From Saccharofermentans sp. (lineage in GTDB: Bacteria > Bacillota_A > Clostridia > Saccharofermentanales > Saccharofermentanaceae): a stretch of 55,383 nt of DNA. This document shows, piece by piece, positions 1 to 55,383 of this stretch. The notes beneath the pieces were generated by a model, which saw only the letters and a list, made by a program, of their open reading frames with translations, searched no databases and was not told where the DNA came from. A program made the position numbers and the translations under genes. Numbering within the stretch: the first letter of the stretch is position 1; every line of letters begins with the position of its first letter. The DNA lies in contig JAILMZ010000152.1 in assembly GCA_024692105.1 (NCBI GenBank), positions 1 through 55,383 of the forward strand. The letters run 5' to 3'.

Positions 1-1
1 C

Positions 2-3000
2 GTTACAGGTACAAGTTATGTCGGCGGAGCGATTGGCGATATGCAGTCAGCTGTTGGAGAGTCTTTAGCTTCTGGATCTGATACTATTACGGCGAATGTA
101 ACCGGTTCTGTAACGGGTACCGGAGAATATGTTGGCGGAGCGATCGGGCGAGTCAACGCAAGTATAAACGGAAATATCATAGCTTCTGTAAACTCACCTA
201 TCACCGGCCACGACTATGTAGGAGGTCTTATAGGGCAATATGCAGGCGGTACATTTAACGGAACTATAAACAACAATACATTCAATCCGATCTCTGTTTC
301 GGGAACAAGCAATGTCGGAGGCATAATCGGAAACTTCTCGAACGGAACCCTTAATGGAGGGATTAACAATATAACATATAATTCAATTTCTGTTTCGGGA
401 ACAAACAACAATGTCGGAGGCATAATCGGAAGCTTCTCGAACGGAACCATTAATGGAGGAATAAGTGCGATAATTAACTCATCTTCTGTTACAGGGACAT
501 CCGGTATCGGCGGTGCAATCGGAAGTATGACAGGGGGAACGTTGAACGCAGGCGTAACCGTTGAGTTAAATTCTACCTCTGTCAAAGGTCGTTCAGCGAT
601 TGGTGGTGCAGTCGGAGATTTCTCAGGTGGATCGATTAATGGAGGCAGTGTAACAGTAGCGATTAATAACGGAACAATAATTGGTGATGCAACAAATGAG
701 AGCCGGTGCATTAACGCAGGAGGCGCAATCGGTCAAATGACATCGAGTGCAAAAGTCGGCAATGGGAAGGTTGCTGTTACTATAGAAGGTTCAGGCGTGG
801 TTAATGCCGGAGGTACTGACGGAAACACAAGTACCGGAGTAGGTGGCGCGATAGGAGTACTCGGTAGTAGTGGCGGTGGAGTTAATCCGGTTTTTGGAAA
901 TGCAAATGAGAATGAACTTATTAGTTACATATCCGTATATTGTGAGTCCCCTGACGCGAGTGTCATCTCAGCATCATCTCCTGTCGGAGGCGCTGTTGGT
1001 ACGATGTTAAGCGGATCAATATATAGAAGTTATTCAACTGTAGCAGTAAGCGGACAGGATTATGTCGGTGGCTTTATTGGAAATATGGTTGCAGGACGAG
1101 TAGATCACACATATGTAGGGGGACATACTATAGATGGGGGACACTACAGCGACGATTCGTTGAATGTCACCGGTCGCACTTATGTTGGTGGATTTATCGG
1201 CTATGCAGGATCAGGAGTCGCGACTACAGATTATATAAAGATGTGTTATTCTACGGCATCTGTCGGCGGATCGAGTTTTGTCGGTGGATTCATCGGAAGA
1301 TCTGATATTACTGCGAATGATGTGTTCAATGCAACATATTGTACAGGTCTTGTTTGCGATCTGTCGGGATCAAATGATAGTAGTATTGGAGCGTATGCAG
1401 GTTATATTGCGTATGCTGACTCATTTAACACTGCTAACTATGGCAATAAAGTCCTTAGAGGAATAAATGTTGTCAATGAAGTTGAGAGATGGGGCATTTC
1501 CGGTAACAGCATACCTGTTGCTGCAAATCGACTGAATTTTGCTCCTTATACAGAAACAGAATTTGGGCCTCAATACATAAGGGCAAACAATCCTAATTGT
1601 ATTTATAATGGACACCCTTTTGATTCGAACCTGCCCAACGGTTCAAACAGCTATCCCTACCGCTGCTATCTTTGTGTACAGTTAACTGGAGACATCTATC
1701 GTGGCGAGCATTATGGGGACTGGCCGATTGTTGGAGAATCATCATTGGAGGACATCACTTCTGCCTCATTGACGATTACTATGGAAGATGTAGTACACGG
1801 ACCATATACCAATGGTTCTATGTCGGATATTACTTTGCCTTATAGATATGGTTCTGCAATTACTATACCTGGTGCTTTTACAATTACATTGTCTGATGGA
1901 ACTGTTCTTAACAGTGAGAATTATGAAATTTTCTATGATAATAATACTTATGCCTCAGATACGGCCAAGGTTACCGCATATGGAATTAGAAGGCAACGTT
2001 ATATAGGATCTGTTGAAGTCGGGTTTACGATAACTCCAATCATGTTTAACGATCAGGAGTTTACAGTTGATGACGCACAACGCGAATTCACGTTTGCTCT
2101 TGATAACGGAGATCAAATGAGAGTAACAATAAATAACCTTGCCAGTGACAATCAATATGTTTGCAACGGTAATGATACTAATAGTAACAGGCCCGGAGTT
2201 ACGCTGACTTATATAAATAATGGAACTCCCACCAACATACCTGCCACCGATTATACCGTTACTTATACCGGGAACAATATATTTAGTGGTGATGCAACGA
2301 TTACTATAGCCGGTAATGGAACAAGATGGAGCAACACCAGCACAGTAATAGTTAATTATCATATAAGAAGTCCGTTGGTAACGCTTCATACCAACTATGA
2401 TGCTGATACAGAGACTACATTGCCAGTCCAGTTTAATACTGCTCTGACGGCTGCTTCTGAGTATAGCGAGCCTGTAAGAGAGGGTTATACACTTAATGAC
2501 TGGTACATGGATGGAGACTGCACGCAGGTCTTTACGGGTGTAGTTAAGTCAGATTTAACCTTGTACGCAGGCTGGACAATCATACCTGCTACTGCACCGA
2601 CGATAGATCCTATTACGCATGATGAAGATGGACATACGATATCGGTAATGGCTCAGACTATTGAAGGTCAAGAACTTACATATCAGTGGTATTTCAACAC
2701 AAGTAATACTACTGAAGGCGGAACAGCAATAGATGGTGCGACCGAAGAAACATATGATTATAGCGGGACAGCAACTGAAGCAGGCACATATTACTATTAT
2801 TGTGTTGTAACTGCGACACGTACTGATAATGGAGAATCTGCATATAAAGCATCAGATGTGATTTCGGTAACTGTATCGGGTACCGACCCGACAGATACTA
2901 CGGATCCAACTGATCCAACGGATCCAACGGATTCGACAGATCCTACGGAGACGACAAACACTTCCGAAACTTCGGCTGAATCGACAGAGCCTACTGAAAG

Positions 3001-3091
3001 CACGGCTGGTTCGAACGTCTCGCAGACGGATGCGCTGCCTGCTGAAACGACGCCGACAGAGCAGGAGCCTGAGCAGTCGCAGGAAGGTTGA
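2..3091 (+). CDS. GLUG-repeat surface protein, 5' end missing
   Basis: The reading frame is open from base 2, so the gene begins before the window. About the first 450 residues are GLUG-like repeats, with recurring YVGGAIG, VGGIIG and VGGFIG cores every 40-60 residues. A middle region of beta-rich text follows, then an InlB/Listeria-Bacteroides-type repeat (near residue 800: EGYTLNDWYMDGDC and LYAGWT), and an immunoglobulin-like segment with a YQWY core. The tail is a low-complexity linker of TDPTDPTDPTDS and TTET type. There is no LPXTG sorting signal or C-terminal membrane segment, so the mode of surface attachment is unclear. GLUG and InlB-type repeats are known from secreted adhesins. It sits just upstream of the pilus operon but has its own terminator, so a link to the pilus is only inference. 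Confidence 0.75.
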   Translation, partial: VTGTSYVGGAIGDMQSAVGESLASGSDTITANVTGSVTGTGEYVGGAIGRVNASINGNIIASVNSPITGHDYVGGLIGQYAGGTFNGTINNNTFNPISVSGTSNVGGIIGNFSNGTLNGGINNITYNSISVSGTNNNVGGIIGSFSNGTINGGISAIINSSSVTGTSGIGGAIGSMTGGTLNAGVTVELNSTSVKGRSAIGGAVGDFSGGSINGGSVTVAINNGTIIGDATNESRCINAGGAIGQMTSSAKVGNGKVAVTIEGSGVVNAGGTDGNTSTGVGGAIGVLGSSGGGVNPVFGNANENELISYISVYCESPDASVISASSPVGGAVGTMLSGSIYRSYSTVAVSGQDYVGGFIGNMVAGRVDHTYVGGHTIDGGHYSDDSLNVTGRTYVGGFIGYAGSGVATTDYIKMCYSTASVGGSSFVGGFIGRSDITANDVFNATYCTGLVCDLSGSNDSSIGAYAGYIAYADSFNTANYGNKVLRGINVVNEVERWGISGNSIPVAANRLNFAPYTETEFGPQYIRANNPNCIYNGHPFDSNLPNGSNSYPYRCYLCVQLTGDIYRGEHYGDWPIVGESSLEDITSASLTITMEDVVHGPYTNGSMSDITLPYRYGSAITIPGAFTITLSDGTVLNSENYEIFYDNNTYASDTAKVTAYGIRRQRYIGSVEVGFTITPIMFNDQEFTVDDAQREFTFALDNGDQMRVTINNLASDNQYVCNGNDTNSNRPGVTLTYINNGTPTNIPATDYTVTYTGNNIFSGDATITIAGNGTRWSNTSTVIVNYHIRSPLVTLHTNYDADTETTLPVQFNTALTAASEYSEPVREGYTLNDWYMDGDCTQVFTGVVKSDLTLYAGWTIIPATAPTIDPITHDEDGHTISVMAQTIEGQELTYQWYFNTSNTTEGGTAIDGATEETYDYSGTATEAGTYYYYCVVTATRTDNGESAYKASDVISVTVSGTDPTDTTDPTDPTDPTDSTDPTETTNTSETSAESTEPTESTAGSNVSQTDALPAETTPTEQEPEQSQEG

Positions 3092-3108
3092 GATTAAGGT
3101 AATTGGAT

Positions 3109-3136
3109 GGGGGCAGCTTATCTGCCCCCGTTTTTT
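3109..3136 (+). terminator. Rho-independent terminator after the GLUG protein
   Basis: An 8-bp stem GGGGGCAG/CTGCCCCC with a CTTAT loop is followed by a T run. It begins 17 bases after the stop codon and separates the adhesin from the pilus operon. Confidence 0.9.
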
Positions 3137-3190
3137 GCCTTAAATGCACATGCTGTAATACTTTAGTCACCTTTTTAACAATATTTTTAT

Positions 3191-3219
3191 TTGACACTTA
3201 TAATTGGCAAGTTTAAAGT
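3191..3219 (+). promoter_or_regulatory. Probable sigma-A promoter of the pilus assembly operon
   Basis: TTGACA at 3191-3196 is followed after exactly 17 bases by TAAAGT at 3214-3219. A perfect tandem 10-mer (GTCGTATTGT twice, 3231-3250) lies just downstream, around or after the expected start of transcription, and could be a regulator site. Confidence 0.55.
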
Positions 3220-3277
3220 TTATTTAACAAGTCGTATTGTGTCGTATTGTCTTTAACGGTACAAAGTAGGGGGCAAA

Positions 3278-3784
3278 TTGTCAGATAATACTAACGACAA
3301 CAGATCCGGAAAGGAATTTGTGGAGGGGACTCAGTTCTATAGAGATCGCGGTGCCTCGGTCGTGCTACGCAATGCAATCATTGTATTTATATCAATCATA
3401 ATCCTGTCATGTTTTGCCCTCTGGGCTTATGTTGATTCCGGTGCGCGTCAGGCGTATAAAGAAGCACGCGACATCCGTAACGCTCTTCGTGCAGTCGGAA
3501 CGGAATACTACGGCGGGATGGTATCTATCTATGATCCCTCCAGCAGGGACGGAATGGTTAGAGGTGCTGCGGAGCGTGTGGCACAGCTTTCAGGAAGATC
3601 CGGAAAGGTTACCCTTTACGCCTGGGACGATGAGCACAATATGCCGTTAAGCTTTGAGTATCAGAAGGGCTCATATATTGTTGTCTATACCAATTCGAAC
3701 GAATACGGCAATAGTACTCTCGTGATGGAGGGTGACTTCGAAGTAGACTACTCTTTCAGGATCTTGAGATTCGAGGCTGAGTGA
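3278..3784 (+). CDS. Single-pass membrane protein heading the type IV pilus operon
   Basis: I do not recognise a named family. The protein has 168 residues, with a polar N-terminus, one membrane helix at about residues 31-52, and then a helix (DSGARQAYKEARDIRNALRA) that resembles the alpha-helical spine following the membrane part of pilins, plus a beta-rich C-terminal half. It lacks a prepilin leader, so it would not be cut by prepilin peptidase. The start is a TTG preceded by AGGGGG at 3268-3273; no ATG fits better. It is the first gene after the promoter at 3191 and lies 50 bases before pilC, so it is inferred to be a pilus assembly or pilus-associated component. Confidence 0.6.
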   Translation: MSDNTNDNRSGKEFVEGTQFYRDRGASVVLRNAIIVFISIIILSCFALWAYVDSGARQAYKEARDIRNALRAVGTEYYGGMVSIYDPSSRDGMVRGAAERVAQLSGRSGKVTLYAWDDEHNMPLSFEYQKGSYIVVYTNSNEYGNSTLVMEGDFEVDYSFRILRFEAE

Positions 3785-3834
3785 GATAGGGATAAGGGAA
3801 GAAAGAAGAGAATAGGAGAAGGAAGGAAACGCGA

Positions 3835-5031
3835 ATGCCGGAATACAGATATCAAGCACAGGACAGTAAAGGCAAGATAACGACGGGTAAAGCGGAAGCC
3901 GCTGACATGGCGGATCTTCAGAGGCGTTTCCATGACTCCGGGCTCCTTCTTCTTGATGCTAAACCCATAGTAAAACAGATGAATCTGAAGGTTTTGAAGA
4001 AACCGCAGCTTGCGGACTTCTGCCGTCAACTCGGAACTTTAACGAAAGCAGGTGTTACGCTCGTAAAAGCTATCGAGATAGTTTCTAATGATGAGGCTGT
4101 TACTGATTATGAGAGGCAGCTTTATATAAGGCTTCGTGACCGTATAGTACAAGGTATCGCGCTGTCAAACGCGATGGAGGAATTGGATCCGGCGTTTCCG
4201 CCTCTTCTCATCTTCATGATAAGGGCAGCAGAGACTTCCGGTACTCTTGATACCACATGTTTGCGTCTTGCCGATATGTACACGAGCGAGGCTCAAATGG
4301 AGCAGACCGCGAAAAACTCGCTTACTTATCCTAAGATCCTGTCGGTGCTCATCGTGGCTGTTGTTGCTATCCTTTTCGGATATGTGCTGCCGCAGTTTGA
4401 GGACATGTTCTCGTCGATGCCGTCGCTTCCAATCACGACGAGGATCCTTATGGGCATCTCGAATTTTGTGGCGACCAAATGGTATATCCTTATCATTGCC
4501 GTCATCCTTATAGTTGTTTTCGGAAGGATAATTAAGAAGATCCCGATAGTTGCGTACAACATCGATAAGATCAAGTGTAAGGGTAAGTGGGGCAAGCTTA
4601 TGAAGGTAATCTACTCTGCCAGATTTGCCCGCACCATGAGCTCTTTGTATTCGTCGGGTATCCCGATCTACAACTGTATACAGATTTCGCGCGGAACCAT
4701 AGGCAACAAGTACATCGAGGCACAGTTCGACGAGGTCGAGAGACAGGTCTCGGGTGGATCTTCGGTATCGAGCTCGATCCAAAATGTCGACGGCTTCGTA
4801 AGCAAGCTTCCGTCAACGATCAAGATCGGTGAAGAGACAGGTATGTTAGGACCTATGCTCGAGTCCGTAGCGAATGATTTGGACTTCTATTCCAGACAGG
4901 CGCTCCTGCGTCTGACCTCATATATTGAACCTGTAATGATCGTAGTAATGGCAGTGATAGTTGGCTTCATCATGATCTCCATAATCCAGCCGATCTATCA
5001 GTCCTACTCAACTATCGGCGCAGGCTCGTAA
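3835..5031 (+). CDS. pilC: Type IV pilus inner-membrane platform protein PilC (GspF family)
   Basis: The 398 residues match the usual length of PilC/GspF proteins. The N-terminus MPEYRYQAQDSKGK is typical. Two duplicated T2SSF domains are visible: the first begins near FCRQLGTLTKAGVTLVKAIEI (about residues 60-185) and the second near FARTMSSLYSSGIPIYNCIQI (about 260-385). Three membrane segments lie at about 165-190, 205-230 and 365-390. In the family this protein anchors the PilB and PilT motors and transmits their motion to the growing pilus. It is second in the operon, and its stop is 18 bases before the pilM-like gene. The start ATG follows GGAAGG. Confidence 0.93.
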   Translation: MPEYRYQAQDSKGKITTGKAEAADMADLQRRFHDSGLLLLDAKPIVKQMNLKVLKKPQLADFCRQLGTLTKAGVTLVKAIEIVSNDEAVTDYERQLYIRLRDRIVQGIALSNAMEELDPAFPPLLIFMIRAAETSGTLDTTCLRLADMYTSEAQMEQTAKNSLTYPKILSVLIVAVVAILFGYVLPQFEDMFSSMPSLPITTRILMGISNFVATKWYILIIAVILIVVFGRIIKKIPIVAYNIDKIKCKGKWGKLMKVIYSARFARTMSSLYSSGIPIYNCIQISRGTIGNKYIEAQFDEVERQVSGGSSVSSSIQNVDGFVSKLPSTIKIGEETGMLGPMLESVANDLDFYSRQALLRLTSYIEPVMIVVMAVIVGFIMISIIQPIYQSYSTIGAGS

Positions 5032-5049
5032 AGAAAGGAAACCATACAA

Positions 5050-6531
5050 ATGTCTGAAGTAGTATTTCTGTCAAATACCAACATACAGATAGCTGTCGGC
5101 ACTCCGACATCGGGCGGTGTCAAAGTAAGCAAGCTGTATCAGGCTCCTCTTCCCGAGGGTGCTGTGCTTAACGGCGTCGTTATGGATAAGGACTTAGTCA
5201 TCCAGACCATCAAGACTGCATGGCAGATGAATAAGATACCGAAGTCTGAAGTGACGCTCATTATCAACAGTCCGCAGCTTAGAGCTTCGCATGTGGATGC
5301 TCCGATTCTGAAGGACAAGAAGACAACGGAATTCATCGCAAGAGAGACGGCCGATTCCGAGTATGGCAGATTCCAAAATCCTATCACCGGCTGGTATGTT
5401 GTATCGAAGGATACCAAGACAAAGACCCAGAATGTAGTCTATGAGACGGCTGAAGAGGTCTTCGTAAAGACTTATGTTGATATATTTGAGAAGGCCGGGC
5501 TTAAACTTAGATCCATACATAACGGCGTACAGCTCGCAGTACAGTATTTTACGAAGGCGTCTTCAGGAAAGACCTTGATCTATATGATTATGGATGGTAC
5601 GTCTCTCGTTACTATCTTCTTTGCAGAGGGTAAGTACTACTACGATTCTACGTCTCGTATATTCTCCGAAGTAGGAACGCCTGAGTTTGCCCGTGAGATA
5701 TATCAGTCTATTTCCTCTATAAGGCAGTTCATATCTGCTCAGCATCTGACGGAAACTGTAAGTGATGTCGTGTTTGCAGGTCTGACGCAGCCTCAGGTCT
5801 CAAGTCTTGCAAATGATATTTTGAACATAGACAGCCAGGTGGATATCTCACTTGTGCAGGCACCGCAGGGAACATCAATATCCGAAGGAAATGCGGCTTT
5901 CCCGTTCTATGTTTATCCTATCGCGGGTATAAAGAAGCTTGATGAGCGACTTCCTATCATGAAGGCAAGCCGCCAGAACAAAGCGGTCAGATCCGGCAAT
6001 TCCGGAATGATCAAGGTGATTGCATTTTTCGCGATCATACTTGCAATAGCAGGTATTGCTTTCGGTATCGTTATGGCTATCAAAGCCTCGAAAAAGGCTG
6101 AGCTAAAGAAGATCGAGGACTACATCAACGATCCCGAGGTCATAGCTTCGGTTGCCGAGTATGATGCTATGTATAACAACATGGCAGAGATGGGTACGAT
6201 CCAGGGCGGAGTAAATCTGCTGATTGAAGATATTAATTCCTATCCTATACCGGATTCGACAGTTAATCAGAAGATAAACGAGGCTGCTTTGGCGCATGAT
6301 GTTACAGGAGAATTTGTCTCGTACAGTGCGAGCACAGGAGTATTCACCATAACGGCATCATCACCTGAAGTTGACGATATCAATATGTTTATCGCTGATC
6401 TTATGGCGATGGACATCTTTGAGAGCGTCGACTATACGGGATATACGCATTCGACCGACGGCTCCTCATGGCAGATCAACGTCGTCTGCACACTTGCGGC
6501 ACGAGATACCGCTGAGCAGGAGGTGAACTGA
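5050..6531 (+). CDS. PilM/PilN-like fused pilus alignment protein
   Basis: The first ~300 of 493 residues look like the actin-fold cytoplasmic protein PilM: an N-terminal strand hugging nucleotide, IMDGTSLVTIFFAEG as the second phosphate-like loop, and the PilM-style EVFVKTYVDIFEKAGLKLRSI. A basic stretch, a membrane helix at about 317-340 and a ~150-residue periplasmic-type domain with coiled start follow, which is the architecture of PilN. In most bacteria PilM and PilN are separate proteins joined through the PilN N-terminus; here one polypeptide seems to do both jobs. The gene is flanked by pilC and the PilO-like gene, with 1 base before the latter. The domain assignment is by pattern, so the exact boundary is uncertain. 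Confidence 0.75.
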   Translation: MSEVVFLSNTNIQIAVGTPTSGGVKVSKLYQAPLPEGAVLNGVVMDKDLVIQTIKTAWQMNKIPKSEVTLIINSPQLRASHVDAPILKDKKTTEFIARETADSEYGRFQNPITGWYVVSKDTKTKTQNVVYETAEEVFVKTYVDIFEKAGLKLRSIHNGVQLAVQYFTKASSGKTLIYMIMDGTSLVTIFFAEGKYYYDSTSRIFSEVGTPEFAREIYQSISSIRQFISAQHLTETVSDVVFAGLTQPQVSSLANDILNIDSQVDISLVQAPQGTSISEGNAAFPFYVYPIAGIKKLDERLPIMKASRQNKAVRSGNSGMIKVIAFFAIILAIAGIAFGIVMAIKASKKAELKKIEDYINDPEVIASVAEYDAMYNNMAEMGTIQGGVNLLIEDINSYPIPDSTVNQKINEAALAHDVTGEFVSYSASTGVFTITASSPEVDDINMFIADLMAMDIFESVDYTGYTHSTDGSSWQINVVCTLAARDTAEQEVN

Positions 6532-6532
6532 T

Positions 6533-7414
6533 ATGGCAAAGTTCGAGACTAACCTAAATCAGAAGGATAAGGCTACGATAGTCGGTCTGCTTGCTTTCGT
6601 GGGAGTGTTCATGTTTGTATGGTTCGGCATAAGGCCTGCCATCAATGACATCAAATCACTGAATGACGACATAGATCATGCGCAGACAATAGAAGCACAG
6701 TACAGGAACAAGATAATCAATCTTGCAAGTGCAGAGGCGATTTACGACAGATCCGTGACAGATCTTAATGAGTCCACTGAAGAGTTCTATGAGAAGATGC
6801 CAAGCTCAAGTATCGATCGCATGATGACAAGTTATGTTTTGGGATTCGGGTTATATCCTGAGGATCTGTATATCACGATGCCGTCGGGTCCTGTTGAGGA
6901 GACTCCTTACATCTATTCTCAGGCTATGGAGAGACAGGTTAGTGCCATCGTAGAGTCAGTGGCACCTACACCTACACCGACAGTGGTATCTACCGGATTG
7001 TCAGGAAGTTCGGCTTCTTCTGAAGAGTCAAGCTCGGATACTAACAGCTTCGCCGCTGATACTCAGGTAGACAGTCTCCTTACACCATATACCGATGCAA
7101 TGAATTCGGCTATATCGACACAGTCTTCCGGTATCGAGGCTGTCGATATTACTATGGTAATGACAGGATCTCCCGAAGTGTGTCAGGCTCTTATTGATGA
7201 TCTTTGTACGAAGCCGTCAGTCAGATTAACGGGCTTCATCTGGTCCAAGTTGGAACAGATCGAGCAGTTCAATGAAGAGACAGGTGAGACAGTGCTTGTA
7301 GATTCGGATATGGTAAGACTTCAAGTCGACCTGAGACTATACATGGCGGACATCACTGACTACGAGGCATCAGTTGCCGAAGCGGTTGAAGCTGCGGCTG
7401 TCACAGAGGAGTAA
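6533..7414 (+). CDS. PilO-like pilus assembly protein
   Basis: The 293 residues have a short cytoplasmic start (MAKFETNLNQKDKATIVG), one membrane helix at about 16-36, a coiled coil (about 40-90) and a C-terminal mixed alpha/beta domain. That is the layout of PilO, which pairs with PilN outside the membrane. A low-complexity Ser/Thr/Pro linker (about 145-175) splits the outer domain, which is unusual for PilO. The ATG lies 1 base after the stop of the PilM/N fusion, and pilB starts 5 bases after its own stop, so translation is probably coupled. The call rests mainly on topology and gene order. Confidence 0.7.
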   Translation: MAKFETNLNQKDKATIVGLLAFVGVFMFVWFGIRPAINDIKSLNDDIDHAQTIEAQYRNKIINLASAEAIYDRSVTDLNESTEEFYEKMPSSSIDRMMTSYVLGFGLYPEDLYITMPSGPVEETPYIYSQAMERQVSAIVESVAPTPTPTVVSTGLSGSSASSEESSSDTNSFAADTQVDSLLTPYTDAMNSAISTQSSGIEAVDITMVMTGSPEVCQALIDDLCTKPSVRLTGFIWSKLEQIEQFNEETGETVLVDSDMVRLQVDLRLYMADITDYEASVAEAVEAAAVTEE

Positions 7415-7419
7415 AGGAT

Positions 7420-9105
7420 ATGGCAGATAATTCAAAGATTCGTATAGGAGATCTGATGGTCACGGCGGGCTATATCACCGAGGACCAGCTTAAGGAAGCT
7501 CTTTCAATACAGAAGCAACAGGGCGGCAAGAGAATAGGTCAGACTTTGATCGATCTGGGTTACGTTACCGAAGTCCAGATGCTTATGGCGCTTGCTGACA
7601 GACTTGATATGCAGCTTATCGATATCGCATCCTACCAGATTGATTCGGAAACTGTTAAGCTCATTCCGAAGCAGATGGCAGAGCAATATCTGATGCTTCC
7701 CATCGAGCAGGACAGCGGCGTAGTTATAGTAGCCGTTAACGATCCTTTGAACCTGTATGCGATCGAGGATATCAGGCAGACTATCGGTATGCCCGTAAAG
7801 ACGGTGATCGCAGAAGAGCAGCCTTTGAAGGATGCCATCGACTATCAGTATGCAGGTATCAAGGCCAAATTGGCGGCCGAGAATGCGAATGCAAATACGA
7901 CTGGCATGAACATCGATGAACTTGTTATCGATACTTCTGCAGGTGCTGATGACGCACCTATCATCAATCTTGTTAACTCGCTTCTCGATAAGGCTTTCCA
8001 GGATAACGCTTCCGATATTCATATCGAGCCCTTCGAGACAAACGTAGTAGTAAGAATGCGTATCGACGGTACGCTTATCGATTACATCACTTTGCAGAAG
8101 AATGTTCAGGACTCACTTGTTGCCCGTATCAAGATCATGGGTGACATGGACATTGCAGAGCGCCGTATCCCGCAGGACGGACACTTCCGTGTCAGGATTC
8201 AGGGGCAGATCGTAAATATCCGTGTAAATGTCATTCCGACCGTATTCGGCGAGAAGGTCGTTATGAGACTTATCTTGTCGGCGGTAAACATCGACAACAA
8301 CACTACCTTTGGTATGGATGAGGATTCTTACAAGAAGTTTTCGAACATGCTCATGTCACCTAACGGACTTATCTATATCACGGGTCCTACGGGCTCCGGT
8401 AAGTCCACGACTTTGTATATGGCTCTCGCTTCGCTGTCACAGAAGCCTATTAACATAAGCACTATCGAGGACCCTGTAGAGAAAAACCTTCCAAGGTTGA
8501 ATCAGGTACAGGTGCATCCTACTGCAGGACTTACCTTCGAGGTTGGCCTTCGTGCTCTTATGCGTCAGGACCCCGATGTCATCATGGTAGGTGAGACACG
8601 TGATGCCGAGACTGCTGCCATCTCAATAAGAGCTGCTGTAACTGGACACCTCGTCCTCTCGACATTGCACACGAACGATGCGGCTTCTACTATCGTAAGA
8701 CTCATCGATATCGGTGCCGAGCCTTACATGCTCTCATCTGCACTGGTAGGTGTCGTAGCACAAAGACTCATGCGTAAGGTTTGTCCTTATTGCGCACGCG
8801 AAGAGGGCCTTACCGAGAGGCAGATCGAGTTCGTCGGCTACGATATCCCTCATGCCAAGAAGGCGGTCGGATGCAGTCAATGTCACGGTTCCGGATACCT
8901 GGGACGTACCGCGATACATGAAGTGCTCGCTGTAGATAAGACCATGCGTAAGATGATCGCAGACGGCGCTGAGGCTGAAGAAATGAAAGCATATGCCATT
9001 AAGAACCAGAACATGCAGACGCTTCGCATGGCTGCCTTAAAGCTGGTCGAAAAGGGTATCACAACCATGGAAGAACTAGAGCGCGTTGCTTACAATGACG
9101 ACTGA
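7420..9105 (+). CDS. pilB: Type IV pilus extension ATPase PilB with tandem MshEN-type c-di-GMP-binding motifs
   Basis: The 561 residues form a full GspE/PilB ATPase. The N-terminal domain carries two copies of the MshEN pattern 30 residues apart: RIGDLMVTAGYITEDQL from residue 8 and RIGQTLIDLGYVTEVQM from residue 38. The ATPase core shows Walker A GPTGSGKST (about 326-334), an Asp box around STIEDPVE, Walker B MVGETRDAETA, and a His box LVLSTLHTNDA. A four-cysteine zinc site (CPYC and CSQC) follows at about 449-488, as in PilB/GspE. The protein drives pilus extension. The two MshEN motifs suggest direct c-di-GMP control; a phosphodiesterase gene lies 4 kb downstream. Confidence 0.95.
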   Translation: MADNSKIRIGDLMVTAGYITEDQLKEALSIQKQQGGKRIGQTLIDLGYVTEVQMLMALADRLDMQLIDIASYQIDSETVKLIPKQMAEQYLMLPIEQDSGVVIVAVNDPLNLYAIEDIRQTIGMPVKTVIAEEQPLKDAIDYQYAGIKAKLAAENANANTTGMNIDELVIDTSAGADDAPIINLVNSLLDKAFQDNASDIHIEPFETNVVVRMRIDGTLIDYITLQKNVQDSLVARIKIMGDMDIAERRIPQDGHFRVRIQGQIVNIRVNVIPTVFGEKVVMRLILSAVNIDNNTTFGMDEDSYKKFSNMLMSPNGLIYITGPTGSGKSTTLYMALASLSQKPINISTIEDPVEKNLPRLNQVQVHPTAGLTFEVGLRALMRQDPDVIMVGETRDAETAAISIRAAVTGHLVLSTLHTNDAASTIVRLIDIGAEPYMLSSALVGVVAQRLMRKVCPYCAREEGLTERQIEFVGYDIPHAKKAVGCSQCHGSGYLGRTAIHEVLAVDKTMRKMIADGAEAEEMKAYAIKNQNMQTLRMAALKLVEKGITTMEELERVAYNDD

Positions 9106-9679
9106 CAAGTCTTCTTTGCACAAACTGATCACAGATCTTAAAAGCGTGCCGTCGCGGGTGTTTTACATCTTCGCGGCGGTTGCTGTTTTCTGTTGCTTCT
9201 TTGTTATGGGGCCAAGCCCGTATTCTGTCTTTTTGTCTTTGTTTTTGCTGGCTCTGGTGGCATGTGCCGCAGCTGACATCAATGCCGGGATCGTCCCGGA
9301 CCTTATTGTTGCATTCATAGCCTTGCTGGGAATTGCCGACATCCTGTTTATCGACGGAGTAGGCTTAGTTGCCGATCACCTTATAGGGGCGGTATGTGTT
9401 TCGGTGCCTATGCTGGTTTTGTCCCTGGTCGTTAAAGGTGCATTCGGAGGCGGTGATATTAAGCTTGTGGCGGCTGCGGGTCTTTTAATGGGATCACGGC
9501 CTGTTGCTGCAGGTGTTTTCCTCGGGATGTTCATATCAGGATTTTATGCCGCCTATCTTCTCATCCTCCGCAAGGCGGGTTCGAAGTCAAAGATCAAACT
9601 GGTACCGTTCCTTGCGGTCGGACTCTCGGTCGCGGTCCTGTTCGAGAATTATATATTGGATTACATTGTAAGATTCTAA
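9095..9679 (+). CDS. pilD: Prepilin peptidase, short A24 form
   Basis: An aspartic membrane protease of the A24 family with several membrane helices. The two catalytic aspartates are visible in AADINAGIVPD and in GGGDIKL. The N-terminal cysteine-containing methyltransferase domain of full-length PilD is absent, so N-methylation of mature pilins is not predicted from this protein. It would cut the leaders of the pilins at 12668, 15774, 16114 and 40331 (G before F, E or V, with E at +5). I prefer ATG 9095 to the TTG at 9086. The gene overlaps the end of pilB by 11 bases, so it is the last member of the operon. Confidence 0.88.
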   Translation: MTTDKSSLHKLITDLKSVPSRVFYIFAAVAVFCCFFVMGPSPYSVFLSLFLLALVACAAADINAGIVPDLIVAFIALLGIADILFIDGVGLVADHLIGAVCVSVPMLVLSLVVKGAFGGGDIKLVAAAGLLMGSRPVAAGVFLGMFISGFYAAYLLILRKAGSKSKIKLVPFLAVGLSVAVLFENYILDYIVRF

Positions 9680-9681
9680 GA

Positions 9682-9721
9682 TAAAAATGCACCCGCCTTT
9701 TCTGACGGGTGCATGTCTTTT
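9682..9721. terminator. Bidirectional terminator between pilD and the SPFH gene
   Basis: A 9-bp stem ATGCACCCG/CGGGTGCAT (9687-9695 and 9706-9714) has a T-rich run on the + side and an A run before it, giving a T run on the - strand. It serves both convergent genes. Confidence 0.85.
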
Positions 9722-9736
9722 ATAGGAAGCATATGA

Positions 9737-10648
9737 TTAACCTTCTTCGGATTCCTCAACGGGTGCGGGTGTCGGGATAACAGCATTCTCAGACATGCTT
9801 CCCATATCGATCATAGGAATGATGCCGTTATCTTCACCTGTCTGGATCATAGGGAGTCTGCCGTCCCATCTGCTGATAGTCTCGTATTGGATGATGTTGG
9901 GCGTTAAGGACTCTTCCCGTACTGCGTTTGCTTCAGCTTCTGCTTCAGCCGCGATCAGCATGGCGTCTGCTTCGGCCTGTGCTGATGTTCTTGTTACAGA
10001 AGCCTGTGCTTCCGCCTGCTCTATTGCTCTTTGATTCTCTATCTGCTGTGTTTGATAGCGGATCTGTGCTGCCTGCTGCTCGGCAATGACTTCGTTATAG
10101 GAGTCTTCGTAATCGGCGTTGTTGACGACTACCTTTATTATCGTGATAGTATCCTCACCATACTTTTCATCAACCGAAGCCTGTAAAGCCTGCGCGATAG
10201 CAGGTTCAATGATGCCTCTGTTAGTAGCATCGATAGAGTTGTACTGCTTGGCAGCTGTCTTCACTGCGGAAGATACAAAGCTGCTTGTAAGAAGCGTGTG
10301 CTCGTAATCGTAAACATTAGCCACCAGCCAGGAAGAACGACCCTCATTGATGCGGTAAGTAATATTGATACCCTCATAATAAAGTGCGGTACGCTCGCTG
10401 GTCTCACTCCATATCTGTCCGTCGATCACGACATCCTGCTGCTTGTTGTTAACAAGACGCACATTCTCGATGAACGGGATCTGAAGTGCAATGCCGGATT
10501 GGATATTCTCCGAGCTTACCTGTCCGAATCTTACACGGACACCGGTGTACCCCGTGGGAATGATCTTAAATGATTTCATAGCAAGCACCAGTACAGCGAT
10601 GATAACGACAAATGCTACCACCCACTTCTTAGAAAACTTATTCTTCAT
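9737..10648 (-). CDS. SPFH/prohibitin-family membrane protein
   Basis: A 303-residue protein with one N-terminal membrane helix (about residues 8-26), then an SPFH/Band 7 domain (IIPTGYTGVRVRFGQV to about residue 190) and a long Ala/Glu-rich coiled coil (about 185-250: AEAQASVTRTSAQAEADAML). The last ~50 residues are polar. This is the prohibitin/HflK-HflC-like arrangement; in the family such proteins form membrane microdomain scaffolds. The start is set at ATG 10648, because the in-frame ATG 15 bases upstream overlaps the AGGAGGG ribosome site at 10653-10660. It has its own promoter and no operon partners, and a role in pilus assembly is not evident. Confidence 0.85.
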   Translation of the reverse strand: MKNKFSKKWVVAFVVIIAVLVLAMKSFKIIPTGYTGVRVRFGQVSSENIQSGIALQIPFIENVRLVNNKQQDVVIDGQIWSETSERTALYYEGINITYRINEGRSSWLVANVYDYEHTLLTSSFVSSAVKTAAKQYNSIDATNRGIIEPAIAQALQASVDEKYGEDTITIIKVVVNNADYEDSYNEVIAEQQAAQIRYQTQQIENQRAIEQAEAQASVTRTSAQAEADAMLIAAEAEAEANAVREESLTPNIIQYETISRWDGRLPMIQTGEDNGIIPMIDMGSMSENAVIPTPAPVEESEEG

Positions 10649-10677
10649 AACAACCCTCCTCATTAATACTGAGGGTA

Positions 10678-10683
10678 ATTATA
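10678..10683 (-). promoter_or_regulatory. Candidate -10 element of the SPFH gene
   Basis: TATAAT on the reverse strand lies 30 bases before the chosen start codon. No convincing -35 is visible at 16-18 bases. The rest of 10684-10908 shows no gene that I can support; it contains an odd GC-rich patch at about 10740-10835. Confidence 0.4.
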
Positions 10684-10908
10684 CATTAGTGGGTATCACT
10701 CTCCTGTTAAGAAAAGGTAAAGTTGGTTATGGCCAAAGTTTTGTGCGGCGCGGCAGCCTGGTTGGTTACTTTTGGGGCGTGCGGGTCTGGCTTGCTTGCT
10801 TTTTTGGGCACGTGGCCCCGGTCTGCTTGCGGTTTTTAAAATTTTAGAAATCCGCAATGAAAAACAGCATCCACATGCTAACGGAGATTCTCTTCCCGGA
10901 TTCTTAAA

Positions 10909-10945
10909 CTCCCGCGCACGAAAAAGCCGGGGACGAATCCCCGGC
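10909..10945 (-). repeat. 37-bp outer inverted repeat, left copy, with terminator of the silent pilin
   Basis: A perfect reverse-complement copy of 13169-13205. It contains the stem GCCGGGGA/TCCCCGGC with an A run that is a T run on the reverse strand, so it acts as the terminator of the silent pilin cassette. Identity stops at the edges of these 37 bases: the DNA between the stop codon and the terminator is unrelated in the two copies. Confidence 0.95.
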
Positions 10946-10986
10946 TTTCTTTATTCTGTTAAGTACTATCTAGTCTAGAATGACAA

Positions 10987-11412
10987 TTAAGCAGTTGCTG
11001 CTGTCCATACAGGCTGACCATTTGTTATGGTAAGTGTATAAGTGCTTGTCTTAGTTCCATTTTTGATTGTGACAGAACCACCAGTAATGATATATGTTGT
11101 AGTATCAAAATTGAAAGAAAAGGCTGTAACTATATTTTTGTCTACTCCGGCAAGATCCCATACATTCTCACCATATTTAATCGTCTGATCACCATGTACA
11201 ACAGTGGTAGCTTGTGTTAAAGGAGAGGTAGCACTTCCTTCTCTACCATAAATATCGGTTATAACTGCCTGTGCTGCTGCATATACAGTAGCTGCCGTCT
11301 GATATTCCTTCTCTTCTCTTGCCCTCTTGATATATCCTGTCAAAGCAGGTACCAACATAGCTGCCAAGATAGCGAGGATAACGAGAACTACGATAAGTTC
11401 AACTAATGTGAA
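10987..11412 (-). pseudogene. Silent, leaderless major-pilin cassette
   Basis: On the reverse strand these bases encode 141 residues of a mature type IV pilin: FTLVELIVVLVILAILAAML, the spine ALTGYIKRAREEKEYQ, then a variable C-terminal body ending in WTAATA. There is no prepilin leader. The open frame runs back only to an ATG at 11436 (MLICCNGQ before F), which overlaps the stop of the recombinase gene and offers neither the basic leader nor the Gly at -1 needed for cleavage. No promoter of its own is visible. The first 114 bases are identical to the expressed pilin; after that the two diverge in sequence but have nearly equal length (141 versus 143 residues after the cleavage site). I interpret it as a stored alternative pilin. 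Confidence 0.85.
11299..11412 (-). repeat. 114-bp inner inverted repeat, left copy
   Basis: A perfect reverse complement of 12701-12814, checked base by base. It encodes residues +1 to +38 of the mature pilin. Both ends are sharp: the first base outside each end differs between copies. Confidence 0.97.
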
Positions 11413-11435
11413 CTGACCGTTACAGCAAATGAGCA

Positions 11436-12393
11436 TTACTCCTCATATATCGCCCTCGCCAACATCCGGTTGGCTTTTCGCTGCGCTTCCTCATTTGCGT
11501 GGCTGTAAACGTTCAATGTGATCGCGGCAGATGAGTGTCCGAGCTTACGGCTTACGCTGACGATATCAGCTCCGTGAGCAATACTGATTGTCGCCATGCT
11601 GTGGCGGAGACGGTGCGGGTGGAAATCATCGATGCTATATCGTTTGCCCCAGACTCTGAATAATGAAGATAACGTTGACGGGTTTAGGACGCCGCCTTTG
11701 GAGTTAGTGAAACAAAAGCCGGTTCGAGCAAGTCCACTTAGCCTGCTCCTTTTCCCACGTGCGCATCACATCAAGTGCATGTGGATTAAGGATGATCTTA
11801 CGGGCCTTGCCGCTTTTGGTGGAGAGTATCCTTACACCCTCGCGAGGAAAGTACTGCGCGTTATTGCGAACTGTCACTTCACCAGTCGCAAGATTTATGT
11901 CGTCCCAAGTGAGCCCGCAGACTTCGCCGCGCCTGCAGCCGCTGTCGGTCATGAAGTAAACTGCACATTTATACATAAGCCTCTCACGCTCCATGCACCT
12001 TAAGATGTGTCTGATCTCAACTTCCGTATACGCTTTGCCCGAGTCCTACGCATCATCCTTGCGTCTCATCGGCTTTTTCATGCCTTGCATGGGAGAGTTG
12101 CAAATGATGTCATCTTCAGCCGCCGCGCGAAAAACATTACGCAGCATATCAAAATGTAAACAGACAGTACTGTATTTATATATATCTTGCAGCTCTGACA
12201 TGTATGACTTAACCATACTCTTTGTAATCTCGCAGATGAGCAAGCCGTCCCACCTATCCGCGGCACGCCTCAAAACTTGCCGGTAAGACAGGATAGTGTT
12301 TCTCGATCTCGTCCTGCTGATCTGTTCCAGAAATGTATCCGAGTATTGAGTGAATGTGAGCCATTTCTTCCTTGTTAATAACGTTTTTAACAT
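11436..12393 (-). pseudogene. Tyrosine recombinase, interrupted by one stop and one frameshift
   Basis: Read across frames, this is a complete ~318-residue phage-integrase-type recombinase. It has an N-terminal SAM-like DNA-binding domain (MLKTLLTRKKW to about residue 115) and a catalytic domain with Arg in SGCRRGEVCGL, Lys in STKSGKARKI, HRLRH, LGHSS, and Tyr in LNVYSH. Two lesions break it: an in-frame TAG at 12046-12048 and a one-base insertion near 11704-11710 (the total length of 958 bases is 3n+1). The start ATG at 12393 has an AAGGAGG site. The stop lies 23 bases from the inverted repeat. All catalytic residues survive, so the lesions are recent or are sequence errors. Inside the pilin switch it is the obvious candidate for the recombinase that inverts it. 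Confidence 0.85.
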
Positions 12394-12421
12394 AATCGTT
12401 CCTCCTTCAGTAAGTACCACG

Positions 12422-12427
12422 ACTATA
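12422..12427 (-). promoter_or_regulatory. Candidate -10 of the recombinase gene, with a nearby dyad
   Basis: TATAGT on the reverse strand lies 29 bases before the recombinase start; no clear -35 is seen. Next to it is a dyad: AATTCC (12431-12436) with GGAATT (12459-12464), and CGAGAAA (12438-12444) with TTTCTCG (12464-12470). It could be a regulatory or accessory recombination site in the divergent control region. Confidence 0.35.
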
Positions 12428-12562
12428 GTTAATTCCTCGAGAAACGGTTTACTTATTCAGGAATTTCTCGTTCACAAATAGCATTCGATTTACGGTTTTG
12501 AAACAAACACACGAGGTAGATTAACAAAATTTTAAGGTGTTGTTAATTGTGCCTCAGTGCCC

Positions 12563-12591
12563 TTGAAATAGGTTTTTTCGCAAGGTATAGT
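12563..12591 (+). promoter_or_regulatory. Strong promoter of the expressed pilin
   Basis: TTGAAA at 12563-12568 and TATAGT at 12586-12591 are separated by exactly 17 bases. The expected leader RNA is about 70 bases. It contains a 7-bp stem CAAACGA/TCGTTTG (12605-12611 and 12622-12628) close to the 5' end, which may stabilise the transcript, and an AAGGAGGA ribosome site at 12653-12660. Confidence 0.8.
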
Positions 12592-12667
12592 TCAAGCATA
12601 GCAACAAACGAAAGCAATCTATCGTTTGAAAATACTCTACTTAATAATAATGAAGGAGGAAAGAACA

Positions 12668-13132
12668 ATGAAAAGAGTTGGAAAGTCATCTAAAAGAGGT
12701 TTCACATTAGTTGAACTTATCGTAGTTCTCGTTATCCTCGCTATCTTGGCAGCTATGTTGGTACCTGCTTTGACAGGATATATCAAGAGGGCAAGAGAAG
12801 AGAAGGAATATCAGGCAGCTTCAACAGTTTATGCAGCAGTTCAGGCTCTTTCTACAGAGTGGTACGGTACAGGATCCAATGATAAGTTTAAGATTACGGA
12901 AGTTGAGAAGCTTACAGGGTTGGATATAAATGCGATTGGTTATTACCGAGTTGCTGAAGGATCTGGAACAGGCGGTGCTGATCCTGACAACGTGGGAGCA
13001 ATCCAAGCAATAGCTATTCAGTTTACAGATGGTGGCAGTTGGTATACTTTCGCTCCCGGTACAGTGTCTTGGGGTACTACAACAGGAGCTATGCCTTCAG
13101 TTGGTGGTAAGACATTGACAGCAATGACATAA
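12668..13132 (+). CDS. pilA: Expressed major type IV pilin
   Basis: A prepilin of 154 residues. The leader MKRVGKSSKRG is short and basic, cleavage follows Gly11, and the mature protein starts FTLVELIVVLVILAILAAML with Glu at +5. The helical spine ALTGYIKRAREEKEYQ follows, then a variable globular part rich in Gly, Thr and Ser with no cysteine pair. The start ATG is favoured over upstream in-frame codons by the AAGGAGGA site at 12653. It has its own strong promoter and terminator and stands apart from the assembly operon, as expected for a highly expressed structural subunit. Its first 114 mature bases are identical to the silent cassette at 11299-11412. Confidence 0.93.
   Translation: MKRVGKSSKRGFTLVELIVVLVILAILAAMLVPALTGYIKRAREEKEYQAASTVYAAVQALSTEWYGTGSNDKFKITEVEKLTGLDINAIGYYRVAEGSGTGGADPDNVGAIQAIAIQFTDGGSWYTFAPGTVSWGTTTGAMPSVGGKTLTAMT
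12701..12814 (+). repeat. 114-bp inner inverted repeat, right copy
   Basis: A perfect inverted match to 11299-11412. It starts at codon +1 (Phe) of the mature pilin and ends inside codon +38. It has no mismatch even at synonymous positions, whereas the sequence beyond it diverges at once, which points to recent exchange rather than selection on protein alone. Confidence 0.97.
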
Positions 13133-13168
13133 GGTGTTGTTGTAGATAAAAAAGGAATAGTATTCCGA

Positions 13169-13205
13169 GCCGGGGATTCGTCCCCGGCTTTTTCGTGCGC
13201 GGGAG
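13169..13205 (+). terminator. Terminator of the expressed pilin, within the 37-bp outer inverted repeat (right copy)
   Basis: GCCGGGGA, a TTCG loop, TCCCCGGC, then five T. The 37 bases are the exact reverse complement of 10909-10945, so the two pilin cassettes mirror each other at their outer ends as well. Confidence 0.95.
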
Positions 13206-13267
13206 AGTGCTTGAAGGGGGAAGGGGCGTAAAATATAAGTAGCAGGCAAGCGCACGATCTGATTAAC

Positions 13268-13366
13268 TTGACGGGATACAATGCCTGCGGGCAGGGGTTC
13301 TATCTAACGCCGGATCTTGAGTTCTCAAGAAGATGGGCGAAGAAGAATCATTCCAACGCGAATTAA
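13268..13366 (+). pseudogene. Possible remnant of a DUF3990-type gene
   Basis: Frame 2 reads CGQGFYLTPDLEFSRRWAKK and then stops. This resembles the G-x-G-F-Y-L-T ... A-x-x-W-A segment of DUF3990 (ADP-ribosyltransferase-like) proteins. There is no start codon, ribosome site or rest of domain. The remaining DNA between the pilin terminator and the EAL gene shows nothing else. Confidence 0.3.
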
Positions 13367-13400
13367 CAAAGGTGCTGGAGAGCTTTCAGTAAAAGATATA

Positions 13401-15005
13401 TCAGGAGTCGACCACTAAAGTTGCGGAACCGTAGAGCTTTAGCGGTTTGCCGTTCTCGTCGTACTCGGTTGTGTAACGCACATGGAAAGGAACGCGTCCG
13501 ACCGTAAGAGGAATTATATCTTCAGCGGTGCCGCAGCCAGCGATAAGATCGTCAAGCATTTTCCTGTACATGTCTGCATAATCGGGAGGGAATATTCCTT
13601 CCTCGATAGCAGGCTCGGGATAGTTCTTAACAAGAGGCGGAAGATGCAGGTCTCTCATGCATCTGAAGCAAGGCCTCATATCCCGTGTAGCGACGTCGAC
13701 TTCCCAGGCATAGACATTGGCATGCTCGAAGGCCTGTTTGAATTTTGCCTCGTTCTCAAGAAGTCCTTCCAGGTAGCTCTTCTCAGAGGTGATATTTTTT
13801 ACCATGGAATAGAAAAGATATTTCTCGCCGGCACGGCCTATGAGCCTTATCGAGTTTTCTACACAAACAAGCTCTTCTCCGCATATTGAAGTGCATATAT
13901 TGGACCATGTCTCGCAGCTCTCCTCGTCGCCGCTTTCTATCGCACGAAGTATCATGTCCTCAAATATCTCGTGATTTTTCTCATCGTAAACGCGCCACGG
14001 ATCATTACCGAAGATATCCTTTTCGTTGCGTCCCATGCCAACTTCTTTTATATACTTCTTGTTGACACGCTGTATCTCCATACTGCCGTCAGTCTTATCG
14101 TAGACAAACAATGCCGCGGGTCCCGCGAAGTTGCTGAAGATCAATGTTTCCATAGATTCGGGGTTCCAAAATCTCCCCGAGTCGAGCACATTTATCAAAG
14201 AGAGCGATGTGTTAAGCGGCTCGTGCGTTACCGTCTGAATATATTCGAGGAAATCATCCTCGGTGCTTGGTATGGAGTAAAGGTAGCCCTGAATATAGTT
14301 ACAGCCGATGCTCTTTAGGTAATCCGCCATCTCGATGCTCTCGACACCTTCGGCGATTACGGGTGTATCGAGCCACTTTGCCATCTGGACTATCGAGCTT
14401 AAGATGGTGCCGCCACGTCCGCCAATGTCACCCTTGATGAATATCATGTCAAGCTTGATGATATCCACCATGAGATCTTTCAGGATATTAAGGGATGAGT
14501 AGCCGCTGCCGAAGTCATCCATCTCAACGAGGTACCCCAGTGAATGTAATCTGCTTATGACGGATGAGACGAGCTCCATGCCCCCAATGGCAGACGACTC
14601 GGTAACCTCGATGCGAAGGTACTTGACCGGGATATGATACTTCTTGCGTATCGCTTCTATCGTGTCTATATAGTTATTGTTGTAAATGTCGTAACGCGAC
14701 ATGTTTACTGATATCGGCATGAGACTGAACCCCTGGTCCAGACATCTTCGCTGAAACCTGCACACCATCTCGAAAAGGTACACATCAGCATTATAGATGA
14801 GACCGTTTCTCTCCATGGCGGGGATAAAATCCGAGGGGGACTGTGGTCCGAACTCGGGGTCGTTCCAACGCATCAACGCCTCAGCGCCGAGCATCCTGCC
14901 CGTTGTATGATTGATCTGGGCCTGATAGTTTACAAATATATGTCCGTCTGAAAGAGCCTGATCAAATCTGCTTACCAGTTCGGCATCTGTCATCTTTCTG
15001 TCCAT
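13401..15005 (-). CDS. EAL-domain cyclic-di-GMP phosphodiesterase
   Basis: A 534-residue soluble protein. Residues ~10-255 form an EAL domain with the catalytic signature intact: EALMRW, ISVNMSR, RIEVTESS, MDDFGSGYSSLN, IIKLDM, EGVES and IQGYLYS. It should hydrolyse c-di-GMP to pGpG. The C-terminal half (about 290-534) looks like two PAS-like sensory modules (FVYDKTDGSMEIQRVNKKYIKEVG, and the last ~110 residues). No GGDEF domain or membrane helix is present. The gene sits on the reverse strand between the pilin switch and the minor pilins, and PilB carries c-di-GMP-type motifs, so a role in tuning pilus activity is a reasonable inference. The ATG at 15005 follows AAGGGG. Confidence 0.92.
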   Translation of the reverse strand: MDRKMTDAELVSRFDQALSDGHIFVNYQAQINHTTGRMLGAEALMRWNDPEFGPQSPSDFIPAMERNGLIYNADVYLFEMVCRFQRRCLDQGFSLMPISVNMSRYDIYNNNYIDTIEAIRKKYHIPVKYLRIEVTESSAIGGMELVSSVISRLHSLGYLVEMDDFGSGYSSLNILKDLMVDIIKLDMIFIKGDIGGRGGTILSSIVQMAKWLDTPVIAEGVESIEMADYLKSIGCNYIQGYLYSIPSTEDDFLEYIQTVTHEPLNTSLSLINVLDSGRFWNPESMETLIFSNFAGPAALFVYDKTDGSMEIQRVNKKYIKEVGMGRNEKDIFGNDPWRVYDEKNHEIFEDMILRAIESGDEESCETWSNICTSICGEELVCVENSIRLIGRAGEKYLFYSMVKNITSEKSYLEGLLENEAKFKQAFEHANVYAWEVDVATRDMRPCFRCMRDLHLPPLVKNYPEPAIEEGIFPPDYADMYRKMLDDLIAGCGTAEDIIPLTVGRVPFHVRYTTEYDENGKPLKLYGSATLVVDS

Positions 15006-15131
15006 GTTAAGGTCCCCCTTGGGCAGTCTTAATCAAATATTAACATGCGAGGCGGATGATATGTTATTGTACTTGATTGTTTACGGACTTTTGAATAATT
15101 GTTCACAGAACGTAACGCGGGAAATGTTGAA

Positions 15132-15317
15132 GTAAAAAGCCGTCGAGGTTAAAATTAAAGTAGATTCGGAAATAGGCTTATTTCTGCGCTCACCGGTTAT
15201 TTCAGAAAGGCAAGAAGAGCCAGAGCCTTCCATATGGCGGATGAAGCCCGCGTTGCTGCAACAGCGATTATGCTTGAGCGTTACGCTATGAACAGCGAGG
15301 GGCATTACGGGTTTTAA
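15132..15317 (+). pseudogene. Probable remnant of a third pilin gene
   Basis: Frame 3 reads VKSRRG, two stops within four codons, then LISALTGYFRKARRARAFHM and a further ~30 residues up to a stop at 15317. KSRRG resembles a prepilin leader, and ALTGYFRKAR matches the ALTGYIKRAR spine of the expressed pilin. The hydrophobic segment is missing or scrambled, and there is no usable start codon. It ends three bases before the next minor pilin. The rest of 15006-15131 contains nothing I can support. Confidence 0.4.
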
Positions 15318-15319
15318 AA

Positions 15320-15772
15320 ATGAGAAGAGTAAATAAGACATCATTATCTTCCAGGACGTCGGTTCTCCTTCGCGGTAACGAAGGGACCAGTCTTGTTTTG
15401 GTATCGATAATAGCAATAATCGTTATAACAGCGGTTATTGTTCTTCGAATATCCACAAGCGCACTTTGGGCGTCTGCAGATAAGCAGGTATATCAGGATC
15501 AGGCATACGAGCTTGCAACGAGTATGGGTGAGTCGGTAGATACGCTTATCGGTAAAGGGAAGATCAATCTGTCGTCCATTTGCACGGATGATGACATTCA
15601 TCAAATAGCAGCTGACAGCAATACCGGGATACCCAATTCCGATATTGCCGTGACTGTACGTCTCAACGGAGATCTTTATGAGGTTGTTACGACTGCTCAT
15701 GTGGCCCGGGCAACTTATGTCTATACAGCAACCTACAAAGGGTCGGGAACCTCATATACAAGGCAGTACTGA
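15320..15772 (+). CDS. Minor pilin-like protein, PilX type
   Basis: 150 residues: a basic start, then RGNEGTSLVLVSIIAIIVITAVIVL as a single membrane helix (about residues 18-42), an amphipathic helix (ADKQVYQDQAYELATSMGESVDTLI) and a small beta domain. The position and length of the hydrophobic part fit a minor pilin, but the Gly before TSLVLV is not followed by Glu at +5, as is also true of PilX-like proteins. No strong ribosome site is seen before ATG 15320. It starts a run of three genes (15320, 15774, 16114) with 1 and 4 bases between them, a typical minor-pilin operon. Confidence 0.65.
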   Translation: MRRVNKTSLSSRTSVLLRGNEGTSLVLVSIIAIIVITAVIVLRISTSALWASADKQVYQDQAYELATSMGESVDTLIGKGKINLSSICTDDDIHQIAADSNTGIPNSDIAVTVRLNGDLYEVVTTAHVARATYVYTATYKGSGTSYTRQY

Positions 15773-15773
15773 T

Positions 15774-16109
15774 ATGAAGACCAGACATAAGACATTTGGC
15801 ATAAGGAACAAAAAGGGCGAGACGATGGCGGAAGTTCTCGTTGCATTTACTTTGCTGTCGATAATGCTTGTAGTCTTTGCTCAGGGAATCGCGTGGGCGT
15901 CCAGGTCTGAGGTTAATGCGACCAACAGCAGGAATTCCGCGGATACCGGGATGAGGGAGCTTCAGGAAGATATAGCGAACGGTAATTATGGTGCGCGTCA
16001 ACCGGATGCAGTTACTGTGAATGAGAATGCGAAGATAGATCGTTGTGTGAGCACACATGAAGGACATGTATATGTAGTATATTTGCCTTCTTCATCTTCA
16101 GGCGGGTGA
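15774..16109 (+). CDS. Minor pilin (prepilin-type leader)
   Basis: 111 residues. The leader ends in RNKKG and the mature protein starts ETMAEVLVAFTLLSIMLVVF, with Glu at +5, so it is a substrate for prepilin peptidase. The globular part is short (about 75 residues). ATG 15774 lies one base after the stop of the previous gene. A longer in-frame opening exists upstream but overlaps that gene and would bury the leader. It is likely part of the tip or priming complex with its neighbours. Confidence 0.8.
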   Translation: MKTRHKTFGIRNKKGETMAEVLVAFTLLSIMLVVFAQGIAWASRSEVNATNSRNSADTGMRELQEDIANGNYGARQPDAVTVNENAKIDRCVSTHEGHVYVVYLPSSSSGG

Positions 16110-16113
16110 TGTC

Positions 16114-16884
16114 ATGCTTAGGATAAGAAGGACAAAAAAATCCAAAAGAGGTGTAACTCTCGTCGAGCTTCTTGTAGCTATGACGTTAACTGCGATTTTT
16201 GCGGGTTCGTGCATTATGCTCATGCTCCCGATAGAGAAGATATATACGCATACCAACGATCTGAGCCGCGCACAGGTACTTGCGGACACGATCGTTGATG
16301 AGCTCCGTGCGGAGTGCTCGAACACATACATAAGTGGTGTCGGCGACGCGTGGATCTCGAATTCGGGCGCAGCCGGAATGAGCGGCGCTAGCCCGGTAGG
16401 AAGAGGTCCTGTCCTGGTGATAAGAAGAAATCAGGATTATTGCGAGACGATAGCTTCGAATTATGTGATAACCGTAAATGAGCTCCAAAGAGTGGCGGGC
16501 ACAAATGATGTTCCTGCTCCGAATGCAGTTACGAGCCGTGCAATTTACAGGATGTTCCCTCAAGGTTCTTCCGGTGCCGGATCCCCGGATACGGGAGCGG
16601 ACTTTGTTCACTTCGGGTACTTTAATGTAGGTGAGACCAGTATCAGCGGTGTAACGTATACCTATCCGCATGTTGAATTAAAGGAAGGGTCCTGGACCGG
16701 TTACTATGATTTCACGAGCCCGTTTACATCGGCAACCTACGGTGTATTTACAGTCGAGCTTACGTTCTCTGATCTGACTTGTGATAGCAGCGGAGTTCCG
16801 GCATTTGTTATGTGTATGGTTACAATCAACAAACCCGGAGTCGGAGTTGTATATACAAGAAACGCAGTTCTCTGCTTCTCTTAA
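16114..16884 (+). CDS. Minor pilin, PilW/PulJ-like size
   Basis: 256 residues with a classical leader: basic MLRIRRTKKSKRG, then VTLVELLVAMTLTAIFAGSC with Glu at +5. The long globular part (about 215 residues) is Gly/Ser/Thr rich with beta character, matching the larger minor pilins that cap or prime the fibre. It begins 4 bases after the preceding minor pilin stop. No terminator is obvious after it; the next gene has its own -10. Confidence 0.85.
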   Translation: MLRIRRTKKSKRGVTLVELLVAMTLTAIFAGSCIMLMLPIEKIYTHTNDLSRAQVLADTIVDELRAECSNTYISGVGDAWISNSGAAGMSGASPVGRGPVLVIRRNQDYCETIASNYVITVNELQRVAGTNDVPAPNAVTSRAIYRMFPQGSSGAGSPDTGADFVHFGYFNVGETSISGVTYTYPHVELKEGSWTGYYDFTSPFTSATYGVFTVELTFSDLTCDSSGVPAFVMCMVTINKPGVGVVYTRNAVLCFS

Positions 16885-16924
16885 GTATTATTAGATTTAC
16901 GCCTACCTTTCCGTACAATTAGTT

Positions 16925-16930
16925 TATAAT
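16925..16930 (+). promoter_or_regulatory. Candidate -10 of the metallo-hydrolase gene
   Basis: TATAAT lies 27 bases before the start codon; the -35 region is not convincing. A CACGGAGG ribosome site follows. Confidence 0.45.
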
Positions 16931-16956
16931 TAATAAAAACTGTCACGGAGGTTCCC

Positions 16957-17583
16957 ATGAAGATTACTTATCTTGGTCACTCGTGCTTTAAGTTCGAGAA
17001 GGACGGATTCGCGATGATAGTCGATCCCTATGAAGCAGGAAGCGTGCCGGGGTACGCTCCGTTGAAGGAGACTGCGAACCAGGTCGTGTCATCCCATAAG
17101 CATGGCGACCACTTCGGTCTCAAGGAAGTGAAGCTCTCTGTTACACGTGCAGATACACCTTTCGCGGTAAGTTTTATCGAGACTTACCATGATGATAAGA
17201 AAGGTGCTTTAAGAGGAAGTAACAATGTTATAATTATCGATGTTAACGGATTGAAGCTCGTGCACATGGGCGACACCGGATGTGATCTGACTGACGAGGA
17301 ACTCGATAAGATCAGGGGCTGCGATGTGCTTATGATACCGGTCGGCGGCTTCTACACGATAGATGCCAGACGCGCGAAACAGTACGTTGACGATATCGCT
17401 CCTGCGATCACGATCCCGATGCACTACAGGAGAGGCGGCGCGGGATATCCTGAGATTGGAACGCTCGATGAGTTCACGAAGCTCTTTGAAGAGGTGGATG
17501 AAGGCGGTTCCGAGCTCGTTCTTGAGAATAAGCCCACCGGGCATAAGGTTATAGTTATGAGAGGTAAGAAAGCAGATGTTTAA
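16957..17583 (+). CDS. Metallo-beta-lactamase-fold metal-dependent hydrolase (UlaG-like)
   Basis: 208 residues, the usual size for the small UlaG-like branch of the fold. Visible motifs are LGHSCFKFEKDGFAMIVDPY at the start, the metal-binding SSHKHGDHFG (H-x-H-x-D-H type with one variation), HMGDTGCD, and a late IPMHYRRG histidine. The substrate cannot be told from sequence. Its last eight bases overlap the start of the DUF1846 gene, so the two are translated together, and a functional pairing is likely but unproven. Confidence 0.85.
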   Translation: MKITYLGHSCFKFEKDGFAMIVDPYEAGSVPGYAPLKETANQVVSSHKHGDHFGLKEVKLSVTRADTPFAVSFIETYHDDKKGALRGSNNVIIIDVNGLKLVHMGDTGCDLTDEELDKIRGCDVLMIPVGGFYTIDARRAKQYVDDIAPAITIPMHYRRGGAGYPEIGTLDEFTKLFEEVDEGGSELVLENKPTGHKVIVMRGKKADV

Positions 17584-19060
17584 AGTCGGGTTTGACAGCG
17601 AGAAGTATGCGGAGCTTCAAAGTAAGCATATCAGAGAGAGGATAGAGAAGTTCGGAGGCAAGCTCTATCTCGAGTTCGGAGGCAAGCTCTTCGATGATCA
17701 CCATGCTTCACGTGTGCTTCCGGGATTCGAGCCTGACAGTAAGATAAAGATGCTCATGAAGCTCAAGGAGGATGCGGAGATCATCATCGCGATCAACGCT
17801 GACGCCATCGAGAAGAGTAAAAGAAGAGGCGATCTGGGCATCACATACGACCAGGATGTTTTAAGACTTATCGATGCCTTCACGGAGTTCGGCCTGTGTG
17901 TAGGCTCCGTCTGCATCACGCAGTACAGAGGCCAGGATCTTGCCGAGAAGTTCGAGAAGCGCCTGCACCAGCTTGGCGTTAAGGTCTATAAGCACTATCC
18001 CATTGAAGGTTATCCTTCCAATATCCCCTTCATCGTAAGTGACGAGGGATACGGTAAGAACGAATATATCGAGACGAGCCACAGGCTTGTTGTCGTTACG
18101 GCTCCGGGTCCGGGTTCCGGAAAGATGGCTACCTGCCTGTCCCAGCTTTATCACGAGAATAAGCGCGGAATCAAGGCGGGTTATGCAAAGTTCGAGACAT
18201 TCCCTATCTGGAGTATCCCGCTTACGCATCCCGTTAACATCGCATATGAGGCTGCTACCGCGGACCTTTCCGATGTCAACATGATCGACCCCTTCCACCT
18301 CGAGGCTTACGGCAAGACGACGGTTAATTACAACAGAGACGTGGAAATCTTCCCTGTTGTTAATGCTATTTTCGAGAAGATCTATGGCGAGTCTCCGTAC
18401 AAGAGCCCGACGGATATGGGTGTAAACATGGCGGGTTTTGCCATCGTCGATGACGAGGTCTGCCGTGAGGCTTCACGAGACGAGATCATAAGGCGTTACT
18501 ATCAGGCCAAGTGTGCGGTTAAGCAAGGTCTGTCCGAGGGACAGGATGTCACCAAGATCGAGCTTCTCATCAACAAGATGGGAATCGATGTTACGGACCG
18601 CCGCTGTATCGGTGCTGCTTTGGTAAGAGCAGATCAGACATCGGGTCCCGCAGTTGCCATCGAGCTTGCTGACGGACGCATGGTAACAGGTAAGACGACG
18701 GATCTTCTTGGTCCTTCATCTGCGGCTTTGCTTAATGCACTTAAGGTGCTTGCGGGCATCGACCATTCGATCCCCCTCATCTCGCCTAATGTAATCGAGC
18801 CTATTCAGGACCTCAAGGTAAATCACATGGGTAACCACAACCCGAGACTTCATACGGACGAGACTCTCATCGCTCTTTCCATCTCGGCTACGACGAACCC
18901 TGTTGCGGAGCTTGCCATGCAGCAGTTGGGCAACCTCAAGAATGCGGACGCGCACTCGACCACTATGCTTGCAAGCGTCGATGAGAACATGTTCAGAAAA
19001 CTCGGCGTCAACATGACATGCGAGCCTGTGTACGCGACCAAGAAGCTTTACCACAAGTAA
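17576..19060 (+). CDS. DUF1846 family protein
   Basis: 494 residues spanning the full DUF1846 family length. Recognisable family segments include KLYLEFGGKLFDDHHASRVL near the start, the nucleotide-loop-like VTAPGPGSGKMATCLSQLYH in the centre, and NHMGNHNPRLHTDETLIALS near the C-terminus. The biochemical function of the family is not established; the P-loop-like GPGSGK suggests nucleotide or phosphate binding. No membrane segment. It overlaps the preceding hydrolase by eight bases and is followed by a strong terminator. Confidence 0.9.
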   Translation: MFKVGFDSEKYAELQSKHIRERIEKFGGKLYLEFGGKLFDDHHASRVLPGFEPDSKIKMLMKLKEDAEIIIAINADAIEKSKRRGDLGITYDQDVLRLIDAFTEFGLCVGSVCITQYRGQDLAEKFEKRLHQLGVKVYKHYPIEGYPSNIPFIVSDEGYGKNEYIETSHRLVVVTAPGPGSGKMATCLSQLYHENKRGIKAGYAKFETFPIWSIPLTHPVNIAYEAATADLSDVNMIDPFHLEAYGKTTVNYNRDVEIFPVVNAIFEKIYGESPYKSPTDMGVNMAGFAIVDDEVCREASRDEIIRRYYQAKCAVKQGLSEGQDVTKIELLINKMGIDVTDRRCIGAALVRADQTSGPAVAIELADGRMVTGKTTDLLGPSSAALLNALKVLAGIDHSIPLISPNVIEPIQDLKVNHMGNHNPRLHTDETLIALSISATTNPVAELAMQQLGNLKNADAHSTTMLASVDENMFRKLGVNMTCEPVYATKKLYHK

Positions 19061-19084
19061 GACCACAATAAGCGAAAATAACAT

Positions 19085-19110
19085 CACCCGGCTACCCGCC
19101 GGGTGTTTTT
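19085..19110 (+). terminator. Terminator after the DUF1846 gene
   Basis: An 8-bp stem CACCCGGC/GCCGGGTG is followed by five T. Confidence 0.92.
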
Positions 19111-19117
19111 ATGTGGA

Positions 19118-19245
19118 TTCACTCGTGCGAGGATTCACTTTTTTGTTCACCAAAACCGCTCGGAAAGTGAACGATATAGTGAAAATGGGCCTATATTCAC
19201 CATATCATTCACCAAATTGAAGCTAAAAGTGAAAGGTTTGGTGAA
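19118..19245. repeat. Array of nine TTCAC/GTGAA half-sites in two 62-bp units
   Basis: TTCAC occurs at 19118, 19134, 19146, 19196 and 19208; GTGAA occurs at 19167, 19179, 19229 and 19241. After the first site, the sites form two units with identical spacing (12, 21, 12), offset by exactly 62 bases: a direct pair, then an inverted direct pair. Within a pair the 7-mers are separated by 5 bases. The bases between the sites are not conserved. It lies between a terminator and the CtsR operators; no gene is present here. Confidence 0.85.
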
Positions 19246-19299
19246 TGCACACCATCTTACATTGGTTCTGACCTCGGAGGCGCCCGTAAATCAGGCGAA

Positions 19300-19316
19300 A
19301 GTCAAAAAAGGTCAAA
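19300..19316 (+). promoter_or_regulatory. CtsR operator 1
   Basis: AGTCAAA, three A, GGTCAAA: two heptads with a 3-base spacer, the established CtsR recognition pattern. It lies just upstream of the -35 element. Confidence 0.9.
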
Positions 19317-19322
19317 AAGTTG

Positions 19323-19351
19323 TTGACATCTATGCAGGGCAGCGCGATAAT
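19323..19351 (+). promoter_or_regulatory. Promoter of the ctsR-mcsA-mcsB-clpC operon
   Basis: TTGACA (19323-19328), 17 bases, GATAAT (19346-19351). CtsR operators lie immediately before the -35 and after the -10, so bound repressor would block polymerase at both sides. Confidence 0.9.
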
Positions 19352-19356
19352 ACTAT

Positions 19357-19373
19357 TGTCAAAGATAGTCAAA
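19357..19373 (+). promoter_or_regulatory. CtsR operator 2
   Basis: TGTCAAA, GAT, AGTCAAA, followed directly by a further partial heptad GTCAAAA. It covers the expected transcription start. Confidence 0.88.
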
Positions 19374-19400
19374 GTCAAAAACAAGAGAGGAGGATCACTA

Positions 19401-19859
19401 ATGGCAAAGCTCGTAGATGTCATAGAATCAATGATAAAAGAGCTGCTCGAAGAGAATAACGGAAGTGCCACGATAAGCAGAAGCGTGCTTGCTGAACAGG
19501 CAAACTGTGTTCCGTCACAGATCACATATGTCCTTTCAACAAGATTCTCGACCGGTAACGGTTATATAGTCGAGAGCAGACGAGGCGGCGGCGGTCAGAT
19601 AACGATCTCGCAGATCAAGCCTCTAAGTTCGGACGACTACTTAAGGTCACTGATCGCAGCGACGCAAGACAACCTTACACAGCAGGAAGCTAAGATCCTT
19701 CTTACGAATGCCGTGGAGGTCGGGGCGATAAAGCCTCGTGAGGCAACTTCGATAATGGCGGCAGTATCAGACAGATCACTTGCCAAAGTAGATACGGATA
19801 TAAGATCACAGGTGAGGGCGGATATATTTAAGAATGCCCTTGCGGGACTGATGATCTGA
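19401..19859 (+). CDS. ctsR: CtsR, repressor of class III stress genes
   Basis: 152 residues. The N-terminal winged helix (MAKLVDVIESMIKELLEENN, QITYVLSTRFSTGNGYIVESRRGGGGQI) carries the glycine-rich wing typical of CtsR, and the C-terminal half is the helical dimerisation and adaptor domain (LTQQEAKILLTNAV and following). It represses its own operon through the two heptad operators upstream. ATG 19401 has a GAGGAGG site; an upstream TTG in frame is not needed and would overlap the operators. First gene of the operon, 27 bases before mcsA. Confidence 0.95.
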   Translation: MAKLVDVIESMIKELLEENNGSATISRSVLAEQANCVPSQITYVLSTRFSTGNGYIVESRRGGGGQITISQIKPLSSDDYLRSLIAATQDNLTQQEAKILLTNAVEVGAIKPREATSIMAAVSDRSLAKVDTDIRSQVRADIFKNALAGLMI

Positions 19860-19886
19860 TAAGGACAGGCGGAAAGGAGTAACACG

Positions 19887-20558
19887 ATGAGGTGTTCAAG
19901 ATGCGGAGCGCCGATAGGCAATACATACTTTAAATATAACGGCGCACTGTTGTGCGACAACTGTGCGCGCGACCTTAAGATAGACGAGGTGTTGGGAAGA
20001 CAGAATTCTCTGTTCGAGCAGCTGTTCCCGATGCCGGGTGAGATCGCAAGCGTGCTCGGAACGGGCGGCGACCTCGACTTTGCTAATACGAAGATAAGAT
20101 GCCCGAGGTGCGGTACATCGCTTCGTGATATCGAGGCCGGAGGCCAGCTCGGATGCATTGAGTGCTATAACACTTTTAACGAGAGCATTATGAAGAATAT
20201 CCTGAAGAGGCAGGGCAGCAGCGAGTACCTGGGAAGAAAGCCGGGACAGAAGGCTGATGTTAAGCTCGCACCGGCAGCCGATACGGTTATAGATGAGAAG
20301 ACGGACAAGGAGTCTTCAGTAACTGCGGCCAAGGATGCGGCGCAGGCCAAGAAGGCTAAAGCTGAAGAAAAGAAAGAGGCGCAGCAGAAGGCTGAAGAAC
20401 CCAAGCAGGATACCTATAAGAACCTTAAGGATGCTGACCTGACGGTGATCCCTGATCATGAGATTGAAGAAGGCATGAAGCAGGCTGCAGCGGCAGAGGA
20501 TTATGACCTTGCGGCGAAGTTTAGGGATGAGTTAAGAAGAAGGAAGGAGGACAACTGA
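19887..20558 (+). CDS. mcsA: McsA, zinc-binding activator of the arginine kinase
   Basis: 223 residues, longer than the typical ~180. Two zinc modules are visible: CSRCG with CDNC (residues ~3-30) and CPRCG with CIEC (about 72-95). A lysine/alanine/glutamate-rich linker (about 125-175) follows, and then a UVR motif at the C-terminus (EEGMKQAAAAEDYDLAAKFRDELRRRKE). In Bacillus McsA activates McsB and delivers substrates to ClpC. It is separated from mcsB by one base. The extended charged linker is the main departure from the family. Confidence 0.93.
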   Translation: MRCSRCGAPIGNTYFKYNGALLCDNCARDLKIDEVLGRQNSLFEQLFPMPGEIASVLGTGGDLDFANTKIRCPRCGTSLRDIEAGGQLGCIECYNTFNESIMKNILKRQGSSEYLGRKPGQKADVKLAPAADTVIDEKTDKESSVTAAKDAAQAKKAKAEEKKEAQQKAEEPKQDTYKNLKDADLTVIPDHEIEEGMKQAAAAEDYDLAAKFRDELRRRKEDN

Positions 20559-20559
20559 T

Positions 20560-21582
20560 ATGTGGTATGAAGAGCAAGGCAGAAATACCGATGTTGTTCT
20601 CTCAACTAAGGTAGTAATTAACCGTAATATTAAAGGCTTCCCGTTCCCGGTTAAGATGAGCGATGCAGACCGCGAGAATGTACTCGGAATGGTAAGGCAG
20701 GCGGCAGGACCGATAGGTCTTAACTTCGTAAGAACGGATGAACTCGACGATACTGCAAAGCAGGATCTGTACGAGAGATTCTTTGCCGGATACAGCTTCC
20801 TTAATAACAATGCGAAGACGGGCTTTCTCCTTAGCAAGACGGACGGCCTCGGAGTAGTTATTAACTCGACGGATCACATCAGTATCAATTCGATGGTTGC
20901 AGGAAGCGATCTCGGCACCGCATATACGAGGGCTAACGATCTTGCAGTAGAGTTCGAGAAGAGTATGGATATCGCATACACCGATAAGTTCGGATTTTTG
21001 ACATCGCAGATCAAGTCGGTCGGTACGGGAATGCAGATCATGATTACACTCGCGATCCCGGGTATCGAGAAGACTGAAGGTGCGGTTCAGGTGCTCGGAA
21101 GAAGAGCCGAGAAGTACGACTGGCAGATCATTCCGATGACGCAGAATGACGGCTTGAGACAAAGCGGAATCTATGTGCTTACGAATGTCGCTACATTGGG
21201 TGTCACCGAGCAGGATATGCTCACGAGAACCCAGAAGCTTATCGCGGATATCATCAAGCTCGAGAAGACGTGCCGCAAGAACATCTGCTCGCGCAAGAAG
21301 ATAATCATCGAGGACCAGTACTACAGAGCGTATGCTACACTTCGCTACTGCAGAAGGATCGAGAGTTCGGAGGCACTGACACTCATTAACTGGCTAAGGT
21401 TAGGTCAGGACCAGATAGATACTTCCGAAGCTGATCTTGACTGGAGCAAGATAAACAAACTTACTCAGAAAGTAAGACGCAACTATATGGATTCAAATAC
21501 AAAGGGCGTGAGACCTGCGACGAGGTCGTCGGCACGCGCCAACATGATACGGGACATTATAAAGGGGGTAGAGAATAAATGA
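20560..21582 (+). CDS. mcsB: McsB homologue lacking the arginine-kinase active site
   Basis: 340 residues that align end to end with McsB and occupy its place in the operon, but every catalytic signature I can recall from Bacillus McsB is changed. SSRIRLARN is here STKVVINRN; the NEEDHIR loop is NSTDHIS; the SCPTNVGTGLR loop is SQIKSVGTGMQ (Cys167 and Arg lost); the RGIYGEGSEA loop is replaced by MTQNDGLRQS. The C-terminal RPATRSSARANMIR resembles the family. So phosphoryl transfer to arginine is not expected; a structural adaptor role for ClpC is inferred. The last four bases overlap clpC (ATGA). Confidence 0.88.
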   Translation: MWYEEQGRNTDVVLSTKVVINRNIKGFPFPVKMSDADRENVLGMVRQAAGPIGLNFVRTDELDDTAKQDLYERFFAGYSFLNNNAKTGFLLSKTDGLGVVINSTDHISINSMVAGSDLGTAYTRANDLAVEFEKSMDIAYTDKFGFLTSQIKSVGTGMQIMITLAIPGIEKTEGAVQVLGRRAEKYDWQIIPMTQNDGLRQSGIYVLTNVATLGVTEQDMLTRTQKLIADIIKLEKTCRKNICSRKKIIIEDQYYRAYATLRYCRRIESSEALTLINWLRLGQDQIDTSEADLDWSKINKLTQKVRRNYMDSNTKGVRPATRSSARANMIRDIIKGVENK

Positions 21583-24185
21583 ATCTCAAACTTACTGAAG
21601 ATACAACACGCGTAATAATCTACGCGAAGAGATTCGCTCAGAGCAGCGGAACGAGAATGATGATCACGACAGAGCACATTCTCGCAGGTATCGCAGCTGT
21701 CCCCGGACAGGCTGCCGATGTTCTCGAGAGCAATAACGCAGGTCTGGATACATTGATCTCGACATTAGGTTACGACGATACGGTTCTCGAAGAGCAGACA
21801 TCCAACTACGAGGTGGAGGAAGGCATCAGGATCTTGAGGATCGAAGCGAAGAAGTTGTTTGGAGATGCTATGGAAGTGTCAAGAAGGATAGGCGACAACG
21901 GCGTGGTTAAGCCCGAGCACCTCCTGTTCGTCATCGCGACCAACAGGTCCTTCATGGCAAACCAGGTGCTGACGAGAGTCGGCGCCGACATCAACGGCAT
22001 TATTGATGAGATGTCGATGTCTCTGGGTGAGAATTCATCCGATGATGACCTCGAACCGCGCGCTTCCGCCAACCTCGGCGATGGCGGCATGCTCGGCAAG
22101 GGCGACAGGTCAGGCAAGAAGCCCGGCAAGAACGGCAAGAAGACACTTGAGAAGTTTGGTAAGAACTTAACCAAGATGGCAGCCGAGGGCAAGATCGATC
22201 CCGTCATCGGCCGCGAAAAGGAGATTAACCGCGTCATGCAGATCCTCGCGAGAAGGACTAAGAACAACCCCTGTCTTGTAGGTGATCCGGGTGTAGGTAA
22301 GACGGCGATCGCAGAGGGACTTGCTCTTGCTATCTCGCAGGGTGACGTGCCCGATATCATCAAGGATAAGACCGTGTACAGCATCGACATGGGCTCGCTT
22401 GTTGCAGGCTCCAAGTTCAGAGGTGACTTCGAGGAGAGGATCAAGAATGTTCTCGAGGAAGCTTCCTCGAATCCCGACATCATTCTCTTCATCGATGAGA
22501 TCCATACTCTTATCGGTGCCGGCGGCGGAGGAGAGAGCGGTTCTTTGGACGCTGCAAATATCATGAAGCCTATGCTCACACGTAACGAGCTTCAGATCGT
22601 AGGTGCAACTACACTTGACGAATACAGCAAGTACATCGAGAAGGATTCCGCACTCGAGAGAAGATTCCAGAAGGTACTCGTTGACGAGCCTTCACAGAGC
22701 GAGGCGATACAGATACTTAAGGGACTTCGCCAGAAGTATGAGGAGCATCACAAGATTCACATCCCCGATGATGCGATCGAGCAGGCGGTCATGCTTTCTT
22801 CAAGATATGTTTCTGACAGATTCCTGCCGGATAAGGCGATCGATCTGATCGACGAGGCTGCTGCAAGGAAGAGGATCAACTTCGCCGTTACTGATAAGAA
22901 GATCAAGCTTAACAAGAGACTTGAGGAACTTGAGAGCGAGAAGAAGATCGCAGTTGATAATATGGAATTCGAGAAGGCGGCTACTCTGCGTGATGAGGAG
23001 AACAAGCTTAAGGCTGATCTCGAGGAAGTAAAGAAAAGCGAGAATGCGGAAGGTGATGAGAACGGATTCACGGGCTCTCTCACGGTTGACGATATCGCTG
23101 ATGTATTGTCGCAGTGGTCCGGTATTCCAGTATCGAAGATCACGGAGACTGATGCCGAGAAGTTAAGAAGTCTCGAGGATGAATTAAAGAAGAGAGTCGT
23201 AGGTCAGGACGAGGCTGTTACGGCTATCTCGAAGGCGATAAGAAGATCCCGTCTCGGTTTGAAGGATCCGACGAAGCCGTCCGGCTCATTCATCTTCTTA
23301 GGTACCACCGGTGTCGGTAAGACAGAGCTTGCCAAGGCTCTCGCGGAAGTCATGTTCGGCGATGAGAATGCTCTTGTCCGTATCGATATGAGTGAATACA
23401 TGGAGAAGCATGATGTAAGTAAGCTCATCGGTTCTCCTCCGGGATATGTCGGCTACGATGAGGGCGGCCAGCTTACTGAGAAGGTAAGACGTCATCCGTA
23501 TTCAGTCGTCCTGTTCGATGAGATAGAGAAGGCTCACCCCGAGGTGTTCAACTCAATGCTTCAGGTTCTCGATGACGGCAGACTTACTGACGGTAAGGGA
23601 AGAGTCGTTGACTTTAAGAACACCATTATCATCATGACGAGCAACATCGGTGCGCGTATGCTCACGGGTGATGCGGGAAGACGCATCGGCTTCGATATGG
23701 CTGACGATGAAACCGATCACGATGAGGCAAGCAGAGAGAAACTCTACGGCGGCAAGTCTTACGACGATGCAAAGAAGGTCGTTCTCGATGAGCTTAAGAA
23801 GGCTTTCTCACCCGAGTTCATCAACCGTGTCGATGAGATAATCTTCTTCAGAATGCTCGGCAAGGTATCGCTTATCAAGATCGTTGACATCCTCGTCTCA
23901 CAGGTTGGCAAGAGAATCTCTGACATCGGTATCGAGATCAGGCTTACGGATGCTGCCAAGGAATTGCTCGCGAAGAAGGGCTACGATCCGCAGTATGGTG
24001 CGAGACCTCTGAAGAGAGTCATTCAGTCGATGGTCGAGGATAACTTCTCCGAGGCATTGCTTGACGGCGTCATAAGTGCAGGAAGGATCGCAATCGTTGA
24101 TGCTGATGGCGAGGAGATCAAGATATCGGACGGCGGTCCTATAGAAGAGATCAAAGTTGAGACTCAGGTAGATCAGACAACTTAA
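21579..24185 (+). CDS. clpC: ClpC, AAA+ unfoldase of the Clp protease
   Basis: 868 residues. The N-domain double repeat carries the two glutamates that form phospho-arginine pockets in ClpC (TTEHILAGI, Glu32; VKPEHLLFV, Glu113). A glycine/lysine-rich linker (about 150-190) leads to AAA domain 1 with GDPGVGKTA and VGATTLDEYSKYIEKD, a middle domain with a UVR-like segment (KKIAVDNMEFEKAATLRDEE), and AAA domain 2 with GTTGVGKTE. An IGF-type ClpP-docking loop is present (RRIGFDMADDE). It starts within the mcsB stop (ATGA). The phospho-arginine-binding glutamates are retained even though the neighbouring McsB looks inactive. Confidence 0.97.
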   Translation: MNLKLTEDTTRVIIYAKRFAQSSGTRMMITTEHILAGIAAVPGQAADVLESNNAGLDTLISTLGYDDTVLEEQTSNYEVEEGIRILRIEAKKLFGDAMEVSRRIGDNGVVKPEHLLFVIATNRSFMANQVLTRVGADINGIIDEMSMSLGENSSDDDLEPRASANLGDGGMLGKGDRSGKKPGKNGKKTLEKFGKNLTKMAAEGKIDPVIGREKEINRVMQILARRTKNNPCLVGDPGVGKTAIAEGLALAISQGDVPDIIKDKTVYSIDMGSLVAGSKFRGDFEERIKNVLEEASSNPDIILFIDEIHTLIGAGGGGESGSLDAANIMKPMLTRNELQIVGATTLDEYSKYIEKDSALERRFQKVLVDEPSQSEAIQILKGLRQKYEEHHKIHIPDDAIEQAVMLSSRYVSDRFLPDKAIDLIDEAAARKRINFAVTDKKIKLNKRLEELESEKKIAVDNMEFEKAATLRDEENKLKADLEEVKKSENAEGDENGFTGSLTVDDIADVLSQWSGIPVSKITETDAEKLRSLEDELKKRVVGQDEAVTAISKAIRRSRLGLKDPTKPSGSFIFLGTTGVGKTELAKALAEVMFGDENALVRIDMSEYMEKHDVSKLIGSPPGYVGYDEGGQLTEKVRRHPYSVVLFDEIEKAHPEVFNSMLQVLDDGRLTDGKGRVVDFKNTIIIMTSNIGARMLTGDAGRRIGFDMADDETDHDEASREKLYGGKSYDDAKKVVLDELKKAFSPEFINRVDEIIFFRMLGKVSLIKIVDILVSQVGKRISDIGIEIRLTDAAKELLAKKGYDPQYGARPLKRVIQSMVEDNFSEALLDGVISAGRIAIVDADGEEIKISDGGPIEEIKVETQVDQTT

Positions 24186-24211
24186 TCAATAAAAACAACG
24201 AGGGTTATAAG

Positions 24212-25012
24212 ATGAATAAGACATTTCTAAAAGCAGTAAGCGCGGCTTGCGCCATGAGTTTGTGCCTTTGCATGGCATCGTGTGCAGTACCGGATGAGAC
24301 TGGAAGTGCGGAGCAGACGGCTGCGGAACAGCAGGCACAAGACATCGGACTTCACGCTGCGGTACAGGCTGAAGAGCCTTCTCCCGAGTGGGTGACGGCG
24401 TTGCCTCAGGCACAGGATGAGAACGTGCACCAGCTTTTCGTAGTGGCTTGCATGGGAATGGATAAGACGACGGCAACAGTCTCTATGCACGAGCGTAATG
24501 AGGACGGAGAATGGATGCAGATTTTATCGACACCCGGATATGTGGGACTCAACGGACTTTGTGCTGATGAGGACCACGCTGAAGGCTGCGAACAGACTCC
24601 TATCGGTGTGTATGAGTTTAATGCGGCTTTTGGTATCGCACCCGACCCCGGATGCGCGATCCCTTATCTTCAGGTTACCGATGACAACTACTGGTCAGGC
24701 GACATGAATGACGGCATGCAGTATAACCTCATGGTGGATATCAACGATTATCCGGATCTCGACCTTGAGAACTCCGAGCACATCGTTGACTACGATTATC
24801 AGTATCAGTACTGCCTTAGCGTAAGCTTCAACGATGAGTGCACACCCGGAAGAGGCTCCGCTATCTTCCTTCACTGCTTAGGACCCCAGAATCCTTTTAC
24901 AGGCGGATGCATTGCAATTCCTGAGTATATGATGGTGCAGGTAATGCAGAGAGTCGATCCGGACTGTGTCGTTGTAATCGATACATTTGATAACCTGGGC
25001 GCGAGTTTCTGA
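24212..25012 (+). CDS. L,D-transpeptidase (YkuD) family lipoprotein
   Basis: 266 residues. A signal peptide with lipobox MASC puts the acylated cysteine at about residue 24. An acidic linker (about 27-60) precedes the catalytic domain. The YkuD signature is clear: IFLHCLGPQNPFTGGCIAIPE, with the catalytic Cys in TGGC and the partner His in FLHC, plus TPIGVYEF upstream. Such enzymes form 3-3 crosslinks or attach proteins to peptidoglycan from the outer face of the membrane. It begins 26 bases after clpC, so it may be read through from that operon. The PAP2 gene starts five bases after its stop. Confidence 0.88.
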   Translation: MNKTFLKAVSAACAMSLCLCMASCAVPDETGSAEQTAAEQQAQDIGLHAAVQAEEPSPEWVTALPQAQDENVHQLFVVACMGMDKTTATVSMHERNEDGEWMQILSTPGYVGLNGLCADEDHAEGCEQTPIGVYEFNAAFGIAPDPGCAIPYLQVTDDNYWSGDMNDGMQYNLMVDINDYPDLDLENSEHIVDYDYQYQYCLSVSFNDECTPGRGSAIFLHCLGPQNPFTGGCIAIPEYMMVQVMQRVDPDCVVVIDTFDNLGASF

Positions 25013-25017
25013 TAAGA

Positions 25018-25653
25018 ATGAAAGGGCGTTTCAAGTACTGGCAGTTCATTCTTTATATGCCTGTATACCTGTTCTTCTTCGTATTCGTGGAGAGGAACAC
25101 ACGTGATATAACCATAATTAACATACCCCTCGACGACTGTATCCCGTTCGTCGAGGGATTTATTGTGCCTTACCTTATGTGGTTTCCTTTCATGGCGGCC
25201 GCGATCGTTTACGTCTTCTTTAAAGATAAGAAGGAGTTCTTTGCCATGTGCTGGAACCTCATTATCGGCATGTCCCTGTTTATAGTGGTAAGTCTTGTTT
25301 TCCCGAACGGACTTGATCTCCGCCCTGATGAGTTTCCGAGAGACAATATCCTTACTGATCTTTGCAGGCATCTTTATTCTGTTGATACTTCAACGAATGT
25401 TATCCCGAGCATTCATGTTTTTAATTCGCTTGCGTGCGGCATCTCATTCGGCCGTGCACTCGCGAGACGCGGACATAAGAAAACCGCCATCGCTTCTTAT
25501 GCAATGGCGGCTTTGATCTGTATCTCGACTGTATTTGTTAAGCAACACTCAGTTGTTGATGTTGCTGCCGGTCTGATTTTATCAGGCCTGTGCTTCTTCC
25601 TTCTTAGGAGCCTTTACAAGCACGAAGCAGACGATAAGAGCAACGATGTATAA
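25018..25653 (+). CDS. PAP2-superfamily membrane phosphatase
   Basis: 211 residues with about five or six membrane helices. The PAP2 motifs are visible as NVIPSIHVFNS (PSxH) and VKQHSVVDVAAG (x-x-x-H-x-x-x-D); the first K-x6-R-P motif is not obvious, as in the inositolphosphorylceramide-synthase-like branch. It probably acts on a lipid phosphate such as undecaprenyl or phosphatidyl intermediates. It starts five bases after the transpeptidase gene, which fits a cell-envelope pair. Its 3' end overlaps the convergent transporter gene by 72 bases. Confidence 0.8.
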   Translation: MKGRFKYWQFILYMPVYLFFFVFVERNTRDITIINIPLDDCIPFVEGFIVPYLMWFPFMAAAIVYVFFKDKKEFFAMCWNLIIGMSLFIVVSLVFPNGLDLRPDEFPRDNILTDLCRHLYSVDTSTNVIPSIHVFNSLACGISFGRALARRGHKKTAIASYAMAALICISTVFVKQHSVVDVAAGLILSGLCFFLLRSLYKHEADDKSNDV

Positions 25654-26850
25654 AGCGCATGTAGCGTAAAGTACATTCTGAGTTCCTACCGGGTTGTAAT
25701 TTGTCTCAGGATCAATTGCTCCTGTATGATCAACGATGTATGTAGCCATCTGGTTACCTGTAAGACCTGCGATAGCCCAAGCTGAGAGGCACATGCCGTG
25801 AACAGCTGAGATGGACTTCATACCGAAGTGGTCGGAAAGAAGTGTAGGAACGTTGGAGAAGCCTCCGCCGTATCCTGCGTTAACCATGATGAGCAAAGCT
25901 ATGCACAGAACAACGATTTTATTCTCTATTCCGTGTGTAAAGATCGTTGCAGCCGTAAGTGCGATAGAGAGAATGAAGATCAGCTTGTAGATCGTGTTTC
26001 TGTCCTTGAATGTATCAGCCCATGCTGAGAAGCCCAGACGACCTGCTGCGTTTGCGAAAGCTGTTACTGAACCGAGTACAGCTGCAGCGCCAACCGATAA
26101 TCCGATGGTAGTGAAGATCGACTTCTCCTGGGAGATGAGCGCGAGACCGCAGTGGATATTGATGTAGAACATGATCCAGATTCCGATGAATGTCTTGTTG
26201 GAGAAAGAGAACTTGAAGTTCTTGCCGAGTGTTGCGAAGAACTCCTTGATGCCGCCCTTCTCGTGAGACTCGACCCAGCCCTCGGGCTTCTTAAGAAGTC
26301 TGTGTCCTATGAACATCATTACGCAGTAGATACCGCCCATGATGAAGAACATGTAAGCAGGGTTGTTATCGAACATATTGAGGAACGTCTGCATTATAGG
26401 CGTTGCGATTGCTTTCGCAAGACCGAAGCCTGCAACTGCAAGTCCTGTAGCAAGACCTTTACGGTCCTTGAACCACAGCATGAGTGTCTTAACGGGTGAA
26501 AGATAACCGGTACCGAGGCCGATACCCATTATGCATCCGTAGAAAAGGAAGATGAGGGGAAGTGACTTGAGTAAGATAGCCGCACCTGTTCCTACCATAC
26601 CTGTTGTGAAACAGATAGTGGCGATAAGTGATGACTTCTTGATGTCCTTCTCAACTACATCGCCAAGGAATGCTGCAGACATACCGAGGAAGAAGATAGC
26701 GAGCGAGAATGCCCACTGAACGTCTCTATTGTCAGCGCCGATGTAAGCTGCAATCTCCTTTGAAAATGTACCCCAACAGTAAACTGTACCGATACTGCAG
26801 TGCAGGAGCAGCGCAGGGATAGCGGCACGTATCCATTTGTTTTCGCCCAT
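25582..26850 (-). CDS. MFS transporter of the oxalate/formate antiporter type
   Basis: 422 residues with twelve predicted helices. The opening WIRAAIPALLLHCSIGTVYCWGTFSK is characteristic of the OFA branch of the major facilitator superfamily, as are GIGLGTGYLSPVKTLMLWFKDRKGLATGLAVAGFG and FGMKSISAVHG. Substrates in the branch are small organic anions such as oxalate, formate or lactate; the exact one cannot be read. The start ATG follows AAAGGAGGC. A long palindrome lies directly upstream (26868-26909), so expression is probably regulated. Single gene, convergent with the PAP2 gene and overlapping it at the 3' end. Confidence 0.88.
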   Translation of the reverse strand: MGENKWIRAAIPALLLHCSIGTVYCWGTFSKEIAAYIGADNRDVQWAFSLAIFFLGMSAAFLGDVVEKDIKKSSLIATICFTTGMVGTGAAILLKSLPLIFLFYGCIMGIGLGTGYLSPVKTLMLWFKDRKGLATGLAVAGFGLAKAIATPIMQTFLNMFDNNPAYMFFIMGGIYCVMMFIGHRLLKKPEGWVESHEKGGIKEFFATLGKNFKFSFSNKTFIGIWIMFYINIHCGLALISQEKSIFTTIGLSVGAAAVLGSVTAFANAAGRLGFSAWADTFKDRNTIYKLIFILSIALTAATIFTHGIENKIVVLCIALLIMVNAGYGGGFSNVPTLLSDHFGMKSISAVHGMCLSAWAIAGLTGNQMATYIVDHTGAIDPETNYNPVGTQNVLYATCALYIVALIVCFVLVKAPKKEEAQA

Positions 26851-26867
26851 AAGGAGCCTCCTTTAAA

Positions 26868-26909
26868 TTGCAATCACGTAATAATATATAATTTCTACGT
26901 GATTTGCAA
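26868..26909. promoter_or_regulatory. Operator-like palindrome before the OFA transporter gene
   Basis: Arms TTGCAATCACGTA (26868-26880) and TACGTGATTTGCAA (26896-26909) match with one extra T, around an AT-only core that includes a TATAT-like -10 for the reverse strand. It is positioned to overlap the promoter, as a repressor site would. Confidence 0.6.
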
Positions 26910-26938
26910 TTAACAGGAGTATTACTGTTTTCTAACGA

Positions 26939-27883
26939 TTATCGCTTGTCCTTATCGATGAACTCGAGTGCGGCTGTCGCGACTCCGATGTAGAGGAGAA
27001 TCTGCAGCGCGAGCATCTCCCAGCACTCTTTGATGACTGCGGGATTGGAGTCGTACTTAGGCTCCTGATTGAGCTCAGCGGATTTCATCTCGATGGCATA
27101 TGCGCCGCCCTGGCTTTCGATGACAGTGATAAAGCTGTCGAACATGATCTCCTTGTCATCAGGGATGGCGTTCAGAAGGATGACCATCTCAGGGTCCTCG
27201 GAGAAATCAGGGGATGCAAGCATGAACTCCTTTAACTGACCTGCCGTGATGGAGCCGTTACGCATCTTAGTCATGCTCTTCCAAAGTGCAGTCATGGGAA
27301 GGTAGTTGTACTGTCCCTGTGCACATGTTGCCGTAAGTCCCCACTTAGTGATCGTGTACTTAGTAAGGAACTGTACGCTGCGGGCAGTTCTTGCGGCGAT
27401 GTTGACGGACAGGCCTTCAGCTTCCTCGTCTGCGGTGATGCCTGATTCTTCAGCGCCCTCGTCCTTATCCGTTGCGAGCCTTGAAGGCTGGAACTTCTTT
27501 GATAAACCCCAATGCAGCGCAACAATATCTGCGAAGAGCATCCAGAGGAGCACCCATGTTCTTCTGCGATTGAAAATATCGCACGTACCGATGTTAAGCT
27601 TGATTGCCTGAACGAAGTTGATTATGAGGCAGATAACCTGAACCAGGCTCAAGATGAGCAGTAAAGCGCCGGGAACGCCGTCGATGAGCATCGTTAGGGC
27701 TAAAAGGTAGGTTGTTACCTCGAGAAATGCGAGTATACGACCCTCTTTCTCTCTTCTGGCACAAAGTCCGCGGCAGTACATACGGTAGCCGGGGATGAAT
27801 GATTTCCACCATTCAAGACCGCACTTTTTGAAGAAAGGTATGTAGAACAGACCTGAGATTATTAACAGGATAATACTCTCCAT
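26939..27883 (-). CDS. Multi-pass membrane protein of unknown function
   Basis: 314 residues. The N-terminal ~130 residues carry three or four membrane helices and begin with FKKCGLEWWKSFIPGYRMYCRG, which resembles the DUF5684-type pattern of an aromatic-rich loop after a first helix. A charged cytoplasmic-type region (about 135-280) follows, and a final helix (LALQILLYIGVATAALEFI). I do not recognise a catalytic motif. No good ribosome site is visible before the ATG. It is a single gene between the OFA transporter and the acyltransferase, divergent from the latter. Confidence 0.6.
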   Translation of the reverse strand: MESIILLIISGLFYIPFFKKCGLEWWKSFIPGYRMYCRGLCARREKEGRILAFLEVTTYLLALTMLIDGVPGALLLILSLVQVICLIINFVQAIKLNIGTCDIFNRRRTWVLLWMLFADIVALHWGLSKKFQPSRLATDKDEGAEESGITADEEAEGLSVNIAARTARSVQFLTKYTITKWGLTATCAQGQYNYLPMTALWKSMTKMRNGSITAGQLKEFMLASPDFSEDPEMVILLNAIPDDKEIMFDSFITVIESQGGAYAIEMKSAELNQEPKYDSNPAVIKECWEMLALQILLYIGVATAALEFIDKDKR

Positions 27884-27992
27884 CCAATTGGAAGTGATAC
27901 TATACTATAGAATAACCCCCCAAATAACTTAACAAAATCAATTTACAAATATTATAATACGAGCACTGTCGACAGAAATGCTACACACGCTT

Positions 27993-28001
27993 TGTTATAA
28001 T
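27993..28001 (+). promoter_or_regulatory. Extended -10 promoter of the acyltransferase gene
   Basis: TGTTATAAT fits the extended -10 pattern (TG, one base, TATAAT). The start codon is 36 bases downstream, with GAGGGGG as ribosome site. A perfect palindrome CTGTCGACAG lies at 27966-27975. Confidence 0.6.
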
Positions 28002-28036
28002 AATGAGAAATTTGTGTTACGAGGGGGTCTTTATTG

Positions 28037-29341
28037 ATGGCAAAGAAGCCGAAGGAATATGATATCGGATGTGTGCCGAGTAATTGGTGGTACCACTGTA
28101 TCGGCGAGAATATCCTTGTTTCTTTGATATCGTTATTTACCAACATCAAGGTCAAGCCCGATCCCGATTACCTTAAGGAAGAGGGACCGATCATAGTCAT
28201 TGCCAACCACCAGTCTTATCTTGATCCGATGGTTACAAGCAAGCTTACAAGAGGCAGGCCCGGCAACTTCGTAACGGGTGAGTTCGTTTTCAGAAGGGAA
28301 CCCTGGGGCCACTGGTTTAAGCTCGGAGGCGCTATTCCGAAGAAGCAGTTCGTTGTGGACACCGTTTCCGTTAAGGCCATGATGAAGGTCATGAAGCGTA
28401 AGGGCGTCCTGTTCATCTACCCTGAGGCTACACGCTCTGTTGACGGCTCAACTATCACTTTCGACGACGGCGTGGCAAAGATGGCGAAGAAGGCCGGAGC
28501 CGCGATCTACATTCAGCACATTCACGGTGCTTACCTTACGATGCCCAGGTGGAGCAAGCTTCTGCCCATAAGAAGAGGCAAGATCACATCCGAGTTCGCG
28601 TACAAGCTTCCGGCTTCGAAGGTCAAGGAGATGACGGCGGAGGAAATACAGCAGTTTATCCTCGACGGCATCAAGTACGACGAGAACGACTACGCTCGTG
28701 CCAATAAGCTCGTTTACAAGGGCAAGAAACTCGCGCGCGGTCTTCAGAATATCGGTTATATCTGCCCCAAGTGCGAGAAGGAATTCACTATTGAGTGGGT
28801 AGAAGAGGGCCGCGGCGACTTGATCAAGTGCAGTTCATGCGGCAACACCATAAGATATCTTCCGACGGGACTTTTGGAACCTGCGTCTGACGGCGATAAG
28901 AGCTTTGAGGACCTTCACAAGTGGACAAGCTGGGAGAAGGAGAAGGTTGCCTCTGAGATCTCGGGCGGCGATTTCAAGATGGAGCTTGATGCCGAGCTTC
29001 ACAAGAAGTTCGATGAGCTTACTTTCGCGAAGACCGGTAACGGCAAGGTGACGATAACTCCTACCGAGATCATCTACGAGGGTACCGACTGCGACTCAGA
29101 GCTTGGCATCCCTTATAAGTCCGGCAAGCCTGTTCGAAAATACAAAAATAGGTCTTTGGAGGGCATAAGCAAGCCCGTTAAGCAGGTGTTCGAGATCGCC
29201 ACGATGAGGGGACTCGTCACAAGTTACGGCAAAAGATTCGAGATTTACAGCAAGGACGGCGAGTTGTTCAGGTTCTATGTTGATGGACAGAAGGTCTATA
29301 AGATCCACCTTGTTGTTGAATTGTTGGGCAAAAACAGCTGA
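28037..29341 (+). CDS. PlsC-type 1-acylglycerol-3-phosphate acyltransferase with C-terminal zinc ribbon
   Basis: 434 residues, about 200 more than a typical PlsC. The acyltransferase domain (about 40-215) shows the H-x4-D motif as NHQSYLD near residue 57 and FIYPEATRSVDG as the later glycerophosphate-binding motif. It is followed at about 242-270 by a zinc ribbon (CPKC and CSSC) and a ~160-residue basic C-terminal domain of unknown function. I chose ATG 28037 over the TTG one codon earlier, with GAGGGGG 10 bases upstream. It probably acylates lysophosphatidate at the inner membrane; the extension is not explained by that role. No operon partners. Confidence 0.85.
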   Translation: MAKKPKEYDIGCVPSNWWYHCIGENILVSLISLFTNIKVKPDPDYLKEEGPIIVIANHQSYLDPMVTSKLTRGRPGNFVTGEFVFRREPWGHWFKLGGAIPKKQFVVDTVSVKAMMKVMKRKGVLFIYPEATRSVDGSTITFDDGVAKMAKKAGAAIYIQHIHGAYLTMPRWSKLLPIRRGKITSEFAYKLPASKVKEMTAEEIQQFILDGIKYDENDYARANKLVYKGKKLARGLQNIGYICPKCEKEFTIEWVEEGRGDLIKCSSCGNTIRYLPTGLLEPASDGDKSFEDLHKWTSWEKEKVASEISGGDFKMELDAELHKKFDELTFAKTGNGKVTITPTEIIYEGTDCDSELGIPYKSGKPVRKYKNRSLEGISKPVKQVFEIATMRGLVTSYGKRFEIYSKDGELFRFYVDGQKVYKIHLVVELLGKNS

Positions 29342-29374
29342 GTTTTTTGTCTTTAATATTAGAAGAAAACATTA

Positions 29375-29380
29375 TATAAT
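29375..29380 (+). promoter_or_regulatory. Candidate -10 of the pgk-tpi gene
   Basis: TATAAT lies 55 bases before the start codon. No good -35 is visible; a GGAG ribosome site lies 9 bases before the start. Confidence 0.4.
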
Positions 29381-29434
29381 CATTCGTGGTAAAGAAGCGC
29401 CAGGCGCTTAATAATAATTATAGGAGTGTGACAT

Positions 29435-31381
29435 ATGGCACAGTATCTCAAGAAGAATGTTGAAGATTTGGATGTCAGCGGCAAGAGAGTCATCGTAAGA
29501 GTTGACTTTAACGTACCGCTCGATAAGGAGACAGGAGCTATCACAGATGATAAGCGTATCACAGCTGCTCTCCCTACTATTAAATATCTCGTTGATAACA
29601 ACGCTAAGGTTATCCTCGTATCACACCTCGGCCGTCCGAAGAACGGACCTGAGGCTAAGTTCTCAATGAAGCCCGCAGCAGACAGACTCGCAGAGCTTCT
29701 CGGCAAGACCGTTACTTTGGCAGCTGACGTTATCGGTGAGGATGCAAAGGCTAAGGCTGCTGCTTTGAAGGACGGCGAAGTTCTCATGCTCGAGAACGTA
29801 AGATTCCACAAGGAAGAGACAAAGAACGATCCTAAGTTCGCTGCTGAGCTCGCTTCCATGGCTGACCTCTATGTAAACGATGCTTTCGGTACAGCTCACA
29901 GAGCTCACGCTTCCACAGCCGGTCTTGCTAACTTCCTTCCTTCCGCTTGCGGTTACCTGATCCAGAAGGAAATCGACGTAATCGGCGGTGCTCTTGATAA
30001 TCCTGCAAGACCTTTCGTTGCTATTCTCGGCGGCGCTAAGGTTTCCGATAAGATCGGTGTTATCACAAACCTCCTCGACAAGGCTGATACAATCATCATC
30101 GGCGGCGGTATGGCTTACACATTCATCGGCGCTATGGGCGGTACAATCGGTAACTCATTGTTCGAGGCTGACAAGGTTGACCTTGCTAAGGAACTTATGG
30201 CTAAGGCTGAGGAGAAGGGCGTTAAGCTCCTCCTTCCTGAGGATACAGTTGTTGCTGATGACTTCTCTAACGATGCTAACTCCAAGGTTGTTCCTACAAT
30301 GGAGATCCCTGACGGTTGGGAGGGCCTCGATATCGGACCTAAGACAATCGAGAAGTTCTCTGCTGCTATCAAGGAAGCTAAGACAGTTATCTGGAACGGC
30401 CCTGCAGGCGTATTCGAGTTCGATAACTTCGCTGTAGGTACAAAGGCTCTTGCTAAGGCAATCGCTGAGTCTGATGCAATCTCCATCATCGGTGGTGGTG
30501 ACTCCGCTGCAGCTATCCAGAAGCTCGGCTTCGCTGATCAGGTTACACACATCTCCACAGGCGGCGGCGCTTCCCTCGAGTACATCGAGGGTAAGGTTCT
30601 CCCCGGTATCGACTGCCTCTCCGATAAGGAGAACGGAAGAATCTTCGCAGCCGGTAACTGGAAGATGAACTGCGGTATCCCTGCTGACGCTGTTAAGCTC
30701 ATCAATGAGCTCAAGCCTCTCGTTAAGGACGCTAAGTCCAGAATCGCTTTGGGCGTTCCTGCTACAGCACTCGCTGCTGCTGTTGAGGCTGCTGCTTACT
30801 CCAACATCAAGATCGCTGCTCAGAACTGCCACTTCGAGGAGAAGGGTGCATTCACAGGCGAGATCTCACCTTTGTGGCTCGCTAAGATGGGTGTTAACTA
30901 CTGCATCATCGGTCACTCCGAGAGAAGAGAGTACAACGCTGAGACAGACGAGACAGTTAACAAGAAGGCTCTTGCACTCCTCAAGTACGGCGTAAGACCC
31001 ATCATCTGCTGCGGTGAGTCTCTTGCTCAGAGAGAAGCAGGCGAGACATTCGACTGGATCAAGGGCCAGATCGTTGGCGCTTTCAAGGATATCCCTGCTG
31101 ACAAGCTCTGCCAGATCACTATTGCTTATGAGCCGATCTGGGCTATCGGAACAGGTAAGACAGCTACAGACGAGCAGGCTGAGGAAGTCTGCAAGTTCAT
31201 CCGTGGCGTCATCGCTGAGCTCTACTGCCCTAAGTGCGCTGAGGCTATCACCATCCAGTACGGTGGTTCCTGCAACGCTAAGAACGCAGCAGGTCTCTTC
31301 GCACAGCCTGACATCAATGGTGGTCTCGTTGGCGGCGCTTCCCTCAAGGCTGAGGATTTCTCCGTCATCTGCAACGCATAA
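29435..31381 (+). CDS. pgk-tpi: Fused phosphoglycerate kinase-triosephosphate isomerase
   Basis: One 648-residue frame carries two glycolytic enzymes. Residues 1 to about 398 are a complete phosphoglycerate kinase: [22 protein letters not shown], the hinge region, and nucleotide-binding [11 protein letters not shown]. After a linker of only a few residues, the isomerase begins at FAAGNWKMN (about 402-648), with catalytic Lys in NWKMN, His in IIGHSERRE, Glu in [11 protein letters not shown], and the phosphate loop GGSCN and GGLVGGASL. The two enzymes catalyse separate steps of lower glycolysis. A natural fusion is described for Thermotoga and is uncommon elsewhere. Codon use is strongly biased, as in highly expressed genes. 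A strong terminator follows. Confidence 0.97.
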
Positions 31382-31403
31382 TAGCGTAATCAAGATCAAG
31401 ACG

Positions 31404-31440
31404 AACAGCCCCGCGGTTTTATACCGCGGGGCTGTTTTGT
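31404..31440 (+). terminator. Terminator of pgk-tpi
   Basis: A 13-bp stem AACAGCCCCGCGG/CCGCGGGGCTGTT is followed by TTGT. Confidence 0.92.
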
Positions 31441-31469
31441 TTGCTTTGCTGTCTACATGTCCTGTTGTT

Positions 31470-31596
31470 GAATTCTAAGTCGATGTCTATGTTGTGCTCC
31501 TTTACTTAGACATACACATAGAATTCTCCCGCTTTTGACCTTGAATTCTATGTCAATGTCTAAGTTGAGTCTTTTAACATAGACAGACACTTAGTC
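31470..31596. repeat. Array of eight TCTAWGT/ACWTAGA heptamers in two 73-bp units
   Basis: Heptamers TCTAAGT (31474), TCTATGT (31486), then inverted ACTTAGA (31504) and ACATAGA (31516); the second unit has TCTATGT (31547), TCTAAGT (31559), ACATAGA (31577) and ACTTAGT (31589). Every site in unit 2 lies exactly 73 bases after its equivalent in unit 1, and members of a pair are 12 bases apart (7-mer, 5-base gap, 7-mer). The A/T at the variable position is swapped between units. No gene is present here. Confidence 0.85.
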
Positions 31597-31624
31597 TTTT
31601 CCGAATAACATCTTAAAGATCACC

Positions 31625-31676
31625 AAAAAAGTAATGCGCCCCTGTACCGAGCAGAGGTGACAGGTGCGTATTACTT
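31625..31676 (-). terminator. Terminator of the HxlR-type regulator gene
   Basis: A long stem (31629-31645 with 31660-31676, 15 of 17 pairs) is followed on the reverse strand by six T. Confidence 0.85.
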
Positions 31677-31755
31677 AAAGAGGTTAATTATGTCTGGCTG
31701 TGTAACGGGCAGATGATGTGGGTGCTTCTTTTTATGTTGGGTTCCGCCGTATACC

Positions 31756-32076
31756 TCAGTCATTCATCGAATTGAGAATGGGGATGATCTGCTTGCCTGT
31801 GAGGGTAAGAGAATATCCGGCCTTATTTCCGGAGGTGGTCCTGGTGATCACGCAGTCAGATTCGAGATCGCGGAGCATCTTGATCAGGACGAACCTGCTG
31901 ACGCCGCCGAGACGGCTTAAGAGACCGTCGAAGTCGATCTGGTTGAGCTCATCGATCAGCAGAAGGACTGATATCTTGAGTCTGTGACCGGTAAGACCTA
32001 TCGCGTAGAAAACAGGATAAGATCCTGATCTGGATAATTCTGAATTTGAATAATTCTTGCTAATCTTGCGAACCAT
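31756..32076 (-). CDS. Small winged-helix regulator, HxlR-like
   Basis: 106 residues, a single winged helix-turn-helix domain. The pattern PVFYAIGLTGHRLKISVLLLI, FDGLLSRLGGVSRFVLIKMLRDLESDCVI and YSLTLTGKQIIPIL follows the HxlR family, but the usual N-terminal cysteine (C-P-V) is a tyrosine (YPV), so a cysteine-based redox or thiol sensing role is not expected. The start ATG has AGGAGG. It stands alone with a terminator. The long upstream region has two perfect TGTTAACA palindromes (32143-32150 and 32280-32287) that could be its operators. Confidence 0.75.
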   Translation of the reverse strand: MVRKISKNYSNSELSRSGSYPVFYAIGLTGHRLKISVLLLIDELNQIDFDGLLSRLGGVSRFVLIKMLRDLESDCVITRTTSGNKAGYSLTLTGKQIIPILNSMND

Positions 32077-32142
32077 TTCCTGTTTCCTCCTCCGAATTGT
32101 TTTAACAAATCTGGCATCATACTACACTGTTTATGAACGAAA

Positions 32143-32287
32143 TGTTAACAAAAATTCGATTTTTATATCACATTTCCGCCATAATTTCACAGAAAACGAC
32201 CAAAAATCTCAAAAATCTGTCATCAAATCTTCGAAATAAGGCAGAAATGTGAACAAGTAATTAAATGAATTATTAAAAATGTTAACA
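32143..32287. promoter_or_regulatory. Two TGTTAACA palindromes in a 391-base AT-rich intergenic region
   Basis: TGTTAACA at 32143-32150 and 32280-32287, each flanked by AAA and AAAC-type bases; a related TTTTAACAAA lies at about 32100. The region 32077-32467 has no gene that I can support; it separates the regulator gene from a divergent membrane-protein gene. Confidence 0.4.
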
Positions 32288-32380
32288 AACCACCACACTA
32301 AAGGAATTTAGCTGCCTAAAATAGCAAATTTCGGTGATATAGCAATAAATGATGAAAAGAATGCTTTCCTGAAAGGCAAA

Positions 32381-32395
32381 TATCGAAAAACGATA
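32381..32395. promoter_or_regulatory. Operator-like TATCG-A5-CGATA palindrome
   Basis: A perfect 5-bp dyad around five A. A near copy (TATTG-ATAAA-CGATA) sits at the same place before the paralogous gene at 48565 (48478-48492). In both cases ACGATAAA is exactly six bases before the -35 element. Confidence 0.6.
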
Positions 32396-32403
32396 AATTG
32401 TAA

Positions 32404-32432
32404 TTGATTATCAATAACAGCCGTGATAATAT
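32404..32432 (+). promoter_or_regulatory. Promoter of the 32468 gene
   Basis: TTGATT (32404-32409), 17 bases, TAATAT (32427-32432). The spacer starts ATCAATAA, as in the promoter of the paralogue (48501-48529). Confidence 0.65.
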
Positions 32433-32467
32433 GAATTCAAAAGAGCTTTGGAAATAATGGAGAATAT

Positions 32468-32974
32468 ATGAAAAAAGGTTTTATCATCGCATCCTGCATC
32501 ATACTCACGCATGTTCTGATCTTTGGAACATATGCACTTCACTTCAAAAACCAGATGAGCTGGCATGTCCATGAACCGATGACCGCGGAGCAGAAGACTG
32601 ATTATGCGTATAAGTCTCTCATGCCCGGCACGGCAGACATATTTGAACGGTATGCAGACAGGGGAATGCGTGATTCTGAGTACATGGTGGAGTCACGTCC
32701 GTTTGAAAGCATTGATGAGATGATCGCGGCTTTGCCTGAAGGATGCGAAGAAAGCATCAGGAAAACGCTCAAGGAAGTTGAACCCGAGCAGGCCAGGGAC
32801 ATCAAAGGAACGGCGGTTAGCAGATACGCCGTGAAATACGAACTTCCACTGGCAAGTAAAGAAGAACTCGGACAAAAATACGAATACTATACATATGGCT
32901 GCAGGACCGGGTATTACATCCTTCAATATGAAAACGGAACCTACAGGTTTGCAGCAGACATCGCAACCATGTAA
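32468..32974 (+). CDS. Small membrane-anchored protein, paralogue of the 48565 gene
   Basis: 168 residues: one N-terminal membrane helix (about 5-24) and a ~140-residue extracellular-type domain. I do not recognise a named family. The central motif SLMPGTADIFERYADRGMRDSEYMVE is shared with the gene at 48565 (ALMPQMADYVERYGTRGFQDVELKIE), as are total length and topology, so the two form a small family in this genome. Both end with an aromatic-rich strand (YILQYENGTYRF and YSIQTYKDGSCRF). The start ATG has a GGAG site. It converges on nfnB, with 31 bases between the genes. Confidence 0.7.
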   Translation: MKKGFIIASCIILTHVLIFGTYALHFKNQMSWHVHEPMTAEQKTDYAYKSLMPGTADIFERYADRGMRDSEYMVESRPFESIDEMIAALPEGCEESIRKTLKEVEPEQARDIKGTAVSRYAVKYELPLASKEELGQKYEYYTYGCRTGYYILQYENGTYRFAADIATM

Positions 32975-33005
32975 GTTCCGGAGCCGTTTACTGATGGCCG
33001 GTCAG

Positions 33006-34400
33006 TTATTTCTTTGAAAGATATTCGTCAATTCCCTTGGCTGCAGCTTTTCCTGCGCCCATAGCAAGGATGACCGTTGCGGCACCTGTGACAGCATCGC
33101 CGCCGGCGAAAACACCTTCACGCGTCGTCATCTCTGATTCATTGACGATGATGCCTCCGCGCTTGTTGACTTCGAGGCCGGCAGTAGTCGTTTTGATCAG
33201 GGGGTTGGGTGAAGTACCGAGCGACATGATGACCGCATCGCAGTCGATCGTGAATTCTGAACCGGGTACTTCAACGGGGCTTCTTCTGCCTGATGCGTCG
33301 GGCTCACCGAGTTCCATACGGATACATTTGCAGCCTGTTACCCAGCCTTCTTCATTTGCAAGGATCTCGACAGGATTGGTGAGAAGGTCAAAGATGATGC
33401 CTTCCTCTTTTGCATGATGGACCTCTTCCGCACGCGCGGGAAGTTCTGCCTCAGAACGGCGGTAAACAATGTGTACTTCCGCACCGAGACGCTTTGCGGT
33501 ACGCGCAGCATCCATGGCAACGTTTCCGCCGCCTACGATGACAGCCTTCTTGGCCCTCATGATCGGCGTTCTGGAATCTTCAGAGAAAGCGCCCATGAGA
33601 TTGGATCTTGTAAGGTACTCGTTGGCTGAGAAAACACCGAGAGACTGCTCGCCCGGAATGTTCATGAAGCGGGGAAGACCTGCGCCCGAGCCGACGAAAA
33701 CAGCCGAGAAGCCTTCTTTTTCGAAAAGATCATCTATCGTAAGTGAACGGCCGATGACGGCGTCAGTTACGATCTTTACGCCTAAAGCCTTGACGTTCTC
33801 GACTTCCTTGGCGACGACCTTCTCCTTGGGGAGACGGAACTCGGGGATGCCGTAGACCAAAACGCCGCCTGCTTTGTGAAGTGCTTCAAAGATCGTTACG
33901 TCATAGCCGAGCTTTGCGAGGTCGCCTGCACAGGTGAGGCCTGACGGACCTGCACCGATGACTGCAACCTTCTTGTTCTTCTTTACCATGCCGGCAGGGA
34001 GCTGAGGCTTGATGCCCATGTCCTTGGCGGTATCGGCAACGAATCTTTCGAGTCGGCCGATCGAGACTGCCTCACCTTTGATGCCGCGGATGCACTGGGC
34101 TTCACACTGTGTCTCCTGTGGGCAGACACGGCCGCAGACAGCGGGGAGGGCGGAAGACTGCGAGATGACACCATAGGCGCCCTCAACGTCACCGTCTTTC
34201 ACCTTTGCGATGAATTCGGGGATGTTGATGTTAACAGGACATCCGCTGATGCAGCGAGCGTTCTTGCAGTTAAGGCAGCGGGAAGCTTCCAAAACGGCCT
34301 CTTCTTTTGTATAGCCGAGATTGACCTCGTCAAAGTTGGTCGCACGGACCTTGGGATCCTGCTCGGAAACCGGAACTTTCTTTAATACATCTACTTCCAT
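33006..34400 (-). CDS. NfnB-type NADPH-dependent oxidoreductase subunit (glutamate synthase small-subunit family)
   Basis: 464 residues. The N-terminal ferredoxin-like domain has CLNCKNARCISGCPV and CGRVCPQETQC for two 4Fe-4S clusters. A first Rossmann fold with GAGPSGLTCAGDLAKLGYDVTIFEA binds FAD, and a second with VGGGNVAMDAARTAKRLGAEVHIVYRR binds NADPH. Alone this would be called GltD, but the neighbour 30 bases upstream encodes an NfnA-like FAD/2Fe-2S subunit. In clostridia that pair is NfnAB, the electron-bifurcating NADH-dependent ferredoxin:NADP oxidoreductase. An AAGGAG site precedes the ATG. The alternative is a sulfide dehydrogenase (SudAB), which is homologous. Confidence 0.88.
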   Translation of the reverse strand: MEVDVLKKVPVSEQDPKVRATNFDEVNLGYTKEEAVLEASRCLNCKNARCISGCPVNINIPEFIAKVKDGDVEGAYGVISQSSALPAVCGRVCPQETQCEAQCIRGIKGEAVSIGRLERFVADTAKDMGIKPQLPAGMVKKNKKVAVIGAGPSGLTCAGDLAKLGYDVTIFEALHKAGGVLVYGIPEFRLPKEKVVAKEVENVKALGVKIVTDAVIGRSLTIDDLFEKEGFSAVFVGSGAGLPRFMNIPGEQSLGVFSANEYLTRSNLMGAFSEDSRTPIMRAKKAVIVGGGNVAMDAARTAKRLGAEVHIVYRRSEAELPARAEEVHHAKEEGIIFDLLTNPVEILANEEGWVTGCKCIRMELGEPDASGRRSPVEVPGSEFTIDCDAVIMSLGTSPNPLIKTTTAGLEVNKRGGIIVNESEMTTREGVFAGGDAVTGAATVILAMGAGKAAAKGIDEYLSKK

Positions 34401-34430
34401 ATTATTTCTCCTTATACCAGTTCGCCATGA

Positions 34431-35309
34431 TCAGGAACAGACGCCGCAGCCGCCGTGGTGTGTGTCGCCTTCGTGGAGCTTTAGCATGAGCCTGCCTTCT
34501 TCGGTCTTATAAAGACGTGAACGCTGCATGGCTTGGTCGAAATCAACTTCCCAGCCGTCAAACTCAGGACCGTCGACACATGCGAACTTGACCTGGCCGC
34601 CGACTAAGAGTCTGCATGCTCCGCACATTCCGGTTCCGTCGACCATTATCGTGTTCATGGAAATGACGGTGTGGATGCCGAGCTTTTTGGTTAACTGACA
34701 TGCGAACTTCATCATGACGACGGGACCTATGACGACGCAGTGGTCATAGCGGATGCCTTCGTCCCAAAGCTGCTGAAGCGCAACGCAGACATTGCCGTGG
34801 ATGCCGTAGGAACCGTCGTCAGTTGCGAAATATAGATTCTTCGTAACTGCCTTCATCTCGTTTTCGAGAATGAGAAGGTCCTTGTTCCTTGCGCCCTGGA
34901 TGCAGTCAACTTCAACACCGTTGTCGTGAAGCCACTTAAGCTGGTTATAGACGGGAGCCGTGCCTACGCCGCCTGCGATAAAGAGGATCTTTTTCTTCCT
35001 GAGTTCTTCAAGGGGAACGTCAATGAGATCGGAAGGCCTTCCGAGAGGACCTACGACATCGGCAAAACGGTCACCGACCCTGAGATAGGACATGCGTTCG
35101 GTCTCTGCGCCGATGATGGCGAAAACGATGGTGACGATGCCTTTCTCACGGTCATAATCACAAACGGTGAGAGGGATGCGCTCGCCTTCGTCATCAACAC
35201 GGACGATGAGGAACTGTCCGGGCATGGCCTTACCCGCAACGAGCGGTGCAACGACTTTCATGAGCCAGACATTGGCTCCGAGATGCTTCTTTTCTACGAT
35301 CTCAAACAT
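34431..35309 (-). CDS. NfnA-type ferredoxin-NADP reductase subunit
   Basis: 292 residues of the dihydroorotate dehydrogenase electron-transfer subunit/ferredoxin reductase fold. FAD-binding segments are at the N-terminus (GQFLIVRVDDEGERIPLTV), a nucleotide-binding loop GGVGTAPVYNQL lies in the centre, and a C-terminal 2Fe-2S site is formed by GMCGACRLLVGG and the cysteine in KFACVDGPEFDG. It is the first gene of the pair with nfnB. In clostridial metabolism the complex balances NADH, NADPH and ferredoxin. The ATG at 35309 follows AAGGAGG. Confidence 0.88.
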   Translation of the reverse strand: MFEIVEKKHLGANVWLMKVVAPLVAGKAMPGQFLIVRVDDEGERIPLTVCDYDREKGIVTIVFAIIGAETERMSYLRVGDRFADVVGPLGRPSDLIDVPLEELRKKKILFIAGGVGTAPVYNQLKWLHDNGVEVDCIQGARNKDLLILENEMKAVTKNLYFATDDGSYGIHGNVCVALQQLWDEGIRYDHCVVIGPVVMMKFACQLTKKLGIHTVISMNTIMVDGTGMCGACRLLVGGQVKFACVDGPEFDGWEVDFDQAMQRSRLYKTEEGRLMLKLHEGDTHHGGCGVCS

Positions 35310-35452
35310 GATCTAAGTCCTCCTTGAAGAAAGCACTTATAAATTATTGAGTTATATTATATATATTTATGTGAGAATTCATTAATAATTTTTCGCATTT
35401 TCGACCGCAGGCATTAAGATTAAGGATAAACCGCAAACAGAGAGGGGCCAAG

Positions 35453-36403
35453 ATGGCAGGAATACAGTGCGAGACAGTTGTTTTCGAAGCAGCGAACGGA
35501 AACGGTGCAAAGATCGCGGGATACTACTATCCTTCGTCTGCCGGTGAGATAAAGGGCGTCGTTCAGATCTGCCACGGAATGGCGGAATATCTGGCGCGTT
35601 ATGAGAAGTTCATAGAAAGCCTCAATGAAGCGGGCTATCATGTGTGCGGCACAGACATGCTTGGACACGGGAAAACATATAAGCTCAACGAAAGCATCGG
35701 TTATCCGAAGGGATATTTCGGTAAAGGCGGGAAGGCAGCTGCCGATACGCTTAAGGACATTATGGAGATGCACAGGCTCGCACGCGTCAGATTCGGCGAG
35801 AACATTCCTTACTATTTATACGGCCATTCGATGGGATCGTTCATCGTGCGTGCGATCTTTTCAACTCCGGAATATGCATGCGAGTTTTCAAAGTTTGTAT
35901 TTTCTTCTACGATCGGACCGAATCCCGCTGTAGTCTTCGGACGTTTTCTGGCAGGTGCCGCCTGCCTGTTCGGGTGCGCAAAAAAGGAAAACAGGCTGCT
36001 TGAAGCGGTCGCTTTCGGAAGTTACTGCAAGCGCATAAAAGACCCGTCTACTCCGTTCGACTGGATATCGACGGATCCTGAAGCAGTAAAGGCATATACC
36101 GAAGATCCGATGTGCGGGTTCAGCTTTACCGGCGGAGGTTATTCCGTGCTTTTCAATTACATAAGCTTTATACAGAGCTCAAAGGCTTTCGAAAACCTTT
36201 CTGAAGCGCCGTGTCTTTTTGCATACGCGGCAGAAGATCCTGTCGGAAGCTACGGCAAAGGTGTTGAGAAGGCATTCTCGAAAATGAAGCATTACGGTGC
36301 ACGTGCCCATGCGAGAAACTACGGACCGTACCGCCACGAACTCCTGAACGAGCCCGTCTGCGGTGATTATATCCGTGATGTCATCGATTTCCTGAAACAG
36401 TAA
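35453..36403 (+). CDS. Alpha/beta hydrolase, monoacylglycerol lipase/lysophospholipase-like
   Basis: 316 residues of serine hydrolase fold. The nucleophile elbow is YGHSMGSF (near residue 125), an oxyanion-type HGMAEYLARYEKF is near residue 44, the acid is probably Asp in YAAEDPVG, and the histidine is in YGPYRHELLNE near the C-terminus. The HGMAEY...R motif is characteristic of the Hydrolase_4/lysophospholipase branch. No signal peptide, so it acts in the cytoplasm, probably on lipid monoesters. Its stop is 3 bases from the stop of the convergent GH31 gene, with no terminator between. Confidence 0.85.
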   Translation: MAGIQCETVVFEAANGNGAKIAGYYYPSSAGEIKGVVQICHGMAEYLARYEKFIESLNEAGYHVCGTDMLGHGKTYKLNESIGYPKGYFGKGGKAAADTLKDIMEMHRLARVRFGENIPYYLYGHSMGSFIVRAIFSTPEYACEFSKFVFSSTIGPNPAVVFGRFLAGAACLFGCAKKENRLLEAVAFGSYCKRIKDPSTPFDWISTDPEAVKAYTEDPMCGFSFTGGGYSVLFNYISFIQSSKAFENLSEAPCLFAYAAEDPVGSYGKGVEKAFSKMKHYGARAHARNYGPYRHELLNEPVCGDYIRDVIDFLKQ

Positions 36404-36406
36404 ATA

Positions 36407-38716
36407 TCAGCCGAGTCCTATTATCAGTTCGTTGCCGGAGAATTCGATCATGGTGCCGAACTGTGTCTGCTCGGGCATCGATTCGGATACGCTTACGACG
36501 TTGACGATGTCAGAAAGAACTATCCTCTTGTTGCGTCCGAAACCGTCAGTATGAACTGTTATCCTGTTGTTGCCGGTCGTGATCCTGATTATGCCTGAAG
36601 TGTTTCCGTCTTCGCCGAAGACCTCGCAAGCGGTTACGGATCCGGGAGCTAGTTCAAAGCAGGTGAATGTAAGGCCGTCAAGTATACCGGTTTCGTGATG
36701 CGAATCTGAACTCCTCGTAACAAGGATGGAATTGGGACGCACGAAAACGGGGATGGTGTCATTGTCGACATTTCTGACGAGATACTTCGGACCGCGGATC
36801 TTTTCGCGCGTCATGAAGTCTGTCCAGATACCTGAGGGAATGTATACCGCAACCTGTCCGTTTCTGGTGAGAACGGGGCAGACCATCAGTGAGGAACCGA
36901 ACATGTACTGGTTCTCTGCGCCCATGGCCGCAAGGTCGCCGGGAAATTCCATCACCATTGCGCGCATCGCAGGGATACCGTATCTTATGCCTTCACAGAT
37001 AGTCGAGTAGAGATAAGGCGCAAGTCCGGTCCTGATGTCTGTCAGCATCTTAAGCTGCGAAAAGGCAGACGCATCGCCCCCTGCGATAGAATTGGTGCAT
37101 TTAAGTCTGAAGTGCGGAGCAAATGCCGCAAACTGAAGCCAGCGCGCGAAAAGAAGAGGATCCTGGGTTGCAATGTCAGGAACGTCGATGTTTACTGACG
37201 TAAGACCTGACATTCCGTAGGAGATGGAGTTGCGCAGAGTTGCGGCAAGTGCGGGGAAGCCCGGTGTGCACTGCGGGCTTATGTTGCGGAAAAGAGTCTT
37301 CCTGTCGCCCGCGCTTACGGAATCGGCGATGATGAAATTACCGAACCTGCCTCTCGTTCTTATGATCGTGTCGGCCGCTGCGTTGTTGAGTATCTCCGCA
37401 TATGAAGCAATGTAATCTTCGCCTCGTTCACCAACCGCGTCCGCAAAGATTTCGCTGTATGCGCCGCAATAGTCGACCTCGAATCTGTCGCATCCTGTCT
37501 TGTGGATCATGTCGAAAGCGTTGGTCAGCCAGCTTCTTGCCTGGGGATTCCTGATGTCGATGATCCCGATGCTGCCTGAGGGAGTGTCGCATAAAACGGC
37601 ATTCCCGTTTTTGTCGGAGAGAAGATATCCTGCGTCAAGAACGTCATTATACTGGGTCGAATTCTCCGAGATGTAAGGATTTACCGAAACGCACAGGAGC
37701 GTGCCGTAATCGTGGAGTGCGCGTGAGAACTGTTCGGGTTCGGGGAATCTGGATCTGTCCCAGTCGAACCCGTAAGGATCAGACTGCGGATGCCATGTGT
37801 TGCCAAGCCATACCTCGCTGATATGCAGGCCGGCGTCTTTAGCTTTGGCAACGACGTTTACGACCGACTCGGCGGTCGAACTGAAGCTGCTGTCCAGAAT
37901 GACGGGAGCGCCCGAAGCGCAGGTATCGGGAGCAGGATTTGACAGGCCGGTGATCTGGGCATAGGCTCCGAAGATCGAACTCATGTCATCGCCTGCCATG
38001 ATGTCGTATTCGAGGCTTTCGCTCTTCGTGCAGAACGAAGTTGAAAGCCCGTCTGTACCGATATGGAATCTCGTGCTTCCGGAAGAGTTGACAAGGAGGC
38101 CGTAGCCTGAAGTTGAAATATAGAAAGGGATGCCCTCGGTTCCGTTGAGCCTTCCGCAGCGGTTAGTCCTGACGGAAGAACCGTTTCTTACGATGGAGCT
38201 GGCAGCGCCTCCGAGGCCGAAGATCTTTTCGTTATGGAACATCATCATCGATGCGCCGATCATGGAGGATGAGGCATCGACCCTGTAGTCGGATCCCGCC
38301 CCGGCATTTGTCTTGTAGACGATGCCCTCATCGGGATTGCTGTATGTCAGGACAGAGCCTTCATAGAAGAATCTGATCGAGAAGTTTCCGCTCTTGGGGA
38401 TCCTTGCCTCAAGCCCGCCGGACTTGAATATGATCTCGTTATCCGTCTGGACGACTTCTCCCGTGTTGTTCGGTCTTATGTCAAACAATGTGGAACGCTT
38501 TGCTCTGGGAGTGACGCTGTGGTTCTTTATCCTGACTGATATGACCTTGCTTACCGGCGAAAAGAGTTCGATCATCATCTTTCCGGGTACCGGCATCTGA
38601 CGCTTCTGGCTTGAAGTTATGCCGCGTTCGAAAGTGCGGCATCCGCATCTGATCTTGAGGGTGTTTTCTTCGAATACGACCGACTCGATTCCGGCAGGTT
38701 CCTTGGTAAGATACAT
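36407..38716 (-). CDS. GH31-family protein with altered acid/base region
   Basis: 769 residues with the family layout: N-terminal beta-sandwich (about 1-245), a (beta/alpha)8 barrel with VWLGNTWHPQSDPYGFDWDRSRFPEP, and C-terminal beta domains. The nucleophile region reads CDRFEVDYCGAYSE, matching K-T-D-F-G-E of alpha-xylosidases with the Asp kept. But the segment that normally carries the acid/base as H-W-G-G-D-S reads RNISPQCTPGFPALAATLR, with no Asp, and the preceding A-R-S-G motif is ADSVS. So hydrolysis by the normal double-displacement mechanism is doubtful. No signal peptide is seen. A single gene, divergent from cca. Confidence 0.82.
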   Translation of the reverse strand: MYLTKEPAGIESVVFEENTLKIRCGCRTFERGITSSQKRQMPVPGKMMIELFSPVSKVISVRIKNHSVTPRAKRSTLFDIRPNNTGEVVQTDNEIIFKSGGLEARIPKSGNFSIRFFYEGSVLTYSNPDEGIVYKTNAGAGSDYRVDASSSMIGASMMMFHNEKIFGLGGAASSIVRNGSSVRTNRCGRLNGTEGIPFYISTSGYGLLVNSSGSTRFHIGTDGLSTSFCTKSESLEYDIMAGDDMSSIFGAYAQITGLSNPAPDTCASGAPVILDSSFSSTAESVVNVVAKAKDAGLHISEVWLGNTWHPQSDPYGFDWDRSRFPEPEQFSRALHDYGTLLCVSVNPYISENSTQYNDVLDAGYLLSDKNGNAVLCDTPSGSIGIIDIRNPQARSWLTNAFDMIHKTGCDRFEVDYCGAYSEIFADAVGERGEDYIASYAEILNNAAADTIIRTRGRFGNFIIADSVSAGDRKTLFRNISPQCTPGFPALAATLRNSISYGMSGLTSVNIDVPDIATQDPLLFARWLQFAAFAPHFRLKCTNSIAGGDASAFSQLKMLTDIRTGLAPYLYSTICEGIRYGIPAMRAMVMEFPGDLAAMGAENQYMFGSSLMVCPVLTRNGQVAVYIPSGIWTDFMTREKIRGPKYLVRNVDNDTIPVFVRPNSILVTRSSDSHHETGILDGLTFTCFELAPGSVTACEVFGEDGNTSGIIRITTGNNRITVHTDGFGRNKRIVLSDIVNVVSVSESMPEQTQFGTMIEFSGNELIIGLG

Positions 38717-38785
38717 AGCGTCCCCCTGAAAGATAAAAATATATAATAATTTTAAGGTAATACATATTCTTTAAATATTACGATT

Positions 38786-38794
38786 TGATATAAT
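38786..38794 (+). promoter_or_regulatory. Extended -10 promoter giving a leaderless cca transcript
   Basis: TGATATAAT (TG, one base, TATAAT) ends 6 bases before the ATG at 38801. The expected transcription start coincides with that ATG. No ribosome site precedes it. Confidence 0.6.
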
Positions 38795-38800
38795 TTGCGC

Positions 38801-40198
38801 ATGGTTCCAGGGGTTAATGAAAGAAACGGGAAAGAGTATCCCATACCGGGCTCTGTATCAATGATACTGGGCCTTTTAGAGTCTTCCGGATATGAAGCGT
38901 ACATAGTCGGAGGGGCGGTACGAGACATGCTCCTCGGCCTGACACCCCATGATTTTGACATTTCTTCGTCATCTTATCCTTCTGAAACCATCGGCGTGCT
39001 GGCCGGTGCAGGCGTCAGACACCTTGATAACGCGAGTGTTCACGGGACTGTTACCGCTGTGACCGGTGAGGGCAATATCGAGATAACGTCCTTCCGTGTG
39101 GACGGCGAATACTCAGATCTCAGGCGCCCCGATACGGTCAGTTTTACACGCAGCATTGAAGAAGACGTCAAAAGGAGAGACTTCACGGTCAACTCCCTGT
39201 ACATGGAAAAAGACGGTACCGTAAAAGACATAACGGGCGGCACAGAAGATCTTGAAAAGGGCATCATCAGGACCGTCGGCAGTCCGGAGGAGCGTTTCGG
39301 AGAAGATGCTCTGCGCATTCTCCGAGCCATGAGATTTGCATCGCGTTTCGGCTTTGAGATCGAAGATGAGACCTTCAGCGCCATGGAAAAATGTGCCGGT
39401 GAACTAAAGAAGATCTCAGCCGAGAGGATCGCGGCTGAACTGACGGGCATCGTCTGCGGAAAACATGCGCCCGCCGTGATCAGACGCTGCTGGAAGATCA
39501 TCAGCGTCATAATTCCCGAGATCGCCCTCTGCCACGGATTTGACCAGCAGACAAAGTTCCATGACAGGGACTGCCTCGAGCATATACTTGATGTCTTAGA
39601 CGGCATTCCTCTTGAGGACCGTGACGGTTCCGTGCCGTCCAGGGATCCTGTTTTGGCAATGGCTGCGCTTTTCCACGATCTGGGGAAACCGGAGTGTTTC
39701 AGGATCAACGCAAACGGAGTTGCACACATGAAAGGCCATCCTGAAGCCGGCAGACGGATAGCGGAACGGGTCCTGACTGAATTAAAGTATCCGAAACGCT
39801 TTACCGAAGAAGTCTGCAAGCTGGTCGCATTCCATGATGTTTATACTCCGCCCGAGCGGACTGCGGTCCACAAGGTCCTCTGCAGAGTCGGTCCGGAACT
39901 TTACGAAAAACTGAAAGCGCTTCAGAGATCAGACATCCTTGCGCATTCAGAACTCGGGAAAAAGAGGCTCGAAAAGCTTGATTACATGTCAGCGATCGCG
40001 GATGAGCTTAAAGCGGACGGTGCAGTATTTGCAGTCAAAGACCTTGAGATAACGGGCGATGACATAATCGCTCTGGGCTGTCCGAAGGGTCCTGAAGTTG
40101 GCAGGATATTAGATGAACTATTTAAAAGTTATATAGAAGGAAATATTAAAAATAATAGAGATTTATTGGTAGAATCAGTAAAGGAAATTATTTCGTAA
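38801..40198 (+). CDS. cca: CCA tRNA nucleotidyltransferase with HD domain
   Basis: 465 residues. The class II nucleotidyltransferase head shows YIVGGAVRDMLLGLTPHDFDI with the catalytic D-x-D, then IEEDVKRRDFTVNSLYME and EERFGEDALRILRAMRFASRFGF for tRNA and nucleotide selection. An HD phosphohydrolase domain follows (LALFHDLGKPE written as AALFHDLGKPE, HMKGHPEAG). It adds or repairs the CCA end of tRNA. I chose ATG 38801 over TTG 38795: the extended -10 element sits immediately upstream, which implies a leaderless message. The next ATG (38859) would remove only the short N-terminal tail and cannot be excluded. Confidence 0.92.
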   Translation: MVPGVNERNGKEYPIPGSVSMILGLLESSGYEAYIVGGAVRDMLLGLTPHDFDISSSSYPSETIGVLAGAGVRHLDNASVHGTVTAVTGEGNIEITSFRVDGEYSDLRRPDTVSFTRSIEEDVKRRDFTVNSLYMEKDGTVKDITGGTEDLEKGIIRTVGSPEERFGEDALRILRAMRFASRFGFEIEDETFSAMEKCAGELKKISAERIAAELTGIVCGKHAPAVIRRCWKIISVIIPEIALCHGFDQQTKFHDRDCLEHILDVLDGIPLEDRDGSVPSRDPVLAMAALFHDLGKPECFRINANGVAHMKGHPEAGRRIAERVLTELKYPKRFTEEVCKLVAFHDVYTPPERTAVHKVLCRVGPELYEKLKALQRSDILAHSELGKKRLEKLDYMSAIADELKADGAVFAVKDLEITGDDIIALGCPKGPEVGRILDELFKSYIEGNIKNNRDLLVESVKEIIS

Positions 40199-40252
40199 CA
40201 CATTCTTTATCGTTTATTATTTGATACTTTATTGAATTGTGAATAAATGTGA

Positions 40253-40281
40253 TTGAATAATGAAATAGCAGTTTTTATAAT
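40253..40281 (+). promoter_or_regulatory. Promoter of the 40331 pilin-like gene
   Basis: TTGAAT (40253-40258), exactly 17 bases, TATAAT (40276-40281). Confidence 0.8.
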
Positions 40282-40330
40282 CAAAGCATGTGGGATGTTT
40301 AATTTTCTAAAGAGAGAAGGTGTGATCATT

Positions 40331-41140
40331 ATGAAGAACTTATTGAAGAACAGAAAAGGTTTTACCTTAGCCGAGATCTTATTGGTCGTAGCTATTATCG
40401 CTATTCTTTCCGGTGCTACCGTAATCGGTGTTGCTTCCTGGGTTAATTCCTCAAAGCAAACTGCAGAACAGCTTACTCATAATGCAGCCGATTTCGAGCC
40501 CGGTGCTTATGCGTCAGTCAAGGCGAAGAAGGGTACACTGCCTTCTTATGTCGAAGAGACAGAGACTCTGAACACGGGCGAGACGGAAGGCACCAAGAGT
40601 ACTCAGGAATCAAAGGAAACTAAAAAAGATACAACCGATAACAACAGCGGCAGCAACAATCCTGCACAGACAACTGCAGCCACAACCAAGGAAACTACTG
40701 CAGCTACAACAGCAGCTACAACAGCAGGTCAGGGTGGTGCTCAGGAAATCCATCATAACAGTGGAGGCGGATCGTCAACAAATTTCTCAACATCTTCAGG
40801 CACACATTGGGATCCGAATGTAGACCGTGGATATGATGAATGGGGCAACCATATGGTTGGCGCTAATGTTGCTGATACTACATCTCAGGGAGATGTATCA
40901 TTTGGAAATACGAATGTTTCAAGTTTTGTTGTGTCGGTGTCTGGAAAAGTAATGGAATATACGTGCAATGATTGGAGATATACCATTTCGAATAATGGCG
41001 ACGGTACATATACAGTCACATATACGGCAAATCAGTACGAGCACAACCCGCCTATTTCAAGTATTAATTTGCGTTTCAAGGTTGATGGCGACAAGGCTGC
41101 AACTATTAAAGTAACGTCATATACTGAATATAAGAAATAA
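40331..41140 (+). CDS. Pilin-like protein with Thr-rich linker
   Basis: 269 residues. The leader MKNLLKNRKG is cut before FTLAEILLVVAIIAILSGAT, with Glu at +5, so prepilin peptidase should process it. The helix is followed by a low-complexity, Thr/Ser/Glu/Asn-rich linker (about 70-160: repeats of TTAATT and ETTAATT) and a ~110-residue C-terminal beta domain. This is longer than a major pilin and lies alone 24 kb from the minor pilins, with its own promoter and terminator. The linker resembles surface stalks, so a pilus-associated or pseudopilin adhesin is plausible. ATG 40331 is chosen by the leader and the AGAAGG site; a longer frame upstream lacks both. Confidence 0.85.
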   Translation: MKNLLKNRKGFTLAEILLVVAIIAILSGATVIGVASWVNSSKQTAEQLTHNAADFEPGAYASVKAKKGTLPSYVEETETLNTGETEGTKSTQESKETKKDTTDNNSGSNNPAQTTAATTKETTAATTAATTAGQGGAQEIHHNSGGGSSTNFSTSSGTHWDPNVDRGYDEWGNHMVGANVADTTSQGDVSFGNTNVSSFVVSVSGKVMEYTCNDWRYTISNNGDGTYTVTYTANQYEHNPPISSINLRFKVDGDKAATIKVTSYTEYKK

Positions 41141-41176
41141 GGTTTCTGTCTGATATTAGCTTTAAAGACATATATC

Positions 41177-41206
41177 CCCTCTGCCGGATTCCGGCAGAGG
41201 GTTTTT
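41177..41206 (+). terminator. Terminator of the 40331 pilin-like gene
   Basis: An 11-bp stem CCCTCTGCCGG/CCGGCAGAGGG with a 3-base loop, then five T. Confidence 0.93.
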
Positions 41207-41335
41207 ATTAGAAAATGAGTTCAATATTAGTTCATAATTATGTCTCATTTTATCTTCAGTTTCGTGAAGAACTTAACAATTGTAAGCCGTACAATGTAAT
41301 CAATATAAAGTGAATGCTTTATATAGATCACCCTT

Positions 41336-41369
41336 AAGAACGGCTGCTTCTCCTGAGGCAGCCGTCCTT
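41336..41369. terminator. Stem-loop between the pilin-like gene and the ABC transporter operon
   Basis: CGGCTGC/GCAGCCG (41341-41347 and 41358-41364) extended by imperfect pairs. It lies 24 bases beyond the stop of the reverse-strand ATPase gene. T runs are weak on both sides, so it is a likely but not certain terminator. The 41207-41335 region has no gene; it contains an AAAATGAG/CTCATTTT dyad. Confidence 0.55.
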
Positions 41370-41392
41370 AATTTTACAGGTGTTTTTTTGTA

Positions 41393-42973
41393 TCAGACTC
41401 CGTGAAGTTTGGTCTCGGCATCGAGCAGCCTGATAGTCGCAGGGTCTTTCGGATTATTCAATACCTCGTTTGTAAGACCCGATTCGCATATCTTTCCGTC
41501 GTTCATGACGACCACGCGGGGTGCTATCTGCCTGATGATATGAATATTGTGAGTAACGAGCAGAAATGATGTTCCGCGCTCTCTGTTGATGTCTGTCAGG
41601 AGTTTCAGGATCTCTGCGGACGAGCTTGCATCAAGCGAAGAGAAAGGTTCGTCTGCGATTATCAGGCCGGGGTTCATGATCAGGCACATCGCGATGGCGA
41701 CGCGCTGCCTCTGACCGCCTGAAAGCTGATGCGGCTTTCTTAACAGGAAATCCTCGTTAAGACCTGCTTCCTCGAGAGCGGCGATTATCTTTGCCAGACG
41801 CTCATCTTTTGTGAGCTTCTTTTCGTAAACTCTCAAAGCCTCATTCAGATGCCATTTTACAGTGTGGGCCGGATTGAGACATGAGACCGGATCCTGGAAG
41901 ACTGCACCTGTGCGCTTTCCGGAAACCGTAGCCGTTCCCGTATGAGGGATCAGACCCAGAAGTGATCTTATGAGAGTCGTCTTTCCGCAGCCCGAACTGC
42001 CGATGAGACCAAGGATCTCATGGGGGTATATCTCAAGATCAACGCCTTTGAGGACTTTGTTTTCCCTGCCTTTTCCGAATCTGGAATCAGTGTATCCGGC
42101 AGTGATGCCGCGCGCGGTCAGAACGGGGCTTGAAGTGTAGTCGACGTGAGCGCGCTCTATTCCGAGCATTCTCGGATCAAGCTTGGCATTGGTCAGGAGC
42201 TCGGCGGTATAAGCGTTTTTCGGATTGGTAAGGATATCAGCCGTAGTGTCCTTGTCTATTATCTTTCCGTCCTTCATTACCATTACCCTGTCGCAGAAAT
42301 TCCTGACCGCGGAAAGGTCATGGGAAATGAAGAGTATCGTCATGTGAAGCTTTCTGCAGAGGTCCTTGAGAAGCCCCAATATCTGCACTGTCGTAACAGT
42401 ATCAAGAGACGAAGTGGGTTCATCGCAGATGAGAAGCTTGGGGGCAAGAAGAGCCGCTCCCGCTATGAGGACACGCTGGCGCTGGCCTCCCGAAAGCTGG
42501 TGGGGATAGCGTTCATATATTGATTCCGGATTGACGAAGCCTACCGTGGACATCATTGAGAGGATGTTCTCGCGGCGCTGTTTGGGATCTTTGATGCCGT
42601 GAGCAACGAGGACCTCATCGAGATTCTTACCGACCTTCATAAGAGGATCGAGCGCAGTCGAGGGTTCCTGGAAGATCATGCCAATGTCGCTGCCGAGCAT
42701 CTTTCTGCGTGCCTTGGGATTCATTGTCAGCAGGTCTTCACCCTGGAACTTGATGGAACCTTCAGTTATGTGGGCACCATCGGGAAGCAGTCCCGCGATC
42801 GCAAGAGAGGTCATCGTCTTCCCGCTTCCGGAGTTGCCGATGAGTCCCAGGATCTCGCCGTCCCTTATGCCGAAATCAACGTCATCTAAGACCGGTTTCG
42901 GATTAGGGTTTTTCCTTGTCGGAAATGAAAGAGTGAGGTGGTGAACCTTTACAACATGTATATGTCTTGCCAT
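41393..42973 (-). CDS. Fused double ATPase of a peptide/nickel-type ABC transporter
   Basis: 526 residues comprising two complete ABC ATPases in tandem. The first has GNSGSGKTMTS, LSGGQRQRVLIAGA and LLICDEPTSSLD; the second has GSSGCGKTTLI, LSGGQRQRVAIAM and LIIADEPFSSLD. This is the DppD-DppF (YejF-like) fusion found in oligopeptide, dipeptide and nickel importers. The domain order and the C-terminal recognition tails fit. It is the last gene of a reverse-strand operon with two permeases; its ATG shares one base with the stop of the upstream permease gene. Confidence 0.93.
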   Translation of the reverse strand: MARHIHVVKVHHLTLSFPTRKNPNPKPVLDDVDFGIRDGEILGLIGNSGSGKTMTSLAIAGLLPDGAHITEGSIKFQGEDLLTMNPKARRKMLGSDIGMIFQEPSTALDPLMKVGKNLDEVLVAHGIKDPKQRRENILSMMSTVGFVNPESIYERYPHQLSGGQRQRVLIAGAALLAPKLLICDEPTSSLDTVTTVQILGLLKDLCRKLHMTILFISHDLSAVRNFCDRVMVMKDGKIIDKDTTADILTNPKNAYTAELLTNAKLDPRMLGIERAHVDYTSSPVLTARGITAGYTDSRFGKGRENKVLKGVDLEIYPHEILGLIGSSGCGKTTLIRSLLGLIPHTGTATVSGKRTGAVFQDPVSCLNPAHTVKWHLNEALRVYEKKLTKDERLAKIIAALEEAGLNEDFLLRKPHQLSGGQRQRVAIAMCLIMNPGLIIADEPFSSLDASSSAEILKLLTDINRERGTSFLLVTHNIHIIRQIAPRVVVMNDGKICESGLTNEVLNNPKDPATIRLLDAETKLHGV

Positions 42974-43809
42974 CAGGAACCGCCTCCTTTCGTGAGCGAT
43001 ACCCTCATGCCTTCAGATACGAAGTAAAGTCCCAGGATATAGAATACGAGCATCAGTGAAGGGAAGATGACAAGCCAGGGAGCTACCCTGATATATGCCT
43101 GGCTCTCCGAGAGCATCTTGCCGAAAGATGCATCGGGCGGCTGTACACCGAGACCCAGATAGCTCATTCCGGATTCGAAGAGCGTCATGTTGGCAAGTCC
43201 TATTACCGTTGCGGGCAGGAGCTGGGGAACGAGGTTAGGGAAGATATGCAGGAACATTATCCTTACCGGACGTATCCCCATTACACGCGCATGCGTGATG
43301 TAGTCGTACTCTTTGATCTCGATTGTTCCCGATCTGTAGACCCTCGCGTACGTAGGCGCGAAAACCAGGCCCAGAGCCCAGACAACGTTGAACATGGAAG
43401 CTCCGAATACCGCTACCGCAACGAGCGCGAGAAGGATGCCCGGGAAGCACATGATGCTGTTGTTTATGAACATTATGAACCTGTCGATCAGGCCGCCGAA
43501 ATAGCCTGCGGGAAGGCCTGTTACCGTTCCGAGGATCAAAGCTATCGTAACGCCTGCGACGGAGATGAAGACCGTGAACTTGGCAGCGCACATTACACGC
43601 GACAAAACGTCTCTTCCGAAATTATCCGTTCCGAAAGGATGTGCTGCCGAAGGCGGCAGGAGTTTTGATGCGGCATCCGTTGCGTAAGGATCGTAGGGCG
43701 TCCAAAAAAGCGAGACGAGGAAAGCGATGATGACCACGGACAGAAGGATCAGTCCGACGGTATAGAATCTTTTCGCACGGGTGGATACGGAATTTCTGTT
43801 CAAGTTCAT
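42973..43809 (-). CDS. ABC transporter permease, DppC type
   Basis: 278 residues, six helices. The N-terminal extension before the first helix and SKLLPPSAAHPFGTDNFGRDVLSR identify the DppC/OppC branch, and the EAA loop is YDYITHARVMGIRPVRIMFLHIFPNL. It forms half of the channel with the DppB-type subunit. An AGGAGG-like site precedes the ATG, and the gene lies 10 bases after the partner permease. Confidence 0.93.
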   Translation of the reverse strand: MNLNRNSVSTRAKRFYTVGLILLSVVIIAFLVSLFWTPYDPYATDAASKLLPPSAAHPFGTDNFGRDVLSRVMCAAKFTVFISVAGVTIALILGTVTGLPAGYFGGLIDRFIMFINNSIMCFPGILLALVAVAVFGASMFNVVWALGLVFAPTYARVYRSGTIEIKEYDYITHARVMGIRPVRIMFLHIFPNLVPQLLPATVIGLANMTLFESGMSYLGLGVQPPDASFGKMLSESQAYIRVAPWLVIFPSLMLVFYILGLYFVSEGMRVSLTKGGGS

Positions 43810-43819
43810 ATCCTCCCGT

Positions 43820-44779
43820 TCAGCTTAACCTTATGCGCGGATCTGACAGGCTCGAGAAGATGTCTGCCGCGAAATAGAGCAGAACCGTTACCAGTGCCAG
43901 ATAGAAAACTATTCCCGACAGAAGCGGGAAGTCGCGCTGCGATATTGCCGACAGGAGCAGACGCCCCAGGCCGGGAAGGTTGAATACCTGTTCGACGATA
44001 AGGCTTCCGCCCAGGATGTCAGACAGGACAAGTGAGATTATTGTGATAGACGATACGTTGGAATTGGGAAGGATATGCCTGAACATGATCTTTATGTCAG
44101 GAAGCCCGTGGCTCTTTGCGGTGGCAACGTAATCGGAGGCTTTCTGCTCGATGATGGACGACCTTAAGAACTTGAATGTCATAGCGATCTTTGGCAGGGC
44201 GATCGCAAAAGAGGGCAGCAGAAGACTCTGGATATATATGCCGAAATCCTCATTGGGCGCGACATAATTGCCGATGCTGAAGCTACTAAAGATGCTGCCG
44301 AAGACCAGTATGAGCAGAAGGGACAGTACAAAAGGCGGGATCGCGAAAAGCACATGACCGAGAACAGAACAGATCTGATCCGTGAGTTTACCCGGATGCC
44401 TTGAACTCAGTATCGCGAGCGGATACGAGATGACTATGATCATGATAAAGGCAATGAGGCTCATTCCGAGAGTTACCGGAAGCCTGCCCGCGATGAGACC
44501 TGCAACTCCGGTCCTGTACTGGGTGGAGTTTCCGAGATCTCCGGTCAATGCATTGCCGAGCCAGGTAACGTAGCGGACGGGCAGGGGCTTGTCGAGACCG
44601 AGCTCGCTCCTGAGAGAGTCAACCTGTTCCTGTGTCGCATTTGCTCCCAGCATTACACGCGCCGTGTCTCCCGGGATTACCGAAAAAGCCAGAAAAGTGA
44701 ACAGCGAAACTAGAAGGAGTGTCGCAATTAGCTCAAAGACCTTCCTGAAAACATACAGAGCTGTCTGCCTGCCTGTCAC
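43820..44779 (-). CDS. ABC transporter permease, DppB type
   Basis: 319 residues, six helices. The DppB/OppB signature FLAFSVIPGDTARVMLGANAT follows the first helix, and the EAA loop is SDYVATAKSHGLPDIKIMFRHILPNS. The start is GTG at 44779, preceded by AGGGGGAA; no ATG fits in the same place. It is the first transporter gene, starting 25 bases after the pyruvate kinase stop, and no substrate-binding protein gene lies anywhere in the window. Confidence 0.92.
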   Translation of the reverse strand: MTGRQTALYVFRKVFELIATLLLVSLFTFLAFSVIPGDTARVMLGANATQEQVDSLRSELGLDKPLPVRYVTWLGNALTGDLGNSTQYRTGVAGLIAGRLPVTLGMSLIAFIMIIVISYPLAILSSRHPGKLTDQICSVLGHVLFAIPPFVLSLLLILVFGSIFSSFSIGNYVAPNEDFGIYIQSLLLPSFAIALPKIAMTFKFLRSSIIEQKASDYVATAKSHGLPDIKIMFRHILPNSNVSSITIISLVLSDILGGSLIVEQVFNLPGLGRLLLSAISQRDFPLLSGIVFYLALVTVLLYFAADIFSSLSDPRIRLS

Positions 44780-44804
44780 CCGTTCCCCCTCCGCTTGTTA
44801 AGTG

Positions 44805-46217
44805 TCAGACTGTTTCGACTTTGATCGTGTTGGTATTTCCGGCGGTGCCGTTGATGAGGCCGCCGGTCATTACAACGTTGTCGCCCTTTTCGAGACCGAG
44901 GATGTCCACTGCGACATTAAGACCGTGATAGAACATGACGTCTGTGGAATTGAATTCCTCATTGAGGATCGGGATGACGCCCCAGCTGAGGTTAAGTCTT
45001 CTCCAGATCCTTTCGGATGTAGTCATTCCGACGATGTCGATGGGGCATCTGAAACGGGATACCATTCTTGCGGTAACACCGCTCCTTGAGTGAACGACGA
45101 TAGCCTTGGCGCCAACGTCGATGGCCATCTGGCATGTTGCATGGGAGATTGCATCGAGGTTATTCCTGATCTTGAAGTCCTGCTTGTAGAAACGGTCCTT
45201 ATAGTTGATGTGCATCTCCGTGTATTCTGCAACCTGTGACATTGTCTTGACGGCTTCAACAGGATATTTGCCTGCAGCGGACTCGCCGGAGAGCATGATC
45301 GCAGAAGAACCGTCATAGACTGCATTTGCAACATCGGAGATCTCGGCTCTTGTAGGCCTCGGGTTGCTGATCATGGACTCGAGCATTTCGGTTGCCGTGA
45401 TAACGCGGCGGCCGAGGAGCCTGCAGCGCTTGATGAGCTGTTTCTGTACGCTCGGGACCTCAACGAACGGGATCTCAACGCCGAGATCGCCTCTCGCGAT
45501 CATGATGCCTGCGCAGTATTCGGAGATCTCATCTATGTTGTCGACGCCTGCGCGGTTTTCGATCTTGGCAATTACCTCGATGTCTTCGCCGCCGTTTGCG
45601 TCAAGGAATTCACGCATTTCGATCATGTCCTCTTTGCAGGATACGAATGATGCGGCAACGAAATCGATATCGTTCTGAATTCCGAAGATGAGATCCTTCT
45701 TGTCCTGTTCGCTCAGGAAGTCACCCTGCATGACCTTGTTGGGGAAGTTCATGGACTTCTGGTCGGAGAGAACGCCGCCTACGACTACATCGCAGATGAC
45801 GTCTGTTCCTGCAACTCCCTTGACCTCGAGTATAACGAGACCGTTATTGATGAGGACCCTGTCACCCGGATTGAGCTGTTCGGGAAGGAGCTTATAGGTG
45901 ACGGATACTCTTGTCTCGTCGCCTTCAACATCGTCAGTCGTAAGAGTAAAGGTCTGACCGTCAACGAGTTCGACCCTATGATTCTTGAATGTCTTGATCC
46001 TGTACTCGGGACCTTTTGTGTCGAGCATGATCGCAATAGGGAGATTCAGCTTGGCTCTGACTCTCTTGATGAGATCGATCTTCTCCTGGTGCTGCTCGTG
46101 AGTTCCGTGCGAGAAATTGAGCCTTGCGACGTTCATTCCAGCTTCGCACATCTTCGATAAAGTCTCCTCGTTGTCAGATGCGGGGCCGATGGTGCAGATG
46201 ATCTTTGTCTTACGCAT
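44805..46217 (-). CDS. pyk: Pyruvate kinase
   Basis: 470 residues, the usual length of pyruvate kinase without the extra PEP-utiliser domain. Motifs are RKTKIICTIGPASDNEETL, LDTKGPEYRI, the catalytic IAKIENRAGVDNIDEI, MIARGDLGVEIPF, and TATEMLESMI. The C-terminal domain is allosteric. The start is ATG 46217 with AAGGAG; the open frame extends upstream but without a start signal. It catalyses phosphoenolpyruvate plus ADP to pyruvate plus ATP. The close-packed transporter genes downstream suggest one transcript. Divergent from guaA. Confidence 0.96.
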   Translation of the reverse strand: MRKTKIICTIGPASDNEETLSKMCEAGMNVARLNFSHGTHEQHQEKIDLIKRVRAKLNLPIAIMLDTKGPEYRIKTFKNHRVELVDGQTFTLTTDDVEGDETRVSVTYKLLPEQLNPGDRVLINNGLVILEVKGVAGTDVICDVVVGGVLSDQKSMNFPNKVMQGDFLSEQDKKDLIFGIQNDIDFVAASFVSCKEDMIEMREFLDANGGEDIEVIAKIENRAGVDNIDEISEYCAGIMIARGDLGVEIPFVEVPSVQKQLIKRCRLLGRRVITATEMLESMISNPRPTRAEISDVANAVYDGSSAIMLSGESAAGKYPVEAVKTMSQVAEYTEMHINYKDRFYKQDFKIRNNLDAISHATCQMAIDVGAKAIVVHSRSGVTARMVSRFRCPIDIVGMTTSERIWRRLNLSWGVIPILNEEFNSTDVMFYHGLNVAVDILGLEKGDNVVMTGGLINGTAGNTNTIKVETV

Positions 46218-46339
46218 ATATATTATTCTCCTTGAAAACAATAAAAAGGTTTGTCTGATTTTATCATTTGTAACCCTAAACTTCTGCACAATATTGTAAA
46301 ATGATTTAATCAATATTTTATACATCGGAGGCTTTACAT

Positions 46340-47320
46340 ATGGCAGACGTAAGACCCGCATCCCTCAAGAGGATCAATACAAAAGCCCTGGCAGATGCTT
46401 TTATCGACGATCAGATAAAGGCCATCAAAGATCAGGTTGGAGATAAGAAGGTTCTTCTTGCGCTTTCCGGCGGCGTAGATTCATCAGTAGTCGCAGCGCT
46501 CCTGATCAAGGCGATCGGCAGCAATCTTGTTTGTGTCCACGTCAACCACGGCCTTCTCCGTAAAGGCGAACCGGAGATGGTATGCAAGGTCTTCAGAGAC
46601 GAGCTCGGCGCAAACCTCATCTATGTTGACGCAGTCGACAGGTTCCTGGATCTCCTCGCCGGAGTTACCGATCCCGAGCAGAAGCGCCACATCATCGGCG
46701 AAGAGTTTATCAAGGTCTTCGCTGAAGAAGCGGCAAAACTCGACGGTATCGCTTACCTCGCACAGGGAACCATTTATCCCGATATCCTTGAGAGTGAGCA
46801 GGGCATCAAGGCTCACCATAACGTAGGCGGCCTTCCTCCGGAACTCGATTTCGAGCTTGTTGAGCCCGTTAAGTATCTCTACAAGGATGAAGTCCGCGTA
46901 GTCGGTTCTGCTTTGGGTCTTCCCGACAAGATGGTCTACCGTCAGCCTTTCCCGGGTCCCGGTCTGGGCGTAAGATGTCCCGGCGCGATCACCAGAGACA
47001 GACTCGAAGCAGTCAGGGAGTCTGACGCGATCCTTCGCGAAGAGTTTGAAAAGGCAGGCCTCGCAGGTAAGGTCTGGCAGTATTTCACTGTCGTTCCTGA
47101 TTTCAAGTCCACAGGTATCAAGGACGGCAAGAGAGCATTCGAGTGGCTCTGCATCGTACGTGCTATCAACACTACCGATGTTGTTAAGTGTACCGTTGAG
47201 CCCATCAGCTATGAACTTATGTGCAGGATCACAGAGCGTATCACGCACGAAGTTCCCGGCATCAACCGTGTTCTTTACGATTACACGCCGAAGCCGACTG
47301 CTACGGTAGAGTACGAGTAA
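46340..47320 (+). CDS. guaA: GMP synthase ATP-pyrophosphatase subunit (no glutaminase domain)
   Basis: 326 residues. The P-loop LALSGGVDSSVVAALL, VHVNHGLLRKGE, TDPEQKRHIIGEEF, AQGTIYPDILES, SHHNVGGLPP-type AHHNVGGLPPELDF, and the C-terminal dimerisation domain with GPGLGVRCPG and TPKPTATVEYE are those of the synthetase part of GMP synthase. The ~190-residue class I glutamine amidotransferase domain that begins bacterial GuaA is absent, and nothing in frame precedes the ATG. So the ammonia-producing half must be encoded elsewhere, as in archaeal split GMP synthase, or the enzyme uses free ammonia. It converts XMP to GMP. Confidence 0.93.
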   Translation: MADVRPASLKRINTKALADAFIDDQIKAIKDQVGDKKVLLALSGGVDSSVVAALLIKAIGSNLVCVHVNHGLLRKGEPEMVCKVFRDELGANLIYVDAVDRFLDLLAGVTDPEQKRHIIGEEFIKVFAEEAAKLDGIAYLAQGTIYPDILESEQGIKAHHNVGGLPPELDFELVEPVKYLYKDEVRVVGSALGLPDKMVYRQPFPGPGLGVRCPGAITRDRLEAVRESDAILREEFEKAGLAGKVWQYFTVVPDFKSTGIKDGKRAFEWLCIVRAINTTDVVKCTVEPISYELMCRITERITHEVPGINRVLYDYTPKPTATVEYE

Positions 47321-47340
47321 GCTCACGATCTCTGTCTTCA

Positions 47341-48462
47341 ATGGAGAGCCTGAAACAAGCATCCCGTTCCCGTAATTACGGAATGGACATCCTGAAGTTT
47401 TTGGCCATGGTTTATGTGATCGTTATTCACACCTATAATGCGGGTGGGATATATTACGTAAGCCATGGTCTGAACAAGGTGTCGGCAGCTTCCGCGCTCG
47501 CTTTGGTTACTGTGGCCACGGATATCTTTGCGCTGACTACCGGGTATGTGTCTTATACGGATACACCGAGGCCGTTCAACCGCAAAAAGGTGTTCGACAT
47601 GTGGCTTCAGGTCTTGTTTTACGGATTGGCTGTTACTCTTGCCTGTCTGTTTATCATTCCCGAAAAGATCGGCCTTGCTGACTTTTTCACGGCTTGTTTT
47701 CCCATATTCAATGATGAGTACTGGTATTTTACTGCGTTCTTTCTGGTAAACCTGGTCTCTCCGCTCGTTCTTTCGGCTGTGAGACATGTGCCTGAGAGTG
47801 CATTAAAAAAGCTGGCCATTCTCATCGTGCTTTTGTTTTCGTTCTATGCCACCTTTGTTGCCGGAAAAGAGAAGATCGTATTTCAGCAGTCATTTGCATG
47901 GATCCTCATTCTCTATTTTCTCGGAGCCGTGATCAGGAAGTGCCGGATCGGCGAGAAGATCAAAGCATACAGATTATGGCTGGTTATAGTGATATGCATA
48001 GTCATGACCGTATTGTGGCATTTTCTGATGCCGGAGATCGCTGTCGGAAGGGCAGAGTGGCATTATTACCAGCTTCACGATAACACTTCCCCGACTGTTC
48101 TTATCCCTGCTATATGTTATGTGATCCTTTTTTCGCGGATCAAAGCCGGCAACAGATTACGGAAGTTTTCGGAATTCTTTGCGCCCTGCGTTTTTGCGGC
48201 GTATCTGCTGAATACCCAACCGCTCGTTTATAATGAGATACTCATGATGAGATTCGCCCCGCTGGCAGGCATCAATCCGCCGGTTGTGTTTGTTATAGTG
48301 TTCCTGTACGCGGCAGCTTTTGTAGTTATTGCATGCCTGCTGGACAAAGTCCGTTTGGCCCTGTACAAGCTTTTCAGAATAAACAGACTTGTTGACCTTC
48401 TGGTAAGGATCTCCGACAGGCTGATACAGGCGGTCGATATTGCCGGGGAGAAGAAAGACTGA
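47341..48462 (+). CDS. Acyltransferase-3 family membrane protein
   Basis: 373 residues, about ten helices. The opening SRNYGMDILKFLAMVYVIVIHT is the family signature, with the catalytic-type His in VIHTYN. Other family segments are LTGYVSYTD and the mid-protein FNDEYWYFTAFFLVNLVSPLV. Members transfer acyl groups to sugars or other envelope molecules; the substrate cannot be inferred. No strong ribosome site precedes ATG 47341, which is 20 bases after guaA; the longer open frame upstream overlaps guaA and is discarded. Confidence 0.82.
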   Translation: MESLKQASRSRNYGMDILKFLAMVYVIVIHTYNAGGIYYVSHGLNKVSAASALALVTVATDIFALTTGYVSYTDTPRPFNRKKVFDMWLQVLFYGLAVTLACLFIIPEKIGLADFFTACFPIFNDEYWYFTAFFLVNLVSPLVLSAVRHVPESALKKLAILIVLLFSFYATFVAGKEKIVFQQSFAWILILYFLGAVIRKCRIGEKIKAYRLWLVIVICIVMTVLWHFLMPEIAVGRAEWHYYQLHDNTSPTVLIPAICYVILFSRIKAGNRLRKFSEFFAPCVFAAYLLNTQPLVYNEILMMRFAPLAGINPPVVFVIVFLYAAAFVVIACLLDKVRLALYKLFRINRLVDLLVRISDRLIQAVDIAGEKKD

Positions 48463-48477
48463 AATTCGGAAATAATA

Positions 48478-48492
48478 TATTGATAAACGATA
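48478..48492. promoter_or_regulatory. Operator-like site before the 48565 gene
   Basis: TATTGATAAACGATA, a near copy of 32381-32395. The arrangement relative to the -35 element is identical. Confidence 0.6.
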
Positions 48493-48500
48493 AAATTTAG

Positions 48501-48529
48501 TTGCATTTCAATAATGTATGTGCTAGGAT
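48501..48529 (+). promoter_or_regulatory. Promoter of the 48565 gene
   Basis: TTGCAT, 17 bases, TAGGAT. The spacer starts TTCAATAA, as in the paralogue promoter. Confidence 0.6.
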
Positions 48530-48564
48530 TGTGCCATAAGAAAATGTTTCGAAAGGAGCAATCT

Positions 48565-49074
48565 ATGAAGAATAAAACATTACGCATAACGTTATTGATA
48601 CTTGCGGCCATAGCTGCTCCTTATATTTTTTGCTTTATTGCTTTTTTGCCGGTTACTACCTACCAATGGCATGGAAATCTGTCTTCAGAAGACAGGGGAT
48701 CGCTTGCCGAACAGGCACTCATGCCGCAGATGGCTGACTACGTTGAGCGTTACGGGACAAGAGGTTTCCAGGATGTAGAGCTGAAGATCGAAACAGTAAA
48801 ATTCAGCAGTCTGGAAGAAATGGCAGAAAAACTCAATCTTGTGAAATCGATCGATGCTCTGAATGCAGCTAAAGGTTCAGACATGAAAAACCAAAAGGAT
48901 GCCGTATATTATCTCGATAGCGTAAGACTGGTTGACCGCAGATATTCTGATGTCGGTGCTGATTTTTCTTTGATTAAAACTGATTCGCTTAAAGAGTCTT
49001 GGACTTGGAATTACAGCATTCAAACATATAAGGATGGAAGCTGCCGTTTTATTGTACTCATCTTGCCGTCGTGA
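48565..49074 (+). CDS. Small membrane-anchored protein, paralogue of the 32468 gene
   Basis: 169 residues: one N-terminal membrane helix (about 6-29) and a soluble domain outside the membrane. It shares with the 32468 product the length, topology and the LMPxxADxxERYxxRGxxDxE segment; the rest is diverged. I do not recognise a wider family. ATG 48565 has AAGGAG. The operator and promoter are also shared, so the two genes are probably controlled together. It is followed after 31 bases by a lipoprotein gene, probably on the same transcript. Confidence 0.7.
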   Translation: MKNKTLRITLLILAAIAAPYIFCFIAFLPVTTYQWHGNLSSEDRGSLAEQALMPQMADYVERYGTRGFQDVELKIETVKFSSLEEMAEKLNLVKSIDALNAAKGSDMKNQKDAVYYLDSVRLVDRRYSDVGADFSLIKTDSLKESWTWNYSIQTYKDGSCRFIVLILPS

Positions 49075-49105
49075 CCGTGAGACAAACACCGGATGGATTG
49101 ATAAC

Positions 49106-49636
49106 ATGATGAAAAAGTTTTTAGCGTTAATTTTATGCGCGGGTCTTTGCCTCGGAATGAGCAGCTGCGTAAAGGTCAGTTCTGAAAGGATCAGCGAGCT
49201 GAAGAATAAAGGATACGCTGTCTCACTGGTCGATAATAACGTGGCATGCATCACTGAAGACGGAGTTAACTATTTCTTTGAGCCGGGGGTTTCAAGACCG
49301 AAGCTTAAAACGATAGTATTGACAGCGCCTTCACAAAGAGAAAAGGTCCGCGAAGCAGGATATCAGGTAACGGTCACCTTTGTCATGAAGAGCCTGGGCA
49401 GGAGGGTTTTGTTATTTGATGATCCCCGTTTAAGAAAAGGCCCGTCCGGCGAAGATGAATTATACAACATCCAATTCCGGTTTGAGTTTAAGGATGGTTT
49501 TTCAGAAGATGATCTGACTAACAACAGGGGATTTCATGATGTTGCAAGAGATTACCGTTCATTTCAGCGTGTATTATCCCTTGAGGAGATCCAAAGAATC
49601 TATGACAGGGGACTGGAACTGGAAAACCTGCTCTGA
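49106..49636 (+). CDS. Predicted lipoprotein of unknown function
   Basis: 176 residues. The signal peptide MMKKFLALILCAGLCLGMSSC ends in a lipobox (MSSC) with the lipid-anchored Cys near residue 21. The mature part is alpha/beta with GYAVSLVDNNVACITEDGVNY near the start and a charged C-terminal helix. No catalytic motif is recognised. Two adjacent ATG codons (49106 and 49109) are equally possible starts. It probably shares a transcript with the paralogue gene upstream and is followed by a terminator. Confidence 0.65.
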   Translation: MMKKFLALILCAGLCLGMSSCVKVSSERISELKNKGYAVSLVDNNVACITEDGVNYFFEPGVSRPKLKTIVLTAPSQREKVREAGYQVTVTFVMKSLGRRVLLFDDPRLRKGPSGEDELYNIQFRFEFKDGFSEDDLTNNRGFHDVARDYRSFQRVLSLEEIQRIYDRGLELENLL

Positions 49637-49658
49637 AGGATCATAATTTAGACGGAAA

Positions 49659-49697
49659 AACACCCGGGAGCAACAACTGAGCTTCCGGGTGTTGTTT
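49659..49697 (+). terminator. Terminator after the 49106 lipoprotein
   Basis: AACACCCGG/CCGGGTGTT stem, then GTTT. Confidence 0.85.
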
Positions 49698-49803
49698 ATG
49701 CAACAAAAAAACAGAACATTGTTTATTGCCCGGCCTTGTCCCGCTTGTGATAATGGGACCGCAAACGAAAACAAAGGAGGGGCGAGGAACAATGAATGGT
49801 GAT

Positions 49804-49836
49804 AAAAAAACGCACAGCAACCGAAGTTACCGTGCG
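49804..49836 (-). terminator. Terminator of the 49868 lipoprotein gene
   Basis: Read on the reverse strand: an 11-bp stem (with two G-T pairs) closed by a TTCG tetraloop and followed by seven T. Confidence 0.85.
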
Positions 49837-49867
49837 TCTGAAATCGTGTGGAAAATACCGGTGCGAT

Positions 49868-50260
49868 TTACTTGGAGATGTTAGCGATCTCCTTGTCATC
49901 TGCTGTGTAGTAGATGAAAGAGATTGAATCAGGCTCGATGCCTGTAGACTTCTTGAATGTGCTCTTGAGGCTGTCGATCTGCTTGTCGAGACCGCTCTTC
50001 TCGAGCTGAGCCTTTACAGCGTCGATCTGCTCATCAGTTAATGTCTGCTTGTACCAATACTTGTAAGTAATGGAATTCTCCTTAACCTCGATGGCAGCAT
50101 CCTTGTAAACGCTCTTGAAAGTAGCATTCTCTTTCATTTCGTCAACCATCTTCTGGAGCTCGGCAGGCTTAACTCTCTGCTCGATAGTCTTCTTGCCGCA
50201 GCCAGCGAACATAAAGAGAGCCATGAAAATAACCAAAACACTTGCAACCGTTTTACGCAT
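49868..50260 (-). CDS. Small lipoprotein, DUF4854-like
   Basis: 130 residues: signal peptide with lipobox FAGC (Cys near residue 21), then a ~105-residue domain with a predicted helix (PAELQKMVDEMKENATFKSVYKD), a strand and a long helix (DEQIDAVKAQLEKSGLDKQIDSLKS), ending in a strand FIYYTADDKEIA. The pattern resembles DUF4854 lipoproteins common in clostridia; function unknown. It has its own terminator on the reverse strand and is divergent from pilT. Confidence 0.7.
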   Translation of the reverse strand: MRKTVASVLVIFMALFMFAGCGKKTIEQRVKPAELQKMVDEMKENATFKSVYKDAAIEVKENSITYKYWYKQTLTDEQIDAVKAQLEKSGLDKQIDSLKSTFKKSTGIEPDSISFIYYTADDKEIANISK

Positions 50261-50434
50261 TGATAATCCTCCATTTCATTTTCCGTAATACAGTGTGAGA
50301 TTTCACAAGCAATAATAGTAGTCTTAGACCACTGAGATGTCAATGAGGATTTGAGGCGGAATTACCGAAATCATATATAAAAAAGTCAAACTGATAATTT
50401 ATAATCAAACTAATACTTTACGGAGGTGACCTCT

Positions 50435-51508
50435 ATGACTTTTGAAGACCTTATGGATTATGCCGTATCACATGATTGTTCTGATGTTCACATTACTCAG
50501 GGTACGAATCTTGCAGTAAGACGGTACGGTATGCTCCACATCCTTGATGAGCGCCCGACTTCTGAGGAAGCTCAGGATATGATCTATGCCATCCTTACAA
50601 ATGATGAGATCAGGAAAGTTGAGTCGGGTCTGGATGTTGACGTCGGCCGTATGATCGACAACGGCGTACGCATCAGAGCTAACGTTTACCATCAGCGTAA
50701 CAATCTTGCGTGCAGCATCCGTCTGCTCATGGCTGAGATTCCGGAGTTTGAAGGTCTTGGTCTTCCTGAAGTCCTCAAATCACTTGCAACGGCAAATAAC
50801 GGCATCATCCTCGTTACCGGACCTACGGGTTCGGGCAAGACGACAACGCTTTCGGCTATCGTTGACTTCATCAATAAGAATGTGGCAAAGCATGTTATCA
50901 CGATCGAGGATCCTATCGAGTATATCTATCCCCATAACCGCGCAATGATCCATCAGCGCGAAATCGGACGTGACGTTGATTCCTTCTCTTACGCTCTTAC
51001 TTCAGCTCTGCGTGAGGATCCGGATATCATCCTTGTCGGCGAGATGAGAGACTTCGCAACTATCTCCGCCGCGATTACCGCTGCCGAGACAGGCCACCTC
51101 GTTCTTTCGACACTGCACACGCAGAGTGCCGCGCAGACGATCAACAGGATCATCGACGGTTCTCCCATCGAAATGCAGGCAACGATCCGTTCCCAGTTTG
51201 CCCATTGTATCCGAGGCGTAATCTCACAGCAGCTCCTGCCTACGGCTGACGGCAACGGACGTGTTCTCACACACGAGATCATGATCGGAACGAGTGCCAT
51301 CAAGAGCCTTATCCTTGAGGATAAGATCCAGATGATCCCGGGTGCCATCGCATCTGCCGGTCATGTCGGAATGCATACGCTCAACAACGATCTTACAAGG
51401 CTTGTCAGCATGGGACTTATCACCAAGAAGACGGCAATGGATGCAACTTATGATCCCAACGAACTCGAAAAACTGCTCGGTGTAACCGGAAACTTCGGCG
51501 GTTTCTGA
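50435..51508 (+). CDS. pilT: Twitching motility retraction ATPase PilT
   Basis: 357 residues, typical PilT length. The start MTFEDLMDYAVSHDCSDVHI matches the PilT N-terminal PAS-like domain. Walker A is GPTGSGKTTTL, the Asp box is VITIEDPIEYIYPH, Walker B is LVGEMRD, and the His box is HLVLSTLHTQSAAQTI. No zinc site, as expected for PilT. It powers pilus retraction against PilB. It lies 41 kb from pilB with its own transcript. GGAGGTGA (50422-50429) sets the start at ATG 50435 rather than the GTG inside that site. Confidence 0.95.
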   Translation: MTFEDLMDYAVSHDCSDVHITQGTNLAVRRYGMLHILDERPTSEEAQDMIYAILTNDEIRKVESGLDVDVGRMIDNGVRIRANVYHQRNNLACSIRLLMAEIPEFEGLGLPEVLKSLATANNGIILVTGPTGSGKTTTLSAIVDFINKNVAKHVITIEDPIEYIYPHNRAMIHQREIGRDVDSFSYALTSALREDPDIILVGEMRDFATISAAITAAETGHLVLSTLHTQSAAQTINRIIDGSPIEMQATIRSQFAHCIRGVISQQLLPTADGNGRVLTHEIMIGTSAIKSLILEDKIQMIPGAIASAGHVGMHTLNNDLTRLVSMGLITKKTAMDATYDPNELEKLLGVTGNFGGF

Positions 51509-51524
51509 TCTTCCGGCGCCAAAT

Positions 51525-51578
51525 AAGCAAACCGTTCAGGCCCCGTACCGTTTGGTGCGGGGTTTCTGTTTGCTTTTC
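51525..51578 (+). terminator. Terminator of pilT
   Basis: A nested stem: outer AAGCAAAC/GTTTGCTT, inner CCCCGTACC with GGTGCGGGG. T-rich after the stem. Confidence 0.8.
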
Positions 51579-51637
51579 GCCTCAAATGTATTTAATATAT
51601 TTTCGGAATAATCGGAGTTATTCGAAAGGGGTAGATC

Positions 51638-52855
51638 ATGGCAACACTTTGTAAGAACTGCGGACACGCGCTGGTTTTCGATCCGGCGCGCCAAAAACTC
51701 GCATGTTCGGCATGCGGAAGCACTTTTTTTCCTCAGGAAGTTGAATCCGAGGCAAAGACATACAGGGAGGACCTTGAAGCCGAATCACTGAATAAGATCA
51801 ACGGCACCGATGACAAGGATCTCATGGACTGCTATATCTATACCTGCAGCGAGTGCGGCGGCGAGATCATAGTTAACGGAACTGAGGCTTCAACGACCTG
51901 CGTTTACTGCGGTAATCCCAATGTCGTTTTCAGCAGGATTGCCAAGCAGAAATGTCCCGAGTTTATCCTTCCGTTCAGGATCACCAGGGAAAGGGCGATC
52001 GCCATAGTAAAAGAACAGGTCCGTTCGGGCTTCTTCATTCCCCGCGAGATCAAGGATTTTTCGGTCGACTGCTGCAGAGGAATATATCTGCCTTACTGGG
52101 TCGTCAATGCGGATTTTTATGATGCGGTCATCGTTCAGGGACAGGTTAAGCAGGGCAAGAGTTCAACAACCAAATACTTCGGGCGCGCGGGTTCGATGAA
52201 GCTCAAGAACCTTCCGCTCGATGCATCGCGCGCGCTTTCCGATGAGAGTTCTTCAAGGCTCGAACCATTTAACCTCAAGAGTCTCAAGGCGTTTGACGAG
52301 GATTATCTTGCCGGATTTTATTCCAATGTGTCTGATGTCACTTACAGCGATATCAGATGCGCAGCTCTCGAGAGGGCAAAGGAATACTTTAATCAGGAGG
52401 CGATCAACGATGTTTCGGCGTCTTCAAAAAAGGTCATTGCATCACAGCCTTCGCTAAAGCTCGATGATGACATGGTGTATGTAATGCTTCCTGCCTGGTT
52501 CATCACTTTAAACTATAAGGGAAAGCACAACACCATACTGGTCAACGGCGATACGGGCAAGGTGGTATGCGCTCTGCCGTGGAAAAAGGCGCTTTTCTTC
52601 ACGCTTCTCATCATTCTGGGCATACTCATTACCATCGGAGCTTTCTTTGTTTTCAGGGCAACTCTTCCGGCTTTCTTCGCAGGGCGCCGCTCGTCAAGTT
52701 CTTCCAATAACCGCGGAAAGCTGATCGCGCTTCTTGTCGTGGGCATCGTTGCGCTTTTCTCGACCGGCATCCGAAAGGTCATAAGAGTCATTAAGAACAT
52801 TAAACTCACTCAGGACAAAGCGATGTTTAATTTCATGAAGAAGAGGCAGGGGTGA
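51638..52855 (+). CDS. Zinc-ribbon membrane protein (TFIIB-type zinc ribbon family)
   Basis: 405 residues. Two zinc ribbons lie at the N-terminus: CKNCG with CSAC (residues ~5-26) and CSEC with CVYCG (about 69-92). Then comes a ~220-residue soluble domain and two membrane helices (about 310-335 and 360-380) near the C-terminus. Proteins of this layout are annotated as TFIIB-type zinc-ribbon-containing; their role is unknown, and the zinc ribbon need not mean DNA binding. A gene for a small membrane protein follows after 4 bases, suggesting a pair. Confidence 0.75.
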   Translation: MATLCKNCGHALVFDPARQKLACSACGSTFFPQEVESEAKTYREDLEAESLNKINGTDDKDLMDCYIYTCSECGGEIIVNGTEASTTCVYCGNPNVVFSRIAKQKCPEFILPFRITRERAIAIVKEQVRSGFFIPREIKDFSVDCCRGIYLPYWVVNADFYDAVIVQGQVKQGKSSTTKYFGRAGSMKLKNLPLDASRALSDESSSRLEPFNLKSLKAFDEDYLAGFYSNVSDVTYSDIRCAALERAKEYFNQEAINDVSASSKKVIASQPSLKLDDDMVYVMLPAWFITLNYKGKHNTILVNGDTGKVVCALPWKKALFFTLLIILGILITIGAFFVFRATLPAFFAGRRSSSSSNNRGKLIALLVVGIVALFSTGIRKVIRVIKNIKLTQDKAMFNFMKKRQG

Positions 52856-52859
52856 CATT

Positions 52860-53315
52860 ATGATCGATTTTCTGTCTTGGCTGTTAGCGGCAGGTGTCGG
52901 TTTCGGCATCTCTTGCTGGATCTTCGGAAACATGCTCGACAAGTCCAACAACATGGGCGATTACAAGGGCGAAAGCAGAGAATACAATGCTTTTGCCAAC
53001 TTTAAGGTCAGGAGCGACAAGATGAACAAATCCGAGTATTCTTCGTTCCTGTACAGATACTCGGAACGCATTGACAATGGTTCGGGTCCGAGCGGAACTC
53101 AACTTGTCAGGAGAATGACTGACGAAGAACGGAAGCAACAAAAGAAAGCTGAGGTTCCCAGAGGCGCTTTTGTTTCTGAAGAAAACGGTATCGCAAGTAA
53201 AAAGAGCTTTGTCGACGCATATGATAAGTGGGAAAGAGAAAACAGCAGTTTGGGCAATCTTTCCGGTGTTTTCAAGCCTCTGAATGAGGATGATGCTGAC
53301 AGAGCCGGTTTCTGA
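52860..53315 (+). CDS. Small membrane-anchored protein of unknown function
   Basis: 151 residues with one N-terminal membrane helix (about 4-25) and a charged soluble tail rich in Lys, Glu and Ser. No family recognised. It begins 4 bases after the zinc-ribbon gene and is probably made with it. No terminator is visible before the next gene. Confidence 0.6.
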   Translation: MIDFLSWLLAAGVGFGISCWIFGNMLDKSNNMGDYKGESREYNAFANFKVRSDKMNKSEYSSFLYRYSERIDNGSGPSGTQLVRRMTDEERKQQKKAEVPRGAFVSEENGIASKKSFVDAYDKWERENSSLGNLSGVFKPLNEDDADRAGF

Positions 53316-53376
53316 TGCAACAATTTAAGTCCGTGATCTGTATTTATGATATCAACCATTAAGGGAGGATCATGGA

Positions 53377-54216
53377 ATGAGAAGTGAAGTATGGAAGATC
53401 CTGTGCTGCACGGCAGCGGCATCGGTATTGTTCGGAATGGCGGGATGCAGGGCAAACGGAATCAATGCGGATGTGAAAGAGCCTGACATCGGCCCGGCCG
53501 TGATAATGATCAGCGCCAAAGACGAAGAACCTTCCGGGTCTTCTGCCGCACTTCCGGAATCCGGGATCATCAACGGGCTTTACTATCACATCATTCCCGC
53601 ATGCAGCAACGGTGTTTCCGGCAAGCGCGGCTACTATGTCATTCAGGATAAAACGGACAAGCTGCCCTATAAGATCTGCATCGCTGCCGGAAAGTTTACC
53701 ACAGGCGGTCATGACATAAAGGTAACGGATATTCAATTTGACGGCAGCAAGCTGACGGTAACCGTCATGGAAACATCTCCCGCGCCGGAAGATGTTGTCA
53801 CTGAGGCCTTTACTTATCCTTGCTGTGCCCTGGAGACCGATAAGCTCCCTGAAACCATATCGGTCGTAACGCAGAAAGGGGATGCATTTGAACGCATAGA
53901 CACACAGCTTGACGGATCAGAGATCGACAAGGGCTGGTTTTGCGTTTTCGAGGACGGAGCAGGTGAGATGATGCGCCAGACATATGTCTATGAACTTCCC
54001 GACGGCAGATACAAGTTTATTAACGTGCAGTCTGTTACGGCCAGCTGGGGTTCGTCAAAATGGAAGCATGTTGTCAAGGGTACCGGGACTGTGGACAGCA
54101 GAGAAGCCATTGTTGAGGAAGCAAAGAAATTTAAGTCATGCGGGTTCATCATGTATGCCGGAGATACCGTTAAGAAACCTCACTCTGTTGCCGAATTCCT
54201 TATAGAGAAAAAATAA
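53377..54216 (+). CDS. Predicted lipoprotein of unknown function
   Basis: 279 residues. The N-terminus has a hydrophobic stretch ending in lipobox GMAGC (Cys near residue 24), a charged linker, and two beta-rich halves. No enzymatic motif is recognised. The ATG follows GGGAGG. It sits 61 bases after the preceding gene. A 13-bp stem (54226-54238 with 54243-54255) follows the stop, without a clear T run. Confidence 0.65.
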   Translation: MRSEVWKILCCTAAASVLFGMAGCRANGINADVKEPDIGPAVIMISAKDEEPSGSSAALPESGIINGLYYHIIPACSNGVSGKRGYYVIQDKTDKLPYKICIAAGKFTTGGHDIKVTDIQFDGSKLTVTVMETSPAPEDVVTEAFTYPCCALETDKLPETISVVTQKGDAFERIDTQLDGSEIDKGWFCVFEDGAGEMMRQTYVYELPDGRYKFINVQSVTASWGSSKWKHVVKGTGTVDSREAIVEEAKKFKSCGFIMYAGDTVKKPHSVAEFLIEKK

Positions 54217-54225
54217 CCGGAAAAA

Positions 54226-54255
54226 TCAACAGCGCTAATTTCTTAGCGCTGTTGA
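54226..54255 (+). terminator. Stem-loop after the 53377 gene
   Basis: TCAACAGCGCTAA pairs perfectly with TTAGCGCTGTTGA around a 4-base loop. No T run follows, so it may be a processing or weak termination signal. From here to 54613 (358 bases) I see no gene; the stretch includes a TCGACAC/GTGTCGA dyad at 54411-54436 and the promoter below. Confidence 0.5.
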
Positions 54256-54550
54256 CGGAGTGAGGAATTATTGAAATGGGATAAATTGGTTAGTTGATGT
54301 TCCTCATCCTTAGTACCCTCGGTTGTTTTGTGTTTGTTGTTTGATGGCTACATTATGTCCTGAAGCAAGGACCGGAACAATCAGCAATGTAAGCCGTTTA
54401 TGATGATTAGTCGACACTTTTGAAAGGATGTGTCGATAAATTTTAGGCATTTTTCAGGCAATTCCGGTTTCAGGAGCAAATTGAACAAAATCCCTGTGTT
54501 TGTTCTTCTTCTTTGTGGCATTTTGGGCAACCGCCGCCTGCTTTTAGCCG

Positions 54551-54559
54551 TGTTATAAT
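54551..54559 (+). promoter_or_regulatory. Extended -10 promoter of the terminal lipoprotein gene
   Basis: TGTTATAAT fits TG, one base, TATAAT. A 7-bp hairpin TTTGATG/CATCAAA (54567-54573 and 54578-54584) would be at the very 5' end of the message. Confidence 0.65.
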
Positions 54560-54613
54560 CGTCTGGTTTGATGGGAACATCAAACTAATATTTGGGAAAA
54601 GGACCATATAGAA

Positions 54614-55383
54614 ATGAAAAGCAAGAAGATTACAGCTCTCCTTCTCGCAAGCGCAATGGTCTTCTCTCTCGCTTCCTGCAATATGCCCGGCAAGCGTGAC
54701 AGAGATGATGATGAGACGAGCGTAGAGAGCACAACAGAAGAAACAGAAAAGACAGAAGAAACAACTGAAGAAACAACCACTGAGAAGGCTACGGAAGAGG
54801 AAACAACCACAACCGAGTCCGAGACAGAGGCTACAGAAGCTAAGCGTGAAGCATTCGAAGGTAAGGTTGTTGATTTCGACGACATGCACTTCTTTGTAAA
54901 CGGCAAGAAGTACACACTCGGCAAGTCAACTCTTAAGGAAATGATCGATGACGGCGTTCCTTTCGAAGAGAGCGACCTCAAGAAGCTCGATCAGAAGATC
55001 AAGAAGAACCAGAGACAGCTTACAGGCGGTTTCCGTATCAGGCTCGACAAGTTCTGGTCTGCTCTTGTATATGTCATGAACGTTGATGATGACGAGAAGA
55101 CACTTGGTGAGTGCGTCATCTACAGGATCAGCGTTCCCAGCCTTACCGAGAATTACAAGAACGAGGCAAATCTTACATTTGATTTCCCGCTCAACCTGAC
55201 AATGGACGAGCTCGTAAAGGCTGCCGGTGAACCTGAAGGAAGCAACAAGAGCCACTATGACGGTGAAAAGTATCACACCGACACATATTCTTACAAGCAG
55301 AAGTCCAAGAAGTTCCTTGGTTCCAAGGCATTCACTTTTGAGTTCAAGAATGATGTTCTCAACAAGATCGAGCTTGACTACAT
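54614..55383 (+). CDS. Predicted lipoprotein with Glu/Thr-rich linker, 3' end missing
   Basis: The frame is open from ATG 54614 to the window end (256 complete codons). Signal peptide KITALLLASAMVFSLASC with the acylated Cys near residue 22. A low-complexity linker of E-E-T-T type repeats (about 35-75) leads to an alpha/beta domain (AFEGKVVDFDDMHFFVNGKKY and following). No named family is recognised. The ATG is preceded by a weak ribosome site (AAAGGA). Similar Thr/Glu linkers occur in the 40331 product, as is common for wall-spanning proteins. Confidence 0.75.
   Translation, partial: MKSKKITALLLASAMVFSLASCNMPGKRDRDDDETSVESTTEETEKTEETTEETTTEKATEEETTTTESETEATEAKREAFEGKVVDFDDMHFFVNGKKYTLGKSTLKEMIDDGVPFEESDLKKLDQKIKKNQRQLTGGFRIRLDKFWSALVYVMNVDDDEKTLGECVIYRISVPSLTENYKNEANLTFDFPLNLTMDELVKAAGEPEGSNKSHYDGEKYHTDTYSYKQKSKKFLGSKAFTFEFKNDVLNKIELDY

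What the first reader, a model, noticed from the sequence alone, without database searches (positions are those of the whole stretch)
10909..13205. A candidate pilin inversion switch driven by a 114-bp inverted repeat
Seen: an expressed pilin (+, 12668-13132) and a silent pilin body (-, 10987-11412) share a perfect 114-bp inverted repeat that begins at codon +1 of the mature protein. The only promoter (TTGAAA-17-TATAGT), ribosome site, start codon and leader lie inside the 1288 bases between the repeats, together with a tyrosine recombinase gene. Inference: flipping 11413-12700 would join the leader in frame to the silent body and give a 152-residue alternative pilin with a different surface. 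Known parallel: pilin inversion in Moraxella uses Piv, an unrelated recombinase. A leader-and-promoter flip with the recombinase carried inside the invertible piece is, as far as I know, not described for clostridial pili.
Basis: partly seen in the sequence, partly recalled or inferred. Interest (0 to 1): 0.95.

Follow-up and report, generated by a model that had tools for sequence, protein, structure and literature searches.

The report
Clostridial pilin inversion switch, possibly frozen
A bacterium related to rumen Clostridia appears built to swap the main building block of its type IV pili by flipping a DNA piece that carries the gene's start, a layout we did not find described for such pili, although the flipping enzyme is broken in this copy.

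Summary
A perfect 114-bp inverted repeat (38 codons) joins an expressed type IV major pilin (body E) to an intact leaderless body (S) on the other strand. Promoter, ribosome site, start codon, leader and a tyrosine recombinase lie between the repeats. Flipping 11413-12700 gives a 152-aa pilin in frame.

New here: (1) The recombinase is broken in this copy (in-frame TAG plus frameshift), so this strain may be locked. (2) Relatives carry one major pilin at the same place with the same promoter; E and S fall in two classes of that gene, and S keeps 28 of 28 conserved body positions. (3) Two other contigs, known only through protein records with equal longest-contig lengths, pair an intact relative of the recombinase with a pilin: one has a similar leader on an S body, the other an E body without leader. 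Flipping predicts such states. (4) The recombinase lacks an N-terminal stretch that 113 of 120 listed homologues have.

Best reading: a leader-and-promoter inversion switch between two major-pilin alleles, run by a domesticated integrase, perhaps frozen here. No DNA showing both orientations in one species was reachable. New variant of a known kind.

The parts
12668..13132 (+). expressed type IV major pilin, body E (154 aa; leader MKRVGKSSKRG, mature from F at 12701)
   Evidence: PF07963 1.5e-9; TIGR02532 above its cut-off
10987..11412 (-). silent pilin body S from F+1 (141 codons and stop), no processable leader
   Evidence: open frame; 28 of 28 conserved columns kept; model mean pLDDT 88.1
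11299..11412 (-). repeat arm in the silent body, codons 1-38 of the mature pilin
   Evidence: perfect 114-bp inverted repeat
12701..12814 (+). repeat arm in the expressed pilin, codons 1-38
   Evidence: perfect 114-bp inverted repeat
11413..12700 (.). proposed invertible segment (crossover anywhere in the arms gives the same product)
   Evidence: flip simulated on the window gives an in-frame 152-aa chimera
11436..12393 (-). tyrosine recombinase, broken: TAG at 12046-12048, frameshift about 11734-11765
   Evidence: pieces hit PF13102, PF02899 and PF00589; tblastn with P0241, 73% and 81%
12563..12591 (+). pilin promoter TTGAAA-17-TATAGT
   Evidence: most hexamer bases kept in 0.81-1.00 of 32 relatives' upstream regions, two -35 bases in only 0.66 and 0.31; by consensus count alone not above shuffles
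12653..12659 (+). ribosome-binding site of the pilin
   Evidence: bases kept in 0.91-0.97 of 32 upstream regions
12668..12700 (+). start codon and prepilin leader, inside the invertible segment
   Evidence: sequence
11413..11436 (-). substitute N-terminus MLICCNGQ on the silent side; ATG overlaps the recombinase stop (TAATG); Q, not G, at -1
10909..10946 (.). outer repeat arm with terminator-like hairpin after the silent body
   Evidence: perfect 38-bp inverted repeat; scan lists the hairpin on the + strand only
13168..13205 (.). outer repeat arm with terminator-like hairpin after the expressed pilin
   Evidence: perfect 38-bp inverted repeat; not listed by the scan's rule, my reading
3835..9679 (+). 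pilus assembly genes (PilC-, PilM-, PilN-, PilB- and PilD-like)
   Evidence: PilB-like and PilC/GspF-like best NCBIfam matches, below equivalog cut-offs; same gene order in relatives

Best explanation
This is a two-state inversion switch of the major type IV pilin. SHOWN: the promoter, ribosome site, start codon and leader sit on a 1288-bp segment between two perfect 114-bp repeats that encode residues 1-38 of the mature pilin; the two bodies lie outside, in opposite directions, each followed by the same hairpin; either orientation gives one complete in-frame pilin. INFERRED: a tyrosine recombinase carried in the segment recombines the repeats and so swaps the exposed part of the pilin while the leader, peptidase site and N-terminal assembly helix stay the same. 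The recombinase descends from mobile-element integrases and has lost an N-terminal stretch that I take to be their arm-binding domain. In this copy it is disrupted, so the strain is probably locked in state E, recently, or switches only through another recombinase or homologous recombination.
For: Anatomy and frame. The silent body keeps 28 of 28 body columns that are at least 85% conserved in 39 S-class hits; dN/dS against 9 relatives 0.12-0.54. Shared codons: 0 of 27 synonymous sites differ, against a median of 48% between relatives. The promoter and leader region is the relatives' major-pilin promoter. In 10 of 19 loci examined PilD and the downstream minor pilins flank one major pilin. E and S fall in different halves of the body tree, each with other species' pilins. 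P0241 (74%, intact, same ends as the window's gene) and P0133 (leader 10 of 11 identical, 38 of 38 repeat residues identical, S-class body) share longest-contig length 21735 and sources; P0246 (60%, intact) and P0003 (123 aa, E-class body, no leader) share 45985 and source. Two equal lengths above 10 kb against 0.045 when lengths are jittered. Window recombinase, P0241 and P0243 form a clade without the N-terminal stretch (99/97); 113 of 120 listed homologues have it.
Against: The recombinase is broken here. No DNA or reads with both orientations in one species. The linked contigs were not seen as DNA: same-contig status and the order of their genes are inferred. P0133's leader is not rare (5 of 238 listed pilins have exactly it). 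A third length match, 4510 (P0247, P0030), is probably chance, as the sources differ. No recombinase site found in the repeat: best dyad reached by 139 of 200 shuffles. No close recombinase in 115 family, 188 order or 391 class genomes. dS is near saturation; the tree rests on 116 columns.
Confidence: 0.75

Rival explanations
1. Locked relic: the switch worked in the ancestor, but since the recombinase broke, body S is dead DNA and only E is made.
For: Two separate lesions in the recombinase. In plasmid TP114, deleting the shufflase left a single variant (passage, PMC9045228).
Against: The repeats are still perfect and S is open and conserved, so locking would be recent. In pneumococcus, inversions at long repeats (85 and 298 bp) go on without the local recombinase PsrA (passages, PMC4948785).
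Confidence: 0.45
2. Gene-conversion cassette: body S is a silent donor that overwrites E through the shared 114 bp and the shared 3' hairpin, as in neisserial pilS/pilE (recalled); the recombinase is an unrelated insertion.
For: Perfect identity at both ends of the bodies is what conversion leaves; the recombinase is broken.
Against: A conversion donor needs no inverted order with promoter and leader between. Relatives of the same recombinase appear on contigs with pilins.
Confidence: 0.12
3. No switch: an inverted duplication of the pilin beside a decaying mobile element, the bodies later diverging or one being replaced.
For: Broken integrase-like gene; its nearest listed homologues mostly have the extra N-terminus of element integrases and one lies in an IMG/VR contig.
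Against: Both bodies intact, each in a long-standing class; synonymous sites homogenised only in the repeat; two other contigs with the same pairing.
Confidence: 0.1
4. Assembly artefact: two strains' pilins joined through the repeat.
For: The window is one record with no genome held; perfect repeats invite misjoins.
Against: The bodies differ, so it is no fold-back; partner proteins occur on other contigs from other sources.
Confidence: 0.05

Closest known systems
Moraxella bovis / M. lacunata pilin inversion (Piv)
   Same: Inversion switches between two type IV pilin genes (passage in PMC4073114; Marrs 1988 seen only as a reference)
   Different: Piv is of the IS110/DEDD kind (recalled); the window's enzyme is PF00589. 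Which parts lie inside the Moraxella segment I recall only: the pilin bodies, with the promoter outside, the reverse of this layout
Shufflon of I-complex plasmids (Rci, PilV)
   Same: Tyrosine recombinase, pilin gene with constant N-terminus and exchangeable C-terminal part (passages, PMC9045228)
   Different: Minor adhesin pilin PilV, several cassettes at the 3' end, short sites; here the major pilin, two bodies, and the 5' end moves
Mycoplasma vsa / vpma lipoprotein inversions
   Same: Promoter is added to silent genes by site-specific inversion (title in the reference list of PMC11868660; HvsR named as a tyrosine recombinase in PMC4948785)
   Different: Lipoproteins, many silent genes, recombinase not between two bodies (recalled)
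hsdS inversions of Streptococcus pneumoniae (PsrA)
   Same: Inverted second gene copies sharing long repeats (85, 298 bp), tyrosine recombinase in the locus (passages, PMC4948785)
   Different: Swaps the downstream part of a DNA methylase subunit, not leader and promoter
Salmonella Hin flagellar switch
   Same: Recombinase gene inside the invertible segment (passage, PMC5903667)
   Different: Serine recombinase, promoter only, no protein fusion (recalled)

Membership tests
Type IV pilin | prepilin leader with G-1 and N-methylation helix | tested here: met
   PF07963 37.4 bits (cut-off 21.2) for the expressed gene; silent frame 19.7 bits, below cut-off, as it lacks the leader
Tyrosine recombinase | Phage_integrase catalytic domain | tested here: met
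   PF00589 1.1e-11 and 4.6e-16 on two of the three pieces
Tyrosine recombinase | intact open frame in this copy | tested here: not met
   TAG and frameshift
Arm-binding-domain integrases (mobile elements) | extra N-terminal domain before the core-binding domain | tested here: not met
   window: no trace of P0242's first 92 residues at E<=1. That this stretch is an arm-binding domain is inference: no Pfam arm-binding model hit
XerC/XerD | score above NCBIfam equivalog cut-off | tested here: not met
   P0241 85.1 of 329.6 and 83.2 of 335.15 bits
Piv-type pilin invertase | IS110/DEDD recombinase | tested here: not met
   three pieces hit only integrase families at E<=0.01
Shufflon (Rci) | several cassettes swapping the 3' end of a minor pilin | tested here: not met
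   one segment, two bodies, 5' end moves
DNA inversion switch | both orientations in one population | not testable with these tools
   no reads, no genome of this record
DNA inversion switch | inverted repeats flanking, in-frame product both ways | tested here: met
DNA inversion switch | identified recombinase core site | tested here: inconclusive
   no dyad above shuffles

The most novel reading that the evidence does not exclude
A mobile-element integrase that lost its N-terminal accessory stretch was captured between two alleles of a clostridial major pilin and now flips promoter plus leader between them, in several related species; natural allelic classes of the pilus subunit are thus stored and exchanged inside one chromosome. 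Some copies, such as this one, have since been frozen by loss of the recombinase.
Probability: 0.55. Interest if true: 0.75.

Novelty: new variant of a known kind. Interest (0 to 1): 0.62.

Why it matters
Major-pilin switching by DNA inversion is, to my knowledge, described only for Moraxella (recalled; nine open-library searches, showed no clostridial case). Here the enzyme is of another class and the moving part is the promoter and leader. In the relatives examined the pilus machinery is conserved while the pilin body differs widely between species; a switch holding two of these classes suggests that pilin surface variation itself is selected, for example by phages, hosts or substrates (speculation). 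The recombinase clade gives a simple search handle.

Tried and rejected
Rejected or empty: a dyad-type core site in the repeat; an attachment-site link between the repeat and ten IMG/VR loci with related integrases, where shared words (9-12 nt) are about the shuffled range of 8-14; none of those ten loci has a pilin-motif frame. PDB fold searches gave no match at E<=0.001 for either pilin model. Rfam gave none in 9000-16000. The idea that G056's twin contigs were two orientations failed: they are collinear, 94% identical variants. The hairpin was absent from 109 loci by an exact pattern. IMG/VR pilin scans gave only remote pilins or none. The promoter scan alone was no better than shuffles, 3 found against 5.1. 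An empty whole-genome answer for the recombinase carries the tool's own warning that it shows nothing without a positive control; one search did find remote integrases (8 of 115 genomes at 1e-20, 24-36% identical).

Rows dropped: tree used the first 40 of 120 hits of each list, minus 7 S hits that failed a motif match, and 31 of the 32 fetched family pilins (one minor pilin left out; one genome counted twice). One search used 39 of the 119 other S hits and 9 relatives for dN/dS. One search used 32 of 120 recombinase hits, two fragments left out. One search included one minor pilin among its 32. One search's contig lengths (36, 41, 38) were typed by hand from the listings and a few may be missing.

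Full report
WHAT IS THERE. The window carries a type IV pilus cluster: PilC-, PilM-, PilN-, PilB- and PilD-like genes on the + strand from 3835 to 9679, then an SPFH (HflK/C-like) gene on the - strand, the region of the finding, an EAL-domain gene on the - strand (13401-15005), and minor pilin-like genes from 15320 on. The finding is a perfect 114-bp inverted repeat, 11299-11412 and 12701-12814. It covers codons 1 to 38 of the mature pilin. On the + side it belongs to a complete prepilin (12668-13132, PF07963). On the - side it begins a body of 141 codons without a prepilin leader. A whole-window scan for inverted 30-mers found 94 seeds, which is this repeat (85) plus the outer 38-bp pair (9) and nothing else.

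FLIP. Inverting 11413-12700 in a script joins the leader in frame to the silent body and gives 152 residues; the other body then receives the substitute start MLICCNGQ, which has Q, not G, at -1 and so should not be processed (the need for glycine is established knowledge). The promoter TTGAAA-17-TATAGT lies at 12563-12591. As a consensus match it is worth little (3 found, 5.1 expected), but most of its bases recur in the upstream regions of 32 relatives' pilins: -10 bases in 0.81-1.00, -35 bases in 0.94-0.97 except the fourth (0.66) and the sixth (0.31). So this is the family's major-pilin promoter and it sits on the segment.

THE RECOMBINASE IS BROKEN. Its start (ATG at 12391-12393, with AGGAGG upstream) and end (TAA, 11436-11438) align with the ends of an intact homologue, P0241, at 73% and 81% over the two matched stretches. 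Between them the window has an in-frame TAG (12046-12048) and a frameshift near 11734-11765. All three open pieces hit integrase domains. It means that the switch in this record is probably locked, unless the record is a poor consensus or another enzyme acts. Precedents point both ways: deleting the TP114 shufflase left one variant (passage, PMC9045228), but pneumococcal hsdS inversions at long repeats continue without the local PsrA (passages, PMC4948785).

IS THE SILENT BODY ALIVE? It is open throughout; it keeps 28 of 28 body columns that are at least 85% conserved in 39 S-class hits; dN/dS against nine relatives is 0.12 to 0.54, with dS near saturation. In the 38 shared codons the two copies differ at 0 of 27 synonymous sites, while 465 pairs among 31 relatives' pilins differ at a median of 48% and at least 10.5%. 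So the repeat has been homogenised and body S was expressed for most of its history. AlphaFold models of both proteins have mean pLDDT 88.1 (S) and 87.2 (E), with a long N-terminal helix and a following sheet; PDB fold searches gave nothing significant.

RELATIVES. No genome is held for the window. A scan with the PilM-like protein found one relative, L001, a water-buffalo rumen MAG titled Clostridiales bacterium, 68% identical. In its family 38 of 115 genomes matched the region at DNA level. In 10 of 19 loci examined, PilD and the minor pilin matching the window's 15320 frame lie on one locus with a single major pilin between them; several also have a larger second pilin there. None of the 115 genomes has a recombinase closer than 36%, none of 188 order genomes matched P0241 at 1e-40 and none of 391 class genomes matched the alignment at 1e-60. 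A tree of the bodies puts E and S in different halves (94/94): the E half holds 6 of the 31 family rows; the S clade (45 rows, 95/91) holds 12. The alternatives in this switch are thus two classes of body that other species carry singly. The tree rests on 116 columns and many forks are open.

THE SAME PARTS ELSEWHERE. In the large protein set the best recombinase hit is P0241, 323 aa, 74%, intact. Its longest contig is 21735 bases, sources ncbi and lgn. Pilin P0133 has the same longest contig and sources: a leader differing by one residue from the window's, the 38 repeat residues identical, then an S-class body. P0246, 60%, intact, longest contig 45985, source ena, matches P0003: an E-class body, 78% to the window's, with no leader. 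So one relative joins a similar leader to S, and the other holds E without leader. Equal lengths above 10 kb number two where jittered lengths give 0.045. Limits: this is inference from protein records; gene order and repeats there are unseen; the leader is shared by 5 of 238 listed pilins; a third equality at 4510 bases, P0247 and P0030, has differing sources and is probably chance.

ORIGIN OF THE ENZYME. Of 120 listed homologues 113 match the first 92 residues of P0242; the seven that do not include P0241, P0243 and P0246 and two fragments. The window has no trace of that stretch at E<=1. Window, P0241 and P0243 form a clade (99/97) inside a group of eight (100/100) that includes four with the stretch; P0246 is unresolved, so one or two losses. 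An IMG/VR contig carries a full-length relative, 62% to P0241. I take the lost stretch to be an arm-binding domain, as in the two-group scheme of PMC8138268 (passages), but no Pfam arm-binding model matches it, so that name is an inference.

MECHANISM. Most likely a recombinase expressed from the segment recombines the two repeats, so that promoter and leader face either body; only the body facing them makes a processed pilin. The recombinase message can run on into the silent body (TAATG overlap), but its product would lack the peptidase site. I put 0.75 on such a switch in this lineage, and about even odds that this copy is now locked. The core site is unknown.

KNOWN OR NEW. Pilin inversion is known from Moraxella (passage, PMC4073114) with a different enzyme class (recalled). 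Tyrosine recombinases switch PilV ends in shufflons (PMC9045228 passages), hsdS parts (PMC4948785 passages) and C. difficile promoters (PMC5903667 passages). A recombinase inside the segment is known for Hin (same passage). Nine searches of an open-licence library showed no clostridial pilin switch; Chanin et al. 2024 on intragenic inversions (recalled) was not held. Hence: a new variant of a known kind.

Noticed in passing
10909-10946 and 13168-13205: Outer perfect 38-bp inverted repeat with identical hairpins after both bodies; a flip of the whole unit between these would leave expression unchanged. Exact hairpin pattern absent from 109 fetched loci.
   Followed up: partly
12438-12470: Inverted arms CGAGAAA / TTTCTCG upstream of the recombinase start, possibly an operator; not tested against chance.
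   Followed up: no
11434-11438: TAATG overlap: the recombinase stop overlaps an ATG in frame with the silent body, which could give an unprocessable pilin-like protein by coupled translation.
   Followed up: partly
L001 90-8144; window 41-3091: Giant frame (2684 aa in L001) with a prepilin N-terminus, followed by many similar glycine-rich repeats, at the start of the pilus cluster; the window holds only a part at its edge. A giant pilin-adhesin is my guess.
   Followed up: no
7420-9105 and 13401-15005: PilB-like ATPase with an MshE-type cyclic-di-GMP-binding domain (NF053729, 66.7 bits, cut-off 38) and an EAL phosphodiesterase-like gene in the same cluster.
   Followed up: no
L050, L053, L051 and others: Neighbouring genes stay up to 97% identical between species while the major-pilin body at the same place is of quite different classes.
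   Followed up: partly
L013 (G034) and P0002: The same 11-residue leader MKKITSKSKKG stands before an S-class body in G034 and before an E-class body in P0002 (945-base contig).
   Followed up: partly
L055, L056 (G056): Two nearly collinear 3.4-kb contigs, 94% identical, in one genome bin, probably strain variants whose pilins differ.
   Followed up: yes
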